Assembly: GCA_947177165.1 (NCBI GenBank)
Contig: CAMWTP010000009.1
Coordinates: forward strand, 32,761 to 96,760
Origin: an uncultured Lachnospiraceae bacterium
GTDB lineage: Bacteria > Bacillota > Clostridia > Lachnospirales > Lachnospiraceae
Length of the DNA: 64,000 nucleotides
Reading direction: 5' to 3'
Made by a program: the position numbers and the translations under genes. Below, one piece after another: positions 1-64,000 of the stretch. The first letter of the stretch is position 1, and the number at the start of each line of letters is the position of its first letter. Below the pieces are notes generated by a model. It was not told the DNA's origin and searched no databases. It saw only the letters and a list, made by a program, of their open reading frames with translations.

Positions 1-2457
1 ACGTATATCACTACAACCGATTTTACGATACCGATTGGAAGTGTTGACCAGGGGGCACAGAGTATCAGCGCCTCCGCTTCTTCAAAACCTGCCAGTCTGA
101 TGGATCTGCAGAACATACCCATTATAACAGGGAGAGGGACAACGATAGCCCTTTCAGATATCGCGACAGTATCCATGTCGTCAAGGGCGAACAGCAGTAT
201 CAGCCGTTTTAACGGGCAGGACAGTATCAGTGTCGGTATTGCCAAGGTTCAGAGTGAAGGCACGGTTGATGTTTCTAACCATGTGAAAGCGCTGGTTGAG
301 CGTGTAGCCGCAAAAAATTCGGCAATTCAGATATCTGTGGCGTATGATGCGGCAGACAGTATTAAGTCTTCCCTGAGTTCAGTGGCAGAGACGCTTGTGC
401 TTGGCGTCCTGTTTTCCATGCTTGTGCTGTTTATCTTCTTCGGGGATTTTAAGGCCAGTTTGATCGTTGGCAGCTCCATGCCGATATCGCTCCTGGCGAC
501 GCTTATTTTTATGAGTTTTGCTGGATTTTCATTGAATGTAGTCACCATGGGAGCACTTGTCATAGCCATCGGTATGATGGTTGACGCATCAATTGTTGTG
601 TTGGAGAGCTGTTTCCGGCTGAAGGATGAAAAACCGGAATTTAAGGATGCCGCATTTGTGGGCACAAAGGTGGTGGCCTCTTCTGTCTCTGCATCAACGA
701 TCACCACAGTCGTTGTGTATCTGCCGCTTGCCACGATGAAGGGACTTGCCGGACAGCTCTTTTCGCAGCTCGGATTTACGATTATTTTTGCCATGATGTC
801 GTCTTTGATCGTGGCGATCACGCTGATTCCGATTTTTTTCTGGAAATACAGGCCAAAGGAGAAAAAGAACACGCTGGCAAACCAGATTGTGGGAAAGATC
901 GGAGACGGCTACAAGACGCTGCTCAAACACATTATGCTGAAGAAAAAGACTGTTATGCTCGTTGCAGTGGGACTTCTGGCACTGGCGATTTTTCTTGCAT
1001 CACAGCTTGACAAAGAGCTGATGTCAGCGACGGGACTTGACAATATGAGCATTTCCATCGAGCAGCGCTCGGGAACCAGACTTGAGGTGATGGATGAAAA
1101 TATCCAGTTTATAGAGCAGATGATCATCGATGATCCGGATTTTGCAGGGTGCAATCTGACGATCAGCGGCTCCGCGGCAACGATTACAGCATATCCCTCG
1201 GATACCTGCGAAAAGAGTATCAATCAGCTTGTGGATGAGTACAATGCGAAGCTGATGGACAGCACGAACATGAGCATTATCGTCTCAGCAGCAGGAAGCG
1301 GAATGTCCTCCATGATGAGTGTTATGTCGAGCACGGAAGTTGATATGGTTGGGGACAGTATTGATGACCTGAAAATAGCCGCAAGGCAGGTGGATGCGAT
1401 CATGATGGATATTCCGGGTGTCATCAAGACTTCGAGCAACCTGACCTCGGATGCCACACAGGTAAAGATACAGATAGACCCGTTAAAGTGTATGAATGTA
1501 GGTTTGACAGCTGTGCAGGTTGCAGGTGAGATGTACAATGCCAGCAGCGGTGTCGAAGTTATGGACATGACAATCGGAACGGAAGAATATACTGTGAGAA
1601 TGGAATACCCGGAGGATAGCTATACGACCATGAATCAGCTTCTCAATCTCGAAATAGCCACTCCGATGGGAAGTATGATCACAGTAGGTGACGTGGCTAA
1701 GGCAGTATATTCTGATGTGCCGGACACACTTGTAAGAGAGGATGGAAGGTATCAGGTTGCGATTACAGCCTATACGACGGATGCTGCAAAGTTTACGGCG
1801 CAGTCCGCCATTATCAGGGCAGTGGACGAGGCGGAGCAAAATGGAATGTTCCCGGAGGGGGTAGGACAGACGCAGAATATCATGAATGAGATGATCGAGG
1901 AGGAGTTTACCGCGATTGGAAAGGCAATCTTTACAGCGGTTTTTCTGATTTTCCTCGTCATGGCAATGCAGTTTGAGTCGCCGGTATTCTCGCTCATGGT
2001 CATGCTCAGTATTCCGTTTAGTCTGATTGGTTCGTTTTTCCTGTTGTTTATCACAGGATCGACGCTGAATATGACATCACTGATGGGTGTGCTGATGCTG
2101 GTAGGTATCGTTGTAAATAATGGTATTTTGTATGTCGATACGACAAACCAGTTAAAGGAAACGATGGCGTTAAATGACGCGCTGATGGAGAGCGGGCGTC
2201 TGCGTCTGAGGCCAATCCTCATGACGACGTTGACGACGATCCTGTCAATGATACCGATGATTTTTACCCAGAACGAGAACGCAGCGATGATGAAAGGAAT
2301 GTCCCTCATCATTATCGGAGGTCTGATTACCTCCACGTTGTTGATACTGCTGCTCTTGCCGAGTTTCTATCTGTTGATGAGCAGTCAGGGCAGAAGAGAG
2401 GCAAAGGAGAGACGGCAGATGAAACGCCAGAAACGGCTTGCAGAAAGAGATAAGTAA
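1..2457 (+). CDS. RND-family efflux transporter (AcrB/HAE1-like), 5' end outside window
   Basis: The reading frame is open from base 1, so the start lies upstream; about 818 residues are present compared with roughly 1,000-1,050 for the family. The RND plan is visible: a membrane block (LGVLFSMLVLFIFF, then GALVIAIGMMVDASIVVLE, the conserved TM4-type segment), a large extracytoplasmic loop, and a second block (FTAVFLIFLVMAMQFES, LMGVLMLVGIVVNNGILYVD, final helix near LLLLPSFYLLM). Such proteins are proton-driven exporters of drugs, lipids or metabolites. The tail is basic and cytoplasmic. Partners such as a membrane-fusion protein would lie upstream and cannot be seen. Substrate is unknown. 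A terminator follows directly. Confidence 0.88.
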   Translation, partial: TYITTTDFTIPIGSVDQGAQSISASASSKPASLMDLQNIPIITGRGTTIALSDIATVSMSSRANSSISRFNGQDSISVGIAKVQSEGTVDVSNHVKALVERVAAKNSAIQISVAYDAADSIKSSLSSVAETLVLGVLFSMLVLFIFFGDFKASLIVGSSMPISLLATLIFMSFAGFSLNVVTMGALVIAIGMMVDASIVVLESCFRLKDEKPEFKDAAFVGTKVVASSVSASTITTVVVYLPLATMKGLAGQLFSQLGFTIIFAMMSSLIVAITLIPIFFWKYRPKEKKNTLANQIVGKIGDGYKTLLKHIMLKKKTVMLVAVGLLALAIFLASQLDKELMSATGLDNMSISIEQRSGTRLEVMDENIQFIEQMIIDDPDFAGCNLTISGSAATITAYPSDTCEKSINQLVDEYNAKLMDSTNMSIIVSAAGSGMSSMMSVMSSTEVDMVGDSIDDLKIAARQVDAIMMDIPGVIKTSSNLTSDATQVKIQIDPLKCMNVGLTAVQVAGEMYNASSGVEVMDMTIGTEEYTVRMEYPEDSYTTMNQLLNLEIATPMGSMITVGDVAKAVYSDVPDTLVREDGRYQVAITAYTTDAAKFTAQSAIIRAVDEAEQNGMFPEGVGQTQNIMNEMIEEEFTAIGKAIFTAVFLIFLVMAMQFESPVFSLMVMLSIPFSLIGSFFLLFITGSTLNMTSLMGVLMLVGIVVNNGILYVDTTNQLKETMALNDALMESGRLRLRPILMTTLTTILSMIPMIFTQNENAAMMKGMSLIIIGGLITSTLLILLLLPSFYLLMSSQGRREAKERRQMKRQKRLAERDK

Positions 2458-2477
2458 AATAATTCATAAAAACTGGC

Positions 2478-2506
2478 ACTGATATTTTTTTGAAAAAATA
2501 TCAGTG
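2478..2506 (+). terminator. Intrinsic terminator after the RND gene
   Basis: CACTGATATTTTTT and AAAAAATATCAGTG form a perfect stem with a one- to two-base turn, followed by a T-rich tract. It sits 20 bases after the transporter stop codon. Confidence 0.75.
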
Positions 2507-2586
2507 TCGTTTATTTTATAAAAAAATCCATATACTACAATCAGTCAAAAGTATGCAATGAATCAACTTAGTAAGGTAGTGAATGG

Positions 2587-3840
2587 ATGGAAGCAGAGAA
2601 AATAAAACATAAATATCTCGTATTTTTATATGTATTTTTAGGGTTTGCGATCGGGTTATTCTGTTGGGCAACTTACGCATATTACCAGAGTACTGTTCCT
2701 AGTACGATCAGCGTCAAGGCCGGTACAAGCGAGGAATTTAATCTGCGCATTCCCGCATCCGGAATCCTCAGCACGGATTCTGAGACGATTCTGGCACTGA
2801 ATCAGCCGCTCACGATTGTGGCAGGAGATACGACCAGCTCCTATCAGATGCGGCTGAAACTTTTTGGCTTTGTACCGCTGAAGGATGTGGATATACAGGT
2901 CATAGAGAATACAACCCTGACGCCTGTGGGCAGACCGATCGGCATCTATGTCAGGACACAGGGGGTACTGGTGGTAGATACTGGCAGTTTTGAGGGGGTG
3001 AACGGCGACAAATATGCGCCTTCCGATTACAAACTGCAGGCGGGGGATTATCTCACCGCAATGGACGGCGTGGCGATCAGTGACAAGAAACAGATCAGAG
3101 AGTATGTGGAAAAGGGAAACGGGGAAGAAATTATTTTTCAGGTCTCCAGAAAGGATGAGCTGATACAGGTAAAGATCAAGCCGGAAGCAGATGGGAACAA
3201 TGTCTATAAGATGGGCGCATGGCTTAGGGACAGCGCACAAGGGATAGGGACGATGACATATATAGACGGTCAGAACCAGTTCGGCGCATTGGGACATGGC
3301 ATCAATGACATGGATACAGGGGAGCTCCTGAAGCTTGGGAGCGGGCTGTTGTATCATACAGAGATAGTGGCTGTCAAGCGCGGCGAGAGGGGAAATCCCG
3401 GTGAACTGACAGGCGTGATTGAGTATAAACCAGACCAGGTGTCAGGGGTGATCGTGGACAACACAGTACAGGGGATCTATGGCGTGGCGAATGCAGAACT
3501 TCTGAGCGAATATACTGCCGGGCGGGAAGCGCTGCCCATCGCGCTAAAGCAGGAAGTAACTACTGGTTCGGCTCAGATCTTATGTACCATTGACGGGGAG
3601 GCGAAGTACTATGATGTGGAGATCACGAAACTCACGCCGGGGAAGGATGCAGTGAACCGTCAGATCTCTCTTGAGGTTACAGATACGGAATTGCTCTCTA
3701 TAACGGGGGGAATCGTACAAGGCATGTCAGGAGCTCCGATTGTCCAAAACGGCAGGTTTGTGGGCGCTGTCACACATGTACTCGTGCAGGATAGCACGAA
3801 AGGGTATGGAATATTTATTGAGGATATGCTGGGACATTAA
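2587..3840 (+). CDS. spoIVB: SpoIVB-type stage IV sporulation serine peptidase
   Basis: This is a 417-residue S55-family peptidase. It has an N-terminal membrane anchor (residues about 8-30), a PDZ domain around residues 115-200 (LQAGDYLTAMDGVAISD) and a C-terminal peptidase domain. The candidate catalytic His is in GALGHGI and the Ser in GMSGAPI, both as expected for SpoIVB. In Bacillus, SpoIVB is secreted by the forespore and cleaves SpoIVFA, releasing SpoIVFB to activate sigma-K. The start follows a weak GGTAG-type ribosome site. spo0A, the usual downstream neighbour, is absent here; the next gene is convergent. Its presence points to a spore former. Confidence 0.95.
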   Translation: MEAEKIKHKYLVFLYVFLGFAIGLFCWATYAYYQSTVPSTISVKAGTSEEFNLRIPASGILSTDSETILALNQPLTIVAGDTTSSYQMRLKLFGFVPLKDVDIQVIENTTLTPVGRPIGIYVRTQGVLVVDTGSFEGVNGDKYAPSDYKLQAGDYLTAMDGVAISDKKQIREYVEKGNGEEIIFQVSRKDELIQVKIKPEADGNNVYKMGAWLRDSAQGIGTMTYIDGQNQFGALGHGINDMDTGELLKLGSGLLYHTEIVAVKRGERGNPGELTGVIEYKPDQVSGVIVDNTVQGIYGVANAELLSEYTAGREALPIALKQEVTTGSAQILCTIDGEAKYYDVEITKLTPGKDAVNRQISLEVTDTELLSITGGIVQGMSGAPIVQNGRFVGAVTHVLVQDSTKGYGIFIEDMLGH

Positions 3841-3855
3841 TCAGTTGATTACTTA

Positions 3856-3901
3856 TAGAGCATAAAAGCGTTCATGTATATGTGAACGCTTTTATGCTCT
3901 A
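3856..3901. terminator. Bidirectional terminator hairpin
   Basis: TAGAGCATAAAAGCGTTCA pairs perfectly with TGAACGCTTTTATGCTCTA, a 19-bp stem with a short loop, located between the convergent spoIVB and the coiled-coil gene. Confidence 0.85.
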
Positions 3902-3915
3902 GCTCATAGTCCGCA

Positions 3916-4908
3916 TTATATCTGTGTGTTAATAATCGATACACCGAGTTTGTCGGGCTGTACAATATCGTTGAAGATATTTTTGCAATACGCTGAGACT
4001 GCATTTCCGAACGCGGCATTTTGACCAAATAACTCGTTGTAGGCGTTCTGGAAATCAGGGGTGGTCATATCAATACTGTCGGCATCAAATATCATTTTTT
4101 CCTGTTGGCTGTCAAAGGTAAGTCCGAGTTTTGCAAGTTTATCCTTGTGATCGAGACACAGCTGGTTAAGTTTGTCTATATTTTCACTTTCGTTCGTGCT
4201 GTCTGTGCGATAAACCAACTGGGCAAAAGATGATAGCAGTATTCCCAGATCCCGGATCGTGTCACTGTCTAACCTGCCGGACTGGACAAGCGTGTCACAT
4301 GATTTTATGGTTGATGTAGCCTGTCCTGCCAGTGTCATATAGTCCGCCAGTATCATATCCGCTTCTTCATACTTCTGGGTCTGGCTTACGCGATATTCGC
4401 TAATGTTGTACTGTGCGTCACTTGCGGTTTCATCCACTTTGCGCATGATCTTGTCTGCCTGTCCGATGAAAGAATCGTGGCCGGAGAAAAGGGCATTGAT
4501 GGTCTTGTCAGAGGCATCTGCGAAAGTTTTACTGTCAAACGAATATTTGCCGCTGACTTTCTCGACACCGATTTTTTTCAGATTCGTCTCGTTGTCAGAG
4601 AACAATTTTTCAAGCTTTGAGAGCTGTTTCTGCACATCCTTATCCGTCACTTTGTCGGAGCTGCTCTTCATATTATTATAAGATTTTATCAGATCCTCGA
4701 CCTGGCTCTCAAGCAAATCTCTTGAGATTCCGCCAGAAGAATAGCGCTTTAATTTTTTGACGCTTTTTTTGAACGCTTCCGCTTTGTCCTGGAGCTTTTC
4801 AATGTTGGCATCTGCTTCCGTTATCTTTTTGGTGATGGAGTGTGTATAGGAATAATTGTTTTGCCTGATTTGGTTGATTAGGTCTGTCGGTTTATATTGA
4901 ATGGTCAT
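3916..4908 (-). CDS. Coiled-coil protein of unknown function, weakly FliD-like
   Basis: About 330 residues, hydrophilic, no signal peptide or membrane segment. The ORF track begins five codons earlier, but those first codons contain the GGAGGG ribosome site, so the start is the Met of MTIQYKP. Residues about 25-75 and 90-120 look like coiled coil. Two short segments (GKYSFDSKTF; LGLTFDSQQEKMIFDADSI) resemble the repeated strand-turn motif seen near the end of flagellar cap protein FliD. That resemblance is weak and no other flagellar gene is nearby. It is a single-gene unit facing spoIVB. I do not recognise the family. Confidence 0.7.
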   Translation of the reverse strand: MTIQYKPTDLINQIRQNNYSYTHSITKKITEADANIEKLQDKAEAFKKSVKKLKRYSSGGISRDLLESQVEDLIKSYNNMKSSSDKVTDKDVQKQLSKLEKLFSDNETNLKKIGVEKVSGKYSFDSKTFADASDKTINALFSGHDSFIGQADKIMRKVDETASDAQYNISEYRVSQTQKYEEADMILADYMTLAGQATSTIKSCDTLVQSGRLDSDTIRDLGILLSSFAQLVYRTDSTNESENIDKLNQLCLDHKDKLAKLGLTFDSQQEKMIFDADSIDMTTPDFQNAYNELFGQNAAFGNAVSAYCKNIFNDIVQPDKLGVSIINTQI

Positions 4909-5135
4909 AGAAAATCCCTCCAAAGTTAATATATTAATGTTATCGGCAGATTTATGCTGAAGTTAAAGGGATGTCGGCAATAAAATAATTTTTCAGTAGC
5001 AATTCTTGCGAGTATATGGTACACTACAAAGTGATGCATTAGCGTTACACTTTAAAAGATAATGAGCGATGGCTATATGTACTGCAAGGGCATAGACATT
5101 GCAGGCAGGAGTTTACGAAATGAGGAGGACAGGCG

Positions 5136-6569
5136 TTGGGCGAAAATATTATCGAATTAAAGCATATCAGCCGTACTTTTGACGACGGCTTTCGTGTGGT
5201 TGACGATTTCAACCTTACAGTACAGAGAGGTGAGTTTGTCACATTTCTCGGACCCTCGGGGTGTGGAAAGACGACAACGCTGCGCATGATTGCGGGTTTT
5301 GATAAGCCGACAGAGGGCGAGCTGCTGTTAAACGGTGAGGATATTCGGGATTTGCCGCCCAATAAACGTCCTATCAATACAGTGTTTCAGAGATACGCGC
5401 TTTTTCCTCACCTGAATGTATTTGAAAATGTCGCCTTCGGGCTGAAATTAAAGAAGCTTCCGAAAGCGGAGATTGTAAAGAAGGTCAAGAAAGCGCTGGA
5501 GATGGTGGACCTTGAGGATTTTGAGGACAGGAGAATACAGACGCTCTCGGGCGGTCAGCAGCAGCGTATCGCCATCGCGCGGGCAATCGTCAATGAGCCG
5601 GAAATCCTGCTGTTGGATGAACCGCTGGGCGCACTGGACCTGAAGATGCGCAAAGAGATGCAGCTTGAGCTGAAGGGCATGCACGAGAAGCTGGGGATCA
5701 CGTTTATCTATGTGACGCACGACCAGGAGGAAGCGCTCACGATGTCTGACAAGATTGTCGTGATGTCAGAGGGAAAAATCCAGCAGATCGGCACGCCGGA
5801 GGATATCTACAACGAGCCAAAGAACGCTTTTGTCGCCGATTTTATCGGGGAGAGCAATATTTTTACTGGTATAATGACGGGGAAATACAGAGTGCGGTTC
5901 TGTGGGGCAGAGTTTGAATGCGTGGACGATGTCGAACATGGCACAATGATTGATGCGGTGGTGAGGCCGGAGGACGTGACGATCACGGCGCCGGATCAGG
6001 GAATTATCAAGGGGATTGTGACTTCCGTCATCTTTAAGGGCGTGCACTATGAGATTGCAGTGCAGTCCGGCAAGAATGAGATCGTGGTGCAGTCCACCAG
6101 AAAGACGGAGTTAAATGCCCTGGTGGGACTGTATATCGAGCCGGAAGGGATTCACATCATGCTGGCGGAGAACAGGATCAACCGCATCGAATCCGGGTTG
6201 GACAAGGACTACAGGCTTGCGTTTCTCGGGGGTATGCTTGACTGTGACCTGACTGCCCTGATACCGGGCTCCGCATTCAGCGCAGACGGCGCACTTGTGG
6301 ACGCACATGGCGATATGATTGAGCCGGACCGGATCAAGGTGATTGTGTCTGTCAATCCGGATGACATCACAATGAGTGATGACAAGGAGGCGGGGATTCT
6401 CCGGGGACACATCATCAATCTGATCTATAAGGGCGATCACTACAGCTATGTCGTGCGGACGGAGGAGGACGAGGATTTTATCGTTTCCGACGAGTATTTG
6501 TGGAACATGGATGACTACGTGAGTCTGTTGATTCCAAAGGATAAGTTTCATTATGCCATCAAGAAATAG
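5136..6569 (+). CDS. potA: PotA-like polyamine ABC transporter ATPase with two TOBE-like domains
   Basis: ATPase of the spermidine/putrescine importer. Walker A GPSGCGKT is at residues 39-46, the signature LSGGQQQR near 137, and Walker B ILLLDEPLGALD near 156-167. The start is TTG, six bases after GAGGAGGA; no better ATG exists. At 477 residues it is about 100 longer than usual PotA: after the first TOBE-type region (VVRPEDVTI to YIEPEGIHIM) a second related segment follows (VSVNPDDITM to LLIPKDKFHY), which looks like a duplication. It heads the potABCD operon. Confidence 0.93.
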   Translation: MGENIIELKHISRTFDDGFRVVDDFNLTVQRGEFVTFLGPSGCGKTTTLRMIAGFDKPTEGELLLNGEDIRDLPPNKRPINTVFQRYALFPHLNVFENVAFGLKLKKLPKAEIVKKVKKALEMVDLEDFEDRRIQTLSGGQQQRIAIARAIVNEPEILLLDEPLGALDLKMRKEMQLELKGMHEKLGITFIYVTHDQEEALTMSDKIVVMSEGKIQQIGTPEDIYNEPKNAFVADFIGESNIFTGIMTGKYRVRFCGAEFECVDDVEHGTMIDAVVRPEDVTITAPDQGIIKGIVTSVIFKGVHYEIAVQSGKNEIVVQSTRKTELNALVGLYIEPEGIHIMLAENRINRIESGLDKDYRLAFLGGMLDCDLTALIPGSAFSADGALVDAHGDMIEPDRIKVIVSVNPDDITMSDDKEAGILRGHIINLIYKGDHYSYVVRTEEDEDFIVSDEYLWNMDDYVSLLIPKDKFHYAIKK

Positions 6570-6595
6570 CTGGCATAACTGAATGGAGGTTGCGG

Positions 6596-7399
6596 ATGAA
6601 CAAATTTCGTTTTCAGAGGTCGCAGCTGTGCATACCGTACGGTTTGTTTCTGGTATGTTTTGTGATGGCGCCTTTGATCGTGATTATATACTATGCATTT
6701 ACGAACGGGGAAGGGCAGTTTACGCTGGAAAATCTGATGGGATTTTTTTCAAGTCCCAATACGATCGGGACGCTGGCTTACAGTCTTGGCATTGCGGTGG
6801 CCACCACCTGTATCTGCCTGCTGCTGGCGTATCCGATCGCATATATACTGGCGAGAAGCAGCATGAAACACAAATCCGTGGTTCTGATGATTTTTGTTAT
6901 GCCGATGTGGATTAACTTTACGCTTAGAATCACGGCCCTCAAGGAAATCCTGACCATGATCGAGGGAAATCTCGCCTATCACCCGTTTTTGAACACGCTG
7001 GTTGGTATGACGTATGATTTCCTGCCGTTTATGATACTTCCTATCTATACAACGCTGCTGAAGCTCGACGGAAGTCTTCTGGAGGCGGCGGCAGATCTTG
7101 GAGCGGACACGGTTCAGACATTTCTGAAGGTGACACTTCCGCTGTCTGTTCCGGGGATTATCAGCGGGATTGTGATGGTGTTTCTGCCGTCCATGACCAA
7201 CTATGTCGTGCTCGATATGCTCTACAACAGCACGTATATCATGGGAAGTCTGATCGGAGCGTATTTCAGTGCCTACGACTGGCACAACGGCTCGATGATC
7301 GCGCTGATCCTGCTGGTGATCATTCTTGTGTTTACCCTGGTTACGAACCGCTATGCAGATGAGGATGCAGGCAGCAGCAGGGGAGGTGTACTCGGATGA
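6596..7399 (+). CDS. potB: PotB-like polyamine ABC transporter permease
   Basis: Polytopic inner-membrane permease of about 267 residues with six predicted helices. The EAA loop that contacts the ATPase is visible (LLEAAADLGADTVQTFLKV). The ORF track uses an upstream TTG; the ATG of MNKFRF is preferred because GGAGG lies six bases before it. Its stop overlaps the potC start as ATGA, indicating translational coupling. Confidence 0.93.
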   Translation: MNKFRFQRSQLCIPYGLFLVCFVMAPLIVIIYYAFTNGEGQFTLENLMGFFSSPNTIGTLAYSLGIAVATTCICLLLAYPIAYILARSSMKHKSVVLMIFVMPMWINFTLRITALKEILTMIEGNLAYHPFLNTLVGMTYDFLPFMILPIYTTLLKLDGSLLEAAADLGADTVQTFLKVTLPLSVPGIISGIVMVFLPSMTNYVVLDMLYNSTYIMGSLIGAYFSAYDWHNGSMIALILLVIILVFTLVTNRYADEDAGSSRGGVLG

Positions 7400-8223
7400 T
7401 GAAAAAGTTTTTCTCCAGGGCTTTTCTGGCGGTGATGGTGATACTGCTGTACCTGCCAATCTTTGTGCTGGCAGTATATAGTTTTACGGACTCTGCGAAC
7501 ATTGGAGCGATTCATGGTTTTTCGCTGAGAAATTATGAGACGCTGTTTACCAAGCCTGATCTGCGGGCGATGATTTTTGGAACGCTTGTTCTTGCAATCG
7601 GTTCCGCCTTTGTGTCAACGGTGCTGGGAACGTTTGGCGCTGTGGGCGTCTTTTATTCGGGTCGGTTTGGAAATATGGTAGTGGGCTCATTGAATCAGGT
7701 GCCTGTCGTAAACGCAGAGGTGGTGACTGCGTTCTCACTCTGCATCCTCCTGATCGGGGTGTGCGGTGTGGATAAGAGCAGTTATATTTCATTATTAATC
7801 GGTCATGTGGTGTTGGAAGCGCCCTTTGTGTATCTGTCTGTGGTGCCAAAACTGAAGCAGATGGATAACAGCCTCTATGAGGCGGCGCTCGACCTGGGGG
7901 CTTCTCCAGCGATGGCGCTGCGGCGTGTGGTGTTTCCGCAGATTTTTCCGGGCGTTGTCTCAGGATTTGCGCTGGCGGTTACGCTGTCGCTTGATGATTA
8001 TTTTATCACAAGCTACACGAAACCTGCGACTTTTGATACGATCAGCACTTATGTGGTCAATGCGACAAGAGGTTCCCAGACAGAGATTAAGACGGCGTTG
8101 TGGGCGCTCTCCACGATCATCTTTGTGGTGGTTGTGCTGATGGTAATGATGATGAATATGAGTGGAAATAAAAATGACAAAAATCAAAAGAGGGCAGGTG
8201 CAGACAGTGAGAAGAATCGATAG
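7396..8223 (+). CDS. potC: PotC-like polyamine ABC transporter permease
   Basis: Second permease, 275 residues with about six helices. The EAA motif reads LYEAALDLGASPAMALRRV. The ATG overlaps the potB stop by four bases, and GGAGG is ten bases upstream. The C-terminal tail is strongly basic and polar (NKNDKNQKRA) and overlaps the start of potD. Together with PotB it forms the channel powered by PotA. Confidence 0.93.
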   Translation: MMKKFFSRAFLAVMVILLYLPIFVLAVYSFTDSANIGAIHGFSLRNYETLFTKPDLRAMIFGTLVLAIGSAFVSTVLGTFGAVGVFYSGRFGNMVVGSLNQVPVVNAEVVTAFSLCILLIGVCGVDKSSYISLLIGHVVLEAPFVYLSVVPKLKQMDNSLYEAALDLGASPAMALRRVVFPQIFPGVVSGFALAVTLSLDDYFITSYTKPATFDTISTYVVNATRGSQTEIKTALWALSTIIFVVVVLMVMMMNMSGNKNDKNQKRAGADSEKNR

Positions 8224-9697
8224 TACAGCGCTTGGACTTGCTGTGTCCGGCGCGTTTGTGGTATGCGGCTTTGCCGGGCAGACAGCTTTTGCCAAAGAGG
8301 AGCCTGTCGTATTGCGTGTGTGCAGCTGGGAGGAGTATATCGATCTTGGAGAGTGGGATGAGGAGGAAGCGATTGCACTTGACAACGGCGCTGTGATCTT
8401 CGGGGAGCGCCCGCTCTATGAAGAATTTGAAGACTGGTACAGAGAGATGTACGGCAGGGAAGTGCGGGTAGAGTACTCCTGCTTCGGTACCAATGAGGAT
8501 CTATATAATCAGCTGAATATGGGGGATACGTATGATCTGGTGTGTCCCTCGGAGTATATGATCATGAAGCTGATGGCGGAGGACAGGCTTCTGCCGTACT
8601 CGGATGGTTTTTATGACACGCAGAATGTCAATAATTTCTATATTAATAACGTCTCACCCTTTATACAGGAGACGCTGGAGCAGAATGAAATCGGCGGTGA
8701 GAGCTGGAGTAAGTATGCCGCAGGATATATGTGGGGGATTACAGGCGTTTTATACAATCCGGAGCTTGTCACAGAGGAGGAGGCATCGACATGGGCAATT
8801 TTTGGAAATCCCAAGTTTAACAGGCAGGTCACATTGAAGGACAATGTGCGTGACTCCTATTTTGCCGCACTTGGAATTCTGAAGGCTGACGAGCTGATGG
8901 ACGGGAATTTTATCCGTTCCGCAGATTACCATGAGCGTCTGGCGGATGTGATGAATGACGTGAATCCCGAGACGATTGCACAGGCGCAGGAGCTTTTGGA
9001 CGAGCTGATGGACAATGTGTATTCCCTCGAGACAGACAGCGGGAAGGCGGATATGATAACGGGTAAGATTGTGGCGAATTACCAGTGGTCGGGCGATGCG
9101 GTTTACGCGATGGACCAGGCAGACGAGGATGATTTTGAGCTGCGGTTTGCGGTGCCCAGAGAGAGCACGAATCTCTGGTTTGACGGCTGGGTGATGTTAA
9201 AGAGCGGCATTGATGGCAATGCGGACAGACAGCACGCGGCGGAGGCGTTTGTCAATTTTGTGTCAAGGACGGACAATGCTGTCAGAAATATGTATTATAT
9301 CGGCTATACTTCGTCCATTGCAGGAAACGAAAATGATGATACCATGTATGAATACCTGAACTGGTGCTACGGCGCTGACGAGGAGGACGGGGACATCATG
9401 GAGTATCCTGTGGGCTATTTTTTCAGCGGAGACAACAGCGATGAGAATTACATCGTGCAGACGACGCGCAGCCAGATGGGCAGACAGCTCTACAGTCAGT
9501 ATCCGCCGGAGGATGTCATGGAAAGGACAGCGATCATGCGGTATTTTGACGCGGACGCGAACAGGGCGATTAATCAGATGTGGATCAATGTCAGATGTTT
9601 TGACATCTACGATGTGCCGACCGGTGTCTGGGTGGCACTGCTGGCAGGGCTGCTTGTACTGATCTGGATGGGATATAGAAAGAGTAAAAGGAGATGA
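8207..9697 (+). CDS. potD: PotD-like polyamine-binding protein with C-terminal membrane anchor
   Basis: Extracellular substrate-binding protein of the PotD/PotF family. The start is uncertain: the track uses GTG at 8162, but GTG at 8207 follows GAGGGCAGG and immediately precedes a signal-peptide-like stretch (RRIDSTALGLAVSGAFVV, then AFAKEE). No proper lipobox is present; the only Cys (VVCGF) has Val at -1. The domain shows VLRVCSWEEYI near the front and NLWFDGWVML later. The last 25 residues form a helix followed by RKSKRR, so it is probably held by a C-terminal transmembrane segment. It overlaps the end of potC. Confidence 0.9.
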   Translation: MRRIDSTALGLAVSGAFVVCGFAGQTAFAKEEPVVLRVCSWEEYIDLGEWDEEEAIALDNGAVIFGERPLYEEFEDWYREMYGREVRVEYSCFGTNEDLYNQLNMGDTYDLVCPSEYMIMKLMAEDRLLPYSDGFYDTQNVNNFYINNVSPFIQETLEQNEIGGESWSKYAAGYMWGITGVLYNPELVTEEEASTWAIFGNPKFNRQVTLKDNVRDSYFAALGILKADELMDGNFIRSADYHERLADVMNDVNPETIAQAQELLDELMDNVYSLETDSGKADMITGKIVANYQWSGDAVYAMDQADEDDFELRFAVPRESTNLWFDGWVMLKSGIDGNADRQHAAEAFVNFVSRTDNAVRNMYYIGYTSSIAGNENDDTMYEYLNWCYGADEEDGDIMEYPVGYFFSGDNSDENYIVQTTRSQMGRQLYSQYPPEDVMERTAIMRYFDADANRAINQMWINVRCFDIYDVPTGVWVALLAGLLVLIWMGYRKSKRR

Positions 9698-9703
9698 GTT
9701 ATT

Positions 9704-11521
9704 ATGTCAGATTTTGATCAAAGTAAAATCAGAAATTTCTGCATTGTGGCGCATATCGATCACGGCAAGTCCACACTTGCGGACAGAATCATAGAGAAAA
9801 CGGGACTCCTGACGAGCCGTGAGATGCAGGACCAGATCCTCGACAACATGGAACTGGAGCGGGAGCGCGGCATTACAATCAAGGCGCAGACCGTCCGCAC
9901 TGTGTACAAAGCACAGGATGGTGATGAATACATTTTTAATCTGATCGACACACCAGGACACGTTGACTTTAATTATGAAGTGAGCCGCGCGCTGGCAGCC
10001 TGCGACGGGGCAATTCTCGTGGTTGACGCAGCGCAGGGGATTGAGGCGCAGACACTTGCAAACGTGTATCTGGCACTGGATCATGACCTCGATGTGTTTC
10101 CCGTCATCAATAAGATCGACCTCCCGAGTGCACGGCCTGACTGGGTGAAAAATGAGATCGAGGACGTCATCGGCATTGAGGCGCAGGACGCGCCGCTGAT
10201 CTCGGCAAAAAACGGTGTCGGAATCGAGGAAGTGCTGGAGGCAATTATCGCAAAGATACCAGCTCCCCGGGGGAATGCGGACAATCCGCTGCAGGCGCTG
10301 ATCTTTGACTCTGTCTATGATTCCTATAAAGGGGTGATCGTATTCTGCCGTATCATGGAAGGAAAGGTTTCCAAGGGGACAAAGATTAAGATGATGGCGA
10401 CAGGTGCATCCTTTGACGTGGTGGAGGTAGGATATTTCGGGGCTGGACAGTTTATCCCGTGTGATGAGCTGTCGGCTGGTATGGTTGGATATCTGACAGC
10501 ATCGATCAAAAATGTGAAGGACACCGCAGTCGGGGATACGGTCACGGATGCGAATCATCCCTGCGCCGAGCCGCTTCCGGGATACAAAAAGGTGCAGTCG
10601 ATGGTCTACTGCGGGCTATATCCTGCTGACGGCGCAAAATATCCTGATCTGAGAGATGCGCTGGAAAAGCTGCAGTTGAATGACGCGTCGCTTTTTTATG
10701 AGCCGGAGACCTCTGTCGCGCTGGGATTTGGCTTTCGGTGCGGCTTTTTGGGACTGCTGCATCTCGAGATTATTCAGGAGCGGCTGGAGCGTGAGTACAA
10801 TCTTGACCTTGTGACGACAGCGCCGGGTGTAGTATACAGAGTTTACAAGACAAACGGTGATATGGTCGAACTGACGAATCCCTCCAATCTGCCTGACCCG
10901 TCAGAGATTGACTATATGGAGGAGCCGATTGTCAGTGCCGAGATCATGGTGACAACAGAGTTTATCGGTTCCATTATGGAGCTCTGTCAGGAGCGGCGCG
11001 GGCGTTATCTTGGCATGGAATATGTGGAGGAGACCCGTGCATTGCTGAAATATGAGCTTCCGTTGAATGAGATTATCTACGATTTCTTTGATGCGCTCAA
11101 GTCGCGCTCAAGGGGATATGCCTCATTTGATTATGACGTGAAGGGATATGAGCAGTCCGAGCTTGTCAAGCTTGACATTCTCATCAACAGGGAGGAGGTC
11201 GATGCTTTGTCTTTTATTGTGCACAAAGAGTCTGCCTATGACAGGGGCAGGAGGATGTGCGAGAAGCTCAAGGATGAGATACCGAGGCATCTTTTTGAGA
11301 TACCGATACAGGCGGCTGTGGGCGGCAAGATCATCGCCAGAGAGACAGTAAAGGCGATGCGCAAGGATGTTCTTGCCAAGTGTTACGGCGGAGATATCAC
11401 GCGCAAAAAGAAGCTTCTTGAAAAACAGAAGGAGGGCAAGAAGCGTATGCGTCAGGTGGGCAGTGTGGAGATACCGCAGAAAGCGTTCATGTCGGTACTG
11501 AAGCTTGACGATTCGAGATAA
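9704..11521 (+). CDS. lepA: Elongation factor 4 (LepA), ribosome back-translocating GTPase
   Basis: Full-length at 605 residues. GTPase motifs are AHIDHGKST (G1), DTPGHVDF (G3) and NKIDLPSA (G4). The LepA-specific C-terminal domain ends [23 protein letters not shown], diagnostic against EF-G and TypA. It remodels stalled ribosomes. GGAGATGAG precedes the ATG, seven bases after potD. In many Firmicutes lepA is followed by hemW; here hemW is about 19 kb downstream, after an accessory block. Confidence 0.97.
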
Positions 11522-11542
11522 GTTATGGGAATATTGAGAATT

Positions 11543-11579
11543 AAGGAGAGGAAAATAGCCAGACTATTTCCTTTCCTCC
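11543..11579. terminator. Convergent terminator hairpin after lepA
   Basis: AAGGAGAGGAAAATAG pairs with CTATTTCCTTTCCTCC across a short loop. The right arm overlaps the stop codon of the convergent XRE gene, so it can serve both directions. Confidence 0.6.
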
Positions 11580-11956
11580 AGCTCGCGTATGCGGGCTTCT
11601 TTTTTTTGTTGTTCCTCGGAGCGAACCGTTTCCCTCTCTAAAATGATATCGACGGTTTCCCGGCCATGTTCATCAAGATTGCGGTATTTTTGTATATGCT
11701 GCTGTTCACTGTATGAGAGCATCATCTCCGAATCGGGATATACACCGTAGATGTCATTGATCGAGACGTGAAGCGTCCGGCAGACTTCGAAAAGGATATC
11801 GATTGTCGGACAGTTGGCGCCCTGCTCCCAATTGGATATGCGGGAGGGGGTGATTCCCAACTGCTGTGCCAGCTCTCTTTGGGAGAAACCGGCATTTTCC
11901 CGGTATTTTGTTATATTTCTTGATATATTTTTCTTGATGTCGTCACTGGAAATCAT
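11564..11956 (-). CDS. XRE-family transcriptional regulator
   Basis: 130 residues. Residues about 12-66 form a Cro/C1-type helix-turn-helix (GFSQRELAQQLGITPSRISNWEQG); the rest is a charged, probably coiled-coil tail ending RIRELEERK. AGGAGA lies six bases before the ATG. It is divergent from the small HTH gene at 12156, and the space between contains repeated TACAGAA-type sites, suggesting a regulated divergent promoter. Confidence 0.87.
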   Translation of the reverse strand: MISSDDIKKNISRNITKYRENAGFSQRELAQQLGITPSRISNWEQGANCPTIDILFEVCRTLHVSINDIYGVYPDSEMMLSYSEQQHIQKYRNLDEHGRETVDIILERETVRSEEQQKKEARIRELEERK

Positions 11957-12013
11957 TGTGTCTCCTATTCCATTTCTTGATTTTCAAAATTTTTCATAAA
12001 ATGAATGTATCAC

Positions 12014-12140
12014 AGTAGTTCTGTAAAATCAATAAAAAAATACAGAATCACAGCCAAAACTATTGACAATATACAGAAAAACTGTTAATATATGGAAATG
12101 TACAGAAAATCTGTTCAAACGAACAGAAAATACAGAAGTA
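12014..12140. promoter_or_regulatory. Divergent operator region with repeated TACAGAA half-sites
   Basis: Between the two HTH genes the motif TACAGAA or its complement TTCTGTA recurs about six times. Two copies form near-palindromes, ACAGAAAAACTGT and ACAGAAAATCTGT. This is the layout expected for autoregulating XRE repressors; binding is inferred. Confidence 0.55.
12063..12091 (+). promoter_or_regulatory. Sigma-A-type promoter for the small HTH gene
   Basis: TTGACA and TAATAT are separated by exactly 17 bases. One ACAGAAAAACTGT palindrome lies inside the spacer, so a repressor bound there would block polymerase. Confidence 0.65.
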
Positions 12141-12155
12141 CGAGAGGTGGTGAGT

Positions 12156-12362
12156 TTGTTGTTTGGGATAAAGATTAAAACATATCTTGACGACAACGGC
12201 ATCAGATACACACATGTGTCTGAAAAAACAGGGATTCCAATGGATATTCTGAGTTTATTGTTAACTGGGAAAAGGAAAGTCGAGGCGACAGAGTATTTTG
12301 CAATATGTAATGCGTTAAATGTGCCCCTGACAAAATTTGCGGATGACGGTGTGAGCGCATGA
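12156..12362 (+). CDS. Small XRE-like helix-turn-helix protein
   Basis: About 68 residues: LFGIKIKTYLDDNGIRY then HVSEKTGIPMDILSLLLTGKRKVEATEYFAICNAL, which fits a compact Cro-like fold. The track extends it upstream through the promoter, which is not credible. GAGAGG precedes candidate GTG and TTG starts at 12150, 12156 and 12159; the TTG at 12156 is chosen with low certainty. It is divergent from the larger XRE gene and probably forms a small switch with it. Confidence 0.65.
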   Translation: MLFGIKIKTYLDDNGIRYTHVSEKTGIPMDILSLLLTGKRKVEATEYFAICNALNVPLTKFADDGVSA

Positions 12363-12386
12363 GGTGTGCGGAAATTTAATCATGTT

Positions 12387-12449
12387 TGAAACGTTTCTGG
12401 AGACAGAAACGTTTCATATAGATATGGTAATCTGCCCAGGCAGATTATC
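12387..12449. repeat. Two adjacent inverted repeats before the Ser-rich secreted protein gene
   Basis: The first is TGAAACGTTTCTG (12387-12399) against CAGAAACGTTTCA (12404-12416); each arm itself contains the palindrome GAAACGTTTC. The second is GGTAATCTGCC (12426-12436) against GGCAGATTATC (12439-12449). No T-run follows either one. They may be operators or a structured leader ahead of the gene at 12476. Confidence 0.6.
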
Positions 12450-12475
12450 AAAAACAAAAAGGAGGAAGGGAAACA

Positions 12476-13168
12476 ATGAAATCTATCAAAGTGAAGAGGA
12501 TTCTTGCGGCGGTCCTTGCGGCGTCAATGGTCATGGCATCTGCAGTGACAGTCAGCGCATCAGGCTCAGACACGACTGAACCGGGTGTGAGTTCCAGTGA
12601 ATCGTCTAGCAGCTCAAGTGAATCATCTGACAGCTCAAGTGAGTCATCCAATGTGACAGTAACTTATGCACAGACAATGTCAAAAGCAGCGGATGCTGCT
12701 ATGAGCGTGGCTGGCACAAGTGTCAGAACTTCTGTAGCTGGCGTGTATGCGGCTCAGAAGGTACAGGGAGTGGCAGTAGTCACACCGCTGGCGGCAGTCA
12801 GGACATCGCTTGGTCTGGCTGGCAATCAGACTCCGGCGATCATCATTTATGATACGGACGAGAGCAAGAGTTACCGTGCGATGGAATGTGTCAATGCGGC
12901 AGCAGGGGCAATCGGCGGTACAGTCGTGGCAACCATGAACATTGATCTCGGCGCGAAGGAGAGCGGAAAATGGGTTGCATTGTCAAGCGGAACAGTGGGA
13001 CTTGTCACAGGACTTCCGAAGGGCGCTGACACAAGCAAAGAGTACTGCGCAATCTGCGTTCAGCCGGGCGGTGTTATCACAATCCTCGAAGATCAGGACT
13101 TAAATCCGGCAACCGTTACATTTGAGGTACAGGCTGGTCTTGGAACCTATGCAATTACTGCGAAATAA
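12476..13168 (+). CDS. Secreted protein with Ser-rich linker, unknown function
   Basis: 230 residues with a clear Sec signal peptide (basic MKSIKVKR, hydrophobic core, cleavage near TVSA-SGS). A low-complexity Ser/Glu/Asp linker follows (about residues 35-58, units of SSSES), then a globular region rich in Ala, Gly and Val with no motif I can name. GGAGG lies about 12 bases before the ATG. There is no LPXTG or C-terminal helix, so it is likely released or retained by partner binding. A hairpin follows the stop. Confidence 0.8.
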   Translation: MKSIKVKRILAAVLAASMVMASAVTVSASGSDTTEPGVSSSESSSSSSESSDSSSESSNVTVTYAQTMSKAADAAMSVAGTSVRTSVAGVYAAQKVQGVAVVTPLAAVRTSLGLAGNQTPAIIIYDTDESKSYRAMECVNAAAGAIGGTVVATMNIDLGAKESGKWVALSSGTVGLVTGLPKGADTSKEYCAICVQPGGVITILEDQDLNPATVTFEVQAGLGTYAITAK

Positions 13169-13183
13169 TTGCATACAGAAAAC

Positions 13184-13222
13184 AAAGCTATGGTGCATGC
13201 ATCATGCATATACCATAGCTTT
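13184..13222 (+). terminator. Hairpin after the secreted protein gene, overlapping the next start
   Basis: AAAGCTATGGT pairs with ACCATAGCTTT around a loop that contains a second GCATGCAT-type repeat. The downstream T content is weak. The possible ATG at 13197 of the next gene lies in the loop. Confidence 0.5.
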
Positions 13223-14945
13223 CCTTCTGGTTTTGTGCTGTTTTTTTGGCTACAGTATTGGAAAAATCTATGGGTTTGCGATTCTTCCGGATGAGTTCGG
13301 GTATTGGTCGTATGCGGCGGCAGCTGCAGGATACGACTGGTCGGGAATCGTGTCATTGAACTCCTATTATTCTTATGGATACAGTGTCATCCTGCTACCT
13401 GTTTTTCTGTTGTTTCGGGATGGCTTAATGGCATATCGCGCGGCGGTTATAGTGAATTTTGTGATGCTGGCAGGGATTGGTCTCATGCTGCGTTATTTGG
13501 CGGGAAGGATATTTCCCAATGGGAACCGAAAACTCCTGTCTGCCTTTGCAGCAGTGGCCGCACTATATCCCACCCTCCTTCTATATGCCAGAACCACAAT
13601 GGCAGAAACGCTGTTGGTGTTTCTGTATGTACTGGCTGCCGTGCTGCTGTATCAGTACCTGGAGCGCAGGAGCGTATCTTGGCTGTTCCTGCTGCTCGTG
13701 GTACTTGTCTATGTACATTTCGTACATATGCGGACTATTACACTGCTGGCGGCGGGGGTGTTGTCTGTCCTGCTTGACAGACTGCTGTTCCCAGAGGTCA
13801 GAGAGGACGACAGGCAGGATAATCGATGGCTGTATGTGCTCGCGGTGGCTGCGGCAGTTCTGTTATTTGTGTCGGGAATGGCTGTGAGGAATGTGGTTTT
13901 TGACCATGTTTACACAGGACAGTCCCAGATATTTCAGACAAATGATTATCAGGGACAGCTTGGAAAGTTTCGTTATATCATGACGTTGGAAGGGTTCGGG
14001 AACCTGATTGTCAGCGTGGCCGGAAAAGTGTTGTATCTCGGGGTGGCAACTTTCGGGACTGGTTTCTGGGGGCTGTGGCATGCATGGAAAGGTGTCAGAC
14101 GCGGACAGGAGCGGAAGGAAAGAGTATTTTGGTGTTTCATCCTTTTGTCGGCGGCAGGGGCATTGATGCTCAATGCTGTCTATACAGTATATCCCGGACG
14201 AGTGGATGCGCTGGCATACGGCAGATATCATGAGTATGTATTTCCTGTATTGATGCTCGCGGGGCTGTATGAGATGCGGCATGCGCAAAGGCTGTGGAGG
14301 GGAATGCTCATAAATGCAGTGCTGGAGCTGTGCATGCTGATACCGGTGCTGTGCAGTCTGTGCAGGTATCGCCAGACAAGTCTGCACGCCTGTATGGTAT
14401 TTGGGATGAGTTATCTGTATGATGCGGGTGATCCTGCTCCTGTGAAATTTTATCTGGGAGCATATGGATTTGGTATTCTGTTGATGGTGATCGTCACGGC
14501 GCTGACCGCGGTCGGGCGCAAAGCGGTAAACCGGATATCTGTACTGTTTATGATTGCTGTCATGGAGGTTTTTCTGGCGATGAGGGCATCCGCAGCCGTG
14601 ATCGACACAGGCAGTATCGGGGCGTACAGGGATTCTGTTGTTGCGGATCGGATTACAGAGCTTATGGGGAACACTGCTGATGAGAAAGCGCAGTCTGCGA
14701 GGAGAGTCCTGTATCTGGACGGAGGCGGTGACAGTGCCATCGGTATCATACAGTTTTTGCTGCGAGATACCCGGATCACTGTCCTGGATAAGCGGGAAAG
14801 TATAGACGATTACGGGGAGAATGAGATGGGGACACGGGATTTCGTGCTGATCGACTACAGAGATGATTATGGCGGGGAGCTTTGTAAGCGGTATGCGTAC
14901 ACCTTGTCGAGCGGTCATTTTATTCTCTATTACAATCGGTTTTGA
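13197..14945 (+). CDS. Polytopic membrane protein, likely GT-C/ArnT-like glycosyltransferase
   Basis: About 580 residues with many predicted helices and a soluble C-terminal end. Near the N-terminus is LPDEFGYW, followed by DWSGIVSLNSYYSYGY; acidic residues after the first helix are typical of membrane GT-C enzymes using lipid-phosphate sugars. The gene at 26710 shares the same signature (MPDEVGYW, YYGYGYG) and length, so the two are paralogues. The start is uncertain: ATG at 13197 and ATG at 13149 lack a good ribosome site, and the track start at 13122 overlaps the previous gene. Donor and acceptor are unknown. Confidence 0.72.
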   Translation: MHHAYTIAFLLVLCCFFGYSIGKIYGFAILPDEFGYWSYAAAAAGYDWSGIVSLNSYYSYGYSVILLPVFLLFRDGLMAYRAAVIVNFVMLAGIGLMLRYLAGRIFPNGNRKLLSAFAAVAALYPTLLLYARTTMAETLLVFLYVLAAVLLYQYLERRSVSWLFLLLVVLVYVHFVHMRTITLLAAGVLSVLLDRLLFPEVREDDRQDNRWLYVLAVAAAVLLFVSGMAVRNVVFDHVYTGQSQIFQTNDYQGQLGKFRYIMTLEGFGNLIVSVAGKVLYLGVATFGTGFWGLWHAWKGVRRGQERKERVFWCFILLSAAGALMLNAVYTVYPGRVDALAYGRYHEYVFPVLMLAGLYEMRHAQRLWRGMLINAVLELCMLIPVLCSLCRYRQTSLHACMVFGMSYLYDAGDPAPVKFYLGAYGFGILLMVIVTALTAVGRKAVNRISVLFMIAVMEVFLAMRASAAVIDTGSIGAYRDSVVADRITELMGNTADEKAQSARRVLYLDGGGDSAIGIIQFLLRDTRITVLDKRESIDDYGENEMGTRDFVLIDYRDDYGGELCKRYAYTLSSGHFILYYNRF

Positions 14946-14960
14946 AAACATTTTGAATAT

Positions 14961-15019
14961 GAGATTTTGAAAAAGAAATTTTGATAAAAGAGATTTTGAA
15001 TAAAGAGATTTTGATTTAA
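14961..15019. repeat. 15-bp tandem repeat, four units
   Basis: Units of the type GAGATTTTGAATAAA occur four times head to tail (the first is 14 bp), filling most of the gap between two genes. A fifth decayed unit may precede it (ATTTTGAATAT). Confidence 0.8.
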
Positions 15020-15045
15020 GACAGGATAGATAGAGAGGCTGTTTT

Positions 15046-15552
15046 ATGAAGAAGATATTGATTATGGCTGCAGCAGTGTGGACATTGCTGGCAGCGATGT
15101 TCGTGCCGGTTAGAGCAGAGGAAGCAGCTGCATCGGTGGTGGGAACCGTGTTAAAGACGGATGCAGAGGTCAGGGTGTATCAGGATGCATCTGAGACATC
15201 AGAGATGATCGCTGAGCTGGAAGCAGGGACGGCGGTTCTCGTGACTGACGATGACGGGGAAGGCTGGTGCAGAATATCTGTCAGGGAGATTACAGGGTAC
15301 ATAAGGTCAGGGTATCTGGTGCCGCTCTACAGCAGTGATGAGATGAGTCAGGAATTTGAGCAGGTCGGGAACAATTACCATATGGTGTTCAACGAAGTGC
15401 AGCAGCTGGACAAGCAGCAGTCACAGACGAAAATATGGGGGACGGTCATCGCAGTGCTGACCGCTGGTGTCATCGCGGCAGGTATCATCCCTGTGTTAAA
15501 GAAAAATAAGGAAGATGAAACGAATAGGACAAATACGGAAACAATACGATGA
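15046..15552 (+). CDS. Secreted, membrane-anchored bacterial SH3 domain protein
   Basis: 168 residues: signal peptide (MKKILIMAAAVWTLLAAMF, cleavage near VRAEE), an SH3b domain from about residue 30 to 90 (RVYQDASETSEMI, GWCRISV, GYIRSGYLVPL), then a short linker and a C-terminal helix (TVIAVLTAGVIAAGIIPVL) with a basic tail. SH3b domains commonly bind cell wall peptides. It overlaps the next membrane gene by 38 bases, so it is probably coupled to the glycan genes that follow. Confidence 0.82.
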   Translation: MKKILIMAAAVWTLLAAMFVPVRAEEAAASVVGTVLKTDAEVRVYQDASETSEMIAELEAGTAVLVTDDDGEGWCRISVREITGYIRSGYLVPLYSSDEMSQEFEQVGNNYHMVFNEVQQLDKQQSQTKIWGTVIAVLTAGVIAAGIIPVLKKNKEDETNRTNTETIR

Positions 15553-16924
15553 ACGGTCAGATTTATTTATCCTTATTCTGACGGGAATCCATAATCTTAT
15601 ATTTGCAGATGTTTCGCTCGCAGGAATGCCGCTGCGGACACTGTCTCTGCTCCTGGCGGATTTTGTCTGTATCGCTGTATATATCTATCAGAGGGAGATG
15701 ATACTGCCGCGCTGGAAAGAATGCAGTGTATATGAGAAGACAATGACAGTGCTGCTTGCCTCATCGGCTGCGGTGTTAATCGTTTCTGCGCTTGCGGGTT
15801 CCGATTACTTTTGGGAAGGTGTGGATTTCGTAGCACTGCTGCTGGTATATTTATGCATTTATGGCAGGAAAAAGTTTCCGCAGAACATATTCTGTGTGCA
15901 CAGCGTTTGCTGCTGTGTGACCTGCAGCCTGCTGTTGTGCTATTACCTGACTGGCGGAGTTGGGGAATCGCTCGTGGCGCTCTTAGTCCGGAATGATGCA
16001 GCGGTGTCGTGGCTGGTGCTGAGTGTTCTGATGAATATGATAGCGTATTGTTTTGAGGAAAAGGGGCGGGTATGGTACGGAGGCAATATTCTGCTGGCGG
16101 CATTTCTGCTGGCGATACAGAAGAATGTATATGGAATGATCGTTGTGGGGCTGATACCGCTGCTGCTTCCGGTCTTCTGCAGACCGTCAAAGGTGCTCGT
16201 GGGACGGGCGGCGCAGGCAGAGTTATTGTATGTGTTCCTGGTCTGTAACATGTCTCTGATTGCAGGATACACACCGCTGCTGGAGGGGATTGTCACATAT
16301 GACCTGGAAGTCAGTGTGTATATGGAATTGTTCCTGGCTGCTATGGGAGTATGGTTTTTCAGCTACTGGGACAAGCAGGCCCGGGATGTCAGTATGGATG
16401 TCACGCTGCCGCAGATGCGGGAGTGGTGCCGAAAAGCGGCGGTGGCTTACCTGACTGTTGTCGCAGGAGTTTTTGCGGCATCGGCACTTTTTTATACAGA
16501 CGATACTTCAGCGTGGAGAGGTGTGGCACAGGTTATTATCGATGATTTGAGGGAAAATCCCGGTTGGAGGGCAGGACTCCTGGGACAGATGGGACAACGA
16601 TTTGGGGTTTTCGGTGTGGCGGCTGGGTGTGGCTTGTGTTATCTGTGCATCGTGCGAATATATGGGACAAGGCGCTGGCGCGTGAAAGCGCATAAGCTGT
16701 ATCGTCTCATCGCTGTAATCTGTCTGCTGCAGGCGGTATTTGTGCCGCAGAACATGGTGTCGTTGCCGTTATCTACCGTTTTTTTCTTCCTGTTTATGGA
16801 AGCGGAGGAGGAACAGTCACGGAAAATCACTGCGGATTATGGAGAGTGGAGGAAGACAAATGAAACTGATTATACAGATTCCCTGTTTCAACGAGGCGGA
16901 GACTTTGGAAATCGCGTTGAATGA
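15515..16924 (+). CDS. Polytopic membrane protein, possibly O-antigen ligase/polymerase-like
   Basis: 469 residues with about ten or more hydrophobic segments and few conserved polar motifs. Length, topology and position between a wall-binding SH3 protein and a polyprenyl-phosphate GT2 suggest a glycan polymerase, ligase or acceptor membrane enzyme, but no signature residue supports a specific call. The start overlaps the SH3 gene and the 3' end runs 65 bases into the GT2 gene. The overlapping tail is hydrophilic and contains the GT2 ribosome site. Confidence 0.65.
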   Translation: MKRIGQIRKQYDERSDLFILILTGIHNLIFADVSLAGMPLRTLSLLLADFVCIAVYIYQREMILPRWKECSVYEKTMTVLLASSAAVLIVSALAGSDYFWEGVDFVALLLVYLCIYGRKKFPQNIFCVHSVCCCVTCSLLLCYYLTGGVGESLVALLVRNDAAVSWLVLSVLMNMIAYCFEEKGRVWYGGNILLAAFLLAIQKNVYGMIVVGLIPLLLPVFCRPSKVLVGRAAQAELLYVFLVCNMSLIAGYTPLLEGIVTYDLEVSVYMELFLAAMGVWFFSYWDKQARDVSMDVTLPQMREWCRKAAVAYLTVVAGVFAASALFYTDDTSAWRGVAQVIIDDLRENPGWRAGLLGQMGQRFGVFGVAAGCGLCYLCIVRIYGTRRWRVKAHKLYRLIAVICLLQAVFVPQNMVSLPLSTVFFFLFMEAEEEQSRKITADYGEWRKTNETDYTDSLFQRGGDFGNRVE

Positions 16925-17900
16925 TCTGCCCAGGAAGCTGGACGGCATTGACCGGATTGAATACCTGATTATCAATGACGGAAGCAAGGACAACACTGTT
17001 GAGGTGGCCAAAAAATGGGGCGTGCATCATGTCGTAAACTTCACGCAGAACAAGGGACTTGCAAAGGGCTTTATGGCAGGACTGGACGAGTGTCTGCGGC
17101 AGGGGGCGGACATCATTGTCAACACGGATGCGGACAATCAGTACTGCGCGGAGGATATCCAGAAGCTGATACAGCCGATTCTCGAGGGCAGGGCGGACTA
17201 CGTAATCGGCGCAAGACCAATCGACGAGACGGAGCATTTTTCATTGATCAAGAAAAAGCTGCAGCATCTCGGCAGCTGGGCGGTGCGAAAGGCTTCAAAC
17301 ACAGATATCCCAGATGCTCCCAGCGGATTCCGCGCGCTGAGCCGTGAGGCTGCAATGCGCATCAACGTGGTAAATGATTATACATACACATTGGAGACGA
17401 TTGTGCAGGCAGGCCGTGAAAAGCTTGCGATCATGAGTGTGCCGGTCCGCACGAACTCTGAGCTGCGCCCGTCGAGATTGTTTAAGAGCATATGGAGTTA
17501 TGTGAAAAAGTCGATGGTCACGATCCTGAGAGCATACATGATGTATAAGCCGCTGAAATTTTTTACCTTTCTGATGCTGCCGCCGGCAATCGTAGGGCTT
17601 GCGTTTATCATCCGCTATTTCGTATATGTGGCGGCGGGTACTGCGACAGGCCATGTGCAGTCACTGATACTGGCATGCACATTGTTGATTATGGGATTTG
17701 TGACCTTTACAATCGGGCTGGTTTCCGATGTGATCGCCGCGAACAGAAGGCTTTTGCAGGACACACAATACCATACGCGCAGAGCGGAATACGATGCGAT
17801 TTACGCGCAGCTCCAGCTCGAGCAGAGACCAGTGCGGACGTACCATGTTGTGAGCGAGAAGCCGCAGTATGGGGAGGGATATGAGAGCTCTGCGATATAG
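16860..17900 (+). CDS. GT2 polyprenyl-phosphate glycosyltransferase (DPM1/GtrB-like)
   Basis: 346 residues. The GT-A fold opens with IIQIPCFNEAETL; the DXD-type nucleotide-sugar site is NTDADNQY, with NDGSKDNT earlier. Two C-terminal helices follow (LPPAIVGLAFIIRYFVYV; LIMGFVTFTIGLVSDVIAA), as in enzymes that make undecaprenyl-phosphate sugars. The ORF track starts 40 codons upstream, but GGAGG sits seven bases before the ATG of MKLIIQ. It would supply lipid-linked sugar to membrane enzymes like those at 13197 and 26710. Confidence 0.88.
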   Translation: MKLIIQIPCFNEAETLEIALNDLPRKLDGIDRIEYLIINDGSKDNTVEVAKKWGVHHVVNFTQNKGLAKGFMAGLDECLRQGADIIVNTDADNQYCAEDIQKLIQPILEGRADYVIGARPIDETEHFSLIKKKLQHLGSWAVRKASNTDIPDAPSGFRALSREAAMRINVVNDYTYTLETIVQAGREKLAIMSVPVRTNSELRPSRLFKSIWSYVKKSMVTILRAYMMYKPLKFFTFLMLPPAIVGLAFIIRYFVYVAAGTATGHVQSLILACTLLIMGFVTFTIGLVSDVIAANRRLLQDTQYHTRRAEYDAIYAQLQLEQRPVRTYHVVSEKPQYGEGYESSAI

Positions 17901-18053
17901 CTGGAATTGCTTGATATAGATTGGTAGATTTTTATGCTGCACCTTGACAATTGCATACTTTACGTTAGGAAAAAATGTTGTAATGTACCTTTGGAACAGC
18001 TATAATGAGATTAAGCAGATAATACTGGTTTCATAAATGGCAAGGAGGGTTAT

Positions 18054-19781
18054 ATGTTAGGCAGACCAGCTCTTGGATATCAGAACTATGAGGAAGTTAT
18101 CACGGAGAATATCTTTTACATTGATAAGACAGATTTCATCAGGGAATGGTGGGAGAACGGCGATAAAGTTACGCTAATCACACGCCCCCGCAGATTTGGC
18201 AAGACACTCAATATGAGCACGGTTGAATGCTTCTTTTCAAATAAATACGCAGGACGAAGTGATTTGTTTGAGGGAAAGGCTATCTGGAGCGAGGAGAAGT
18301 ACAGACGGCTGCAGGGAACGTTTCCGGTGATTTTTTTGAGTTTTGCATCAGTTAAGACTGGGAAAGCTGACGGAATGAAGGCAGTGGTGAAACAGATTAT
18401 TTCTGATGTGTATCGTAAACACAGGGACATGATGTCTTCTGAGGTATTTCATGACGATGAACGGGTATATTATAATTCCATCAATGATAAAATGTCTGAC
18501 ACTGATGTATTCATGGCGGTGAACCGTCTTAGTGCATTTATGGAAAAACGTTTTGGCAAAAAGGCAATCATACTGCTTGACGAGTATGACACTCCGATGC
18601 AAGAATCATGGCTGGCGAACAGCTGGGATGAATCGGTTGAATTTTTCAGGAACTTTTTCAATGCTACATTCAAGACAAACGATCATATTTACCGGGGAAT
18701 CATAACAGGGATCACAAGAATCTCGAAAGAGAGCATCTTTTCAGACCTGAATAACCTGGAGGTTGTGACAACAACGTCTGACAAATATGCATTATCTTTC
18801 GGGTTTTCGGAAAAGGAAGTCTTTGCAGCACTCGACGAAAAGGGACTCGGAAATGAAAAACAAAGTGTAAAAAAGTGGTATGATGGTTTCGTGTTCGGAA
18901 CATACTCTGATATCTATAATCCGTGGTCGATCGTGTCATTTATTGGTAAGAATGGACGATATGACACGTATTGGTCAAATACAAGCGGAAATGGCCTTAT
19001 AAACTCACTGATTCAGAGAGGTGGCACCAGTATCAAGCAGACGATGGAGGAGCTTCTTCGGGGAGGAAGCTTTGAGGCGAAAATTGATGAACAGATCGTG
19101 TTCAGCCAGTTGAATGGTAATGTCAACGCAGTCTGGAGTCTGTTATTGGCAACCGGGTATCTCAAAGTATTGAAAGTGACAACCGTGAGTCCCGGATATG
19201 ATACAGATTCGGATTCGGATTCGGATAAAGAGGGCGATTCCAGTTACACGCTCGCGCTCACGAATTTTGAAGTGAGGAAAATGTTCAGAAACATGATAGA
19301 GGGATGGTTTAATGGCAGCGCAGAGGCAGATTACAACGACTTTATTAAGGCGCTGCTCCTCAATGATAAAAAGGCGATGAACCGTTATATGAACCGTGTC
19401 GCGCTCGCGACATTCAGCTATTTTGATACAGGGAACAAGCCATCAGAATATGCGGAACCAGAGCGATTTTACCACGGATTTGTGCTTGGGCTGATGGTGG
19501 AGCTGTCAGGCAGGTATTCCATGACTTCGAACCGTGAGAGCGGATTCGGGCGGTATGATGTGATACTTGAGCCATTGAATGAAAACGATGATGCGATCAT
19601 CATGGAATTTAAAGTGCATGATCCCGAGGATGAGAAGGCGCTTGACGACACAGTGCAGAGCGCACTTCGCCAGATTGAGGAAAAACGGTACAGTGCTTCA
19701 CTCGAGGCAAAAGGAATAGCACCTGGGCGGATTCGGAAATATGGGTTTGCGTTCCGGGGGAAGGAATGCAGGATCGGTTAG
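18054..19781 (+). CDS. AAA-ATPase-like/PD-(D/E)XK nuclease family protein
   Basis: 575 residues of the family combining an AAA-ATPase-like N-terminus and a PD-(D/E)XK C-terminus. Walker A-like RPRRFGKT is at residues 44-51 and the Walker B region [10 protein letters not shown] near 173. The nuclease segment is near 500-522 (GRYDVILEP, then IIMEFKVHD, giving D...ExK). These proteins are abundant in gut Clostridia and Bacteroides and are often mobile; their role is not settled. A GATTCG microsatellite encodes a DSDSDSD stretch around residue 386. GGAGGG precedes the ATG. Confidence 0.87.
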
Positions 19782-19813
19782 GAATATAGAGAATATACAA
19801 TAAAGATTAAGGG

Positions 19814-19878
19814 AACTCCCAATGTAAAGTATGCGATTGTCGGAAGGGCATAGGATGCTTTGCGTTGGGGGTTTTTTT
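19814..19878 (+). terminator. Terminator-like hairpin overlapping the ribosome site of the glycan cluster
   Basis: AACTCCCAATGTAAAGTATGC pairs, with several G-U pairs, with GGATGCTTTGCGTTGGGGGTT, followed at once by a T7 run. The right arm's GGGGG is the only ribosome site for the ATG at 19880, so the structure could act as terminator, attenuator and translation block. Confidence 0.7.
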
Positions 19879-19879
19879 G

Positions 19880-21031
19880 ATGGGGAAGACAGAAGCAAAA
19901 ATTGTATTGATCGGGCCTGTATATCCGTATAAAGGCGGAATATCACATTATACAGGTTTGCTGTACAGGGCATTGTGCAAAACATATCATGTGACAATGG
20001 TGTCATATAAATTTCAGTATCCAAAGCTCTTATACAAGAAGGAACAGAGAGATTACAGTAATGACAGTTTTAAAATTGATGATACACAGTATTTGCTACA
20101 TACTGCAAACCCATTAAACTGGCTGTGCACAGCTAAAAAAATAAATGCGATGAAGCCCGAAATGATTATCATTCAGTGGTGGCATCCGTATTTTGCGCCG
20201 TGCTATTATATGCTCTGCAGATGTTTGAGAAACACGAAAATCTTGTTTGTCTGCCACAATGTATTTCCGCACGAAAGGTTTCCGATGGACAGAATATTGA
20301 CGAAAGCAGTCCTGAGACAGGGCAGCTGTTATATCGTGCAGTCTAAGATGGATGCAGAGGACCTGCAGACAATTATGAAACATCCAGTATTCCGTCAGAC
20401 AGTGCATCCAACATACAATGCTTTTAAGCTTGAAAACATATCCAAAGAGGAGGCGCGCATCAGGCTTGGCATACATACCAGCGAAAAAGTACTTCTGTTT
20501 TTTGGGTTTGTGCGGGAGTACAAAGGATTGAAATATCTGATTCAGGCAATGCCATTAATTATAAAACGTGTTGCGGATATAAAGCTGTTAATTGTGGGTG
20601 ATTTCTCAAGTGAGGAATCCAAAAGGCAGTATGAGGATATGATTGCGCAGACAGGCAGCGGTGATCATATTGCGATATATGATGGTTATATTCCGGACAA
20701 AGAAGTGGAAAAATTCTTTGCTGCGTGCGATATCGTGGTACTGCCATATATCAGCGCTACACAGAGTGGTATCGCACAGATTGCATACGGTTTTGAAAAG
20801 CCGGTGTTAGCTACAAGGGTTGGAGGGTTGCCAGATGTAGTAATTAATGGAGAAACTGGATATTTAATTGAACCACAGAATCCAGAACAGATTGCAGGTG
20901 CTGTTATTGATTTTTATACAATGAATAGAGCAGATACATTTGCGGATGGGATTGAAAGAGAAAAGTATAAGTATTCATGGGAACGCATGGAACATGTTAT
21001 TAATGATTTTTTGGACAAGGAAACAGAGTAA
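19880..21031 (+). CDS. GT4 glycosyltransferase, first gene of the surface-glycan cluster
   Basis: About 383 residues with GT-B fold features: Gly-rich N-terminus (LIGPVYPYKGGISHYTG), a second-domain start (KVLLFFGFVREYKGLKYL) and the donor-binding C-terminal motif (GFEKPVLATRVGGLPDVV, then GETGYLI). The ATG of MGKTEA is preferred to the track's TTG. Base composition shifts within the gene: the first three quarters resemble the backbone, while the last part and everything downstream to 28.4 kb are very AT-rich. The stop overlaps the next start by one base. Confidence 0.88.
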   Translation: MGKTEAKIVLIGPVYPYKGGISHYTGLLYRALCKTYHVTMVSYKFQYPKLLYKKEQRDYSNDSFKIDDTQYLLHTANPLNWLCTAKKINAMKPEMIIIQWWHPYFAPCYYMLCRCLRNTKILFVCHNVFPHERFPMDRILTKAVLRQGSCYIVQSKMDAEDLQTIMKHPVFRQTVHPTYNAFKLENISKEEARIRLGIHTSEKVLLFFGFVREYKGLKYLIQAMPLIIKRVADIKLLIVGDFSSEESKRQYEDMIAQTGSGDHIAIYDGYIPDKEVEKFFAACDIVVLPYISATQSGIAQIAYGFEKPVLATRVGGLPDVVINGETGYLIEPQNPEQIAGAVIDFYTMNRADTFADGIEREKYKYSWERMEHVINDFLDKETE

Positions 21032-22155
21032 TGGCAAAAAAAGTATTAGTAGTATGTGGACAGGAAATAATTTATGAGAGAAATGATGGGGGAAAGAAAT
21101 GCAGTTATAGAAATTATGAGCTGTTTTGTAAGGTATTTGGTAGCAAAAACGTATACTTATGTATGCTTACAAATTATAGTGCAGAAGATAAAGAAATGAT
21201 TTTTCGTATAGCTGCATATAGAACAATAGTTGATAGAGGAGTTAATATTTTGCGAGGCACATTATTTACAAGTGCAGCAAATGAGCAAAAAATTGTGAAT
21301 TTTATTCAAAAAAATAATATTGATATAGTTTTTTTAGAACGTTCTATGTATGGTTCATTGATTCGCAAAATAAAGAAGCGGAAGTTGAAATGTGAAATAT
21401 GGGTATTTGTACATAATATAGAAAAGCGATATTTTGCGAATAAAATGAAAGATAATAGATTTTTGTATTTCTTTCCATATCGGAAGATTACAGAGAGCGA
21501 AAAAAGAACATTTAAGTATGCAGATTATATTATTACATTAACTGAGAGAGATGCAGGATTAATAAAAGAGATTTATGGGAAAAAGAATAATTTAACGCTT
21601 CCAATGGCTTTTTATGATGAGTTTGATGATAAAAAGTTAATAAAAGATGACAGTAATTATGGAACAAAAGAGCTTTTATTTATTGGTACAATGTTTGCTC
21701 CGAATTACGATGGTATTAAGTGGTTTGTAGAGAATGTCATGATTGAATTAAATGATTTTCATTTGACAATTGTAGGGAAAAAATTTGAATTAAAAAGGAG
21801 TGATTTGGAGAGAAAAAATGTGCAGGTAATTGGAACAGTAGAATCGTTGGACAAGTATTATTATTCTAAGAATATTATGGTAATGCCTATTTTTTATGGA
21901 GATGGGATGAAAATTAAAACAGCAGAGGCAATGATGTATGGAAAAACTATCTTGGCATCTGATGAAGCTTTAGAGGGATATGAGGTGGATGGTATACATG
22001 GAATATACAGATGCAATACAAAGGAAGAATATATAAAAGTCATTCGCACATTAGGTAAAAAAGAAAGTTATTATAATAAAATGGTCAGACAGTTGTTTCT
22101 TTCGAAATACTGTCTTGAGAGTCAAATAAATCAATGTAAAAATTTATGGACATAG
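21031..22155 (+). CDS. GT4-type glycosyltransferase
   Basis: 374 residues. The N-terminal region is MAKKVLVVCGQEI, and the C-terminal donor domain contains LLFIGTMFAPNYDGIKWFVENV and MPIFYGDGMKIKTAEAMMYGKTILA, the acidic/Lys pattern of GT4 enzymes. It is closely related to the next gene over its whole length, so the pair looks like an old tandem duplication. AT-rich. Sugar specificity cannot be told. Confidence 0.85.
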   Translation: MAKKVLVVCGQEIIYERNDGGKKCSYRNYELFCKVFGSKNVYLCMLTNYSAEDKEMIFRIAAYRTIVDRGVNILRGTLFTSAANEQKIVNFIQKNNIDIVFLERSMYGSLIRKIKKRKLKCEIWVFVHNIEKRYFANKMKDNRFLYFFPYRKITESEKRTFKYADYIITLTERDAGLIKEIYGKKNNLTLPMAFYDEFDDKKLIKDDSNYGTKELLFIGTMFAPNYDGIKWFVENVMIELNDFHLTIVGKKFELKRSDLERKNVQVIGTVESLDKYYYSKNIMVMPIFYGDGMKIKTAEAMMYGKTILASDEALEGYEVDGIHGIYRCNTKEEYIKVIRTLGKKESYYNKMVRQLFLSKYCLESQINQCKNLWT

Positions 22156-22201
22156 AATGTAAGTATATAGAAAATATTTTCTTGAAAGAATGGAATTAAT
22201 A

Positions 22202-23320
22202 ATGAAAAAGGTTTTATTTATTACAAGTGCAGACTTGATGAAGTCATATAATAATGGCGGTGAACATGGATGTTGGAGTAATATTGATTTCTTAAAAAGG
22301 TTATACGGAGAACAAAACGTCAGTTTTTTGTTTTTTAGTGAATGGAAGGGAAGTTTTCCAAAGCAGTATTACGCTTTTCCAAGACTGAGGAGATGGAAGG
22401 CGTTATGTGCTCAAATATTAAGATACAAAATGTATTTTCCATGGAATGAAAGGAAGATATTAAAATGTATAGAAAATATTTCACCAGATATTATTTTTTT
22501 TGATGGTGTGCTGGTTGGTAATATTTTGTCAAGAATTTCCAGTAATATATATACTATTGTTTTTGAACATAATTGTGAGAAAAGATATTATTATTTAAAG
22601 ATGAAACATGAAGGTTTAATGTTTGCAATTGAATATTGGGCGGTAAGTCAATGTGAAAGAATCGCAGTATCTGAATGTTCTATGCTCATTTGTATAAATG
22701 AACGAGATCAACTTGATATTGATCGGTTATATTCCAGAAAGGCTGATCTTTTATTACCTATTTCGTTTGAAAATAAGTTGTGTAAGAAAAAAATTAAGAA
22801 AAATATAAATAAAGAGATGTTATTTGTAGGTACAAATTTTGGTCCTAATTTACAGGGAATAACTTGGTTTGTGGAGAATGTTATGTCCGAGTTACCAGAT
22901 TATAAGTTATATATTGTCGGAAAGGGGTTTGAAAGGGAAAAAGAAAATCTAGAGAAAAAAAATGTTATTGTAGTTGGGACAGTAGACAGTGTAGAAGATT
23001 TTTATTATCGTTTTCCGGTGGTTGTAATGCCAATTTTTTATGGATCAGGTATGAAGGTTAAAACAGCAGAGGCAATGATGTATGGCAGAACAATACTGGC
23101 TACAGATGAAGCTTTGGAAGGATATGATATTGAAGGTGTTGAGGGAATTTTTCGATGCAATACCAAAGAGGAATTTGTAAACGCTATAAGTCAATTATTT
23201 AAAAATAATATAATGGAATTTAGAGAAAAAGTTCATCAAAAGTATTTGGAGAAATATAGTAGAGGAGCTGTTTTGGATGTTTTGAAAAAGGCATTGTCAA
23301 CAGAAGAAATATATGAGTGA
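22202..23320 (+). CDS. GT4-type glycosyltransferase, paralogue of the preceding gene
   Basis: About 372 residues. It shares LLFVGTNFGPN-type, GITWFVENVMSEL and MPIFYGSGMKVKTAEAMMYGRTILA segments with its upstream neighbour. The second ATG (22202) is preferred because its MKKVLFIT aligns with the neighbour's N-terminus; the track's ATG is four codons upstream. It overlaps the next gene by eight bases. Confidence 0.85.
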   Translation: MKKVLFITSADLMKSYNNGGEHGCWSNIDFLKRLYGEQNVSFLFFSEWKGSFPKQYYAFPRLRRWKALCAQILRYKMYFPWNERKILKCIENISPDIIFFDGVLVGNILSRISSNIYTIVFEHNCEKRYYYLKMKHEGLMFAIEYWAVSQCERIAVSECSMLICINERDQLDIDRLYSRKADLLLPISFENKLCKKKIKKNINKEMLFVGTNFGPNLQGITWFVENVMSELPDYKLYIVGKGFEREKENLEKKNVIVVGTVDSVEDFYYRFPVVVMPIFYGSGMKVKTAEAMMYGRTILATDEALEGYDIEGVEGIFRCNTKEEFVNAISQLFKNNIMEFREKVHQKYLEKYSRGAVLDVLKKALSTEEIYE

Positions 23321-24290
23321 TCTAATATCAATTATTGTACCTGTATATAATACAGAGAATTATCTTAGAGAATGTATTCAAAGTGTTATAAGTCAATCAT
23401 ATAAAGAATGGGAATTAATTTTAGTTGATGATGGTTCGACGGATACCAGTGGAGAGATATGTGATGAGTATATAGATGCAAGAATTCATGTTATACATCA
23501 GAAGAATGGAGGGCAATCTAAAGCTAGAAATACTGCATTAGAGGTATGCCAAGGGAAATATTATGTTTTTTTAGATTCGGATGATAAATTGTATTATCGC
23601 GCACTTGAGATTTTATATATGGGAGTGAAAAAGAGTGGTGCAGGAATTAGTTGTGCTGGTATTCAGATATTTGGAAATGGAAAACAAAGAAAAGTACATA
23701 TGTTTTCTAAAGGTTATATCATGACAGCGAAAGAGGCCTGTGAAAAAATGTTTTTACAGGAGGAATTAGATAGTAATACATTTGCCAAGATGTATGATGC
23801 TTCTTTGTGGGATAATATCAGATTTCCTGAAGGAACAATATTTGAAGATGTTCCAATTATGTATAAAATAATTCTAAATAGTGGGACAGTTATGTATTGT
23901 AATGAATGTGTATATGAACAGCGTAGCCGTGTGGGAAGTACAACGAGTTCAGAATTTTCTGAGAATAGATTAGTATACACTGAATATACGAGCGATGTAT
24001 ATAGAGATATTGTAAAAATATATCCAGATCTGGAAAGAGCAGCAAAAGTATATTATCTATATTCTGTAGTAGACAATTTTATACATTTGTCATGCAGTAG
24101 AAATGTAAATAAGTATAAAACCTATTGGAAAGAATTAAGAAGAGAAATTGTTAGTAATTGGAGATTGATGGTGTCATATTCATTGTTTAAAGACAGAATT
24201 ACGAGAGTAATTTGTTGTTGTCTGGGTTTAGGCAGAATTGCATCAAAGATCACTAAATTGTTAATTAGAGAAAAGAAAAATTCTTTGTGA
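23313..24290 (+). CDS. GT2 family glycosyltransferase
   Basis: 325 residues. Classic GT-A start ISIIVPVYNTENYLRECIQSV, nucleotide site VDDGSTDTS, and DXD-type FLDSDDKL near residue 90; the acceptor side contains GTIFEDVPIMYKI. It is paralogous to the following gene. There is no membrane segment, so it is probably peripheral and acts on a lipid-linked glycan. Confidence 0.9.
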   Translation: MSDLISIIVPVYNTENYLRECIQSVISQSYKEWELILVDDGSTDTSGEICDEYIDARIHVIHQKNGGQSKARNTALEVCQGKYYVFLDSDDKLYYRALEILYMGVKKSGAGISCAGIQIFGNGKQRKVHMFSKGYIMTAKEACEKMFLQEELDSNTFAKMYDASLWDNIRFPEGTIFEDVPIMYKIILNSGTVMYCNECVYEQRSRVGSTTSSEFSENRLVYTEYTSDVYRDIVKIYPDLERAAKVYYLYSVVDNFIHLSCSRNVNKYKTYWKELRREIVSNWRLMVSYSLFKDRITRVICCCLGLGRIASKITKLLIREKKNSL

Positions 24291-24307
24291 CATCGAAGGA
24301 GAGAATA

Positions 24308-25273
24308 ATGGAAAATGGCTTGGTGTCCATAATTGTACCTGTATATAATACCGCTGAGTATATAGGTGAATGCATAAGAAGTGTGTTGAGGCAGACGTAT
24401 GCTAATTGGGAATTAATATTAGTAAATGATGGTTCTACTGACGGAAGCCAAACCATTTGTGAGCAGTATCAGGTTAATGATAATCGAATAAAATTAATTC
24501 ATCAGGAAAATAGCGGACAATCAAAGGCGAGAAATGAGGCACTCAAATTGTGCAATGGAGATTTTTATGTTTTTTTGGATTCAGATGACAGATTGACATC
24601 TGATGCATTGGCAGTTTTACATAAAGCAATTATTGAGAACAATGCAGATATTTCGTGCGGAGTGATAACAAAATTTGGTAGAAATAAAATAAAAAATATT
24701 TATGTAACAGATAAGAACTATATTTTGGAACCAAAAGAAGCTTGCAGGAATATGTTTGTACAAAAAGGATTAGATAGTAATACGTTTGCAAAAATGTATA
24801 GGGCATATTTATGGAAAAACATGATTTTTCCAGAAGGAACTATCTTTGAAGATGTACCAATTATGTACAAAATTATTTTACAAAGTAACAAGATTGCTTT
24901 TTGTCAAGAATGTGTATATGAGCAGCGTTCAAGAGACGGAAGTACGACTAGGATAGACTATTCTGACAAAAGAAAAGTATATGTAGATTATTCTTTCAAT
25001 GTTTATGAAGATATAAAACAAAGATTGCCAGAGTTGAGTGAGGAAGCGTTTGTATACTATTTGACGGCAGTGATTGATAATTATATTTCTATTTCATGTA
25101 GCAATAATGTAAAAGAATATAGACCATACAGACAGAAATTATATTGCATTATACGGACAAACAGGAAAGTTATAAAGGAATATGCATGTCTAAGCAGAAT
25201 GTTGATTCGAATAGGTATCTGTAGAGTGGGTGTAGGAAGATTGTTTTATCAACTATATCAAAAAGTAAAATGA
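24308..25273 (+). CDS. GT2 family glycosyltransferase, paralogue of the preceding gene
   Basis: About 321 residues: VSIIVPVYNTAEYIGECIRSV, VNDGSTDGS, FLDSDDRL and GTIFEDVPIMYKI match its neighbour nearly segment for segment. The start is the ATG of MENGLV, preceded by GGAGAG; the track's GTG overlaps the previous stop. Another tandem duplication in the cluster. Confidence 0.9.
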   Translation: MENGLVSIIVPVYNTAEYIGECIRSVLRQTYANWELILVNDGSTDGSQTICEQYQVNDNRIKLIHQENSGQSKARNEALKLCNGDFYVFLDSDDRLTSDALAVLHKAIIENNADISCGVITKFGRNKIKNIYVTDKNYILEPKEACRNMFVQKGLDSNTFAKMYRAYLWKNMIFPEGTIFEDVPIMYKIILQSNKIAFCQECVYEQRSRDGSTTRIDYSDKRKVYVDYSFNVYEDIKQRLPELSEEAFVYYLTAVIDNYISISCSNNVKEYRPYRQKLYCIIRTNRKVIKEYACLSRMLIRIGICRVGVGRLFYQLYQKVK

Positions 25274-25277
25274 TAAA

Positions 25278-26723
25278 ATGGAAGAAAAGAAGAAATTTAT
25301 AAAAGATATAATTTCAGTGATGATTGCTAACATTATTTCTTTATTAGGTAGCATAGCAAGTGGATTTTTGCTTCCTAAAATATTTAATATAGAAGAGTAT
25401 GGATATTATAAAATTTTTACATTGTATTTATCATATGCGGGGGTATTGCATTTTGGCTTTTTGGATGGAATACTGTTAAAAATAAGTGGAAAGAAATATG
25501 ATGATTTGGATAAGCAAAAATTTAAAAAAATCACTTGGTTTTATGTGATGTTTCAATTCATTGTTTGTTTATGTGCGTCATTTATGTTATTAATGGTGGT
25601 AAGCCAATATCATTATATTATCTTTTTTTTGGGACTATGCTTTTTTTCTACTAATTTGATAACTTATTTTCAATTCATATCACAAGCAACAATGCGTTTT
25701 AATGAGTTTTCAATAGTAAAAATTGTGACATCATTGCTTACATTTTTTTCAATATGCTTTTTATATGGTATTAATATTTTCTATGGCAGTGAGATAAAGA
25801 GTAAATTTTATATTCTAATCTTTACAAGTATCAATTGGTCTATTTTAATATACTATCTATATAAATATAGGACCATTGTATTTGGTAAAATAACTTGTGA
25901 TAATTCTGTAATAAAAGATATAATCAATTTTTTTAAAAATGGGTTTGTACTTACAATATCATATCAAATTTTACAGATAATTTTGAATTTGGATAGACAA
26001 TTTGTATCAGTGGCATTTTCAATCTCAGAATATGCCGTGTATTCCTTTGCGTATTCACTGATTTCAATGGTTACAACAGTAATCAGTGCTATATCGTTAG
26101 TATTGTTTCCGACATTAAAGCAGGTAAACAGGGAGACCGCAATTAAAATTTTACCTAAAAGTCTGTTAAGTGTTGAAGTGTTTGTATTAGCATGTTTAGG
26201 TGGTTATTTTCCATTAGCTAAAATAATTGAAATTTTTTTACCGGAATATATGGCATCATTGGAATATTTAATTATTTTATTCCCAGGTTTGGTAATATCT
26301 TCATGTATCACTATTGTTATCTTTACATATTACAAGTTATTTGATTATAATATTCATTTTTTTACAATGAGTTGTATTACGTTAGCCATATCCTTTCTTT
26401 TAAATATGTGTGCATGGAAATTATATGAAAGTACCTGTGCAATATCTTTTGCATCCATAATTTCAATGCTTTTCTGGTATATTACTACAGTCGTCAGTTT
26501 AGGACATAAAGTTCGGATTAAATGGAGAGTGAATTTCATATATGTAGTAATGGTAGGATGTACATTTTATCTAATTACTTATAGTGCAAAGGATCTAATA
26601 GCAGGTTTTGTAATGTATGAATTGTCTTTTATTTTTCTATCTGTGTTATTTCATTATAGTGAAATAAATAAGTTTATAAACATATTAAAGAAAAAGAGGA
26701 ATATTAGAAATGCGAAAAGATAG
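25278..26723 (+). CDS. Wzx-like polysaccharide flippase
   Basis: 481 residues with about 12-14 predicted helices. The N-terminus (IISVMIANIISLLGSIASGFLLPKIFNIEEYGYYKIF style) is typical of the PST/Wzx branch of the MOP exporters, which flip undecaprenyl-linked repeat units across the membrane. It starts five bases after the GT2 stop and overlaps the next gene by 14 bases. Very AT-rich. Confidence 0.86.
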   Translation: MEEKKKFIKDIISVMIANIISLLGSIASGFLLPKIFNIEEYGYYKIFTLYLSYAGVLHFGFLDGILLKISGKKYDDLDKQKFKKITWFYVMFQFIVCLCASFMLLMVVSQYHYIIFFLGLCFFSTNLITYFQFISQATMRFNEFSIVKIVTSLLTFFSICFLYGINIFYGSEIKSKFYILIFTSINWSILIYYLYKYRTIVFGKITCDNSVIKDIINFFKNGFVLTISYQILQIILNLDRQFVSVAFSISEYAVYSFAYSLISMVTTVISAISLVLFPTLKQVNRETAIKILPKSLLSVEVFVLACLGGYFPLAKIIEIFLPEYMASLEYLIILFPGLVISSCITIVIFTYYKLFDYNIHFFTMSCITLAISFLLNMCAWKLYESTCAISFASIISMLFWYITTVVSLGHKVRIKWRVNFIYVVMVGCTFYLITYSAKDLIAGFVMYELSFIFLSVLFHYSEINKFINILKKKRNIRNAKR

Positions 26724-28476
26724 GTTGAATACAAGATCTATATTGCGCAATTGCATTTATAACATAATATTACTGATTATAGTGATCAGCCAATTAAGAT
26801 ACGCGACGGGACCTGTAATAATGCCAGATGAAGTTGGATATTGGGCAGCTGGAGCAACAATTGCAGGTCTTAATTGGTCTGGTGTAATGTATGTGTCCCC
26901 ATATTATGGATATGGATATGGATTTATTCTAAGTGTTTTATTTAAAGTTTTTGATGACCCATTGATAATGTTTAAGGGAGCAATTGTTATCAATGCACTG
27001 TTTTTGGTAATTACTTACTGGTTGGCTTATTGCATTATTAAAATAATAGCTTTTGATTTAAATGATAGATTAAAAAGTCTGATTAGTTTTAGTGTGACAG
27101 TATATTCTTTTAATATTTATTATTCTCAGAATACTGAGGCAGAGATTTTACAAGTAGTGTTATATCTTTTGATATGTTTATTAGTAATACAATGCAGTTT
27201 TTATAACAAAAATTTTGAATGGAAAATGATTCTCTTATCGCTGACTTCAGGATATTTGTTGGCATGTCATTTAAGAAATATTGGAGTATTATTTGTGTTG
27301 TGCGTTTCGGTGGTTATATTATTTCTGACAAAAAAAATATCCATAAAGTCATTTGTGGGGTTTGTGGTTAGCATGATTGTATGTATTTTCATGTTTTTAA
27401 AGGTAAAGACATATATAAATATAAATTTATATGCAGTAACAAATTATACAAGTGAAGAAGCGGTTAAAATACAAGGGGCATTAGGTATTTTTTCCTTAGA
27501 AGGAGTGAAAAGTTTTTTTACTAATGTGTGCGGAAGATTATTTTATATTGGATGTGCTACATTTCTAATTGGATATAGAGGAATTTGGTTTATAATTTAT
27601 GAGCTTATTAAGGATATAGTAGACAGTATAAAAAGAAGAAAATTAGATGTGGATGGTCAAAGTATCTTTCGGTTTTTCGTCCTATTTTCTCTTGTTTCAG
27701 AAATTGCAATCGGATCGTTAAGTTTTTTAGGGAATCAAAGCAGAATAGACGGTTTTTTGTATGGAAGGTATAGTGAACATGTATTGATGCCTTTGTTAAT
27801 TTATGGGGTTATTAGTGTGGGGAAGTCTGCTCAATGTATTAAAAATCAACTCATTTGTACAGTTATATTACTTTTACAATCAATATTTATGAATCATATA
27901 TATGTCATAAATAATGCAACCGAATCTGGTACACATTCGATTGCTGGTATATTAGGGTTTGGGGTAAGTAATAATTTAAATGCTGATACAATTCAATTTA
28001 TTTATTCGTTTGGTATTGCGATATCTAGTGTATTGGTAGCGTGCGTTATGTATACTTTGTCGCGTAGGAAGGATATTCGTATGCAATTTGCAGGCATATT
28101 TTTTGTGGCATCATGTTGGATTATATGTTCATTAACCGCATTACATAATTATTTTTTTGATTTTGCGGATTATAACAGAGAATTATATTCATTTGCGAAA
28201 GAAGTGTCAAGTCAAACGGAATCTCCGATATATTATATCACCGATAAAGAGAGTGAAGCTTTGATGCATACTTCATCTACTTGGTTAATGTATCGTATAC
28301 AATATTTTTTGCCTGATACAGACATTAGGGTAATTGATATTGGTGAGTTTTCAGACCAAGACCTGATCATGACATATAAATACTCATTAGAAAATGAATG
28401 GATTTTAGAAAGCTCAAAATATAGTGCAATAATTGAAGGCCAAAGGTTAATATTGTATCAATATAATAGGGAATGA
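26710..28476 (+). CDS. Polytopic membrane protein, GT-C-like, paralogue of the gene at 13197
   Basis: 588 residues with about a dozen helices and an extracytoplasmic C-terminal region. The segment IMPDEVGYWAAGATIAG, followed by YYGYGYGFIL, matches the same region of the 13197 protein (LPDEFGYW, YYSYGYSVIL), and GFLYGRYSEHVLMPLLI matches the other's YGRYHEYVFPVLML. A glycosyltransferase or polymerase role is inferred from topology and neighbours. It is the last intact gene of the AT-rich island. Confidence 0.74.
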   Translation: MRKDRLNTRSILRNCIYNIILLIIVISQLRYATGPVIMPDEVGYWAAGATIAGLNWSGVMYVSPYYGYGYGFILSVLFKVFDDPLIMFKGAIVINALFLVITYWLAYCIIKIIAFDLNDRLKSLISFSVTVYSFNIYYSQNTEAEILQVVLYLLICLLVIQCSFYNKNFEWKMILLSLTSGYLLACHLRNIGVLFVLCVSVVILFLTKKISIKSFVGFVVSMIVCIFMFLKVKTYININLYAVTNYTSEEAVKIQGALGIFSLEGVKSFFTNVCGRLFYIGCATFLIGYRGIWFIIYELIKDIVDSIKRRKLDVDGQSIFRFFVLFSLVSEIAIGSLSFLGNQSRIDGFLYGRYSEHVLMPLLIYGVISVGKSAQCIKNQLICTVILLLQSIFMNHIYVINNATESGTHSIAGILGFGVSNNLNADTIQFIYSFGIAISSVLVACVMYTLSRRKDIRMQFAGIFFVASCWIICSLTALHNYFFDFADYNRELYSFAKEVSSQTESPIYYITDKESEALMHTSSTWLMYRIQYFLPDTDIRVIDIGEFSDQDLIMTYKYSLENEWILESSKYSAIIEGQRLILYQYNRE

Positions 28477-28940
28477 TAGAACTAGATGAGGATTTTGCAG
28501 AACGTTTGCAGGCTGTGGATACTAAGAAGGGGGCAGAACTTGCAGACAGACTTCAACAGGCTCTCCCTGCAATTGCATTGAGCAATCATAATAGTCTAAA
28601 TACGGCTTTTCTAAATGATGTGGATGGTAGTATGTGTTTTGCACAACAGGTAAATGGATATGGTAATGCAGGAGATGTGCTTTTAGCGATATCTACGTCA
28701 GGTAATTCCACGAATATTCTATATGCTGCCATTACGGCAAAGGCAAAGGGAATGGAGGTAGTTGGTTTAACAGGTAGAGGCGGAGGAACACTAAAGAATT
28801 TGACAGATGCAATAATCTCTGTGGATGCAACAGAAACATATAAAATTCAGGAATTACATTTGCCGATCTATCATTGTTTGTGTTTAATGTTAGAAGATTA
28901 CTTTTTTAGGGAGAGATTCAAGAGTGGAGTTAAATGTTGA
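28473..28940 (+). pseudogene. 5'-truncated SIS-domain sugar isomerase (GmhA-like)
   Basis: 155 residues matching the back part of phosphoheptose isomerases: STSGNSTNILYAAITAKAKGM, GLTGRGGG and KIQELHLPIYHCLCLMLED. The front, with the conserved GNGGSAAD phosphosugar-binding segment, is missing; about 60-70 residues are lost. Base composition changes abruptly at its start, exactly where the AT-rich cluster ends, so this looks like a recombination junction. An ATG happens to overlap the upstream stop, so a short protein might still be made, but it is unlikely to be an active isomerase. Confidence 0.75.
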
Positions 28941-28970
28941 CCTCTCAGCTTGAATGAAAGAAGGGGGATT

Positions 28971-29099
28971 ATGAGATACATTCTTATAAAGCTTATTTTA
29001 CTTATGCCGCTATTTATAATGATTATCATATCAGCATTGTATTCTCTTTTTGCCTGGATTTTGCGGAAGCAATTACAGGATAATTGGGACTGGCTATGA
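28971..29099 (+). CDS. Small single-pass membrane protein
   Basis: 42 residues, below the ORF track cutoff: MRYILIKLILLMPLFIMII, continuing hydrophobic to about residue 30, then a polar end (RKQLQDNWDWL). AGGGGG lies six bases before the ATG. It lies between the gmhA fragment and a terminator. Function unknown. Confidence 0.5.
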   Translation: MRYILIKLILLMPLFIMIIISALYSLFAWILRKQLQDNWDWL

Positions 29100-29118
29100 G
29101 AACGTCAGACAAATTTTT

Positions 29119-29143
29119 GACCGTCGGATAACCGACGGTCTTT
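29119..29143 (+). terminator. Intrinsic terminator closing the glycan region
   Basis: GACCGTCGG and CCGACGGTC form a 9-bp GC-rich stem with a 4-base loop, followed by TTTATGTCTTT. Confidence 0.75.
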
Positions 29144-29299
29144 ATGTCTTTAGAATTTTCATAAATAATAACTACAATAATATGTTCCGAAAATACTTTC
29201 GATATTTATTGACAATTCTATCTTCATCCTGTATAGTATATACAGAACAAATGAACGATTGAATAAAGCATTCAAATTTAGTATAATAAGGGAGACAGA

Positions 29300-30292
29300 A
29301 TGACAAAGATAAAAATGACAATAAACAGGTTCATTAGAAGGCTGAGTATCAGGAAGAAATACAAGGACGCTCTTTTCAGGAGATGTTTTGAGGATAAGAA
29401 GGATCTGTTGGAGCTCTATAATGCGCTGAATGGGACAGACTATGAAGATGCAGACGAGCTTAAAATCACAACACTTGAAGACTGTATTTACCTGTCATAC
29501 AAGAACGATTTGTCGTTTATCATATCGGCAACTTTAAATCTTTATGAGCATCAGTCAACATACAATCCGAATATGCCGATACGCGGACTGATTTATTTTG
29601 CAAGGATATATGAGGCATACATAAAAGAAAACAAACTGAGTATATATGGCAAAACGCTCGTGAGTCTGCCTGAACCCCGGTATGTGATCTTTTATAATGG
29701 CAGGGATGACGAACCTGACTGGCAGGAGCTCAGGCTGTCGGATGCATTTAAAAAAGAGAACGAAGAGGATGGCGGGACAGCAAAGGAACCCGCGCTTGAA
29801 TGCATTGCGGTGATGCTGAACATCAATTACGACCATAATAAAGAACTTCTGGACAAGTGTAAAAGACTCCACGATTATGCATATTTTGTCAGTGAGGTAA
29901 ATAGAAATACGGCAAAGGGATATCCATACGAAAAGGCAATCGGTCTGGCCATGGAGCAATGCGTGAAAAATGACATTCTAGCGGATATTCTCGGAAAACA
30001 TAGAAGTGAGGTGTTGAATTTGTTGTTGAATGAGTTTGATGTGAAGAGTTATGAAAACTGGATTCGAAATGAGAGCAGGGAAGAGGGAAGAGCGGAAGGA
30101 ATATTATTAGGTAAGGCATATGGAATCATAGAATTGCTGGATGACATCGGAGAAGTGCCCGATTCCTTAAAAAACCTGATCATGGAACAAAATAACCTTG
30201 AGGTTTTAAGGATGTGGCATAAGGCGGCAGCAAAGGCGCAGTCTGTCGAGGAGTTTGAAAGGGCAGTTGGGTTGGTAAAATCAGAGGTTTAG
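29300..30292 (+). CDS. Rpn family recombination-promoting nuclease/putative transposase-like protein
   Basis: 330 residues. The N-terminal part shows YKDALFRRCFEDKKDLLELYNAL, then ITTLEDCIYLSYKNDLSF and NLYEHQSTYNPNMPIRGLIY, the pattern of the PD-(D/E)XK Rpn/YhgA-like family common in Lachnospiraceae. The C-terminal third is charged and probably helical (ESREEGRAEGILLGKAYG). Such genes often come in many copies per genome and are linked to phage defence or recombination in other bacteria; here function is inferred by family only. Confidence 0.8.
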   Translation: MTKIKMTINRFIRRLSIRKKYKDALFRRCFEDKKDLLELYNALNGTDYEDADELKITTLEDCIYLSYKNDLSFIISATLNLYEHQSTYNPNMPIRGLIYFARIYEAYIKENKLSIYGKTLVSLPEPRYVIFYNGRDDEPDWQELRLSDAFKKENEEDGGTAKEPALECIAVMLNINYDHNKELLDKCKRLHDYAYFVSEVNRNTAKGYPYEKAIGLAMEQCVKNDILADILGKHRSEVLNLLLNEFDVKSYENWIRNESREEGRAEGILLGKAYGIIELLDDIGEVPDSLKNLIMEQNNLEVLRMWHKAAAKAQSVEEFERAVGLVKSEV

Positions 30293-30324
30293 GATGATGA
30301 TAATCAGGAGGGAGTGGAATCGTA

Positions 30325-31557
30325 ATGCGTTCGATGGGTGTTTATATTCATATTCCTTTCTGTGTCCGAAAATGTGTTTACTGCGATTTTCTGTCAGCGC
30401 CAGCGACAAGACAGAGACAGCAGGAGTATATAGAAGCGCTCAAAAGAGAGATAGTACACGAGGCAAAACGGTATGCCGGATATATTGTGAAAACAATATT
30501 CTTTGGAGGCGGGACACCTTCTATATTGGAGGCGGGAGAGATCGCAGAAATTCTTGCTTGTCTGGGGAAATATTACCAGATTGATGCTGCTGCTGAGATT
30601 ACGATGGAGATGAATCCGGGGACAGCGGATAGTGACAAGTTATTGAAATTGCAACGATCCGGGATAAACAGACTGAGTATCGGACTGCAGTCCGCAGACG
30701 ATAAAGAGCTGGAGCTGTTAGGACGTATACATACATATCAGGATTTTATTCGTACATATCAACAGGCAAGGGAGGCTGGAATTCGAAATATTAATATAGA
30801 TTTGATGTCAGCGTTGCCAGGACAGGATATGAAAAGCTGGGTGCGAACGCTTGGGACAGTGGTAGCGCTGCAGCCAGAGCACATATCGGCCTACAGTCTG
30901 ATCATTGAGGAGGGAACACATCTGTATGACAAATTAGACGAATATCCGTCTGTGCCTGATGAGGATGAGGACAGGCTGATGTATCAGGCGACCAGACAGA
31001 TTCTCGCAGAAAACGGCTATCACCGCTATGAAATATCAAATTATGCGAGAGAGGGATACGAGTGCAGGCATAATTGTATCTATTGGCAGCGCGGAATCAG
31101 ACATACGGCGGATTATGTTGGCTTCGGACTGGGGGCTGCATCCTTGGTAGATAATGTTCGTTGGAAAAATACAGATAATATGAAGCAGTACCTCTATGCG
31201 TTTAACAGGGATAAGGAAACGGAATGTGATAAGCTCATTGCAGGAGGAGCGGACAAAACCGTAAAAGGGCAGGGAGATGGAAAGGAAAATCTAATTGAAC
31301 ATATTAAAAAAGATGTACAGAAGTTATGTCATAATGACTGGATAGAAGAATTTATGTTCCTGGGGATGCGCATGACAAATGGTGTGTCTAAGCAGGAATT
31401 TGCCGATAGTTTTGGCGTTGGGATGAGTGAAATTTATGGCGATGTTTTGTGTAAGTGGGAGAAACAGGGAATGCTGATACAGAGTGGAGACAGTGTAAGA
31501 CTGACAGATGCAGGAATTGATATCAGCAATATGATACTGGCAGATTTTTTGTTATAA
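30325..31557 (+). CDS. hemW: HemW, radical SAM heme chaperone (HemN-like)
   Basis: 410 residues. The radical SAM cluster motif is CVRKCVYC (CxxxCxxC) near residues 13-20, after GVYIHIPF. FFGGGTPS and the NPGT and GLQSADDKELELLGR segments match HemN/HemW, and the HemW-type C-terminal domain is present. It delivers heme to respiratory proteins rather than acting as coproporphyrinogen dehydrogenase. The start is ATG after GGAGGGAG; a second ATG three codons on is possible. A lysine-rich insertion (GGADKTVKGQGDGKEN) precedes the C-terminal domain. Confidence 0.92.
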   Translation: MRSMGVYIHIPFCVRKCVYCDFLSAPATRQRQQEYIEALKREIVHEAKRYAGYIVKTIFFGGGTPSILEAGEIAEILACLGKYYQIDAAAEITMEMNPGTADSDKLLKLQRSGINRLSIGLQSADDKELELLGRIHTYQDFIRTYQQAREAGIRNINIDLMSALPGQDMKSWVRTLGTVVALQPEHISAYSLIIEEGTHLYDKLDEYPSVPDEDEDRLMYQATRQILAENGYHRYEISNYAREGYECRHNCIYWQRGIRHTADYVGFGLGAASLVDNVRWKNTDNMKQYLYAFNRDKETECDKLIAGGADKTVKGQGDGKENLIEHIKKDVQKLCHNDWIEEFMFLGMRMTNGVSKQEFADSFGVGMSEIYGDVLCKWEKQGMLIQSGDSVRLTDAGIDISNMILADFLL

Positions 31558-31626
31558 TTATTGAGTTCGAGACAAAATGATATCAAAAATAGATAGCGAT
31601 AGTGATATATCATGAGGAGGACAGGA

Positions 31627-31971
31627 ATGGAAAAGGAACTGACACACGGTGAGATGCACAAAGAGGGCATTGCGCATGATCATACACACGAACACGGACA
31701 TTCACATACGCATACACACAGGGAAACAAAGGCTGTTCTGAACAGAATGTCCAAAATCATCGGTCACATGGAGGCTGTAAGGACGATGGTGGAAAATGGC
31801 AGGGACTGCAGTGAGGTATTGATACAGCTGGCAGCGGTAAAGTCGGCAATCAGCAGTGTAAGCCGTGTAATATTAAAAGACCATATTGATCATTGTATTG
31901 TAGATGCAGTGCGAGAGAACGATACAGAATCAATTGAAGAGCTGAAAAAAGCAATTGATAAATTTTTGTAG
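31627..31971 (+). CDS. csoR: CsoR-type metal-sensing repressor with His-rich N-terminus
   Basis: 114 residues. The track's start lies inside the ribosome site, so the ATG after GAGGAGGACAGG is used. The helical core carries C61, H86 and C90; the spacings (25 and 4) equal those of the C-H-C copper(I) site of CsoR. Before it, residues 17-31 are HDHTHEHGHSHTHTH, an extension not needed by the fold that may bind or buffer Ni, Zn or Cu. No copper ATPase or chaperone gene is adjacent, so its targets are elsewhere. Confidence 0.87.
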   Translation: MEKELTHGEMHKEGIAHDHTHEHGHSHTHTHRETKAVLNRMSKIIGHMEAVRTMVENGRDCSEVLIQLAAVKSAISSVSRVILKDHIDHCIVDAVRENDTESIEELKKAIDKFL

Positions 31972-31990
31972 GAAAGGCTGGGTATCATAT

Positions 31991-32425
31991 ATGAAAGAAG
32001 CACAGAAAAGTATGATTCTGTACTATGTACAGGATGAAAAGAAGAAGATACAGATGGAGGTGCTTGGCATGAGTATGTCCATCTCGACCAGGCAGCTGAA
32101 GCCATCGGACCTGAATACGCAGGTTGGCGTTCTGGTTGGATTGAAGAACATTACACCACTGGACTTGTCGCAGGTGGAGAAGGCACCAGCGATATTCTGT
32201 ATGCCGGAGGTTATCATTTTTTCAGGATTACCAGATAAAAAGCTGGATGAATTTTTATTCTCATATAAGAAAGTAGGACTTACTCCGACAAAGCTCAAGG
32301 CAGTCGTTACGCCCAAAAATGTCAATTGGACATTGTATCAGCTGATCAGGGAGCTTTCCGCTGAGCGGGCACAGATAGAGGGGACTGTTAAGAGACTTTC
32401 AGAGGCAAAAAAGGAAAGGGAGTAG
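31991..32425 (+). CDS. DUF3783-type protein
   Basis: About 144 residues, soluble. The C-terminal half (MPEVIIFSGLPDKKLDEFL; LKAVVTPKNVNWTLYQLIREL) matches my memory of the DUF3783 domain, whose function is not known. The start is the ATG of MKEAQKS after GGAAAGG; the track's upstream start overlaps csoR. It lies 19 bases after csoR and 12 before the ThyX-like gene, so the three probably form one transcript. Confidence 0.65.
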   Translation: MKEAQKSMILYYVQDEKKKIQMEVLGMSMSISTRQLKPSDLNTQVGVLVGLKNITPLDLSQVEKAPAIFCMPEVIIFSGLPDKKLDEFLFSYKKVGLTPTKLKAVVTPKNVNWTLYQLIRELSAERAQIEGTVKRLSEAKKERE

Positions 32426-32437
32426 GAGCGATTTATT

Positions 32438-32995
32438 ATGCATATCGATTTACTGAAACATGAGGACAACTGGCAGGATATCAAGGATTCTGCCATGAAT
32501 ACGATCAATAAGACAACGGGAAAATATCCCGATTCCGAGTGGAAACGAAAACTCATCATGTCAGAACATTCTCCGATCAGGCGCATGCGGTTTTACTGGC
32601 GGTGGAAGGATTTGAAGTCGTGGGTGAGTGTCCATATGGTGCGGCACAAGATTGGAATTGAACATTGGGTATCGACACAGCGGAGTGACAGAACCGGTGT
32701 GAGCCGGGATGAGCTTCCGCAGGGGTCACTGGTCAATCATGCCTGCGAGGCAGATGCGCAGGCACTGATCAATATCAGCCGCAAGCGGCTGTGCAGCTGT
32801 GCGAGTCCGGAGACGCGGGAGGCGTGGCAGCTTGTCAAGGATGAGGTTGCAAATACAGAACCAGAACTTGCAAGCTGTATGGTGAAGGAATGCATTTACA
32901 GAGGTTTCTGTCCGGAAATGTTTTCCTGTGGATATCATAAGACAGAGGCGTACCAGAAGGAGCTCGCCGAGTACCGAAAAGGGATTAACGAGTAG
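32438..32995 (+). CDS. ThyX-like (FAD-dependent thymidylate synthase-like) protein
   Basis: 185 residues. VHMVRHKIGIEHWVSTQRSDR occupies the place of the ThyX signature RHRxxSxNEQSQRY but differs at several positions, and the protein is shorter than standard ThyX (about 220-250). A cluster of Cys residues (CSCASPE, CMVKECIYRGFCPEMFSC) lies in the second half and suggests metal binding. It may be a divergent paralogue that no longer makes dTMP. Confidence 0.62.
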   Translation: MHIDLLKHEDNWQDIKDSAMNTINKTTGKYPDSEWKRKLIMSEHSPIRRMRFYWRWKDLKSWVSVHMVRHKIGIEHWVSTQRSDRTGVSRDELPQGSLVNHACEADAQALINISRKRLCSCASPETREAWQLVKDEVANTEPELASCMVKECIYRGFCPEMFSCGYHKTEAYQKELAEYRKGINE

Positions 32996-33070
32996 ATTTG
33001 TATTAAATACGGAAATCACTGCATTCACGCAAAAACCATTGTGTGAAATGAAATTGTGCGGTAAAGTGTA

Positions 33071-33138
33071 CTTATCAGGAATGGAAGAGGTTTTTGCAGC
33101 TATGAATGTACGGAGATAGCTGCAGGCTTTCTGATAAG
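33071..33138 (+). promoter_or_regulatory. Two-stem leader structure before nfeD
   Basis: CTTATCAG pairs with CTGATAAG as a closing stem and GCAGCTAT pairs with ATAGCTGC inside it. The ribosome site GGAGGAG follows within five bases of the closing stem. It could be an attenuator or a translation-control element. Confidence 0.45.
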
Positions 33139-33153
33139 GAAGGAGGAGATATC

Positions 33154-33594
33154 ATGATGAACACAATGGTATGGCTGGCTGCTATGATTATACTCATCAT
33201 TATTGAGATTGTGACGGTAGGACTCACCACGATCTGGTTTGCAATCGGAGCGCTGGTGGCAATCATTGTCTCTATGCTTGGTGGGGGAATCATACTCCAG
33301 CTGACAGTATTTTTGCTGGTATCACTTGGCATGCTGATATTCACGAGGCCCTTGGCGATAAGGTACATAAACAATTCGCGTACAAGGACAAATTACGAGG
33401 GTATCATCGGTAAGGTAGTGAGGATCACGCAGGATGTCGACAACATTGCTGACCAGGGCTGTGCCGTCGTAAATGGTCAGGAATGGACAGTCCGGTCAGT
33501 TGACGACAAATGCAAAATTGCAGCGGGGAGTCTGGTAAAGGTCGTCGATATTAAAGGTGTGAGACTTGTTGTTGAAAGGTATGAGGAGGAGTAA
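33154..33594 (+). CDS. NfeD-like membrane protein
   Basis: 146 residues: two or three N-terminal helices (MVWLAAMIILIIIEIVTVGLTTIWF and following), then a small beta-barrel OB domain (YEGIIGKVVRIT, GQEWTVRSVD, VKVVDIKGVRLVVE). The ATG after AGGAGGAG is chosen over the track start. NfeD proteins partner with SPFH/stomatin proteins, and exactly such a gene starts three bases downstream. Confidence 0.87.
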   Translation: MMNTMVWLAAMIILIIIEIVTVGLTTIWFAIGALVAIIVSMLGGGIILQLTVFLLVSLGMLIFTRPLAIRYINNSRTRTNYEGIIGKVVRITQDVDNIADQGCAVVNGQEWTVRSVDDKCKIAAGSLVKVVDIKGVRLVVERYEEE

Positions 33595-33596
33595 CT

Positions 33597-34511
33597 ATGG
33601 CTTATATTTTATTGGGTATTGCAATTTTTCTTGTTGTGATTTTCGCAGCAAATGTACGTATTGTACCGCAGGCATCGGCATATGTTATCGAGCGTCTCGG
33701 CGGGTATAACACCACATGGAGCGTCGGACTCCGGTTCAAAGTTCCTTTTCTTGACAGGGTTGCCAAGAAAGTGAACTTAAAGGAACAGGTAGTGGATTTC
33801 CCGCCACAGCCTGTAATCACAAAGGATAACGTTACAATGCAGATTGACACGGTTGTCTTTTTCCAGATTACAGATCCGAAGATGTATGCATATGGTGTGG
33901 ATAATCCGATTATGGCGATTGAAAAGCTGACAGCGACAACACTGAGAAATATCATCGGTGAGATGGAGCTTGACCAGACATTGACATCAAGGGAGATTAT
34001 CAATACAAATATGCGTTCGGCGCTTGACGTTGCCACAGATCCATGGGGTATCAAGGTGAACCGTGTAGAGCTGAAGAACATTATCCCTCCGGAAGCCATC
34101 AGAAATGCGATGGAGAAGCAGATGAAGGCAGAGCGCGAGAGACGTGAGGCGATTCTTCGTGCAGAAGGTGAGAAGAAGTCGACAATCCTTGTCGCAGAAG
34201 GCCAGAAGGAATCTGCAATTCTTGAGGCAGAGGCGGAGAAGCAGGCAGCAATTCTTCGTGCAGAGGCTGAAAAGGAGAGAAAGATCCGCGAGGCGGAAGG
34301 TCAGGCAGAGGCAATCCGCATTGTGCAGATGGCAAATGCGGAAGGTATTAAATTTCTGCGTGAAGCAGGCGCTGACGATGCGGTGCTTACCATCAAGAAG
34401 CTTGAGGCATTTGAGAAGGCTGCAAACGGCAGTGCTACAAAGATTATTATTCCCTCGGAGATTCAAGGGGTGGCAGGACTCGCGAAATCAGTCGGAGAGA
34501 TTTTGAAATAA
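33597..34511 (+). CDS. SPFH/band 7 (stomatin-like, QmcA-type) protein
   Basis: 304 residues: an N-terminal helix, an SPFH domain (VPQASAYVIERLGGY, VPFLDRVAKKVNLKEQVVDFPPQ, RNIIGEMELDQTLTSREIIN), then a long Ala/Glu-rich coiled coil (repeats such as AILRAEAEKE). It oligomerises in membrane microdomains and may control membrane proteases. Operonic with nfeD. Confidence 0.93.
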   Translation: MAYILLGIAIFLVVIFAANVRIVPQASAYVIERLGGYNTTWSVGLRFKVPFLDRVAKKVNLKEQVVDFPPQPVITKDNVTMQIDTVVFFQITDPKMYAYGVDNPIMAIEKLTATTLRNIIGEMELDQTLTSREIINTNMRSALDVATDPWGIKVNRVELKNIIPPEAIRNAMEKQMKAERERREAILRAEGEKKSTILVAEGQKESAILEAEAEKQAAILRAEAEKERKIREAEGQAEAIRIVQMANAEGIKFLREAGADDAVLTIKKLEAFEKAANGSATKIIIPSEIQGVAGLAKSVGEILK

Positions 34512-34646
34512 GTACCAGACAAACAGCATCGCCTGAATGATGCCCAAAGCATTACGAGTGCATGCAATTATTGCACAGAAACGTCTCTGCGGAAAAAGGT
34601 ATCAGAAGGGATCGCGTGAAATATGAAACAGGAGGAGACAACGGAC

Positions 34647-35378
34647 ATGACAAGGATATTGATACTGGAGGACAGTAAGGACTGCTTAAAAGCGATTACT
34701 GTGATGGTAGAGAGTGTATCCGAGCATGTGCATGCTGTTCCGGTAAATAGTCTGAAGGAGGCAAGGGCTGCGCTCGAAGATACAGCGCAGCCGCCCTTTC
34801 AGGCTTTTTTGCTTGACATTAATTTGGATAGTGACAACAACGATGACATTTCAGGGATAACCTTTGCGCGGGAGATACGTATGAGAAAGGAGTATGTATT
34901 CACACCGATTATCATGATTACCTCGCTGGCAAACATGGAACTGACTGCGTACAGAGAGCTCCACTGTTACCAGTATCTTGTAAAACCGTACAATGAGGAG
35001 GATATTCAGAAGCTTGTGGGAAAGCTGCTGTTTCTGTCCCAGCAGGGGGAGACAAGGGATGCGTTTGTGGTTGTGAAGAAGGACAGTATTAATTACAAAT
35101 TGTTTTGTAAGGACATCGTGTGTATCAAGGCAGTGCCAAGGGGAGTCAATTTCGTGCTCTTAAAAGAAGAAATGAAGATTTTGTACCTTTCTATAAAGCA
35201 GCTTTTGGAAAAACTTCCGGGCGACAAATTTTTGCAGGTACATCGCATGTGTGTTGTAAATCAGGATTATATAGATTACGTAGATACTGTTAACGGACTG
35301 ATTTGTATGAAAAATGGCGAACAGGTGGAAATCGGTATTACATACAAGAATGAGATTAAGAAAAAACTGCGAATGTGA
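34647..35378 (+). CDS. LytTR-family response regulator (AgrA-like)
   Basis: About 243 residues. The receiver domain has ILILEDSKD, the phosphoacceptor region FLLDINLDSD and the conserved Lys in YLVKPYNEED. The C-terminal LytTR DNA-binding domain runs from about residue 140 (YKLFCKDIVCIKAV, LQVHRMCVVNQDYID). The ATG after AGGAGGAG is used rather than the track's upstream start. It pairs with the kinase 98 bases downstream. No autoinducer peptide gene was found. Confidence 0.9.
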   Translation: MTRILILEDSKDCLKAITVMVESVSEHVHAVPVNSLKEARAALEDTAQPPFQAFLLDINLDSDNNDDISGITFAREIRMRKEYVFTPIIMITSLANMELTAYRELHCYQYLVKPYNEEDIQKLVGKLLFLSQQGETRDAFVVVKKDSINYKLFCKDIVCIKAVPRGVNFVLLKEEMKILYLSIKQLLEKLPGDKFLQVHRMCVVNQDYIDYVDTVNGLICMKNGEQVEIGITYKNEIKKKLRM

Positions 35379-35476
35379 CAGCCGCTAAAAGAAAATGAAA
35401 GACATTACTGTATATAATGGCATAATTTATTATTTTGAGTCAGGTGTCAAATCTGAAATAAAGGGAGTGTATCGCA

Positions 35477-36325
35477 ATGGCTGAGCTTGGCAGAAAATTT
35501 TTGTACAGAATCTTTTGTGTGGTTGCGCTGATTATAACACTATATCTGTTAGTTGACTTATATCTTAGTCGTACACTGGATGTCAAGGTGATGGTTCTGT
35601 TTGGCATTGTCTTTTCTGTCATTCTGTTCGGACTGCTGGATTGGGCACAGAACTATGCGGCACTGCGGCGTCAGGAACAGGAGCTGAAAATATACAAGCT
35701 CTACATAAAGCCGATGGAGGAGTTGACAAAGGATATCAGGGCGCGGCAGCATGAGTTTGACAATCATATGAATGCAATACTCAATATGCATGTGACGATA
35801 GCGGATTACAGTGAGCTAGTGGAAGCGCAGTCGGCGTACTGCAAGGACATTTATGAGGACAAATCGCGCTGCAATCCGGCTCTTCTGCGGATATCTGACA
35901 AGATACTGGCCGGATTCCTGTACAGTAAGATTATCAGCGCGCCCGGATATATCGATATCGACATTCAGGTATTGAGTCAGGAAATTGTGACACCGGTGTC
36001 AGAACATGCGCTGGTTGAAATCATAGGAACGCTCACAGACAATGCATTTGAGGCAGCGTCACCCAGGAAAAATAAAGTGGAGATGGTGCTGGATGCTCAA
36101 AATGATAAACTGATCTTTGCGATTAAAAATCAGGTGGAAAATCTGACAATGGGTGAGATTGCCCACTTTTTTGAAAAGGGATACACGACGAAGGACAACC
36201 GCGGAGACAGGGGGCTTGGACTCTACCAGGCAAACCAGATTGCAAAACGCCACAAAGGGGAGATTACGGTGGAGTTGTCAGAACAGGAAGATGGGCAGGA
36301 GATCTGCTTTTGTGTGAAGATATGA
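35477..36325 (+). CDS. GHKL-type sensor histidine kinase (AgrC-like, short sensor)
   Basis: 282 residues. Only two N-terminal helices (FCVVALIITLYLLVDLYL; VMVLFGIVFSVILFGLL) serve as sensor, far fewer than AgrC. The phosphoacceptor region is RQHEFDNHMNAILNMH; the GHKL ATPase has TLTDNAFEAAS (N box) and GDRGLGLYQANQIAKRHKG (G box). It is the likely cognate kinase of the upstream LytTR regulator. Confidence 0.9.
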   Translation: MAELGRKFLYRIFCVVALIITLYLLVDLYLSRTLDVKVMVLFGIVFSVILFGLLDWAQNYAALRRQEQELKIYKLYIKPMEELTKDIRARQHEFDNHMNAILNMHVTIADYSELVEAQSAYCKDIYEDKSRCNPALLRISDKILAGFLYSKIISAPGYIDIDIQVLSQEIVTPVSEHALVEIIGTLTDNAFEAASPRKNKVEMVLDAQNDKLIFAIKNQVENLTMGEIAHFFEKGYTTKDNRGDRGLGLYQANQIAKRHKGEITVELSEQEDGQEICFCVKI

Positions 36326-36508
36326 TGATTGCAGGTTATTGGTTAGACATACACATAAGTAGAGGGATTATTACGATTTGCGGGTCAGGAATGCGCTGAA
36401 CTGCGCATTTCGTGAGAATATGATTCCGAGGGGCGGTTTTTGTGAAGCAAAATTTTGAATATCGCCCTGAATCGTAACGAGGGAATTCTTGTGCTGTATA
36501 TAAAATAG

Positions 36509-36537
36509 TTGACAATATGGCATATATACCATATTAT
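36509..36537 (+). promoter_or_regulatory. Promoter with palindromic operator for the toxin-antitoxin locus
   Basis: TTGACA and TATTAT are spaced by 17 bases. ATATGG (36515-36520) and CCATAT (36529-36534) form an inverted repeat in the spacer, as expected for antitoxin autorepression. Confidence 0.65.
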
Positions 36538-36566
36538 AGACATATAAACACAGAAGAAGGGGCAGG

Positions 36567-36841
36567 ATGGATCAATTTAGAGTAGAATTTTATGAAGATC
36601 GAAACGGAGACAGACCAGCAGAATTATTTTTGGATTCTTTAGATATTAAAATGAGAACCAAATTGGTTATGATAATGAAAGTACTGCAGGAAAAAGGAGG
36701 GTTTTATATTTCTTTTATCGTGGGGGAAAGATAATTGTGACAAATGGTTTTGTCAAGAAAACACAAAAAACTCCTGTGGAAGAAATTGAAAAGGCAAAAA
36801 AATACAGAAAAGATTATTTGGAAAGGTATGGTGAATCATAA
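36567..36841 (+). pseudogene. HigB/RelE-type toxin with internal deletion and frameshift
   Basis: The start, MDQFRVEFYEDRNGDRPAELFLDSL, is followed in another frame by FYRGGKIIVTNGFVKKTQKTPVEEIEKAKKYRKDYLERYG, the family's conserved ends. The middle third, including the expected core strands, is missing and the frames no longer join: the first frame stops at AGA-TAA. The original second-frame stop is two bases before the antitoxin start. The toxin is almost certainly dead while the antitoxin remains. Confidence 0.78.
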
Positions 36842-36842
36842 C

Positions 36843-37136
36843 ATGAAAACACTTGATGCATATTTGGATGAACAGTTACAAAATGATGAATTCAGGGAAG
36901 CGTGGGAAGACAGCCAGCCTGAGATGGATGTAATTCGTGCAATGGTAGACGCCAGAATATCACAAAACCTTTCACAGAAAGAACTGGCCGAGAGAACAGG
37001 AATCAATCAGGCTGATATCAGTAAATTGGAAAACGGGACAAGAAATCCATCTTTAAAATTGTTAAAAAGACTTGCTGATGGAATGGGAATGACATTAAAA
37101 CTGGAATTTGTTCCCAAAAAGTCTACGCAGGTATAA
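36843..37136 (+). CDS. HigA-type XRE antitoxin
   Basis: About 97 residues. An N-terminal segment (MKTLDAYLDEQLQNDEFREAWE) is followed by an HTH_3 domain (SQKELAERTGINQADISKLENGTRNPSLKLLKRLADGMG). The track's ORF begins upstream in the toxin remnant. It probably binds the ATATGG/CCATAT operator 300 bases upstream. Confidence 0.85.
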   Translation: MKTLDAYLDEQLQNDEFREAWEDSQPEMDVIRAMVDARISQNLSQKELAERTGINQADISKLENGTRNPSLKLLKRLADGMGMTLKLEFVPKKSTQV

Positions 37137-37171
37137 ATAAAATTATTGATGATGAGAGGAGGCGCAGATAC

Positions 37172-37900
37172 GTGCTGGAATTAAAGAATATATCCTACCA
37201 TGTCGAGGATGAGAACGGTAAGGATATATTGAACCATATTAACTTAAAAATAGACGACCGGTTTACTGCAATCACCGGACCAAATGGTGGAGGAAAATCC
37301 ACTTTGGCCAAGATGATTGCAGGCATCATACAGCCGACGGAGGGACAGATTTTCTTTGAGGGGCAGGATATCACCGAAATGTCCATCACTGACAGGGCAA
37401 ACCTGGGCATCAGCTTTGCATTTCAACAGCCAGTAAGATTTAAAGGGATTACAGTCCTTGATTTAATCAGACTGGCAGCGGGGGATAAACTCAGCGTGGA
37501 AGGTGCATGCAAATATCTCTCAGAAGTGGGGCTTTGTGCGAGGGATTATATCAGCCGCGAGGTGAACGCCAGTCTTTCCGGCGGGGAACTCAAACGGATT
37601 GAGATTGCGACTGTGATCGCCAGAGGTATGAAGCTGTCCGTGTTCGATGAGCCAGAGGCAGGGATTGACCTTTGGAGTTTTCAGAATCTGATCAAAGTAT
37701 TTGAGAAGATGCATGATAAGACACAGGGAAATATTGTGATTATCTCGCACCAGGAGCGCATTCTGAACATTGCGGACAAAATCGTGGTGATTGCAAACGG
37801 CGAGATACAGAATACAGGGACGAAGGAGGAGATACTGCCGGGACTGTTGAACGGCAATCTTGAGTGCAGACATAATGCGGGAGGTTGTATACATGGATGA
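37172..37900 (+). CDS. sufC: SufC, Fe-S cluster assembly ATPase
   Basis: 242 residues. Walker A GPNGGGKST is near residue 34, signature SLSGGELKRIEIA, and the Walker B region SVFDEPEAGIDLWS. The start is GTG after GAGGAGG. It overlaps the SufBD gene by eight bases. In many anaerobes a minimal SUF system of just C and one BD protein exists; no sufB/sufD pair, sufS or sufU is next to it here. Confidence 0.92.
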   Translation: MLELKNISYHVEDENGKDILNHINLKIDDRFTAITGPNGGGKSTLAKMIAGIIQPTEGQIFFEGQDITEMSITDRANLGISFAFQQPVRFKGITVLDLIRLAAGDKLSVEGACKYLSEVGLCARDYISREVNASLSGGELKRIEIATVIARGMKLSVFDEPEAGIDLWSFQNLIKVFEKMHDKTQGNIVIISHQERILNIADKIVVIANGEIQNTGTKEEILPGLLNGNLECRHNAGGCIHG

Positions 37901-38810
37901 GATTCAGAAGACATTATTGATGCAAGTGGCAGATTTGCATGAAGTACCGGCGGGCGCTTACAATATCCGTTCCAATGGAGAGTCCGCGGGAAGGCGTTCG
38001 ACAGAGCATATTGAGATTGTCCCGAAAGAGGATAAGCCGGGGATTGACATCTTTATCAAGCCCGGAACAAAAAAGGAGAGCGTGCATATTCCGGTACTGA
38101 TGACGCAGACTGGGCTCAAAGAACTGGTTTACAATGATTTTCATATCGGAGAGGACTGTGATGTCACGATTGTGGCCGGCTGCGGTATTCACAACGGCGG
38201 CGATAAGGCGAGTGAACATAGTGGTATTCATTCCTTTTTTATCGGAAAAAACGCCAAGGTGAAATATGTGGAGAAACATTATGGCTCTGGTGAAGGCACT
38301 GGCGAGCGTGTGATGAATCCGGAGACGATCGTAAGCATGGATGAGGACAGCTACATGGAGATGGACACTGTGCAGATACGGGGAGTGGATTCCACGGACA
38401 GGGTTACGCGGGCAAAGCTTGGAAAGGGTGCACAGCTTGTCATCAGAGAAAAGCTTATGACACATGGAAAGCAGAAAGCCACGACAAATTTTTATGTGGA
38501 TCTGGACGGGGAAGATTCCAGCACAAATGTGATTTCCCGTTCGGTGGCAAAGGACTCGTCGGAGCAGGTATTTTATTCCCACATTAATGGAAATAACAAG
38601 TGTGCAGGCCACTCCGAGTGCGATGCGATTATCATGGATAACGCGGTGGTGCGCGCGATACCAGAGATTACAGCAAACAATATTGACGCAAGCCTGATTC
38701 ACGAAGCGGCAATCGGAAAAATCGCAGGAGAGCAGCTGATTAAGCTTATGACGCTGGGGCTCACAGAGGCACAGGCGGAGGAGCAGATCGTAAATGGATT
38801 CTTAAAATAG
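37893..38810 (+). CDS. SufB/SufD-family Fe-S scaffold protein
   Basis: About 305 residues, shorter than SufB (about 470). The beta-helix core has VTIVAGCGIHNGG, RVTRAKLGKGAQLVIREK and GHSECDAIIMDNAVVRAIPEI; the C-terminal SufC-binding helix region is DASLIHEAAIGKIAGEQLIKLMTLGLTEAQAEEQIV. The start is the ATG after GGGAGG, inside the end of sufC. It is the partner of SufC in a minimal SUF (SmsCB-like) complex; B or D status is unclear. Confidence 0.88.
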   Translation: MDEIQKTLLMQVADLHEVPAGAYNIRSNGESAGRRSTEHIEIVPKEDKPGIDIFIKPGTKKESVHIPVLMTQTGLKELVYNDFHIGEDCDVTIVAGCGIHNGGDKASEHSGIHSFFIGKNAKVKYVEKHYGSGEGTGERVMNPETIVSMDEDSYMEMDTVQIRGVDSTDRVTRAKLGKGAQLVIREKLMTHGKQKATTNFYVDLDGEDSSTNVISRSVAKDSSEQVFYSHINGNNKCAGHSECDAIIMDNAVVRAIPEITANNIDASLIHEAAIGKIAGEQLIKLMTLGLTEAQAEEQIVNGFLK

Positions 38811-38849
38811 TACAAATACAAAACACACAAAGGAAAGAGAGGTATCTTT

Positions 38850-39392
38850 ATGGAGGCAATCAAATGTATCGAGACAAGGAGAAGTATCAGAAAGTTTAAG
38901 GCAGAGCAGGTGCCGCATGAGACCATGCAGGAGATCGTGGCGGCAGCGTCGTTTGCTCCGTCATGGAAAAACACACAGGTGACCAGGTATGTCGTGATCG
39001 AGGATGCTGATATCAAGGCAAAAATCGCGGAGGAGGCAACGCTTGGATTTGAGCACAACAACGGCATTATCAAGAACTGCGCTGCACTTGTTGTAGTCAA
39101 TATGGTGCATGGCAGAAGCGGCTTTGAGAGAGACGGTTCCTACACGACATCAAAAGAAGACCGCTGGGAAGTGTTCGACGCAGGACTTGCGACACAGACA
39201 TTTTGTCTGGCAGCACATGACAAAGGAGTAGGTGCTGTGATTCTTGGTATCTTTGATGAAGCGAAGGTGGCGGAGATCATCGGTCTTGAGGAAGGACAGA
39301 AGGTAGCAGCGCTCGTTGCTGTAGGCTATGCTGATGAAGAGCCGGCTGCACCGAAGAGAAAGAGCGTGGATGAGCTTGTAAAATTCATGTAG
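38850..39392 (+). CDS. Nitroreductase family flavoprotein
   Basis: 180 residues. N-terminal ETRRSIRKFKAEQVP binds FMN phosphate; ASFAPSWKNTQVTRYVV and HDKGVGAVILGIF match the two-domain nitroreductase fold. It probably reduces quinones or nitro compounds with NAD(P)H. GAGAGG precedes the ATG; it lies 40 bases after the SUF genes and may be co-transcribed. Confidence 0.88.
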   Translation: MEAIKCIETRRSIRKFKAEQVPHETMQEIVAAASFAPSWKNTQVTRYVVIEDADIKAKIAEEATLGFEHNNGIIKNCAALVVVNMVHGRSGFERDGSYTTSKEDRWEVFDAGLATQTFCLAAHDKGVGAVILGIFDEAKVAEIIGLEEGQKVAALVAVGYADEEPAAPKRKSVDELVKFM

Positions 39393-39420
39393 TCTGGTGA
39401 GCGGTTCAATATTGCGAATC

Positions 39421-39516
39421 GGTTGGCACAGATTGAGGTGCCAGCCTGAGTCGATGCATGGATTATGGGAAAGAGGAACAAAGTGCAAGGTCTGTTTCAG
39501 AAAGATCTTGCACTTT
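39421..39516 (+). terminator. Two hairpins between nitroreductase and Nudix genes
   Basis: GGTTGGCAC pairs with GTGCCAGCC (39421-39446), then AAAGTGCAAG pairs with CTTGCACTTT (39480-39516). The second is terminator-like although its T-run is short. Confidence 0.5.
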
Positions 39517-39600
39517 GTGCTTATATAATAAAAGCAGTGATCGGCTGGCTGCAAAATGTTTTTGCCGACAATAGTATTGTAATGACGGGAGGAAATCGTT

Positions 39601-40134
39601 ATGACAAATAAAACAGAAGATGAATTGTGGGATCTTTACACGAAGGACAGAGAGAAAACGGGCAAGCAGCATAGGCGAGGGGACGAGATGAAAGCCGGGG
39701 AATATCATCTCGTTGTACATGTCTGCATCTTTAACAGCAAAAATGAGCTGTTGATTCAGCAGAGACAGCCTTTTAAAGATGGATGGCCGAATATGTGGGA
39801 TCTGACAGCAGCTGGATCTGCATTGCAGGGCGAGAACAGCTGTCAGGCGGCAGAGCGGGAAGTGGCTGAGGAGATTGGCCTCAAGATTGATTTGTCGGAC
39901 AAGAGAGCAGATTTTACCATAAACTTTGCAAATGGATTTGACGATTATTATCTGTTGGAACTGGAGGTAGATATTACGAAACTTCACTTGCAGGAAGAGG
40001 AGGTGCAGGCTGTAAAGTGGTGCAGTAAGGCGGAGGTGCTCGCGATGCAGGAGCAGGGCATTATGGTTCCATACTGGTTTCTGGATAAACTGTTTGAAGT
40101 CAGGGGAATGCATGATGCCCATGGAGCACGTTAA
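39601..40134 (+). CDS. Nudix hydrolase (IDI-like)
   Basis: 177 residues. The Nudix box reads GSALQGENSCQAAEREVAEEIG, with REVAEEIG fully conserved. The early segment (ELWDLYTKDREKTGKQHRRG) and HVCIFNSKNELLIQQRQ resemble the isopentenyl-diphosphate isomerase-like Nudix subgroup of unknown substrate. GGAGG is about ten bases before the ATG. Confidence 0.9.
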   Translation: MTNKTEDELWDLYTKDREKTGKQHRRGDEMKAGEYHLVVHVCIFNSKNELLIQQRQPFKDGWPNMWDLTAAGSALQGENSCQAAEREVAEEIGLKIDLSDKRADFTINFANGFDDYYLLELEVDITKLHLQEEEVQAVKWCSKAEVLAMQEQGIMVPYWFLDKLFEVRGMHDAHGAR

Positions 40135-40238
40135 TGAGATGAAATGAAAAAACATTTGTAAAGAGAATTGCTTTGGCTGTGTCGGGGCTGCTGTTGTGAC
40201 AAGAAAACGACAATTCCCGCAGGCAGTAAGTGCATCGA

Positions 40239-41378
40239 TTATAAAAAACATTCAATTAAACGGAAAACCTGCTCAACTGTGGCGGACAGGTTTTTCCCTG
40301 CATTTTCTGGCTTCATTGCTTCTGAGCGTGTCTGCACATCGCGAAGGATTGGGAAGAAAGCATCAATTCCATGCATGTTGCAGGCCGTGGCTCCGGCTGT
40401 GGCACAGCCGGAAAAAGCGATTACTTTTTTGCCGCATTTTTTGGCAGCCTTAGCGACACCAATCGGGGCTTTGCCCAATAGGGTCTGTTCATCAAGCCTC
40501 CCCTCACCTGTCACAACAAGGTCAGCCGATTGGATAAAATCCTCGAGTTTTGTTACTTCTAAAACAATTTGGATACCGGATGTAAGCACCGCATTGGTGT
40601 AGGAGAGAAAGGCAAATCCCAATCCGCCAGCGGCTCCTGTTCCTGGATGATTTGCATTTGCGCAAGGATATTTCCGGACTGTGAGTTCTGCATAGCGTGC
40701 AAGCCATCGGTCCATCTGGGCGATCATGTCAGGAGTGGCTCCTTTTTGCGGGCCAAAGACTGTACTGCAGCCCTGAGCGCCGCACAGAGGATTCGTCACA
40801 TCACAGGCAATTTTGAAAGTGCATTCCCTGAGCGCTGGGAGCACTGATTTGTCTGATATTGTTTTTATTTCTTTCAAACCCTTTGCACCGAAAGGAACCT
40901 GTTTTTCATCTTTGTCAAGGATGTCATATCCTAACGCCTGCAGCATGCCGATTCCGCCGTCATTGGTTGCGCTGCCGCCAATACCGATGATAAAGTGTCT
41001 GCATTTTTTTGAAATCGCATCTTTTATGACCTCGCCGACGCCGTAGGTCGTTGTGTTGAGGGGATTCCGATTCTGTTTTGGCACGAGAGTAATTCCCGCA
41101 GCACCAGACATTTCAATGACTGCCGTTTTGCAGTTTTCAAGGATTCCATAGATACATTCCACAGGTGTTTCCAAGGGACCGGTCACGGTTACTTTTTCCA
41201 GTTTTCCACCCATACCGGAAGTGAGCGCTTCAACGGTACCTTCACCGCCGTCAGCGAGCGGGCGAACACATACCTCGGCGTCGGGCATCACTTTTTCAAT
41301 TGCATTTTTGATGACAGTGCCAGCCTCCATGGAGGACAGGCTGCCTTTGAATGAATCGGCAGCAACAACAATTTTCAT
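40239..41378 (-). CDS. Glycerate kinase (GarK/GlxK family)
   Basis: 379 residues. It begins MKIVVAADSFKGSLSSMEA; PLADGGEGTVEALT, GIGGSATNDGGIGMLQALG and VVTGEGRLDEQTLLGKAPIGVAK are family hallmarks. It phosphorylates glycerate with ATP. GGAGAGG precedes the ATG. It is transcribed alone, convergent with the Nudix gene. Confidence 0.95.
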   Translation of the reverse strand: MKIVVAADSFKGSLSSMEAGTVIKNAIEKVMPDAEVCVRPLADGGEGTVEALTSGMGGKLEKVTVTGPLETPVECIYGILENCKTAVIEMSGAAGITLVPKQNRNPLNTTTYGVGEVIKDAISKKCRHFIIGIGGSATNDGGIGMLQALGYDILDKDEKQVPFGAKGLKEIKTISDKSVLPALRECTFKIACDVTNPLCGAQGCSTVFGPQKGATPDMIAQMDRWLARYAELTVRKYPCANANHPGTGAAGGLGFAFLSYTNAVLTSGIQIVLEVTKLEDFIQSADLVVTGEGRLDEQTLLGKAPIGVAKAAKKCGKKVIAFSGCATAGATACNMHGIDAFFPILRDVQTRSEAMKPENAGKNLSATVEQVFRLIECFL

Positions 41379-41736
41379 TTTACCTCTCCGTTATTGAAAC
41401 ATTTTCTTATCTAAGCGTTATTATTTTATTTTACCATAACAAACTCTGTAGTTCTATCTTTTTTTATTCTTGTATTTTGGTGCACGATTTCAACTACTTA
41501 TTTGAATGTCTGAATAGAAATAAAATGTAACGTTCTGGAAGCAGATTGGCTAGAGCGTGTTTGTATGAAGACAATGGTATGGATATATTGAATCTTTAGG
41601 ATTGGCATGATAGTATGAAAAGGGTGGGCAGATTCTTCAAATTGTGATTTGCGAGGGGTTAATTTGTATCATGTGGCTCACAGTGAGTCGTTGAAGCAGG
41701 AGCAGGGAAATTGTGAAATAAACAGGAGATGGTTGG
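41379..41736. other. Intergenic stretch without recognised gene
   Basis: 358 bases between the divergent glycerate kinase and the small hypothetical gene. It is AT-rich near the kinase, where its promoter should lie. I see no reliable ORF, hairpin or repeat. Confidence 0.4.
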
Positions 41737-42021
41737 ATGGTAAAGACATTTGATTTTATATTTGCTGCACATCGCGATGAAAGCTTTATGAAGCAGCTCA
41801 AAGAAGCTGTTTCAAGTGATGTGGATGTAGAAATCTGCACAGACATCATGAGACTGCACTTTGACAGTAAGAATAAAGTCGTCATAGTTCGGCCATTTTC
41901 GGAAACAAGTGCGTTTCACTGCAAGGTGGTACCGGCGGAGATCACCTATCATGCGCTGTTAAAGATGCTCGCAAATGAATGGGAAGGGATTGATTATCAT
42001 AATGGTATCGAATGGTTATAG
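41737..42021 (+). CDS. Small hypothetical protein
   Basis: 94 residues, soluble, no signal peptide: VKTFDFIFAAHRDESFMKQLKEAV, then VVIVRPFSETSAFHCKVVPAEITYHALLKMLANEWEG. I do not recognise the family. AGGAGATGG precedes the ATG and a terminator hairpin follows, so it seems a genuine single gene. Confidence 0.6.
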   Translation: MVKTFDFIFAAHRDESFMKQLKEAVSSDVDVEICTDIMRLHFDSKNKVVIVRPFSETSAFHCKVVPAEITYHALLKMLANEWEGIDYHNGIEWL

Positions 42022-42024
42022 CGC

Positions 42025-42052
42025 AATGGAGCTGCAAGCCATGCAGCCCATT
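42025..42052. terminator. Short hairpin between convergent genes
   Basis: AATGG-A-GCTGCA pairs with TGCAGC-CCATT with one bulged base; it lies between the small hypothetical gene and the end of the Uma2 gene. Confidence 0.5.
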
Positions 42053-42614
42053 ACACTGTCTCTCCCAAATCGAAACTGGAAAAGTTAATATATAAATCTT
42101 CATAAATGCCTGCTTTGATGGGTTCGTGGAACGAGTAGGTTTTTAATGGCAGTTCGCCTCCGTTCATGTCATAGACATAGACCGTTTCGTTTTTGGGTTC
42201 CACAATCCAGTATTCGCGTACGCTGGCATTATTGTACAAATTCAACTTCGTGATATAGTCATAGCTTGGATTGGAAGGCGATACGATCTCAATCACCCAG
42301 TCGGGAGCGCCGACACAGCCATGTTTTGTCAGCTTGTCAGTGTCACAGATGACAGAGATGTCAGGTTCAAGAACCACGTCTTCGTCTTCTTTGAGCTGCA
42401 CGTTAAAAGGCGCGGCAAACACACGGCATTTCCCGCCTTTTTCTTTGATATAGCTTTTAATTGCAAAAAACAGTTCACCAGATATTTCCTGATGTAACCG
42501 GCTTGGGGCAGACATATAGACAATCTCCCCATTCACTAATTCCGCGCGGATATCTTCTGACATTGCGTAAAAATCTTCTGCAGTATAGTGCTTTCCTTGT
42601 GGCAGCGGCATCAT
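42051..42614 (-). CDS. Uma2-family (DUF820) PD-(D/E)XK endonuclease-like protein
   Basis: About 187 residues. Characteristic segments are YTAEDFYAMSEDIRAELVNGEIVYM, LEPDISVICD and PDWVIEIVSPSNPSYD, giving the D...ExxSP pattern, and YNNASVREYWIVEP. The family is widely spread and role is uncertain. The start is the ATG six bases after AGGAAG; the track uses a GTG two codons upstream. Confidence 0.85.
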   Translation of the reverse strand: MMPLPQGKHYTAEDFYAMSEDIRAELVNGEIVYMSAPSRLHQEISGELFFAIKSYIKEKGGKCRVFAAPFNVQLKEDEDVVLEPDISVICDTDKLTKHGCVGAPDWVIEIVSPSNPSYDYITKLNLYNNASVREYWIVEPKNETVYVYDMNGGELPLKTYSFHEPIKAGIYEDLYINFSSFDLGETV

Positions 42615-42653
42615 TTTCACTTCCTTTCTAAGCTTAGTATACTTTATTTTCGT

Positions 42654-42694
42654 GTGAATCTCAATCCTTAAATTGATTCAGGATTGAGATTCAC
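42654..42694. repeat. Perfect 15-bp inverted repeat
   Basis: GTGAATCTCAATCCT and AGGATTGAGATTCAC are exact complements around an 11-base loop, in the gap between two minus-strand genes. There is no T-run on either side. Confidence 0.7.
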
Positions 42695-42747
42695 AGATGT
42701 TTTTGGTTGGTTCGTTTCTGGACAGTTCCTTATCGTGGCAGCGGGAA

Positions 42748-43407
42748 TCATTCGTGGCGCATTGCCTGATAACCGATCAGGACAGTCCACACATAGGCAC
42801 AGGTTTTGGGAATCATCAGCATACCAATCATTGGTATCGCATCAGCCCAGAGTACAACAGGAATATAAAATCCGAAACTCAGTACGATCGTCAGCCACAT
42901 CCATCGGAAGGCTGTGTCATTCTGTGCTTTGGCCTCCTGATAGAACAGTACAATGATGAGCAGACCAAGCAGCGCAAAGGGAATATTGCGGTAAATTCCC
43001 CAACTTAGCGGCGGATTTGCGCTCAGCCATCCGTTTTGCGGGAAAAGACACAGAATAATCCGAAGCGCGGACAAGATAAAGATTAGAATTGTTATTCCAT
43101 TTCTGCCGTCAATGCGATAGCGGTTTCGCCACACATAGTATAAGAGAATATAGAAAATGGTCATGGTGACGGAAGTGATGAGTTTTCCGAGTCCGAGAGC
43201 GATGGTGAAATTGTCGAGTCCAGTGGTGCATAGTGCAATGGCGCGCGGCACCAGATGAAAGGAGTCTCCCAAACCAAGAACGACAGCCATAATGCCAAAC
43301 AGACGGTACTGTCTGTTCCCGCCGCTTTTTCGGATCATGACGATTCCAAGTGTGATGACAGTAATCAGATATACTGCGTCAAATAAAGTTTCTACGATAG
43401 CCTGCAT
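42748..43407 (-). CDS. Seven-helix membrane protein of unknown function
   Basis: 219 residues with about seven predicted helices, for example LITVITLGIVMI, FGIMAVVLGLGDSFHLVPRAIAL, ALLGLLIIVLFYQEA and FGFYIPVVLWADAIPMIGMLMIPKTCAYVW. No transporter motif is evident. It starts 40 bases after the TetR gene on the same strand, so the regulator probably controls it. Confidence 0.72.
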   Translation of the reverse strand: MQAIVETLFDAVYLITVITLGIVMIRKSGGNRQYRLFGIMAVVLGLGDSFHLVPRAIALCTTGLDNFTIALGLGKLITSVTMTIFYILLYYVWRNRYRIDGRNGITILIFILSALRIILCLFPQNGWLSANPPLSWGIYRNIPFALLGLLIIVLFYQEAKAQNDTAFRWMWLTIVLSFGFYIPVVLWADAIPMIGMLMIPKTCAYVWTVLIGYQAMRHE

Positions 43408-43447
43408 AATTTTTTCTTCCTCTCTTTCTTTGATTAATTTCTTTCAA

Positions 43448-44005
43448 TCAATAAAGCATTCTCCTGATCATTTCCAGAATGGCGCTGTCATCGTAATTCT
43501 GCTGTATCAATGCCGCAAGGATCAAAGAAAATACAATATCTACAAATTTCTTTGGATGAAATGTGTCGTCAAATGCTTCCGGGCGGACTTTCTGATCCTT
43601 TGTTAAAATCGCACAGAGTCTCGTCTGCATATGTTCCCAGGACTGCGCCATCAGCTGTTGGCCGTCCGATTTATCTGCTTCTATGAAGTTCATGGAATGT
43701 GAGGTGAAAAATCCGGGGTATTGTTCGCTGCCTTTTCGGATGCTGTCAAATATCCATTGCACACAGCTCAAAAAGCTGTCAAAGTCCGGTTCGGATTCTG
43801 AAAAATGGAAAATATCGCACCAGATACTTTCAACTGTGGCAGCTGTCAAAGCTGTTTTCGAATCAAAATAGTAGTAGATGGAACCGACAGAAACACCGCA
43901 GGCAGCGGCGACGTTCCTGATATTGACTGCCGGCCAGCCCTGCTCTTTGACCAGCTGGCGGCAGGTATCTAAAATTGCTTCTCTGGAAGTGATAACTGTA
44001 TTCAT
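43448..44005 (-). CDS. TetR-family transcriptional regulator
   Basis: 185 residues. The N-terminal HTH is SREAILDTCRQLVKEQGWPAVNIRNVAAACGVSVGSIYYYFDSKTAL-type, with the usual YYYF. The C-terminal ligand domain is undetermined. The GAACAATGTTC palindrome 25 bases before the start is the probable operator. It sits with the membrane protein gene and likely senses its substrate. Confidence 0.9.
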   Translation of the reverse strand: MNTVITSREAILDTCRQLVKEQGWPAVNIRNVAAACGVSVGSIYYYFDSKTALTAATVESIWCDIFHFSESEPDFDSFLSCVQWIFDSIRKGSEQYPGFFTSHSMNFIEADKSDGQQLMAQSWEHMQTRLCAILTKDQKVRPEAFDDTFHPKKFVDIVFSLILAALIQQNYDDSAILEMIRRMLY

Positions 44006-44029
44006 ATCATTTGCTCCTTTTTACTATAC

Positions 44030-44042
44030 TGAACAATGTTCA
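44030..44042. promoter_or_regulatory. Palindromic operator, TetR type
   Basis: TGAACAATGTTCA is a 13-base perfect palindrome around a central base, immediately upstream of the TetR gene. Confidence 0.6.
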
Positions 44043-44099
44043 ATATAACATAATAATATGTTCCTGTCAAGCGGTATGAAAAAAAATCAAAATTTTCTC

Positions 44100-44128
44100 T
44101 TGACAGATTCTGACAAAGTGATTATGAT
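44100..44128 (+). promoter_or_regulatory. Promoter of the trp operon
   Basis: TTGACA and TATGAT are spaced by 17 bases, just before the T-box leader. Confidence 0.75.
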
Positions 44129-44134
44129 AACTTT

Positions 44135-44476
44135 AAGATTTGATTTTCAAAATAAATAGCGATATGAAACTGATGACCAAGAGGAGTACATATTTTGGGC
44201 GATTCACAGAGAGCTGCAGGTGGTGGGATTGCGGCAGTCAAAGAGATATGGAATGGACTTGGGAAGGTGGGAGCAAAGAGTCAAAGCGTATGATGGCGGT
44301 AAAGATGCTGTCAGGAGATTCGAGTAATGCCCAACGGGATTTCCGCCCGTTATCAAGGGAAAGCGCATGATGGTGCGTGTGTAGAGAGGGTGTATTTTTG
44401 ATATGCCAAATTAGGTGGTACCGCAGAAGTTGAGAGCTTTTGTCCTAGTAGAGATATTAGGACGAAAGCTTTTTTT
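44135..44476 (+). promoter_or_regulatory. Tryptophan T-box riboswitch with terminator
   Basis: The conserved T-box AGGTGGTACCGC is at 44413-44424, upstream of a terminator (AGCTTTTGTCCTA against TAGGACGAAAGCT, then TTTTTT at 44471). Stem I features include GAGGAGTA, AGAGAGCTG and the distal loop GGTGGTGGGATTG. The specifier TGG (Trp) followed by a purine is at 44254-44256 in GAATGGAC. Uncharged tRNA-Trp would stabilise the antiterminator and turn on trpDCFBA. The bulge base is T (TGGT), which would pair with a tRNA ending ACCA. Confidence 0.92.
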
Positions 44477-44478
44477 AT

Positions 44479-44534
44479 GCGCACGGGCACCAAAAGGAAG
44501 TATGTCAGCTGGAGCTGACAAGTGCCCGGCGCGC
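44479..44534 (+). repeat. GC-rich hairpin between T-box terminator and trpD
   Basis: GCGCACGGGCAC pairs with GTGCCCGGCGCGC, and inside it GTCAGC pairs with GCTGAC. It lies after the T-run, so it is in the leader only when transcription reads through. Confidence 0.6.
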
Positions 44535-44586
44535 AAATGGGGGAAGACAAATCTCCCATACTCGATTGCACAGGGGGGAATAAAAA

Positions 44587-45597
44587 ATGATTGTGGAAGC
44601 AACAAAAAAGGTCGTAGAGAAGATTGATTTGACAGCTGACGAGGCAGAGCAGGTGATGGATGAGATTATGAGCGGTGGGGCGGAGCAGATTAATATGGCT
44701 TCGTTTCTCACAGCACTGCGCATGAAGGGCGAGACGGTTGAGGAGATTACCGCATTTGCGAAGGGCATGAGAAAGCATGGCACAAAAGTACCTGTACACG
44801 GAGATGTGCTTGAAATCGTGGGAACAGGCGGGGACGAGGCCGATTCCATCAATATCAGTACAACGGCAAGTATCGTTGCAGCGGCGGCGGGCTGTAAGGT
44901 TGCAAAGCACGGGAACAGAAGTGTGTCAAGCAAAAGCGGCGCAGCTGACTGTCTGGAGGCGCTTGGCATAAAGCTTGACGTGGAACCGGAGAAAAATGCA
45001 GAGGTTCTTGAGAAAGGAAATATCTGCTTTATGTTTGCACAGAAATACCACGCAGCAATGCGCTTTGTGGGTCCTGTGAGAAAAAGAATCGGACTCAGGA
45101 CAGTATTTAATATCCTTGGACCGCTCGCCAATCCGGCGGAGGCAAATGTGGAGTTGATGGGCGTGTACAGCGAGGAGCTGGTGGAGCCGTTGGCGCAGGT
45201 GCTCAGCAATCTCGGTGTGAAGCGCGCGCTGGTAGTGTATGGACAGGACAGACTTGACGAGATTTCCCTGAGTGCACCTACGACTTGCGTAGAGGTCAAC
45301 GACGGTACGTTTCAAAAGTACGAGATCACACCGGAGCAGTTCGGATTTCATCGGTGCCGGAAGAGCGATCTGACAGGCGGTGACGGCGCAGAAAACGCGA
45401 AGATTACAGAAGCGATTTTAAAGGGGGAATGTACGGACGCCAGGGCAGACGCAGTGCTTTTAAATGCAGGGGCAGGGATTTATCTGATGGGCGGTGCGCC
45501 TTCCATTGGGGAGGGTGTGAAAATGGCAAGAGAGGCGATCGAAAGCGGTAAAGCATATAAGACGCTTCAGAATTTTGTAAAGCTTACAAATTCGTAG
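44587..45597 (+). CDS. trpD: Anthranilate phosphoribosyltransferase
   Basis: 336 residues, family length. The PRPP-binding loop is VGTGGDEADSINISTTASIVAAAAG, followed by KHGNRSVSSKSGAADCLEALG. It joins anthranilate to PRPP, the second committed step of tryptophan synthesis. GGGGGG precedes the ATG. It is the first gene after the T-box; trpE and trpG, which usually precede it, are absent. Confidence 0.96.
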   Translation: MIVEATKKVVEKIDLTADEAEQVMDEIMSGGAEQINMASFLTALRMKGETVEEITAFAKGMRKHGTKVPVHGDVLEIVGTGGDEADSINISTTASIVAAAAGCKVAKHGNRSVSSKSGAADCLEALGIKLDVEPEKNAEVLEKGNICFMFAQKYHAAMRFVGPVRKRIGLRTVFNILGPLANPAEANVELMGVYSEELVEPLAQVLSNLGVKRALVVYGQDRLDEISLSAPTTCVEVNDGTFQKYEITPEQFGFHRCRKSDLTGGDGAENAKITEAILKGECTDARADAVLLNAGAGIYLMGGAPSIGEGVKMAREAIESGKAYKTLQNFVKLTNS

Positions 45598-45668
45598 GAT
45601 AAAAACGTTCTGTTTTTGACAGGGACAATAGGGGAGCAGAAATCTTTATCAATAAAAAGGAGGAAGTC

Positions 45669-46460
45669 ATGATACTTGATGATTTGGCAGCTGCCACCAG
45701 AGCCAGGATAGAGCGAAAAAAAGCGGAAGTGCCGTTTGATGAGGTGAGGAAAAAAGCGGTACAGCTTGCAAAGGAGGAGAGGACATTTACATTTCCTTTT
45801 GAGACAGCGGTTGCAAAAGGTGATATCAGTTTTATATGCGAGGTAAAAAAAGCTTCGCCTTCAAAAGGGATTATCGCGGAGGAATTTCCTTATCTGGACA
45901 TTGCAAGGGATTACGAAAAGGCAGGTGCGGACTGTATATCCGTGTTGACGGAGACAGATTATTTTAAGGGTGATGACAGGTTTTTAAGGGAAATCAATGA
46001 TAACGTTGCGATACCAACAATCAGAAAGGATTTTTTCATAGATACATACATGATCTACGAAGCAAAACTTCTGGGGGCCTCATGTGTTCTGCTGATTGCG
46101 GCACTTCTTGACACAGATATGCTCAGGGAATACAAGGCGGTCTGTGATGAACTTGGGCTTTCGGCGCTTGTGGAGGCACATGACGAGGCGGAAATTCAGA
46201 GAGCGCTCGATGCCGGAGCCAGAATGGTCGGAGTCAACAACCGGGACTTGAAAACGTTCACAGTCGATATCAATAACAGCACGAGGCTGAGAAGTCTGGT
46301 TCCCGAAGAGATACTCTTTGTCGCGGAGAGCGGCATCAGCACAGCGGAGGATATACAGGTGCTCCAGCAGGCAGGAGTAAACGGTGTGCTGATCGGGGAG
46401 ACGCTGATGCGGAGTGGCGATAAAGCGGGAATGCTTGCGCAGTTAAAGGGTGTGAGATAG
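45669..46460 (+). CDS. trpC: Indole-3-glycerol-phosphate synthase
   Basis: 263 residues, TIM barrel. ICEVKKASPSKGII carries the catalytic Lys, ISVLTETDYFKG and RKDFFIDTYMIYEAKLLGAS follow, and NNRDLKTFTVD and FVAESGIS complete the barrel. AGGAGG precedes the ATG. The stop is immediately followed by the trpF ATG. Confidence 0.96.
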   Translation: MILDDLAAATRARIERKKAEVPFDEVRKKAVQLAKEERTFTFPFETAVAKGDISFICEVKKASPSKGIIAEEFPYLDIARDYEKAGADCISVLTETDYFKGDDRFLREINDNVAIPTIRKDFFIDTYMIYEAKLLGASCVLLIAALLDTDMLREYKAVCDELGLSALVEAHDEAEIQRALDAGARMVGVNNRDLKTFTVDINNSTRLRSLVPEEILFVAESGISTAEDIQVLQQAGVNGVLIGETLMRSGDKAGMLAQLKGVR

Positions 46461-47210
46461 ATGACAAAAGTGAAAATATGCGGCTTAAAGACGCTGGCAG
46501 ATGTAGAAAAGGTCAATCGGTATCTGCCGGAATACATTGGTTTCGTGTTTGCAGATACAAAACGCTTTGTCACCGATGAACAGGCGCTTCGTATGAGGAA
46601 GGCACTTGACAAGCGCATTCAGGCTGTCGGGGTGTTTATAAATGAACCGATGGAGCATATCGTTGAATTATGTGACAGAGGTGTCATCAATGCGGTGCAG
46701 CTGCACGGCGAGGAATCAGAGGATTACATTCGGGAATTAAGACAGGAAACTGACACGACTGTCATAAAAGCGGTCAAGGTGCAGAGTGTGGAGCCGGTAT
46801 TAAAACGGATGTCGCAGGAAGCAGATTATATGCTGTTTGATACTTATAAAAAAGGCGAGCCTGGTGGCACAGGAGAGCGGTTTTCACTGGATATATTAAA
46901 AGAGAGCCTGAAAAAGCTGAGAGTCTGCGGTCAGGCAATAAAGCCATATTTCCTGGCGGGAGGACTGCACTGGCAGAATGTGACGGAAGTGCTTGGCCAG
47001 ATGGAATGTAATACATTCAGAGAATGCAATATGTTTGCAGACTGCAATACATTTGCAGAACGTAATGTGTTTGCAGAATGTAATACATTAGCAGAATGTA
47101 TTGCAGTCGATGTGAGCACAGGCGTTGAGACAGACGGGATAAAGGACGAGAAGAAGATCAGACAGTTTATAGAAAATGTGCGAAATATGAATAAAGTCAG
47201 GCCGCTTTAA
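46461..47210 (+). CDS. trpF: Phosphoribosylanthranilate isomerase with tandem hexapeptide insertion
   Basis: 249 residues, about 40 more than usual. The catalytic start VKICGLKTLADVEK, the central segment HGEESEDYIRELR, and the ends PYFLAGGLHWQNV and VDVSTGVETDGIKD are intact. Between AGGL and VDVS lies an insertion of five hexapeptides of the form ECNTFA, adding four Cys. The insertion is in the region before the last strand and should loop out, but it sits near the phosphate-binding side. Whether activity is kept is unknown; the reading frame is maintained through trpB. Confidence 0.9.
   Translation: MTKVKICGLKTLADVEKVNRYLPEYIGFVFADTKRFVTDEQALRMRKALDKRIQAVGVFINEPMEHIVELCDRGVINAVQLHGEESEDYIRELRQETDTTVIKAVKVQSVEPVLKRMSQEADYMLFDTYKKGEPGGTGERFSLDILKESLKKLRVCGQAIKPYFLAGGLHWQNVTEVLGQMECNTFRECNMFADCNTFAERNVFAECNTLAECIAVDVSTGVETDGIKDEKKIRQFIENVRNMNKVRPL
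47004..47093 (+). repeat. 18-bp tandem repeat inside trpF
   Basis: Five 18-base units of the type GAATGTAATACATTTGCA run from 47004 in frame, with a sixth degenerate unit (GAATGTATTGCA) merging into the normal coding sequence. Units differ by one to four bases. Confidence 0.88.
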
Positions 47211-47300
47211 GGCTGCAGATGATAGGGCAGGAGTGTGCGGCAAATAATTTGCAGTGTATGAGTGAAGAATTTGTGATTTCAATGTAAGAAAGGGAGATTT

Positions 47301-48497
47301 ATGAAAATGGAAGAAAAGAAAGGCAGATACGGGGTATATGGCGGACAGTACATCCCGGAGACACTGATTACGGCAGTGCAGGAGTTGGAGCAGGAGTACG
47401 AAAAATACAAGAATGATCCTGCATTTCAGGCGGAGTTAAAGGTTCTGATGGAGAAGTATGCAGGGCGTCCCTCACTTTTGTACTATGCGGAGAAAATGAC
47501 AAAGGATTTGGGCGGAGCAAAAATCTATTTAAAAAGGGAAGATTTGAATCACACAGGTTCCCACAAGATCAATAACGTATTAGGTCAGGTACTCTTGGCG
47601 AAGAAGATGGGCAAGAAACGCGTCATTGCGGAGACCGGTGCGGGACAGCACGGCGTGGCGACAGCCACAGCAGCAGCTCTGATGGGGCTGGAATGTGAGA
47701 TTTTCATGGGAAAAGAGGACACGGACAGACAGGTGTTAAACTGTTATCGAATGGAGCTTTTGGGTGCGAAAGTGCACCCGGTAACGTCGGGAACCATGAC
47801 CTTGAAGGACGCTGTCAACGAGACCATGCGCGAATGGGCTTCCCGAATGGATGATACCTTATATGTGCTTGGCTCGGTTATGGGGCCGCATCCTTTTCCG
47901 ATGATTGTCAGGGATTTTCAGAAAGTGATCAGTGAGGAAATCAAGGAACAGCTTATGGAGGCGGAGGGAAAGCTGCCCGATGCTGTGATTGCCTGCGTGG
48001 GCGGGGGAAGCAATGCGATGGGTTCCTTCTATGAGTTTATCCCGGACACAAGTGTGAGATTAATCGGCTGCGAGGCGGCGGGACTTGGCGTCGATAATCC
48101 CAAGAACGCAGCGACCGTCGCAAATGGAAGCGTCGGTATTTTCCACGGTATGAAGTCCCTGTTCTGTCAGGATGAATATGGGCAGATCGCGCCTGTCTAT
48201 TCGATATCAGCAGGGTTGGATTACCCGGGTATCGGACCGGAGCACGCAAACCTGAACGAGACAGGGCGCGCGCAGTATGTGCCAGTCACGGACGAGGAGG
48301 CTGTGGAGGCTTTTGAATATCTGTCAAGGACAGAAGGCATTATCCCGGCGATTGAGAGTGCGCACGCGGTTGCGTACGCAAAAAAGATTGCGCCGGAATT
48401 TGGCAAGGATCAGGTGATTGTAGTGACGATTTCCGGGCGCGGCGATAAGGACGTGGCGGCAATCGCGCGGTATAGAGGTGTGGAGATTTTTGATTAA
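47301..48497 (+). CDS. trpB: Tryptophan synthase beta subunit
   Basis: 398 residues. The PLP Lys is in [11 protein letters not shown] near residue 90; [29 protein letters not shown] (phosphate loop) and the C-terminal ISGRGDKDV are as expected for TrpB1. It condenses indole with serine. GGGAG precedes the ATG. A 90-base gap separates it from trpF. Confidence 0.97.
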
Positions 48498-48498
48498 A

Positions 48499-48620
48499 AA
48501 ACGAAAAGTAATTCTAAGTCAGCAAAAAACGCTGACCAAGAATTACTAAATTTCGTTTAAAAGAACGCCAAGGTCAGGCGTTCTTTGTGGAGGTCAAAAC
48601 GAAAAGTAAATCTAAGTTTC
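48499..48620 (+). repeat. Duplicated and structured trpB-trpA spacer
   Basis: AAACGAAAAGTAATTCTAAGT at 48499 recurs as AAACGAAAAGTAAATCTAAGT near 48598, and TTTCGTTTAAAAGAA recurs as TTTCATTTAAAAGAA. Inside, three nested stems occur: AAACGAAA/TTTCGTTT, TAATTCT/AGAATTA and GTCAGC/GCTGAC. AGAACGCC/GGCGTTCT follows. Confidence 0.75.
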
Positions 48621-48643
48621 ATTTAAAAGAAGGAGAGATTAAA

Positions 48644-49420
48644 ATGAGCAGAATCAGCAAAGCATTTGAGAATCAGAAAGCGTTTATCGCATTTGTGACA
48701 GGGGGAGATCCGGATTTGGAGACGACGGAGGCTTTGATACCGCAGATGGCAGCGGCGGGGGCAGATTTGATCGAGATCGGGATTCCATTTTCGGACCCGA
48801 TTGCGGAGGGCGCTGTTATTCAGGCGGCAGATGAGCGGGCGCTCAGGGCAGGGACGACGACTGACAAACTGTTTGACATGGTGAAGCGTGTACGCCAGAA
48901 GGTCGACGTACCGCTGGTATTCATGACCTATATCAATCCGGTGTATACCTATGGAACGGAGAAGTTTGTAAAAAAGTGTGCCGAGTGCGGCATTGACGGA
49001 ATGATTATTCCAGATGTTCCGTTTGAGGAAAAAGAGGAAGTGAGCGGTGCCTGCGAGGCGGCAGGAATCGAGCTGATTTCCATGATTGCGCCGACATCAC
49101 ACGACCGTATCAACATGATTGCGAGTCAGGCAAAAGGATTCCTCTACTGCGTGTCATCTCTTGGCGTCACAGGTGTCAGAGGCAGTATTACGACAAATAT
49201 TAAGGAGATGGTAGACCAGGTGAAAGAAGTGTCAGACATACCGTGTGCGATTGGGTTTGGTATCGCCACGCCGGAGCAGGCGAAGGAGATGGCAGCAGTG
49301 TCAGACGGAGCGATTGTGGGCAGTGCGATTGTCAGGATTATCGCCCAGTATGGGAAGAACTGCATTGGACCAGTATGTGATTATATAAAGGATATGAAGG
49401 CCGCTGTGGCGGCTGCGTAG
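48644..49420 (+). CDS. trpA: Tryptophan synthase alpha subunit
   Basis: About 258 residues. The catalytic Glu lies in LIEIGIPFSDPIAEG and the catalytic Asp in GMIIPDVPFEE; SSLGVTGVRGS and GFGIATPEQAKEM complete the barrel. The ATG after AAGGAGAG is used; the track's start lies within the repeated spacer. It cleaves indole-glycerol phosphate and channels indole to TrpB. Confidence 0.96.
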   Translation: MSRISKAFENQKAFIAFVTGGDPDLETTEALIPQMAAAGADLIEIGIPFSDPIAEGAVIQAADERALRAGTTTDKLFDMVKRVRQKVDVPLVFMTYINPVYTYGTEKFVKKCAECGIDGMIIPDVPFEEKEEVSGACEAAGIELISMIAPTSHDRINMIASQAKGFLYCVSSLGVTGVRGSITTNIKEMVDQVKEVSDIPCAIGFGIATPEQAKEMAAVSDGAIVGSAIVRIIAQYGKNCIGPVCDYIKDMKAAVAAA

Positions 49421-49450
49421 CGGCGGGAGGAATATGAAGATAAAAAGTTT

Positions 49451-49642
49451 GTGGTAGACCATTTCCAAAAATCCTGTATGGAAGATATAGATGATATGGA
49501 TGAAGCAAGGCTTGAAACGGATCATGGGGATATGGTGTGTTACAGACCAATGAGTTTTGGAGAAGAGTTGGATTTTTGGTTTGAAATTGAGTTTTTCATA
49601 GAGAATGGGCAAATAAAGGCGGTATTTGATGTAAATCTATAA
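49451..49642 (+). CDS. Small acidic hypothetical ORF, possibly a remnant
   Basis: 63 residues from a GTG, with no good ribosome site. The frame is open further upstream to just after trpA (EEYEDKKFVVDHFQ), which suggests a 5'-truncated gene. It has a plausible protein composition (GEELDFWFEIEFFIENGQIKAVFD). No family recognised. Confidence 0.35.
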   Translation: MVDHFQKSCMEDIDDMDEARLETDHGDMVCYRPMSFGEELDFWFEIEFFIENGQIKAVFDVNL

Positions 49643-49716
49643 AAATTCAACTTCTTAGGTGTTGTGGCGGATTGGATATGCGGGCGATTATAATTAGAAC
49701 TTGGAAGGGTAATAGA

Positions 49717-50241
49717 ATGATATTGCTAGTTGTTGATACTCAAAATTTAATTATGAATAATGACTTATATGAATTTCCGACTTTTGTATATCGTATTAAA
49801 ACACTAATCAAAGAGGCGCGCAATAATAATATAGAAGTTATTTATGTTAGACATGATGATGGTGTTGGACAGAAATTAACGAAAGGCGCAGCAGGCTATG
49901 AAATATACGAAGAATTTCAGCCAATGCCAAATGAGCGTGTTTTTGATAAAAATGTAAACAGTGCTTTTCGAGATACAGGGTTGTTGGAGTACCTGCATGA
50001 AAAAGACGAAGATACAATTATTATTGTAGGGCTGCAAACAGATTACTGCATAGATGCAACAGTGAAATGTGGTTTTGAACATGGGCTTAAAATGATTGTT
50101 CCAGCAAATACAAACAGTACGTTTGATAATGCGTATATGACAGCGGAAAAGTCTTATAGATATTATAATGAGTTCATGTGGAATGGAAGATACGCTGAAT
50201 GTATTTCATTTGAAAAAACGCTTGAATTGATGAATAGATAA
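49717..50241 (+). CDS. Isochorismatase-like cysteine hydrolase
   Basis: 174 residues. The catalytic triad is readable: Asp in LLVVDTQN, Lys in FDKNVNSAF and Cys in LQTDYCIDAT. Family members hydrolyse amides such as nicotinamide or ureidoacrylate; the substrate is unknown. The ATG after GGAAGGG is chosen over the track start. Lower GC than the trp genes. The mobile element begins about 85 bases past its stop. Confidence 0.88.
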   Translation: MILLVVDTQNLIMNNDLYEFPTFVYRIKTLIKEARNNNIEVIYVRHDDGVGQKLTKGAAGYEIYEEFQPMPNERVFDKNVNSAFRDTGLLEYLHEKDEDTIIIVGLQTDYCIDATVKCGFEHGLKMIVPANTNSTFDNAYMTAEKSYRYYNEFMWNGRYAECISFEKTLELMNR

Positions 50242-50324
50242 ATTCAAATTTATCTACTAACTGCCTTAACTTTCCTTTATTTTCAAGGCTTTGCGGTATG
50301 CCCAGTCTCAAAATATGTATCCTT

Positions 50325-50344
50325 TTCCCTTGTTTTTGCCCTTA
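50325..50344 (+). repeat. Candidate left attachment site
   Basis: TTCCCTTGTTTTTGCCCTTA lies 40 bases beyond the integrase stop; it matches the repeat at 62390 at 19 of 20 positions. It also forms part of a hairpin with CAAGGGAAAG. Confidence 0.5.
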
Positions 50345-50384
50345 CTAGCAAGTTACAAGGGAAAGTTTTTGTTATTCAGTTTTT

Positions 50385-51683
50385 TTAACTCATTCCCACA
50401 ACCTTATCCAATAGCTTTGCGGAATCTCGCTTAGCCTCCCTTGTGGCGTGTGCATAGACATTCATGGTTGTGCTTACGTCCGAATGCCCTAAAAGCTCCT
50501 GCACGTCTTTTGGTTGCGCCCCATTTGATAACAGGTTCGTCGTGTAAGTATGCCTTAATGTGTGGAAGTGGAAACCCTCTAACTCCGGTACTTTCCTTGC
50601 CGCTGTCCGGCAGGCTGTTTCTACGGTGGCAGGAAGTTCAAGACAGCCATCTTCCCTCAGACATACAAAGGAGACTTCCGTATAATCCTCCGGCGCATCT
50701 TCTGTCATTGGCAGGTTGTAATACTCATAATGCACCCTGTTCTTCTCTGTGACTTCCCTGTAGAAATTCCTGTGGTAGAGTCCGCCATACTGCATACGGT
50801 TTTTAAGCTGTTGTTTTCTTGCTTCCTTCAAAATGTCAGCGAGGGCGTTTCCAAAATCAACTGTACGCACTTTTTTCCTCTTGGTCGAGCCGATTTCGTG
50901 CTTATGGGTAGCGCCGTTGTAACGGACACTCCTGCGGACTGTCAGATATTGTTCCTCAAGGTTGATGTCCTGCCAAGTCAGACCTGTCACTTCCCCAAGC
51001 CTAAGTCCTGTAAAATAGGCTATCTGTACAGGCAGGATTGCGTCTTTGCTGCGTTTTCCAAGCTGTGAAATCAGTTTTTGATACTGTTCATACGAAATAG
51101 GCTTGACCTTGCCTGTTTCAGTGTCCGTTTCCTCTGCAAACAAGTCCATATCGTCCTTTTTGTGCCTCATTACCACATACTGCATGGGATTGAATGTGAT
51201 GTACTGTTTCGGGAACACCGCAAAGCGGAAGGACTGCTGCAATACTGCGGAATAAGACCGTATATAGTCAATGGAATATCCCTTTGAAACAAAGTCCTCA
51301 ACCGTTCCGCCGAATGAGAGCAAATCCATGAACTGCTGTAAATGCCCCGAAGTAACCGTTTTTAGCTTTCGTCTGCTTACAGGGTGCTGTTTAATGCGGT
51401 TGATTGCCTGTAAATAAGTACCGACAGTGCCATTGCTCAATATGCCTGTCTTTAATTCTTCCTCCGCCCATGTGTCAAGCAACTGTCCGAGGGTGATATT
51501 GTCCGCCTTTGCAATGAATTTCTTGCTTTCATAGTCCTCCATTGCCTGCCTTAACAGCTTTTCCGTTTCGCTTTTGCTTTCTGTTCCTGCACATTCTTTC
51601 TGTACCAAGTTACCGCTTGCATCCTCCACATAGAAGCGGTAGTACCATTTTTTACCTTTCTGCCGTACTGATCCTTTTGCCAT
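50385..51683 (-). CDS. int: Tyrosine-type site-specific integrase
   Basis: About 432 residues. An N-terminal arm-binding domain (GSVRQKGKKWYYRFYVEDASG) and a SAM-like core-binding domain precede the catalytic domain: Arg in TGLRLGEVTGLTW, HTLRH, the His in LLGHSDVSTT and the nucleophile Tyr in MNVYAH. This is the Tn916-Int class. The ATG after GGAGAAACG is chosen; the track extends 15 codons upstream. Its 3' end lies next to the candidate att site, the usual position. Confidence 0.94.
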   Translation of the reverse strand: MAKGSVRQKGKKWYYRFYVEDASGNLVQKECAGTESKSETEKLLRQAMEDYESKKFIAKADNITLGQLLDTWAEEELKTGILSNGTVGTYLQAINRIKQHPVSRRKLKTVTSGHLQQFMDLLSFGGTVEDFVSKGYSIDYIRSYSAVLQQSFRFAVFPKQYITFNPMQYVVMRHKKDDMDLFAEETDTETGKVKPISYEQYQKLISQLGKRSKDAILPVQIAYFTGLRLGEVTGLTWQDINLEEQYLTVRRSVRYNGATHKHEIGSTKRKKVRTVDFGNALADILKEARKQQLKNRMQYGGLYHRNFYREVTEKNRVHYEYYNLPMTEDAPEDYTEVSFVCLREDGCLELPATVETACRTAARKVPELEGFHFHTLRHTYTTNLLSNGAQPKDVQELLGHSDVSTTMNVYAHATREAKRDSAKLLDKVVGMS

Positions 51684-51800
51684 AATCGTTTCTCCTTTCA
51701 ATGAACGCATTTCTGCGTATGTAATCATTGAACAGATATGGCAGTCGAAACTGATGGAATGCTTTCTGAAAATAAGGATAGCATAAAATCTGCTGTCCCG

Positions 51801-52421
51801 CTATACCGAATCGGAATCTTCCCCTGATAAAAGAACGGAAAGCCTTGCAGCGGCGGCGTCAGGATTTTTGGAGTAGAGCCTCACTATGTCGCTCATATCA
51901 TTAAGGGCATTTACGGTGTGGGTAATCTCCCGAAGGAACATGATTTCATTATATTCCCTGTCCGATTCAAATCCCATTGTCTTTGCAAGCTGTGCGCTTT
52001 CCCCGTTGCCCTTAAACTTCCTGCACGCAAGGCGGAACGAATCCACAAACAGCTCATATTCCTGCAACATCAGCAGAAACAGGTCTTTTGAAAAGTCTGA
52101 TTCGGAAGTTTCCATGTCATAAGGCAGCTTTGAAAGAATGGAGGACATGGCATCACGGATTAACATTTCCTTTTTATCCGTAATGTCAGATTCATATTCC
52201 TCCGTTTCGCCTTTTAGCCACTCTACGGAAACATGGAGTGCGTCTGCCAGACCGTCAAGGACAAGTTTCTTGGTATTGTCAATCGTTCCTGCCTCATACC
52301 TCTGAATGGTGGATGCGGTAACACCCATTTTTTCAGCAACATAAGGCTGGTTGACGCCTAATTCCAGTCTCCGATGTTTTGCCCTGACGCCGATTACCTT
52401 GCGCAGCTCTTTGTCTTTCAT
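51801..52421 (-). CDS. XRE-family repressor of the mobile element
   Basis: 206 residues. The N-terminal HTH is ELGVNQPYVAEKMGVTASTIQRYEAGTIDN; the C-terminal part is helical without a peptidase motif, so it is not a LexA-type cleavable repressor. GGAGGAAAACC precedes the ATG. It is divergent from the excisionase gene, with palindromes between, and so probably controls excision. Confidence 0.88.
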   Translation of the reverse strand: MKDKELRKVIGVRAKHRRLELGVNQPYVAEKMGVTASTIQRYEAGTIDNTKKLVLDGLADALHVSVEWLKGETEEYESDITDKKEMLIRDAMSSILSKLPYDMETSESDFSKDLFLLMLQEYELFVDSFRLACRKFKGNGESAQLAKTMGFESDREYNEIMFLREITHTVNALNDMSDIVRLYSKNPDAAAARLSVLLSGEDSDSV

Positions 52422-52441
52422 GTTGGTTTTCCTCCTTTATC

Positions 52442-52577
52442 GGTATGGTTAGAGTATACCATACCAAAACCATTATTGCAATATGCAAGTTAAAGATAAT
52501 TTACAAAATCACATAACGCTTGACAAGGAAATATAAATGATATATATAGTAAGCATACTAAAAATTGCATAATGCAA
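52442..52577. promoter_or_regulatory. Operators between XRE and excisionase genes
   Basis: Two copies of TTGCA-N3-TGCAA occur at 52476-52488 and 52565-52577, and GGTATGGT/ACCATACC forms another inverted repeat at 52442-52465. They flank the excisionase promoter. Confidence 0.6.
52520..52548 (+). promoter_or_regulatory. Excisionase promoter
   Basis: TTGACA and TATATA are separated by 17 bases, between the two TTGCA-N3-TGCAA palindromes. Confidence 0.65.
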
Positions 52578-52596
52578 TTCAAGAGGAGGAGAATGA

Positions 52597-52827
52597 ATGA
52601 CAGAAATGAAGATTGCCCTTTCTATTGAGGAAGCGGCAGACTACACAGGTATCGGTCGGAACACACTAAGAAAGCTGGTGGAATGGGATAAACTCCCTGT
52701 ATTGAAAGTGGGAAGAAAGGTGCTTATCAAAAAGGACATTCTGGAACTGTTTATGACAGTCAATGAAGGAAGGAATTTGCGGGACAAGGGAAATGTCAAG
52801 GCTGTCACAAGAAAGGCAGTTGTATAA
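52597..52827 (+). CDS. xis: Excisionase-type helix-turn-helix protein
   Basis: 76 residues: ALSIEEAADYTGIGRNTLRKLVEWDKLPVLKVGRKVLIKKDILELF is the winged-helix/HTH_17 pattern of Tn916-type excisionases. It would bind the element ends and direct the integrase to excision. GAGGAGGAG precedes the ATG. Confidence 0.85.
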   Translation: MTEMKIALSIEEAADYTGIGRNTLRKLVEWDKLPVLKVGRKVLIKKDILELFMTVNEGRNLRDKGNVKAVTRKAVV

Positions 52828-52848
52828 AGGGCAGACAAGCAGTTACAG

Positions 52849-53000
52849 TGAACTTAAAAAATACAATCACTTTTGAAAAGTGAACTCAAAAAATGCAGTC
52901 ACTTTTGAAGAATGAACTTAAAAAGTAAGTTCACTGAAAAGACTGTGGGATATGTTCCGCAAAAAAATGAACTTAAAAAGTGCAATCACTTTGAACAAAG
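52849..53000 (+). repeat. Iteron-like direct repeats upstream of the relaxase gene
   Basis: The unit TGAACTTAAAAAATACAATCACTTTTGAAAAG recurs at 52849, 52881 and 52913 with an exact 32-base period, and again at 52968. Copies diverge mainly in their second half. Confidence 0.8.
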
Positions 53001-53181
53001 TCAGTTGACCGCCGGAAACAGCAGAAATGTAATTCAGCATAACCAGTACATTTGGGGAAGATAAGGATAACAAAGACGGGCAGAAATAAAAGGATTGCCG
53101 GAAAAACAGGCATAAAACAGCCGGAAAATTGTTTCCAACATGCTGAAAGCGCATTTCGCTGGATACCCTCGGAGAGCTCCC

Positions 53182-53265
53182 GCAGTATTGGCGAAGGCAA
53201 TGGAACATTGACTTTGACAATACTGCTAGGGGGTTATCATCTATGGCAGAGCCAAGATGATAACC
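53182..53265 (+). other. Candidate origin of transfer (oriT) region
   Basis: GCAGTATTG pairs with CAATACTGC over a 27-base gap, followed by a long hairpin GGTTATCATCT/AGATGATAACC with an inner TGGC/GCCA. It lies directly upstream of the relaxase gene, where MobV oriTs are found. The nick site cannot be assigned. Confidence 0.45.
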
Positions 53266-53299
53266 GCACTGCTCCAACATGAAATCAGGGAGGAAAGAC

Positions 53300-54580
53300 A
53301 TGGGAGAAATCTCTTTCAGCAACCACATCAGCAACAAGAAAAGCGCCATCAACAGCAAGGCAAAACTTGCAGGGGTTGCAAAACACAATCTGAGGAAGTA
53401 TCATTCGCAGGATTACAGCAGGGATAACATCACACTTCTTTATGGGACAACGAATCTCATGCAGGACGTGAAAGATGTTTATCGTAAAGAGTTTGTCGCT
53501 GCCCTGCATGAATACAATACGAAGCAGACAAGACCGGAAAGACGGATTGACGATTATTTTGAACATGTATCCAAAACAGAACAGGATATAGCAGTGGAAA
53601 TCATTATACAATGCGGGGATAAGGGCTTTTGGGAACAGAACATGGATGGCAGGATATTTATGAAGCCGGTTTATAAGCAGCTTCTTTTAAAACTGCAGGA
53701 ATACCTGCCGGATTTTAAGATTGCCAATGCGGTGATCCATTTTGATGAGGCAAGCCCGCACATGCACGTTGTAGGGATTCCGATAGGGAGAGGATTTAAG
53801 CGGGGGCTGTCAACAAAAGTGTCAAAACGTTCCGTATTCACTCCCCAAGTCCTGTCAGAAATCTTACAGGATAAAATGCGGGCAGATGCAAACCATTATA
53901 TGAAAGCCATATTCCAGCAGGAAGTAAAGGAAAAGAAAAAGGGAAAAAACCATGACCTGACGGTTGCGGAATACAAAGTTGCAAAGGAAGAAGAGAAAAT
54001 TGAAAAATTATCAACAGATAAAATAGGATTGGAGGCTGACCTTCTCGTCCTGAACCATAAAAAATCCACTACACAAAAGAAACTGGAGGAACTGGACGGG
54101 GAGATAGAAAGTTCCAATATCTTTCTTAAAGCAATCCGACAGATAAAACAGTTTATACAGGCGTATCTTCCATTTGCACCATTGATTGAGGAATTTGCGA
54201 ACCATGTGGAACGTGGGGCGAATATAGAGGCAGGAAACAGCTTTCACGGCTTGCTGACCGCACTTGGGGAACTGCTGAATTCGTTTAAGGAGATCATAAA
54301 AGACGGGTTATGCTGGTTCCCACGCCTTATGCGGTGGCAGACCTCAAAAGGCGAAGTTTCTCCTGTGTTTGAAGATAACAGGAATGAAGGATATTACTAC
54401 CGGCTAAAATCCTATATGGATATCCATACAAGGCAGGAATACCCAAAAGAACTGATACAGCAGGAAATCAAGCCGGAAAACCGTACAGGCACAATAGAGC
54501 AGTTAGCGCAGAATGTGGAGGCTGTCGAAAAGCAGGTACAGCTTATGGGTGTAAAAATGAATAGGAATCAAATGTATTAG
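53300..54580 (+). CDS. mob: MobV/Pre-like relaxase (plasmid mobilization/recombination protein)
   Basis: About 426 residues. The HUH-type metal motif is HFDEASPHMHVVGIPI near residue 151, matching HxDExxPHxH of MobV. NITLLYGT near residue 41 and the N-terminal SFSNHI segment also fit. The middle is a coiled coil (AKEEEKIEKLS to LEELDGEIES). It nicks oriT and leads the strand into a recipient using another element's conjugation machinery. The ATG after GGAGG is used. Confidence 0.87.
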   Translation: MGEISFSNHISNKKSAINSKAKLAGVAKHNLRKYHSQDYSRDNITLLYGTTNLMQDVKDVYRKEFVAALHEYNTKQTRPERRIDDYFEHVSKTEQDIAVEIIIQCGDKGFWEQNMDGRIFMKPVYKQLLLKLQEYLPDFKIANAVIHFDEASPHMHVVGIPIGRGFKRGLSTKVSKRSVFTPQVLSEILQDKMRADANHYMKAIFQQEVKEKKKGKNHDLTVAEYKVAKEEEKIEKLSTDKIGLEADLLVLNHKKSTTQKKLEELDGEIESSNIFLKAIRQIKQFIQAYLPFAPLIEEFANHVERGANIEAGNSFHGLLTALGELLNSFKEIIKDGLCWFPRLMRWQTSKGEVSPVFEDNRNEGYYYRLKSYMDIHTRQEYPKELIQQEIKPENRTGTIEQLAQNVEAVEKQVQLMGVKMNRNQMY

Positions 54581-54630
54581 ACCTAGCCAATTATAAAGCA
54601 GCAGACTAAAACTAAAATCTTTTAATGCTC

Positions 54631-54665
54631 AAAAGGACATTTCCATTCTTTGAAAATGTCCTTTT
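54631..54665. terminator. Terminator between relaxase and helicase genes
   Basis: AAAAGGACATTT pairs with AAATGTCCTTTT; it works for both convergent genes. Confidence 0.7.
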
Positions 54666-54737
54666 GCATACACGAGGATGCGAGAGTGTGCATATCTCTG
54701 AAATAGAGTTTTGGGGCGTGATAAAATGAAGCTGTTA

Positions 54738-56741
54738 TTATGTAAGATTTTGTTTTGCAAACTCTTTTAGCTTATCAATGAGTTTTTGAGCATCTTTGGA
54801 TAATGCACCATTTTCATAAGTTTTAATTAGTTGGTTTGGAAAATAGTTCTCATATATATCCATTTTTTTAGACCATGAAGTATCGTAATCCTCTGTGCCA
54901 AGCATACCAACATGTTCCCAGAACATTTTCTTGCCACTTGGGAGATAAATAGTAAAATCTGGATTTATAGTTTTTCCATTTCCATATTCCAATAATTCCT
55001 CGTATTTATATTTAATACCAGATGCATGAAGTAAATCACAAATGATAACCTCGGATTTGCTTCGTACGTTATTACCATCTACGGTTGTATAGATACGATT
55101 CAGTTGATATTTATCCATTCCTAAATAACGTGCAATTTCCTGATGTAAATACTGGGAGTTAGGGTTATCTTCAAGTAATTTTACGAAGTAGTTTAATAAT
55201 TCATGCTTATATTCTTTCTTTTCGGTAATATCATCAAGCATTATTTTCATCTGCTCGTCTGATATGTCAGTTGATGTGACCTCTATTACTAACCATCTTT
55301 CTAAGGGTTTTTTGAGTTTTGCTTTTCCTCTAATAATAGAATCGTACACTATATCAGATAATTCTTCAGCAGTTATGTTATTTGCTTTCATTATACGAAC
55401 AAAGCCTTTGGATCGTGTGCTATCATAGAGTTCTTGTAATTTAGTATCTTGAATATCATATAATTCTGTAAGACCGGAAAAACCTTTACAGATTATTTTA
55501 ATTAGACCAGCTTTCATATAGTATGGCAAACATTCTTGAATGTCTTCATTGTCAAAATAAGCAATCACTCTGTATCCATCACGTTTTCCTATATTCTTGT
55601 AGACTTCCTGTAGCTTTGCCTCTGTTGGAAATGACCTGTCTATAAAATGTGTTCTCTTTACATCTATATTCTTATTGGAATATAGTAAATAGGCATTAGC
55701 ACCATATCCGTCACGAGCAGCTCGACCAACCTCTTGATAATATTGCTCTGCTGATTCTGGTATCATAAAATGAATCACATTTCTTATATCTTTTATATCA
55801 ATTCCCATACCAAATGCGTTGGTTGCAAACACAAGGTTGATGTTCCCATTACGGTATTGCTCTATAATATCCATTCGTTCATTTGAGGACATTTCTCCAT
55901 GAAACCATGCTGCCTTATAACCTTTAGAAATTGCCTCCTCACATAAGCCCTCTACAGCACGTTCCCCTTTTTTTCGATACACATATACCAATGTTTTTTC
56001 GTGACGATGGTTTTTAATTATTTCCCAAAATTTATCTTCTTTTTCATCTTCTTTGTTGAATTTAAGAGTATGGAGTTGAATTTCGTTTCGCATTAAAACA
56101 GTCTGTTTGAGGATATTGTACTTTGAAATATGAAATTCTTCGCAAATATCTTTCAATTCTTTTGGATTAAGAGTAGCAGTTAGGGCTAAAATTCTGCACC
56201 ACTTGTCTGCACCGAAAATTCTATCCAGAAAATTTGGTATGCGTTTGTAAAATGGTCTAAAGCTCATGCCCCACTGACTGACACAGTGAACCTCGTCAAT
56301 TACTAAGAGTTTTATATCCTCTTTTCTTTGTTTTAGAGAGTATTCAAAAAAGCCATCTGTAGCAAATTTTTCGGGACTGGCAAAGATAAATTTGGGCGTA
56401 CTTTTCTTATTGGCAAAACCGGATAATACAGTCATTTGTTTCTTGACATTTATACCACCATGAATAACCAGTGTTTCATACCCCTGATCATTTAGCTTTT
56501 CAGCCTGTTCAGCAATCAATGCAGTCAATGGGGAAACAACCATTGTTATTCCTCCAACCTCCATAGCAGACATCCAGTAAATTATGGATTTACCACCGCC
56601 AGTAGGCATAATACATAAAGTATTATCTTTTACTACAAGGTTGTTTATAACATCCTTTTGAAATTCTTTCAGTTGAAAATCAAAAGAAGGAAAGTATTTT
56701 TCAAAATCTTTATCCAAATTAAGCAAATCCCATACCTCCAT
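54738..56741 (-). CDS. RecQ-like DNA helicase with apparent C-terminal PD-(D/E)XK nuclease domain
   Basis: 667 residues. Helicase motifs: Walker A MPTGGGKS (45-52), DEVHCVSQWG near 150, and motif VI QEVGRAARDG. The usual RecQ zinc-binding Cys cluster and HRDC domain are absent. After a helical stretch (about 400-560) the end reads SKSEVIICDLLHASGI, NPDFTIYLPSG and FWEHVGML, an E...D...ExH pattern like PD-(D/E)XK folds. The start overlaps the upstream unknown gene by 23 bases. AT-rich cargo of the element. It is probably a defence or DNA-processing enzyme rather than housekeeping RecQ. Confidence 0.85.
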   Translation of the reverse strand: MEVWDLLNLDKDFEKYFPSFDFQLKEFQKDVINNLVVKDNTLCIMPTGGGKSIIYWMSAMEVGGITMVVSPLTALIAEQAEKLNDQGYETLVIHGGINVKKQMTVLSGFANKKSTPKFIFASPEKFATDGFFEYSLKQRKEDIKLLVIDEVHCVSQWGMSFRPFYKRIPNFLDRIFGADKWCRILALTATLNPKELKDICEEFHISKYNILKQTVLMRNEIQLHTLKFNKEDEKEDKFWEIIKNHRHEKTLVYVYRKKGERAVEGLCEEAISKGYKAAWFHGEMSSNERMDIIEQYRNGNINLVFATNAFGMGIDIKDIRNVIHFMIPESAEQYYQEVGRAARDGYGANAYLLYSNKNIDVKRTHFIDRSFPTEAKLQEVYKNIGKRDGYRVIAYFDNEDIQECLPYYMKAGLIKIICKGFSGLTELYDIQDTKLQELYDSTRSKGFVRIMKANNITAEELSDIVYDSIIRGKAKLKKPLERWLVIEVTSTDISDEQMKIMLDDITEKKEYKHELLNYFVKLLEDNPNSQYLHQEIARYLGMDKYQLNRIYTTVDGNNVRSKSEVIICDLLHASGIKYKYEELLEYGNGKTINPDFTIYLPSGKKMFWEHVGMLGTEDYDTSWSKKMDIYENYFPNQLIKTYENGALSKDAQKLIDKLKEFAKQNLT

Positions 56742-57705
56742 CTCTTATCTGCGATTTCATAACAGAAATATCAGCATCATGTTCAAGGGCAACATATTCA
56801 AGGAAAGCATCTACTATGATATAGCGATAATCCGGATCTATGTAAGCATTGAGTTCGGTAGCTTTATCACGAAGAAGTTTGTAGATTTCAAAAGCATAAT
56901 ATACAAATAATGTGTACGGATAAAAGTAATTCTGTTGGACTACTCCCTTATCTACATCTATCATTAAAAACTCAGAGTCCATAGTACAGTTATATTTCGA
57001 TTTGCCTGACAAATACCACAATGCCCATAATGCACTTCTGCTACGATTTGGGAAAAGTCCTGGGTATACTTTATACAACATATGCGTTTTTATACCACCG
57101 CCGATTACTCCATAGGCTGTGTAATCATCGGTATCCATTAGATTCATATTTAAATCTTCATAGGTTTCGTGGTTCTCATATTCTTCTTCATCATAATTTT
57201 CGGCATATTCATCAGCAAACTCACATAGATTTGTGACCACCTCCAAGAGCCAATCAGCATCGGCATGGCTGAAATTTCCTCTGTATTTATCAAGTTCTTT
57301 TGCTTTTCTGTTTGCAAGAGTTTTTCGGATAATGGGGCATTCATTTCTAAGGATTTTAGACTTAAAATGATCGGCATCATCAACTAAATCTTCCAATAGT
57401 TCTATATCCATTATCTTTAAATAATCCTCTTGATCCTTTTCGTATTTAACTAAGGATTCTTTTATTATCGACTTATAATTAATGGAGAGCTTTTTGCTGG
57501 ATATAGGTTTGGTACATCTCTCGTCTATACCAAATTTCTTTTGAAGTTTTGTAAAATCTTCTTCTGTTAATCCATTTCCGGCATTTGTTTCGAGGAAACG
57601 TTGAAAATATCCCTCAAAATTCTTCTTGATTTCTCCTAAAACTTTTTTGATATGTTCATAATCGTAACAAGGTTCTTCTACATCAATGCCTGCACCCACA
57701 TACAT
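56719..57705 (-). CDS. Unknown protein, partner of the RecQ-like helicase
   Basis: About 328 residues, acidic, no signal peptide or clear membrane segment. An N-terminal helical part (DYEHIKKVLGEIKKNFEGYFQRFLE) is followed by an acidic stretch (ENYDEEEYENHETYEDLN) and a conserved-looking core (GVIGGGIKTHMLYKVYPGLF, RSRSALWALWYLSGK). I recognise no catalytic motif. The ATG after GGAGG is used. The stop lies 23 bases inside the helicase gene, so the two are translated together and are likely one complex. Confidence 0.75.
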   Translation of the reverse strand: MYVGAGIDVEEPCYDYEHIKKVLGEIKKNFEGYFQRFLETNAGNGLTEEDFTKLQKKFGIDERCTKPISSKKLSINYKSIIKESLVKYEKDQEDYLKIMDIELLEDLVDDADHFKSKILRNECPIIRKTLANRKAKELDKYRGNFSHADADWLLEVVTNLCEFADEYAENYDEEEYENHETYEDLNMNLMDTDDYTAYGVIGGGIKTHMLYKVYPGLFPNRSRSALWALWYLSGKSKYNCTMDSEFLMIDVDKGVVQQNYFYPYTLFVYYAFEIYKLLRDKATELNAYIDPDYRYIIVDAFLEYVALEHDADISVMKSQIRDGGMGFA

Positions 57706-57739
57706 GGTTTGTACCTCCAATTCTTTTGTTGCTATATTG

Positions 57740-57990
57740 TTTTGTCATGGCGTGAATCTACTTCGTAAATCAATATGTAAGTTATAAAACATACATGTTG
57801 ATTATTCCACGCCAAGAGACCCAGATTCCACTGTGGATAGGCTCCACCAGATTTCCTAGTGGTGCCATCAGTTCGCAGAACAGATCCACCCTTACTTTTG
57901 CTTAATTACCCCCCCCCACTCAAATGGGGATTTTGTGTCAATGATGCGCGGCAGCGCAGGCGATAGTCCTTGTCATTGACACAGAAGCTC
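57740..57990. ncRNA. Highly structured non-coding stretch upstream of the helicase pair
   Basis: No ORF, but several inverted repeats: TGGCGTG/CACGCCA with ATCAATATGT/ACATGTTGAT inside (about 57746-57813), GGCTCCACC/GGTGGTGCC-type pairs near 57850-57875, a C9 tract facing GGGG, and TGTGTCAATGA/TCATTGACACA (57934-57983). It could be a leader, a guide-like RNA or an element end. Strand unknown. Confidence 0.35.
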
Positions 57991-58176
57991 CACTTTGAGC
58001 ATTCTGGGGCATGGCAAAAGGCAAGGGGATCCTACCAGTGTGCAAGTGGATCTCAAACAAATATTGGTAGACTCAGATACATGGAATATTTACATATTGT
58101 AATTATAAAGTTTCTATGTTGTAAAAGCAATACAAAATACCGTAAATATTATACAGAACTATTCAAGTGTTTCCCT

Positions 58177-58817
58177 TAAAAATCATCAATAACACGGATG
58201 AGGTTCTGTTTTGCATACCAGCTGTCGCAGAGAATGATGACATTCTTCTTGCTGTAGAGTGCAGGCATCACCTGTCTGAGCATGAAAACGGCAAGGTCAA
58301 GCTTCGTGGCGTCTTTTTTCCACATGTGATATCCCAGGGGGACGGCAGTGTAAGAGCTCTTCTACCCTTTCCAGCTGTGGACGCAGAGCATGAGGCTGGC
58401 AAAGTAGTGGTCGTTAAGGTAATTGGAGCCGTTGTGTGCGGCATGATCGAACAGTTTTGAAACATCTTCAAACTTTGTACCGAATTTTTTGTCCATGGTA
58501 TCGTCAGCACAGAGGAACACCGGCTGAGTGTCAAGTCTCTGTGGGACAATCTTCAGAGCCAGAGCCGCAGTTACTCCCATAAATCACGTGTAATCAGCCT
58601 TTGCATAGGAGCAGGTATAATAGAAAGCCTTGAGCGACTTTTCTGTAATCTTCGATAGGAAATGCCTGAAGAGGAAGCGGATTGAATCAGCGGCTTCCAG
58701 TGCTAGCATGGAAAACACCAAAAGGAAAAGAGCTTTTGCCGTTGGAGCTGAGAACGCGGAAAAATATATGTAAAGTTTGTCAATCACGGTATTTCTGTTG
58801 TATAATAAATTTGACGT
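58177..58817 (-). pseudogene. Decayed IS transposase (DDE type, IS4/IS701-like)
   Basis: Pieces in order on the minus strand: VIDKLYIYFSAFSAPTAKALFLLVFSMLALEAADSIRF, a stop, then VFLCADDTMDKKFGTKFEDVSKLFDHAAHNG-type sequence (probable first catalytic Asp in CADD), then, after frameshifts, KKNVIILCDSWYAKQNLIRVI. The original start codon appears as ACG, whereas the IS end copy at 62.3 kb keeps ATGTCAAATTTATTA. The C-terminal part is missing. Confidence 0.75.
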
Positions 58818-58916
58818 ACAGGGTCGCACTCCTTCGTGTATTATTTGAACGCAAACTTATTATACAATGGGGAGAGCTTTGTGCGTCAATTTATTTGAAA
58901 AACTTGTAAATTGGTG
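58801..58916 (-). repeat. IS end, inverted copy 1
   Basis: This 116-base stretch is the reverse complement, with few differences, of 62206-62322. It contains TGACGCACAAAGCT and GCGTTCAAATAATACACGAAGGAGTG in the minus orientation, the latter including the transposase ribosome site. Between here and 59076 there is no gene, only a CCCCAT/ATGGGG hairpin near 59030. Confidence 0.85.
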
Positions 58917-59075
58917 TGCTTTGATTATCCATTATGGATACCTCCTTTGATTTTGATGTGGCTACAAACCCACACCATTATTTTTTAGTGCTTCAAGCAA
59001 CGCTACGGCTCATTTTATTCTCCCCATCTCAGATGGGGGATTAGAATACGTTGTCATTAAAATTTTAGAAAAAGA

Positions 59076-59104
59076 TTGACACGTATTGAAATACGTGTTA
59101 TACT
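59076..59104 (+). promoter_or_regulatory. hicAB promoter with perfect palindromic operator
   Basis: TTGACA and TATACT are spaced by exactly 17 bases. ACACGTATT-GA-AATACGTGT (59079-59098), a perfect 9-bp inverted repeat, fills the spacer, the expected place for autorepression by the HicB antitoxin. Confidence 0.8.
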
Positions 59105-59182
59105 GAAATGGTAGCAAGAGGCCAGTAGACAATGTTGAGTATGCAAAGACATTTGCCAATACTGACTTAGGAGGTTCCTTGA

Positions 59183-59377
59183 ATGAAAGGTGCTGTTGCT
59201 ACAAGACATGTCCTAAAAATCTTAGGACAAAATGGCTGGAGAAGAATAAGGGTGAATGGTAGTCATGCTATTTATTCTAAAGATGGAATTTCAGTTCCTA
59301 TCAAGGTAACAAAAAAAGAAATCCCCATTGGTACATTATCCAGCATAATGAAAATAACCGGGCTTAGTTTTGACTAA
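59183..59377 (+). CDS. hicA: HicA-type mRNA interferase toxin
   Basis: 64 residues. ILGQNGWRRIRVNGSHAIYSKDG carries the catalytic His (H28) in the GSH motif, and IPIGTLSSIMKITGLS is the usual end. HicA cleaves mRNA under stress. GGAGG precedes the ATG. The antitoxin gene follows after 30 bases. Confidence 0.92.
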   Translation: MKGAVATRHVLKILGQNGWRRIRVNGSHAIYSKDGISVPIKVTKKEIPIGTLSSIMKITGLSFD

Positions 59378-59407
59378 GCTCGGTTATTTAAAAGAAAGGA
59401 TATAGAA

Positions 59408-59803
59408 ATGGAAAAATATATTTATCCAGCAGTGTTTTCTTATGAGGAAGTAATATATATTCGTTTTCCTGATTTTCCAGAATGTGTATCAGATGCAGAA
59501 TGTGAAACAGAAGCATATTCAAATGCAAAAGAGATATTGGAGTTATGGTTATATGATATGGAATGTAGGGGAATTAGTTTTCCAAGGAAAAGTGTGTTAA
59601 AAGATATTCCTCTATCTGATAATGAGATATTGGTTTTAATTGAGGTTTCCATGCCAGTAGTTAGAGATAAGGTAAAAAATATCTATGTTAAAAAAACTTT
59701 AACTATACCCAAATGGCTGGATGAATTAGGAAAGGCAGAAAATGTTAATTTTTCGCTTTTGTTACAAAATGCGTTAAAAGAATATTTAGGAGAAAATAAA
59801 TGA
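59408..59803 (+). CDS. hicB: HicB-type antitoxin
   Basis: 131 residues. The N-terminal RNase-H-like HicB fold is IYPAVFSYEEVIYIRFPDFPECVSDAE, and the C-terminal DNA-binding part is KTLTIPKWLDELGKAENVNFSLLLQNALKEYL (ribbon-helix-helix type). It neutralises HicA and should bind the promoter palindrome. Its stop overlaps the next gene as ATGA. Confidence 0.9.
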   Translation: MEKYIYPAVFSYEEVIYIRFPDFPECVSDAECETEAYSNAKEILELWLYDMECRGISFPRKSVLKDIPLSDNEILVLIEVSMPVVRDKVKNIYVKKTLTIPKWLDELGKAENVNFSLLLQNALKEYLGENK

Positions 59804-61179
59804 ATGTAAATGCATATATAAAATGCAATGTATGTGGATGTGTTACTAGGGTAAAAGTGCAGGCCGGATGGTTGAGAGAGCATCCTATTGCGATATATTG
59901 TGGAGAGTGCAATATTTTGATTGAGGGCACAGTGTTTCAAGATCCTGATGAAGGACAGATTGGATTACAGTTTAAAAATGCTACTAGAGTATCATATGGC
60001 GAAGAGGCTGACTATTTTGTAGAGTCATCGGGTGAGTTTATAACTTTCAAAATGGTTTCTGAAGATGATCCAAGAGCAATGCTGTCATCTGTTATGACGC
60101 CGTTTATCCGAAATGCACATGATGATAAAAATGAGATTTACAGACATAATTTTATGGCATTGCTTAAAATGAAAGAGGATGAATGGAGAACTATTCGGAG
60201 GGTATTTGAATTATGGAGTAATCATAGTAGTGAACTGTATTTAAAGCAAGAATTGAAAAGAAACTTAATAAAACTGCAAGAAGGTGACCTCCTTTGGCAA
60301 GAGAAGGGATTGCATACTTTGTTTAATAGGGTTGGAAAATTCATGAAATATGACGAGGGAAAATTAGATGAAATTATTACAAGTATGAAGAAACTGCCAT
60401 ATAAGGAAGTGAAAGAGTTATTGAAATTTTTAAATTCAAAAGAATATCTGGTTAATTGTAAAAGAAGAATATATGAGATTACTAATCAATATATTGACAA
60501 GTTTCAATATATGATGCCGGCATATAAGGAGTTGCTAAAAGAGGTAGAGGTAGATTATAGTAATTTTGGAATTACAACAACATCATTTGAAATGCTTAAA
60601 GATTTTTACATTAGTTGTTATGAATTATTGGGAGATATGGTTCCGATTCTTAATGGGTTAAATAATATTTTACTACGGAAAAGATATAATGAAAGTACGG
60701 ACGCAAAAATAAAATACGAGGATCTTTTATATAAGCCGAATTCATTAAAAGTGAAAAAATATATTCCAGAGGAAGGATTTTCAAAATTAGTTTCAATAAA
60801 TTTTAATGAAAGGATGAGGAATGCCATTGGGCATTATGACTATAAAATAGAAGGAAAGAGTCAAAAAATTCTGTATACAAGAAATACAAATCATACAGAG
60901 CATGAAGAATATGAGGATGAAATCTATTTATTGGAGTTTACCATAGATTGTTTGAAATTATATCAGTCTGTAGTGTATATGGAAGAAATAATTTATTTAC
61001 TGGAAACGGCAGATTATAGCGGAAGTGGAGAAAAAATATCTTATTTAAAAAAGAAAATATATCCAAATGATCCATGTCCATGTGGGAGTGGAATGAAGTA
61101 CAAAAAATGTTGTGATAAATTGATTGATAAGTATTGCAATTATATAGAGGTAATGGGAGGTATAGACAATGCAATTTGA
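59800..61179 (+). CDS. SEC-C protein with N-terminal zinc finger and HEPN-like Rx4H motif
   Basis: 459 residues. The N-terminus has C9xxC12 and C34xxC37, a probable zinc ribbon. A long helical middle follows. R340-N-A-I-G-H345 matches the Rx4H active site of HEPN ribonucleases in a helical context (NERMRNAIGHYDYK). The end has a SEC-C zinc motif, PNDPCPCGSGMKYKKCC. It is translationally coupled to hicB and overlaps the next gene by 11 bases. HEPN assignment rests on the short motif and predicted helices only. A role as extra toxin or RNA-targeting effector is inference. Confidence 0.8.
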   Translation: MNVNAYIKCNVCGCVTRVKVQAGWLREHPIAIYCGECNILIEGTVFQDPDEGQIGLQFKNATRVSYGEEADYFVESSGEFITFKMVSEDDPRAMLSSVMTPFIRNAHDDKNEIYRHNFMALLKMKEDEWRTIRRVFELWSNHSSELYLKQELKRNLIKLQEGDLLWQEKGLHTLFNRVGKFMKYDEGKLDEIITSMKKLPYKEVKELLKFLNSKEYLVNCKRRIYEITNQYIDKFQYMMPAYKELLKEVEVDYSNFGITTTSFEMLKDFYISCYELLGDMVPILNGLNNILLRKRYNESTDAKIKYEDLLYKPNSLKVKKYIPEEGFSKLVSINFNERMRNAIGHYDYKIEGKSQKILYTRNTNHTEHEEYEDEIYLLEFTIDCLKLYQSVVYMEEIIYLLETADYSGSGEKISYLKKKIYPNDPCPCGSGMKYKKCCDKLIDKYCNYIEVMGGIDNAI

Positions 61180-61480
61180 TTCGGAAGATGTAATGTATAA
61201 AGTTCTTGCTGAAATATTAGATGTTGATTTATGGATTATTCAGTTAATAGAATCATATATAGGAGAGGATACTGGAAGTTCAAAAGAAGAATGGCATTAT
61301 GGATATTATGTTGAAATTCCATCTTATGAAAGTCTTGATAAAACAGTGCAGGAAGAGATAGAAGAACAAATAGATATTGAAACGTTTCCGTTTGGTCAAA
61401 CACTGTATTTTACAGACGGAGAGTTATCAGAAACTAAAGCCGACCCATTAGGATGGCGTACTGATTTCGAAGCTGAATAA
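61169..61480 (+). CDS. Small acidic protein coupled to the SEC-C gene
   Basis: 103 residues, strongly acidic (ESLDKTVQEEIEEQIDIETFPFG). No family recognised. Overlap with the SEC-C gene and the acidity suggest an antidote, inhibitor or nucleic-acid mimic, but that is inference. Confidence 0.68.
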   Translation: MQFDSEDVMYKVLAEILDVDLWIIQLIESYIGEDTGSSKEEWHYGYYVEIPSYESLDKTVQEEIEEQIDIETFPFGQTLYFTDGELSETKADPLGWRTDFEAE

Positions 61481-61545
61481 TATTACCAAAGGAACCCCCT
61501 TCAGAAAGATAATGTTATTGATGAATTATATTCAATATCAAAAAA

Positions 61546-61838
61546 TTGAGAGTATATGATGATGCAATAAACACCAAGGCTTTGCTATTTAGCGCTTTTA
61601 GTATTACGGAGAGTTATGTCCGTTCATTGATTTGGGATAAGATGACTGATTTGGATAGCGAGGTAAAAAATACGAAACTATGCAAGATATTGAAGAAACA
61701 TTTGTACGACAAATTAAGTAGAACTTCTGGGAGAGAAGAATTGTATAAAGAATTTACAAGTAAAACATTAAAAAAATTCCCTTTAGTGATCCATATAGGA
61801 ATTCGTTGGCACATGATATCGGACAAGCACAAGTATAG
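61546..61838 (+). pseudogene. HEPN-like gene broken by frameshifts
   Basis: The frame RVYDDAINTKALLFSAFSITESYVRSLIWDKM runs to an A7 tract (61770-61776). After a -1 shift there, the sequence continues PFSDPYRNSLAHDIGQAQV, with RNSLAH as the Rx4H HEPN signature, then stops. Upstream, another frame (NVIDELYSISK) joins across an A6 tract. Two shifts at A tracts favour decay, though the A-AAA-AAA heptamer is also a classical slippery site. Confidence 0.62.
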
Positions 61839-62205
61839 TAAAAGATAAAAATGATAAAGAGTGCAGGCACAATATAGATGCAATTATAAATAACTTAATA
61901 GTTTATGTCCAAAGTGTGGATAATTAAACAGACATTTGAAATATAGCATATATTTTCATTCATCTGTATAACTTTCCTAAATGTGAATGTTGAGAAATGG
62001 AATGTTAAATTTAAATTGAGCGTGAAGGAATGCAAAGACTTTTTAAATGGCAATTACGAGTCAAGCGCATAGTGACTGAAACCAAGATAAACTTATAAAC
62101 TTGTTTAGCAATGCCCATCAGGCGTTATTAAAAAGATTTGCTCTATTTTATGGGAGATTTCCCACTGGTGTAGCGTTTCTTTTATAGGTAATGTAATAAT
62201 AATTT

Positions 62206-62322
62206 CACCAGTTTACAAGTTTATCAAATAAAATGACGCACAAAGCTATCCCTGTTGTATAATAAGTTTGCGTTCAAATAATACACGAAGGAGTGTGACC
62301 CTGTATGTCAAATTTATTATAA
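62206..62322 (+). repeat. IS end, inverted copy 2
   Basis: The 117-base stretch is the inverse of 58801-58916. It ends with ATGTCAAATTTATTATAA, the transposase start followed by a stop, so only the IS 5' end remains. From 61839 to here I see no gene. Confidence 0.85.
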
Positions 62323-62389
62323 ATAAAGCATTTCATTCAGTTCTTCCTGTCCTGTTCATTTCATGTTATAATTTATTACAGGTTTTTCT

Positions 62390-62409
62390 TTCCCTTATTT
62401 TTGCCCTTA
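62390..62409 (+). repeat. Candidate right attachment site
   Basis: TTCCCTTATTTTTGCCCTTA differs at one base from 50325-50344, in the same orientation. It could instead be the left site of the decayed neighbouring element. Confidence 0.45.
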
Positions 62410-62605
62410 TAAGGGTTCGTAATACGAGAGAAAAGGATATAACACATGGGAAAGTCTAAGGGCAAACACACACGCTATAAATTTAGCATTTTCAAGGGAT
62501 TATGAACTTTTTGGAGATAAGATATAACAGTTATTAAATGTTATAAATTAGGTCTTATCAGAATTCCAGATTGTAAGCTTAGTGATTTGCACAATGCCAG
62601 CCTCC

Positions 62606-62717
62606 CCTGCCGCTGTCCGGCAGGCTGTCTCTACGGTAGCTGTTTCGGGATTTTTGGAATAGAGCTTCACGATGTCGTCAATGTCATTAAACATATTTAC
62701 GGTGTGGGTGATTCGCC
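62606..62717 (-). pseudogene. Fused remnants of an integrase and XRE gene
   Basis: 62606-62638 matches the intact integrase gene around 50597-50630 (CGCTGTCCGGCAGGCTGT identical), and 62647-62717 matches the XRE gene around 51862-51932 (ATTTACGGTGTGGGT identical). They are about 1.2 kb apart in the intact element but adjacent here, so a related second element was deleted internally. Confidence 0.8.
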
Positions 62718-62829
62718 GTCCGGGCAAAAATCTTTATTCGCAACTGTGGGGTGCCAAAAAGAACTTTAATGTTGGTGGTAAACAGTATTGTTATTATGTA
62801 TAATACAATCAGAAGGAGGAGGCGTGACA

Positions 62830-63447
62830 GTGAAATTATCAGAAAAAATTATAGAACTAAGAAAAGCAAATGGAATGACTCAGGAAGAACTTGCGGCAAT
62901 ATGTAACGTCAGCAGGCAATCTGTATCGAAATGGGAAGCGGATATTGCATTGCCGGAGACAGAAAAACTATTGATACTAGGAGATACTTTTCGGGTATCT
63001 ATGGATATTTTATTAAAAGATGAGTTGACGTTGAATGCTGCAAAAGATGTTCATGGTTGTGGCAGCAATGCAGTCCATAAAAAGAAACAGGAATTATATG
63101 AAGGAATATTGATTAAAGAAAGCATAGCGGACGATAGTATTCTCGATTGCCTTAATATTCATAAAATTGAATTGTGGAATACTGGCGGAAAACCCAAATA
63201 CTGGACTGCACTATTTTTTACAAGTGACAGAAAAGATTTTCCCGAACAAATTTCAAAAGTCATGCTGTCTGATGCTGATACACATGCGAATTGGTTTGTT
63301 GATTTTAAGGCAGGTAATGACAAATACATTGTGTTTAAAGACAGGATTTTAAAATATCAGATTGGAAATCAGACTGAAAAAGAATATGTGTGCAATGAGT
63401 GCAGGAAATTAGGTATATCTAATGAGCAGATGAACTGGTCAGAATAG
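62830..63447 (+). CDS. XRE-family regulator with unknown C-terminal domain
   Basis: About 205 residues. The HTH is GMTQEELAAICNVSRQSVSKWEADIALPETEKLLILGDTF, the subgroup with SRQSVSKWE common in Firmicutes. The C-terminal region (about 80-205) is globular, with WTALFFTSDRKDFPEQ and CNECRKLG, and is not recognised. The GTG after AGGAGGAGG is used. It ends nine bases before the peptidase gene. Confidence 0.82.
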   Translation: MKLSEKIIELRKANGMTQEELAAICNVSRQSVSKWEADIALPETEKLLILGDTFRVSMDILLKDELTLNAAKDVHGCGSNAVHKKKQELYEGILIKESIADDSILDCLNIHKIELWNTGGKPKYWTALFFTSDRKDFPEQISKVMLSDADTHANWFVDFKAGNDKYIVFKDRILKYQIGNQTEKEYVCNECRKLGISNEQMNWSE

Positions 63448-63455
63448 GAGGAAAC

Positions 63456-64000
63456 ATGAGGGTATTATTAACGTCAGCAGGTTTAGAAACTGAAGAAATT
63501 AAAGAGTGTTTTGTGGATATGGCAGAAAAAGATATGTCTCTCGTAAAAGTCTTATTTATTCCTACAGCGGCAATCGATGCAGATGCAATAGAAGTTTTGC
63601 CAAAATGTATGCATGATCTGTTAAAATGCGGTATCTCAGATAAGAATATTGACGTATGCGATTTACATGCCGGAATGGAGTTTGAGAAGCTGCAGCAATA
63701 TGATGTGGTATATTTGTGCGGCGGAAATACACGTTATTTGCTTGAAAGAATCAATGCTACAAGGTTTAATGAGTCTTTGATGGAGTATATCAATGACAAT
63801 GGCCTGGTAATAGGGGTAAGTGCTGGAAGTCTCATTTTCTCCAATAATTTAGATAATAATTTGGGTTTGATTGATACGAAATTGGACGTTCACTGCATAA
63901 TTGGGGAAAAAAGGGGCAAATTGACATATCCATTTAAAAATAATGTAAAACTTACAAATACATGTGCGCTTGTAATACGGGATTTTCCGGATGGTGTGGA
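63456..64000 (+). CDS. S51-family peptidase (dipeptidase E-like), 3' end outside window
   Basis: 181 residues are present with no stop. RVLLTSAGLETEEIKECF starts the fold, VVYLCGGNTRYLL precedes the nucleophile region GVSAGSLIFS (Ser in GxSAGS), and a candidate His is in DVHCIIG. Family members cleave Asp-X dipeptides or are uncharacterised homologues. AGGAGG precedes the ATG. It is absent from the ORF track because it is open at the window end. Confidence 0.88.
   Translation, partial: MRVLLTSAGLETEEIKECFVDMAEKDMSLVKVLFIPTAAIDADAIEVLPKCMHDLLKCGISDKNIDVCDLHAGMEFEKLQQYDVVYLCGGNTRYLLERINATRFNESLMEYINDNGLVIGVSAGSLIFSNNLDNNLGLIDTKLDVHCIIGEKRGKLTYPFKNNVKLTNTCALVIRDFPDGV

Follow-up and report, generated by a model that had tools for sequence, protein, structure and literature searches.

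Bacterial immunity is increasingly seen to include a broad class of helicase-nuclease machines, and how they discriminate between phage and host DNA is a question for the whole field. Among the described two-gene units, PsyrTA/RqlHI combines a RecQ-family motor whose RecQ C-terminus is incomplete with a small partner, RqlI/PsyrA, which is a DprA-like Rossmann protein. Hachiman couples the nuclease HamA to the SF2 helicase HamB, and Gabija couples the OLD nuclease GajA to the UvrD helicase GajB. Within the RqlHI operon RqlI binds RqlH and restrains the genotoxicity of the latter (PMC4670107). In Druantia III, DruE is a helicase-nuclease that engages ssDNA-containing replication intermediates and DruH is the likely sensor (PMC13192584), their genes overlapping by 17 bp in M. 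smegmatis (PMC13316683). In addition, Hna is an autoinhibited ATP-dependent exonuclease for which the phage SSB serves as the trigger (PMC13381803).

The locus described here lies in a window of 64,000 nucleotides (the whole stretch that was analysed) from an uncultured Lachnospiraceae bacterium. Two genes on the minus strand encode an acidic all-helical partner of 328 aa (56719..57705), which comes first, and a RecQ-family SF2 helicase of 667 aa with a C-terminal PD-(D/E)XK-type nuclease domain (54738..56741). Their promoter and leader presumably lie in 57706..57805 (-), a stretch conserved with the closest relative. A sequence-only reading of this DNA had put the two overlapping genes forward as a candidate defence unit, and the proposal is now supported by the co-occurrence of both families and by their defence-gene context relative to controls. 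Both ORFs lie where that reading had placed them, and the overlap of 23 bases between the 3' end of the partner gene and the 5' end of the helicase gene (56719..56741 (-)) was confirmed; translational coupling through it is probable. We consider it fairly probable that the two genes form a two-component system against phage (anti-invader DNA), a defence role that we infer from the genomic context, which supports it well. We also lean slightly towards the broader view that the pair represents an undescribed multi-phylum defence family in which a RecQ-type helicase-nuclease is gated by a protein with a new all-helical fold, the nuclease being either fused or supplied in trans by a NERD/SF1-helicase protein.

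The assignment of the motor was based on TIGR00614, the AF2 model and conserved residues. Known RecQ enzymes are 3'-5' motors. The NCBIfam model TIGR00614 (RecQ_fam) matched residues 23-370 of the helicase only, with 240.8 bits against a cut-off of 219.8, and the housekeeping RecQ equivalog TIGR01389 stayed below its cut-off (268.7 vs 640.2 bits). No Pfam match to RecQ_Zn, RQC or HRDC was detected in the helicase in searches up to E 1, in agreement with the initial description of a RecQ-type helicase lacking the zinc and HRDC regions. The AF2 model (pLDDT 88) matched the structures of RecQ, BLM, RECQL5 and RECQL4 with a best E of 3e-26. The RecQ core motifs 0 (Gln), I, II (DExH), the aromatic-rich loop (QW) and VI were all found, and Q28, K51, D149-E150-x-H152, Q156-W157, R340 and R343 were invariant in all 45 full-length copies.

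The C-terminal domain (approximately residues 545-667, 54738..55112 (-)) carries RSKSE (E564), PDF (D595), WEHxG (E609) and W623xxK626. Its residues 544-658 matched the C-terminus of the PADLOC candidate PDC-S68 (E 8.5e-32), and in residues 562-642 the secondary structure read from the whole-protein AF2 model follows an alpha-beta-beta-beta-alpha-beta layout. Across copies the domain shows the pattern RSKSE...YE...PDFT...WEHxG...WxxK, and in the alignment E564, P594-D595, E609-H610 and K626 were invariant (45/45 full-length copies). The PD-(D/E)XK nuclease that had been suspected at this end of the protein was thus supported, with a variant signature. Classical PD-(D/E)XK members have E-x-K, whereas here L, I or V replaces the lysine after the second acidic residue (E-x-[LIV]). 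In other PD-(D/E)XK families the catalytic lysine can be supplied from the following helix, and by analogy the invariant K626, which lies in the next helix, may substitute for the missing one. Given this replacement of the ExK lysine, the nuclease activity of the helicase protein is likely yet unproven. The same domain terminates plasmid proteins annotated as AAA, RecD-like or UvrD helicases, which points to a portable nuclease module joined to different helicases. When the PDB was searched with the sequence of the nuclease domain, only chance matches came up, chiefly neuraminidases, and these were discarded.

The partner starts at an ATG with GGAGG just upstream, and a TTG start at 57720 is likewise open. 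The protein is acidic (pI 4.75; 61 D+E and 40 K+R), and its AF2 model (pLDDT 88.5, pTM 0.89) is essentially all helical. Its sequence gave no match in Pfam, NCBIfam, PADLOC or the PDB, and a fold search against the PDB and BFVD (viral) gave none at E ≤ 0.001. The acidic protein that the sequence-only reading was unable to place thus remains hard to place and belongs to no known housekeeping family. Since the partner is described by none of PADLOC 2023, NCBIfam 2026 and Pfam, annotation pipelines currently miss it. Its strongest conservation falls on residues 199-232 (GVIGGGIKTHMLYK..P..FPNRSR..WALWYL). Weak HhH-GPD matches in two of 49 partner members prompted a DNA-glycosylase/HhH reading of the GVIGGGIKTHMLYK stretch, which was rejected after hhalign against PF00730 (HhH-GPD) gave a probability of 0.3% and E 0.22. 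CATSPERB_head, Nod1, MG491 and other weak Pfam matches of the partner were sub-cut-off and inconsistent among members, and matches of one or two members to Cas12f, LmuB, GajA and Csn2 (E 4e-4 to 5e-3) were dismissed as coil-like noise. A solitary shorter ORF of 230 aa in locus L077 (1183-1875) matches partner residues 190-247. This protein and two other small ones (L059, 5552-6271; L060, 595-1305) carry an ATEILHKxxPxxYPxxxxxSxWAL-like motif, whose likeness to residues 199-232 was established by search for L077 and by eye for L059 and L060. This part of the partner may belong to a wider domain family that has yet to be described.

A search of 84,980 genomes with the partner alignment yielded 54 loci, distributed over Bacillota, Bacteroidota, Cyanobacteria, Myxococcota and a small number of further phyla, these further phyla being represented mostly by MAGs. 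In 53 of them the helicase gene was adjacent, downstream and on the same strand. The sole locus without an adjacent helicase, L008, has the 3' end of the partner replaced, followed by an integrase remnant; it was rejected as an example of a lone partner and is regarded as decayed. In 391 Clostridia genomes, the partner search and a separate helicase search (E ≤ 1e-70) retrieved the identical four genomes (about 1%). Almost without exception, a genome with one of the two families also has the other. Within the main class, nearly every relative has the two genes overlapping in one frame relation, mostly by 8-23 bases. The pairwise distances of partner and helicase were correlated over 45 loci with r = 0.97 (the best of 2000 permutations reached 0.38), a value that shows co-inheritance rather than physical contact, since the permutation keeps the shared phylogeny of the organisms. 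When a conserved third gene was sought in the main class, the flanking ORFs varied by locus, which implies that the module consists of two genes. In four of the 54 loci (L037, L050, L051 and L052) the partner is split by apparent frameshifts and the helicase is intact; unless these are sequencing errors rather than decay, they argue against the partner being strictly required. The pair is a conserved, co-inherited and horizontally moving operon.

In a diverged sub-class the nuclease domain is absent from the helicase. The helicases of L056, L057, L059 and L060 have about 540 residues, their partners are 21-28% identical, and each is adjoined by a gene of the NERD/SF1-helicase type encoding 560-570 residues. 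In L056 and L059 a Pfam match confirmed NERD, which is a PD-(D/E)XK-type nuclease domain, and L057 and L060 were assigned because they resemble these loci. L093 is a fifth diverged locus with the partner and helicase side by side. Whether in cis or in trans, a nuclease thus accompanies the pair, an argument that nuclease activity belongs to its function. Together with the invariant nuclease site and the orphan partner, this natural variant, which has its nuclease in a separate gene, allows simple mutants to tell the sensor role from the effector role. As a separate observation, NERD/SF1-helicase, protein-kinase-like and McrB/McrC-like genes lie downstream of the nuclease-less variant in L056 (10416-16750), in what is apparently a dense defence island.

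The neighbourhood of the pair was assessed with PADLOC (E ≤ 1e-20) on 382 neighbour proteins, divided into three sets of 125-130. The three sets matched 224, 92 and 233 PADLOC families. As controls, 120 proteins were taken from 13 randomly chosen regions of related genomes, all Clostridia, and these matched 19 families. The counts are redundant (several models per protein) and do not amount to a formal enrichment statistic. The neighbours included specificity, methylase and restriction subunits of type I RM systems, type II methylases, IIG, BrxC, ZorD, PtuA, DpdE and DruM, so that BREX, Zorya, Septu and Dpd are all represented, as well as a DISARM-type methylase (DrmMII) and NERD/UvrD proteins. 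None of the 120 control proteins was a component of RM, BREX or Zorya, and mad3 was discounted as background (matched by four control proteins). Type I RM and MTase genes were the commonest neighbours, and no single neighbour was conserved. The enrichment of defence genes around the pair relative to the controls is strong, which answers the check for defence-island enrichment proposed in the sequence-only reading. Placement in defence islands equally suits RM-associated or plasmid-maintenance genes.

Compared with the described systems, the pair appears analogous to Hachiman, Gabija and Druantia III and a member of none. It resembles PsyrTA/RqlHI in being a two-gene operon of a small partner and a RecQ-family motor with an incomplete RecQ C-terminus, and the PADLOC PsyrT model matched the helicase (E 1e-74), aligning over residues 21-382 of 689, in the helicase part only. 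However, the C-terminus of RqlH/PsyrT is a phosphoribosyltransferase domain, whereas the helicase of the pair ends in a PD-(D/E)XK-type nuclease, and the partner is all-helical and matches neither DprA nor a Rossmann fold. With Hachiman the pair shares the two-gene logic of an SF2 helicase and a PD-(D/E)XK-type nuclease, but there the small partner is the nuclease, whereas here the RecQ-type motor itself carries the nuclease and its partner is a non-nuclease; HamA and HamB models were absent among the PADLOC matches listed for the pair, and the partner had no PADLOC matches. Gabija is likewise a two-gene nuclease-helicase defence unit, but it uses an SF1 helicase and a TOPRIM/OLD nuclease instead of an SF2 RecQ motor and a non-OLD partner. 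Druantia III offers the arrangement of a large sensor-like protein encoded upstream of a helicase-nuclease by overlapping genes, although DruE is a YprA-like DUF1998 helicase of 1667 aa and DruH has 1132 aa; no DUF1998, Druantia or DruH-like partner was found among the Pfam and PADLOC matches listed for the pair. DpdF of the Dpd 7-deazaguanine system was the top PADLOC match of the helicase core (E 1e-81), but the NCBIfam DpdF model scored 208.3 bits against a cut-off of 550 and the Dpd gene set is absent from the element in the window. In PDC-S68 (about 1200 aa) the C-terminal ~115 residues correspond to the nuclease domain of the pair, but PDC-S68 is a single-gene candidate and the pair matches these 115 residues only. 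Literature searches, which covered mostly open papers rather than subscription ones, found no description of the pair. The view that it fits no system that can be named was upheld against PsyrTA/RqlHI, Hachiman, Gabija, Druantia III, DpdF and PDC-S68. As a combination of known kinds of enzyme with one orphan protein, the pair is new and apparently unnamed.

Coupled translation would set a fixed ratio of the upstream all-helical protein and the helicase-nuclease, which would form one complex. The partner is probably a sensor or gate, the sensor role being a guess since no fold match is available, and it would keep the enzyme inactive and off host DNA. The complex could be released or loaded by ssDNA-containing replication or recombination intermediates of the phage, or by free ends. 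The RecQ motor would then translocate and unwind, and the tethered nuclease would cut the strands, so that phage DNA, and possibly also host DNA (abortive infection), would be destroyed. Druantia III (PMC13192584) and Hna (PMC13381803) are recent analogues of such an enzyme under the control of a sensor or trigger. In the diverged sub-class the role of the nuclease is probably supplied in trans by the adjacent NERD-nuclease/SF1-helicase protein. With about 1000 residues, an invariant nuclease site and an orphan partner of apparently new fold, the pair would be a compact version of such machines.

In the window, the pair is carried by a mobilizable element of about 7.9 kb (50247..58187), the ends of which are approximate and were placed using the junctions in L007 and empty-site homology. 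The order of genes is a tyrosine integrase (50385..51728 (-); Phage_integrase, E 1.9e-26), an XRE-type regulator (51801..52421 (-); HTH_3, E 1.6e-9), a protein like the excisionase of Tn916 (52597..52827 (+); HTH_17, E 1.4e-11, and Tn916-Xis, E 6.2e-8), a MobV/Mob_Pre relaxase-like protein (53279..54580 (+); Mob_Pre, E 3.1e-15) and then the pair. L007, the closest relative (97% identity over 54571-57805), keeps 50240-50286 joined directly to 54571-57805, together with 58091-58189. Because it retains only the element ends and the pair, the ends are fixed approximately; homology to empty sites in related genomes ends at 50245-50253. At 33.8%, the GC content of the pair is below that of the element backbone (43.6%) and of the chromosome (48%), which, along with the integrase, XRE, Xis-like and MobV genes, confirms the earlier description of the pair as AT-rich cargo. 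In L091 (6066-10420) and L103 (155-1471) the int-xre-xis-mob backbone, or only its mob end, recurs with a DNA identity of 90-92% but has other genes beside the relaxase, which indicates that the pair sits in an exchangeable cargo slot of a small mobilizable element of Lachnospiraceae. Elsewhere, the pair was found beside serine recombinases on a prophage-like contig (L005) and on a cyanobacterial conjugative plasmid (L006).

The main rival to a defence system, which overlaps the sensor/gate reading, is an RqlHI/PsyrTA-like toxin-antitoxin unit in which a RecQ-like nuclease genotoxin and an acidic antitoxin stabilise the mobile element, phage defence being secondary. Restraint of the genotoxicity of RqlH by RqlI within one operon (PMC4670107) provides a precedent, the partner is upstream, acidic and co-translated as an antitoxin might be, and the truncated partner of L008, lacking a helicase, looks like an antitoxin remnant. 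The toxicity of RqlH, however, resides in the phosphoribosyltransferase domain, and the PADLOC PsyrT model aligns over the helicase part only; moreover, a strict antitoxin would not allow the four loci with a frameshifted partner and an intact helicase, which weighs mildly against this reading unless they are sequencing errors. We regard this explanation as unlikely.

The homology to the RecQ family and the carriage on elements and a conjugative plasmid would also suit an accessory repair or recombination helicase-nuclease that aids the replication or recombination of mobile elements and has no part in defence. Such a role is at odds with the sporadic occurrence of the pair (4/391 Clostridia genomes) on unrelated carrier elements, with chromosomal copies lying among defence genes and with the L091 and L103 copies of the same element backbone that lack the pair, and we judge it improbable. 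Even less credible is an accessory to restriction-modification that depends on RM or BREX genes nearby: genes for type I RM and MTases are indeed the commonest neighbours, but no single one is conserved and the element in the window has no RM gene.

Several further features of the window were noted. Four direct repeats of about 25 nt (TGAACTTAAAAAnTnCAATCACTTT) lie at 52849-52992, between the xis-like and mob genes, with spacings of 32, 32 and 55, and are possibly arm sites of the integrase/excisionase or a part of oriT. Just past the right end of the element, the ORFs at 58268-58580 (-) are presumably like a fragment of an IS transposase (DDTMDKKFGTKFEDVSKLFDHAAHNGSNY). They are followed at 59183-59803 (+) by what resembles a HicA/HicB-like toxin-antitoxin pair, and then by a protein of 459 aa (59800-61179) with a C-terminal SEC-C motif detected by profile. 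Finally, the region 21000-29000 of the window has a GC content of 26-35%, compared with 48% around it, as well as a high GC skew, and is probably another acquired island.
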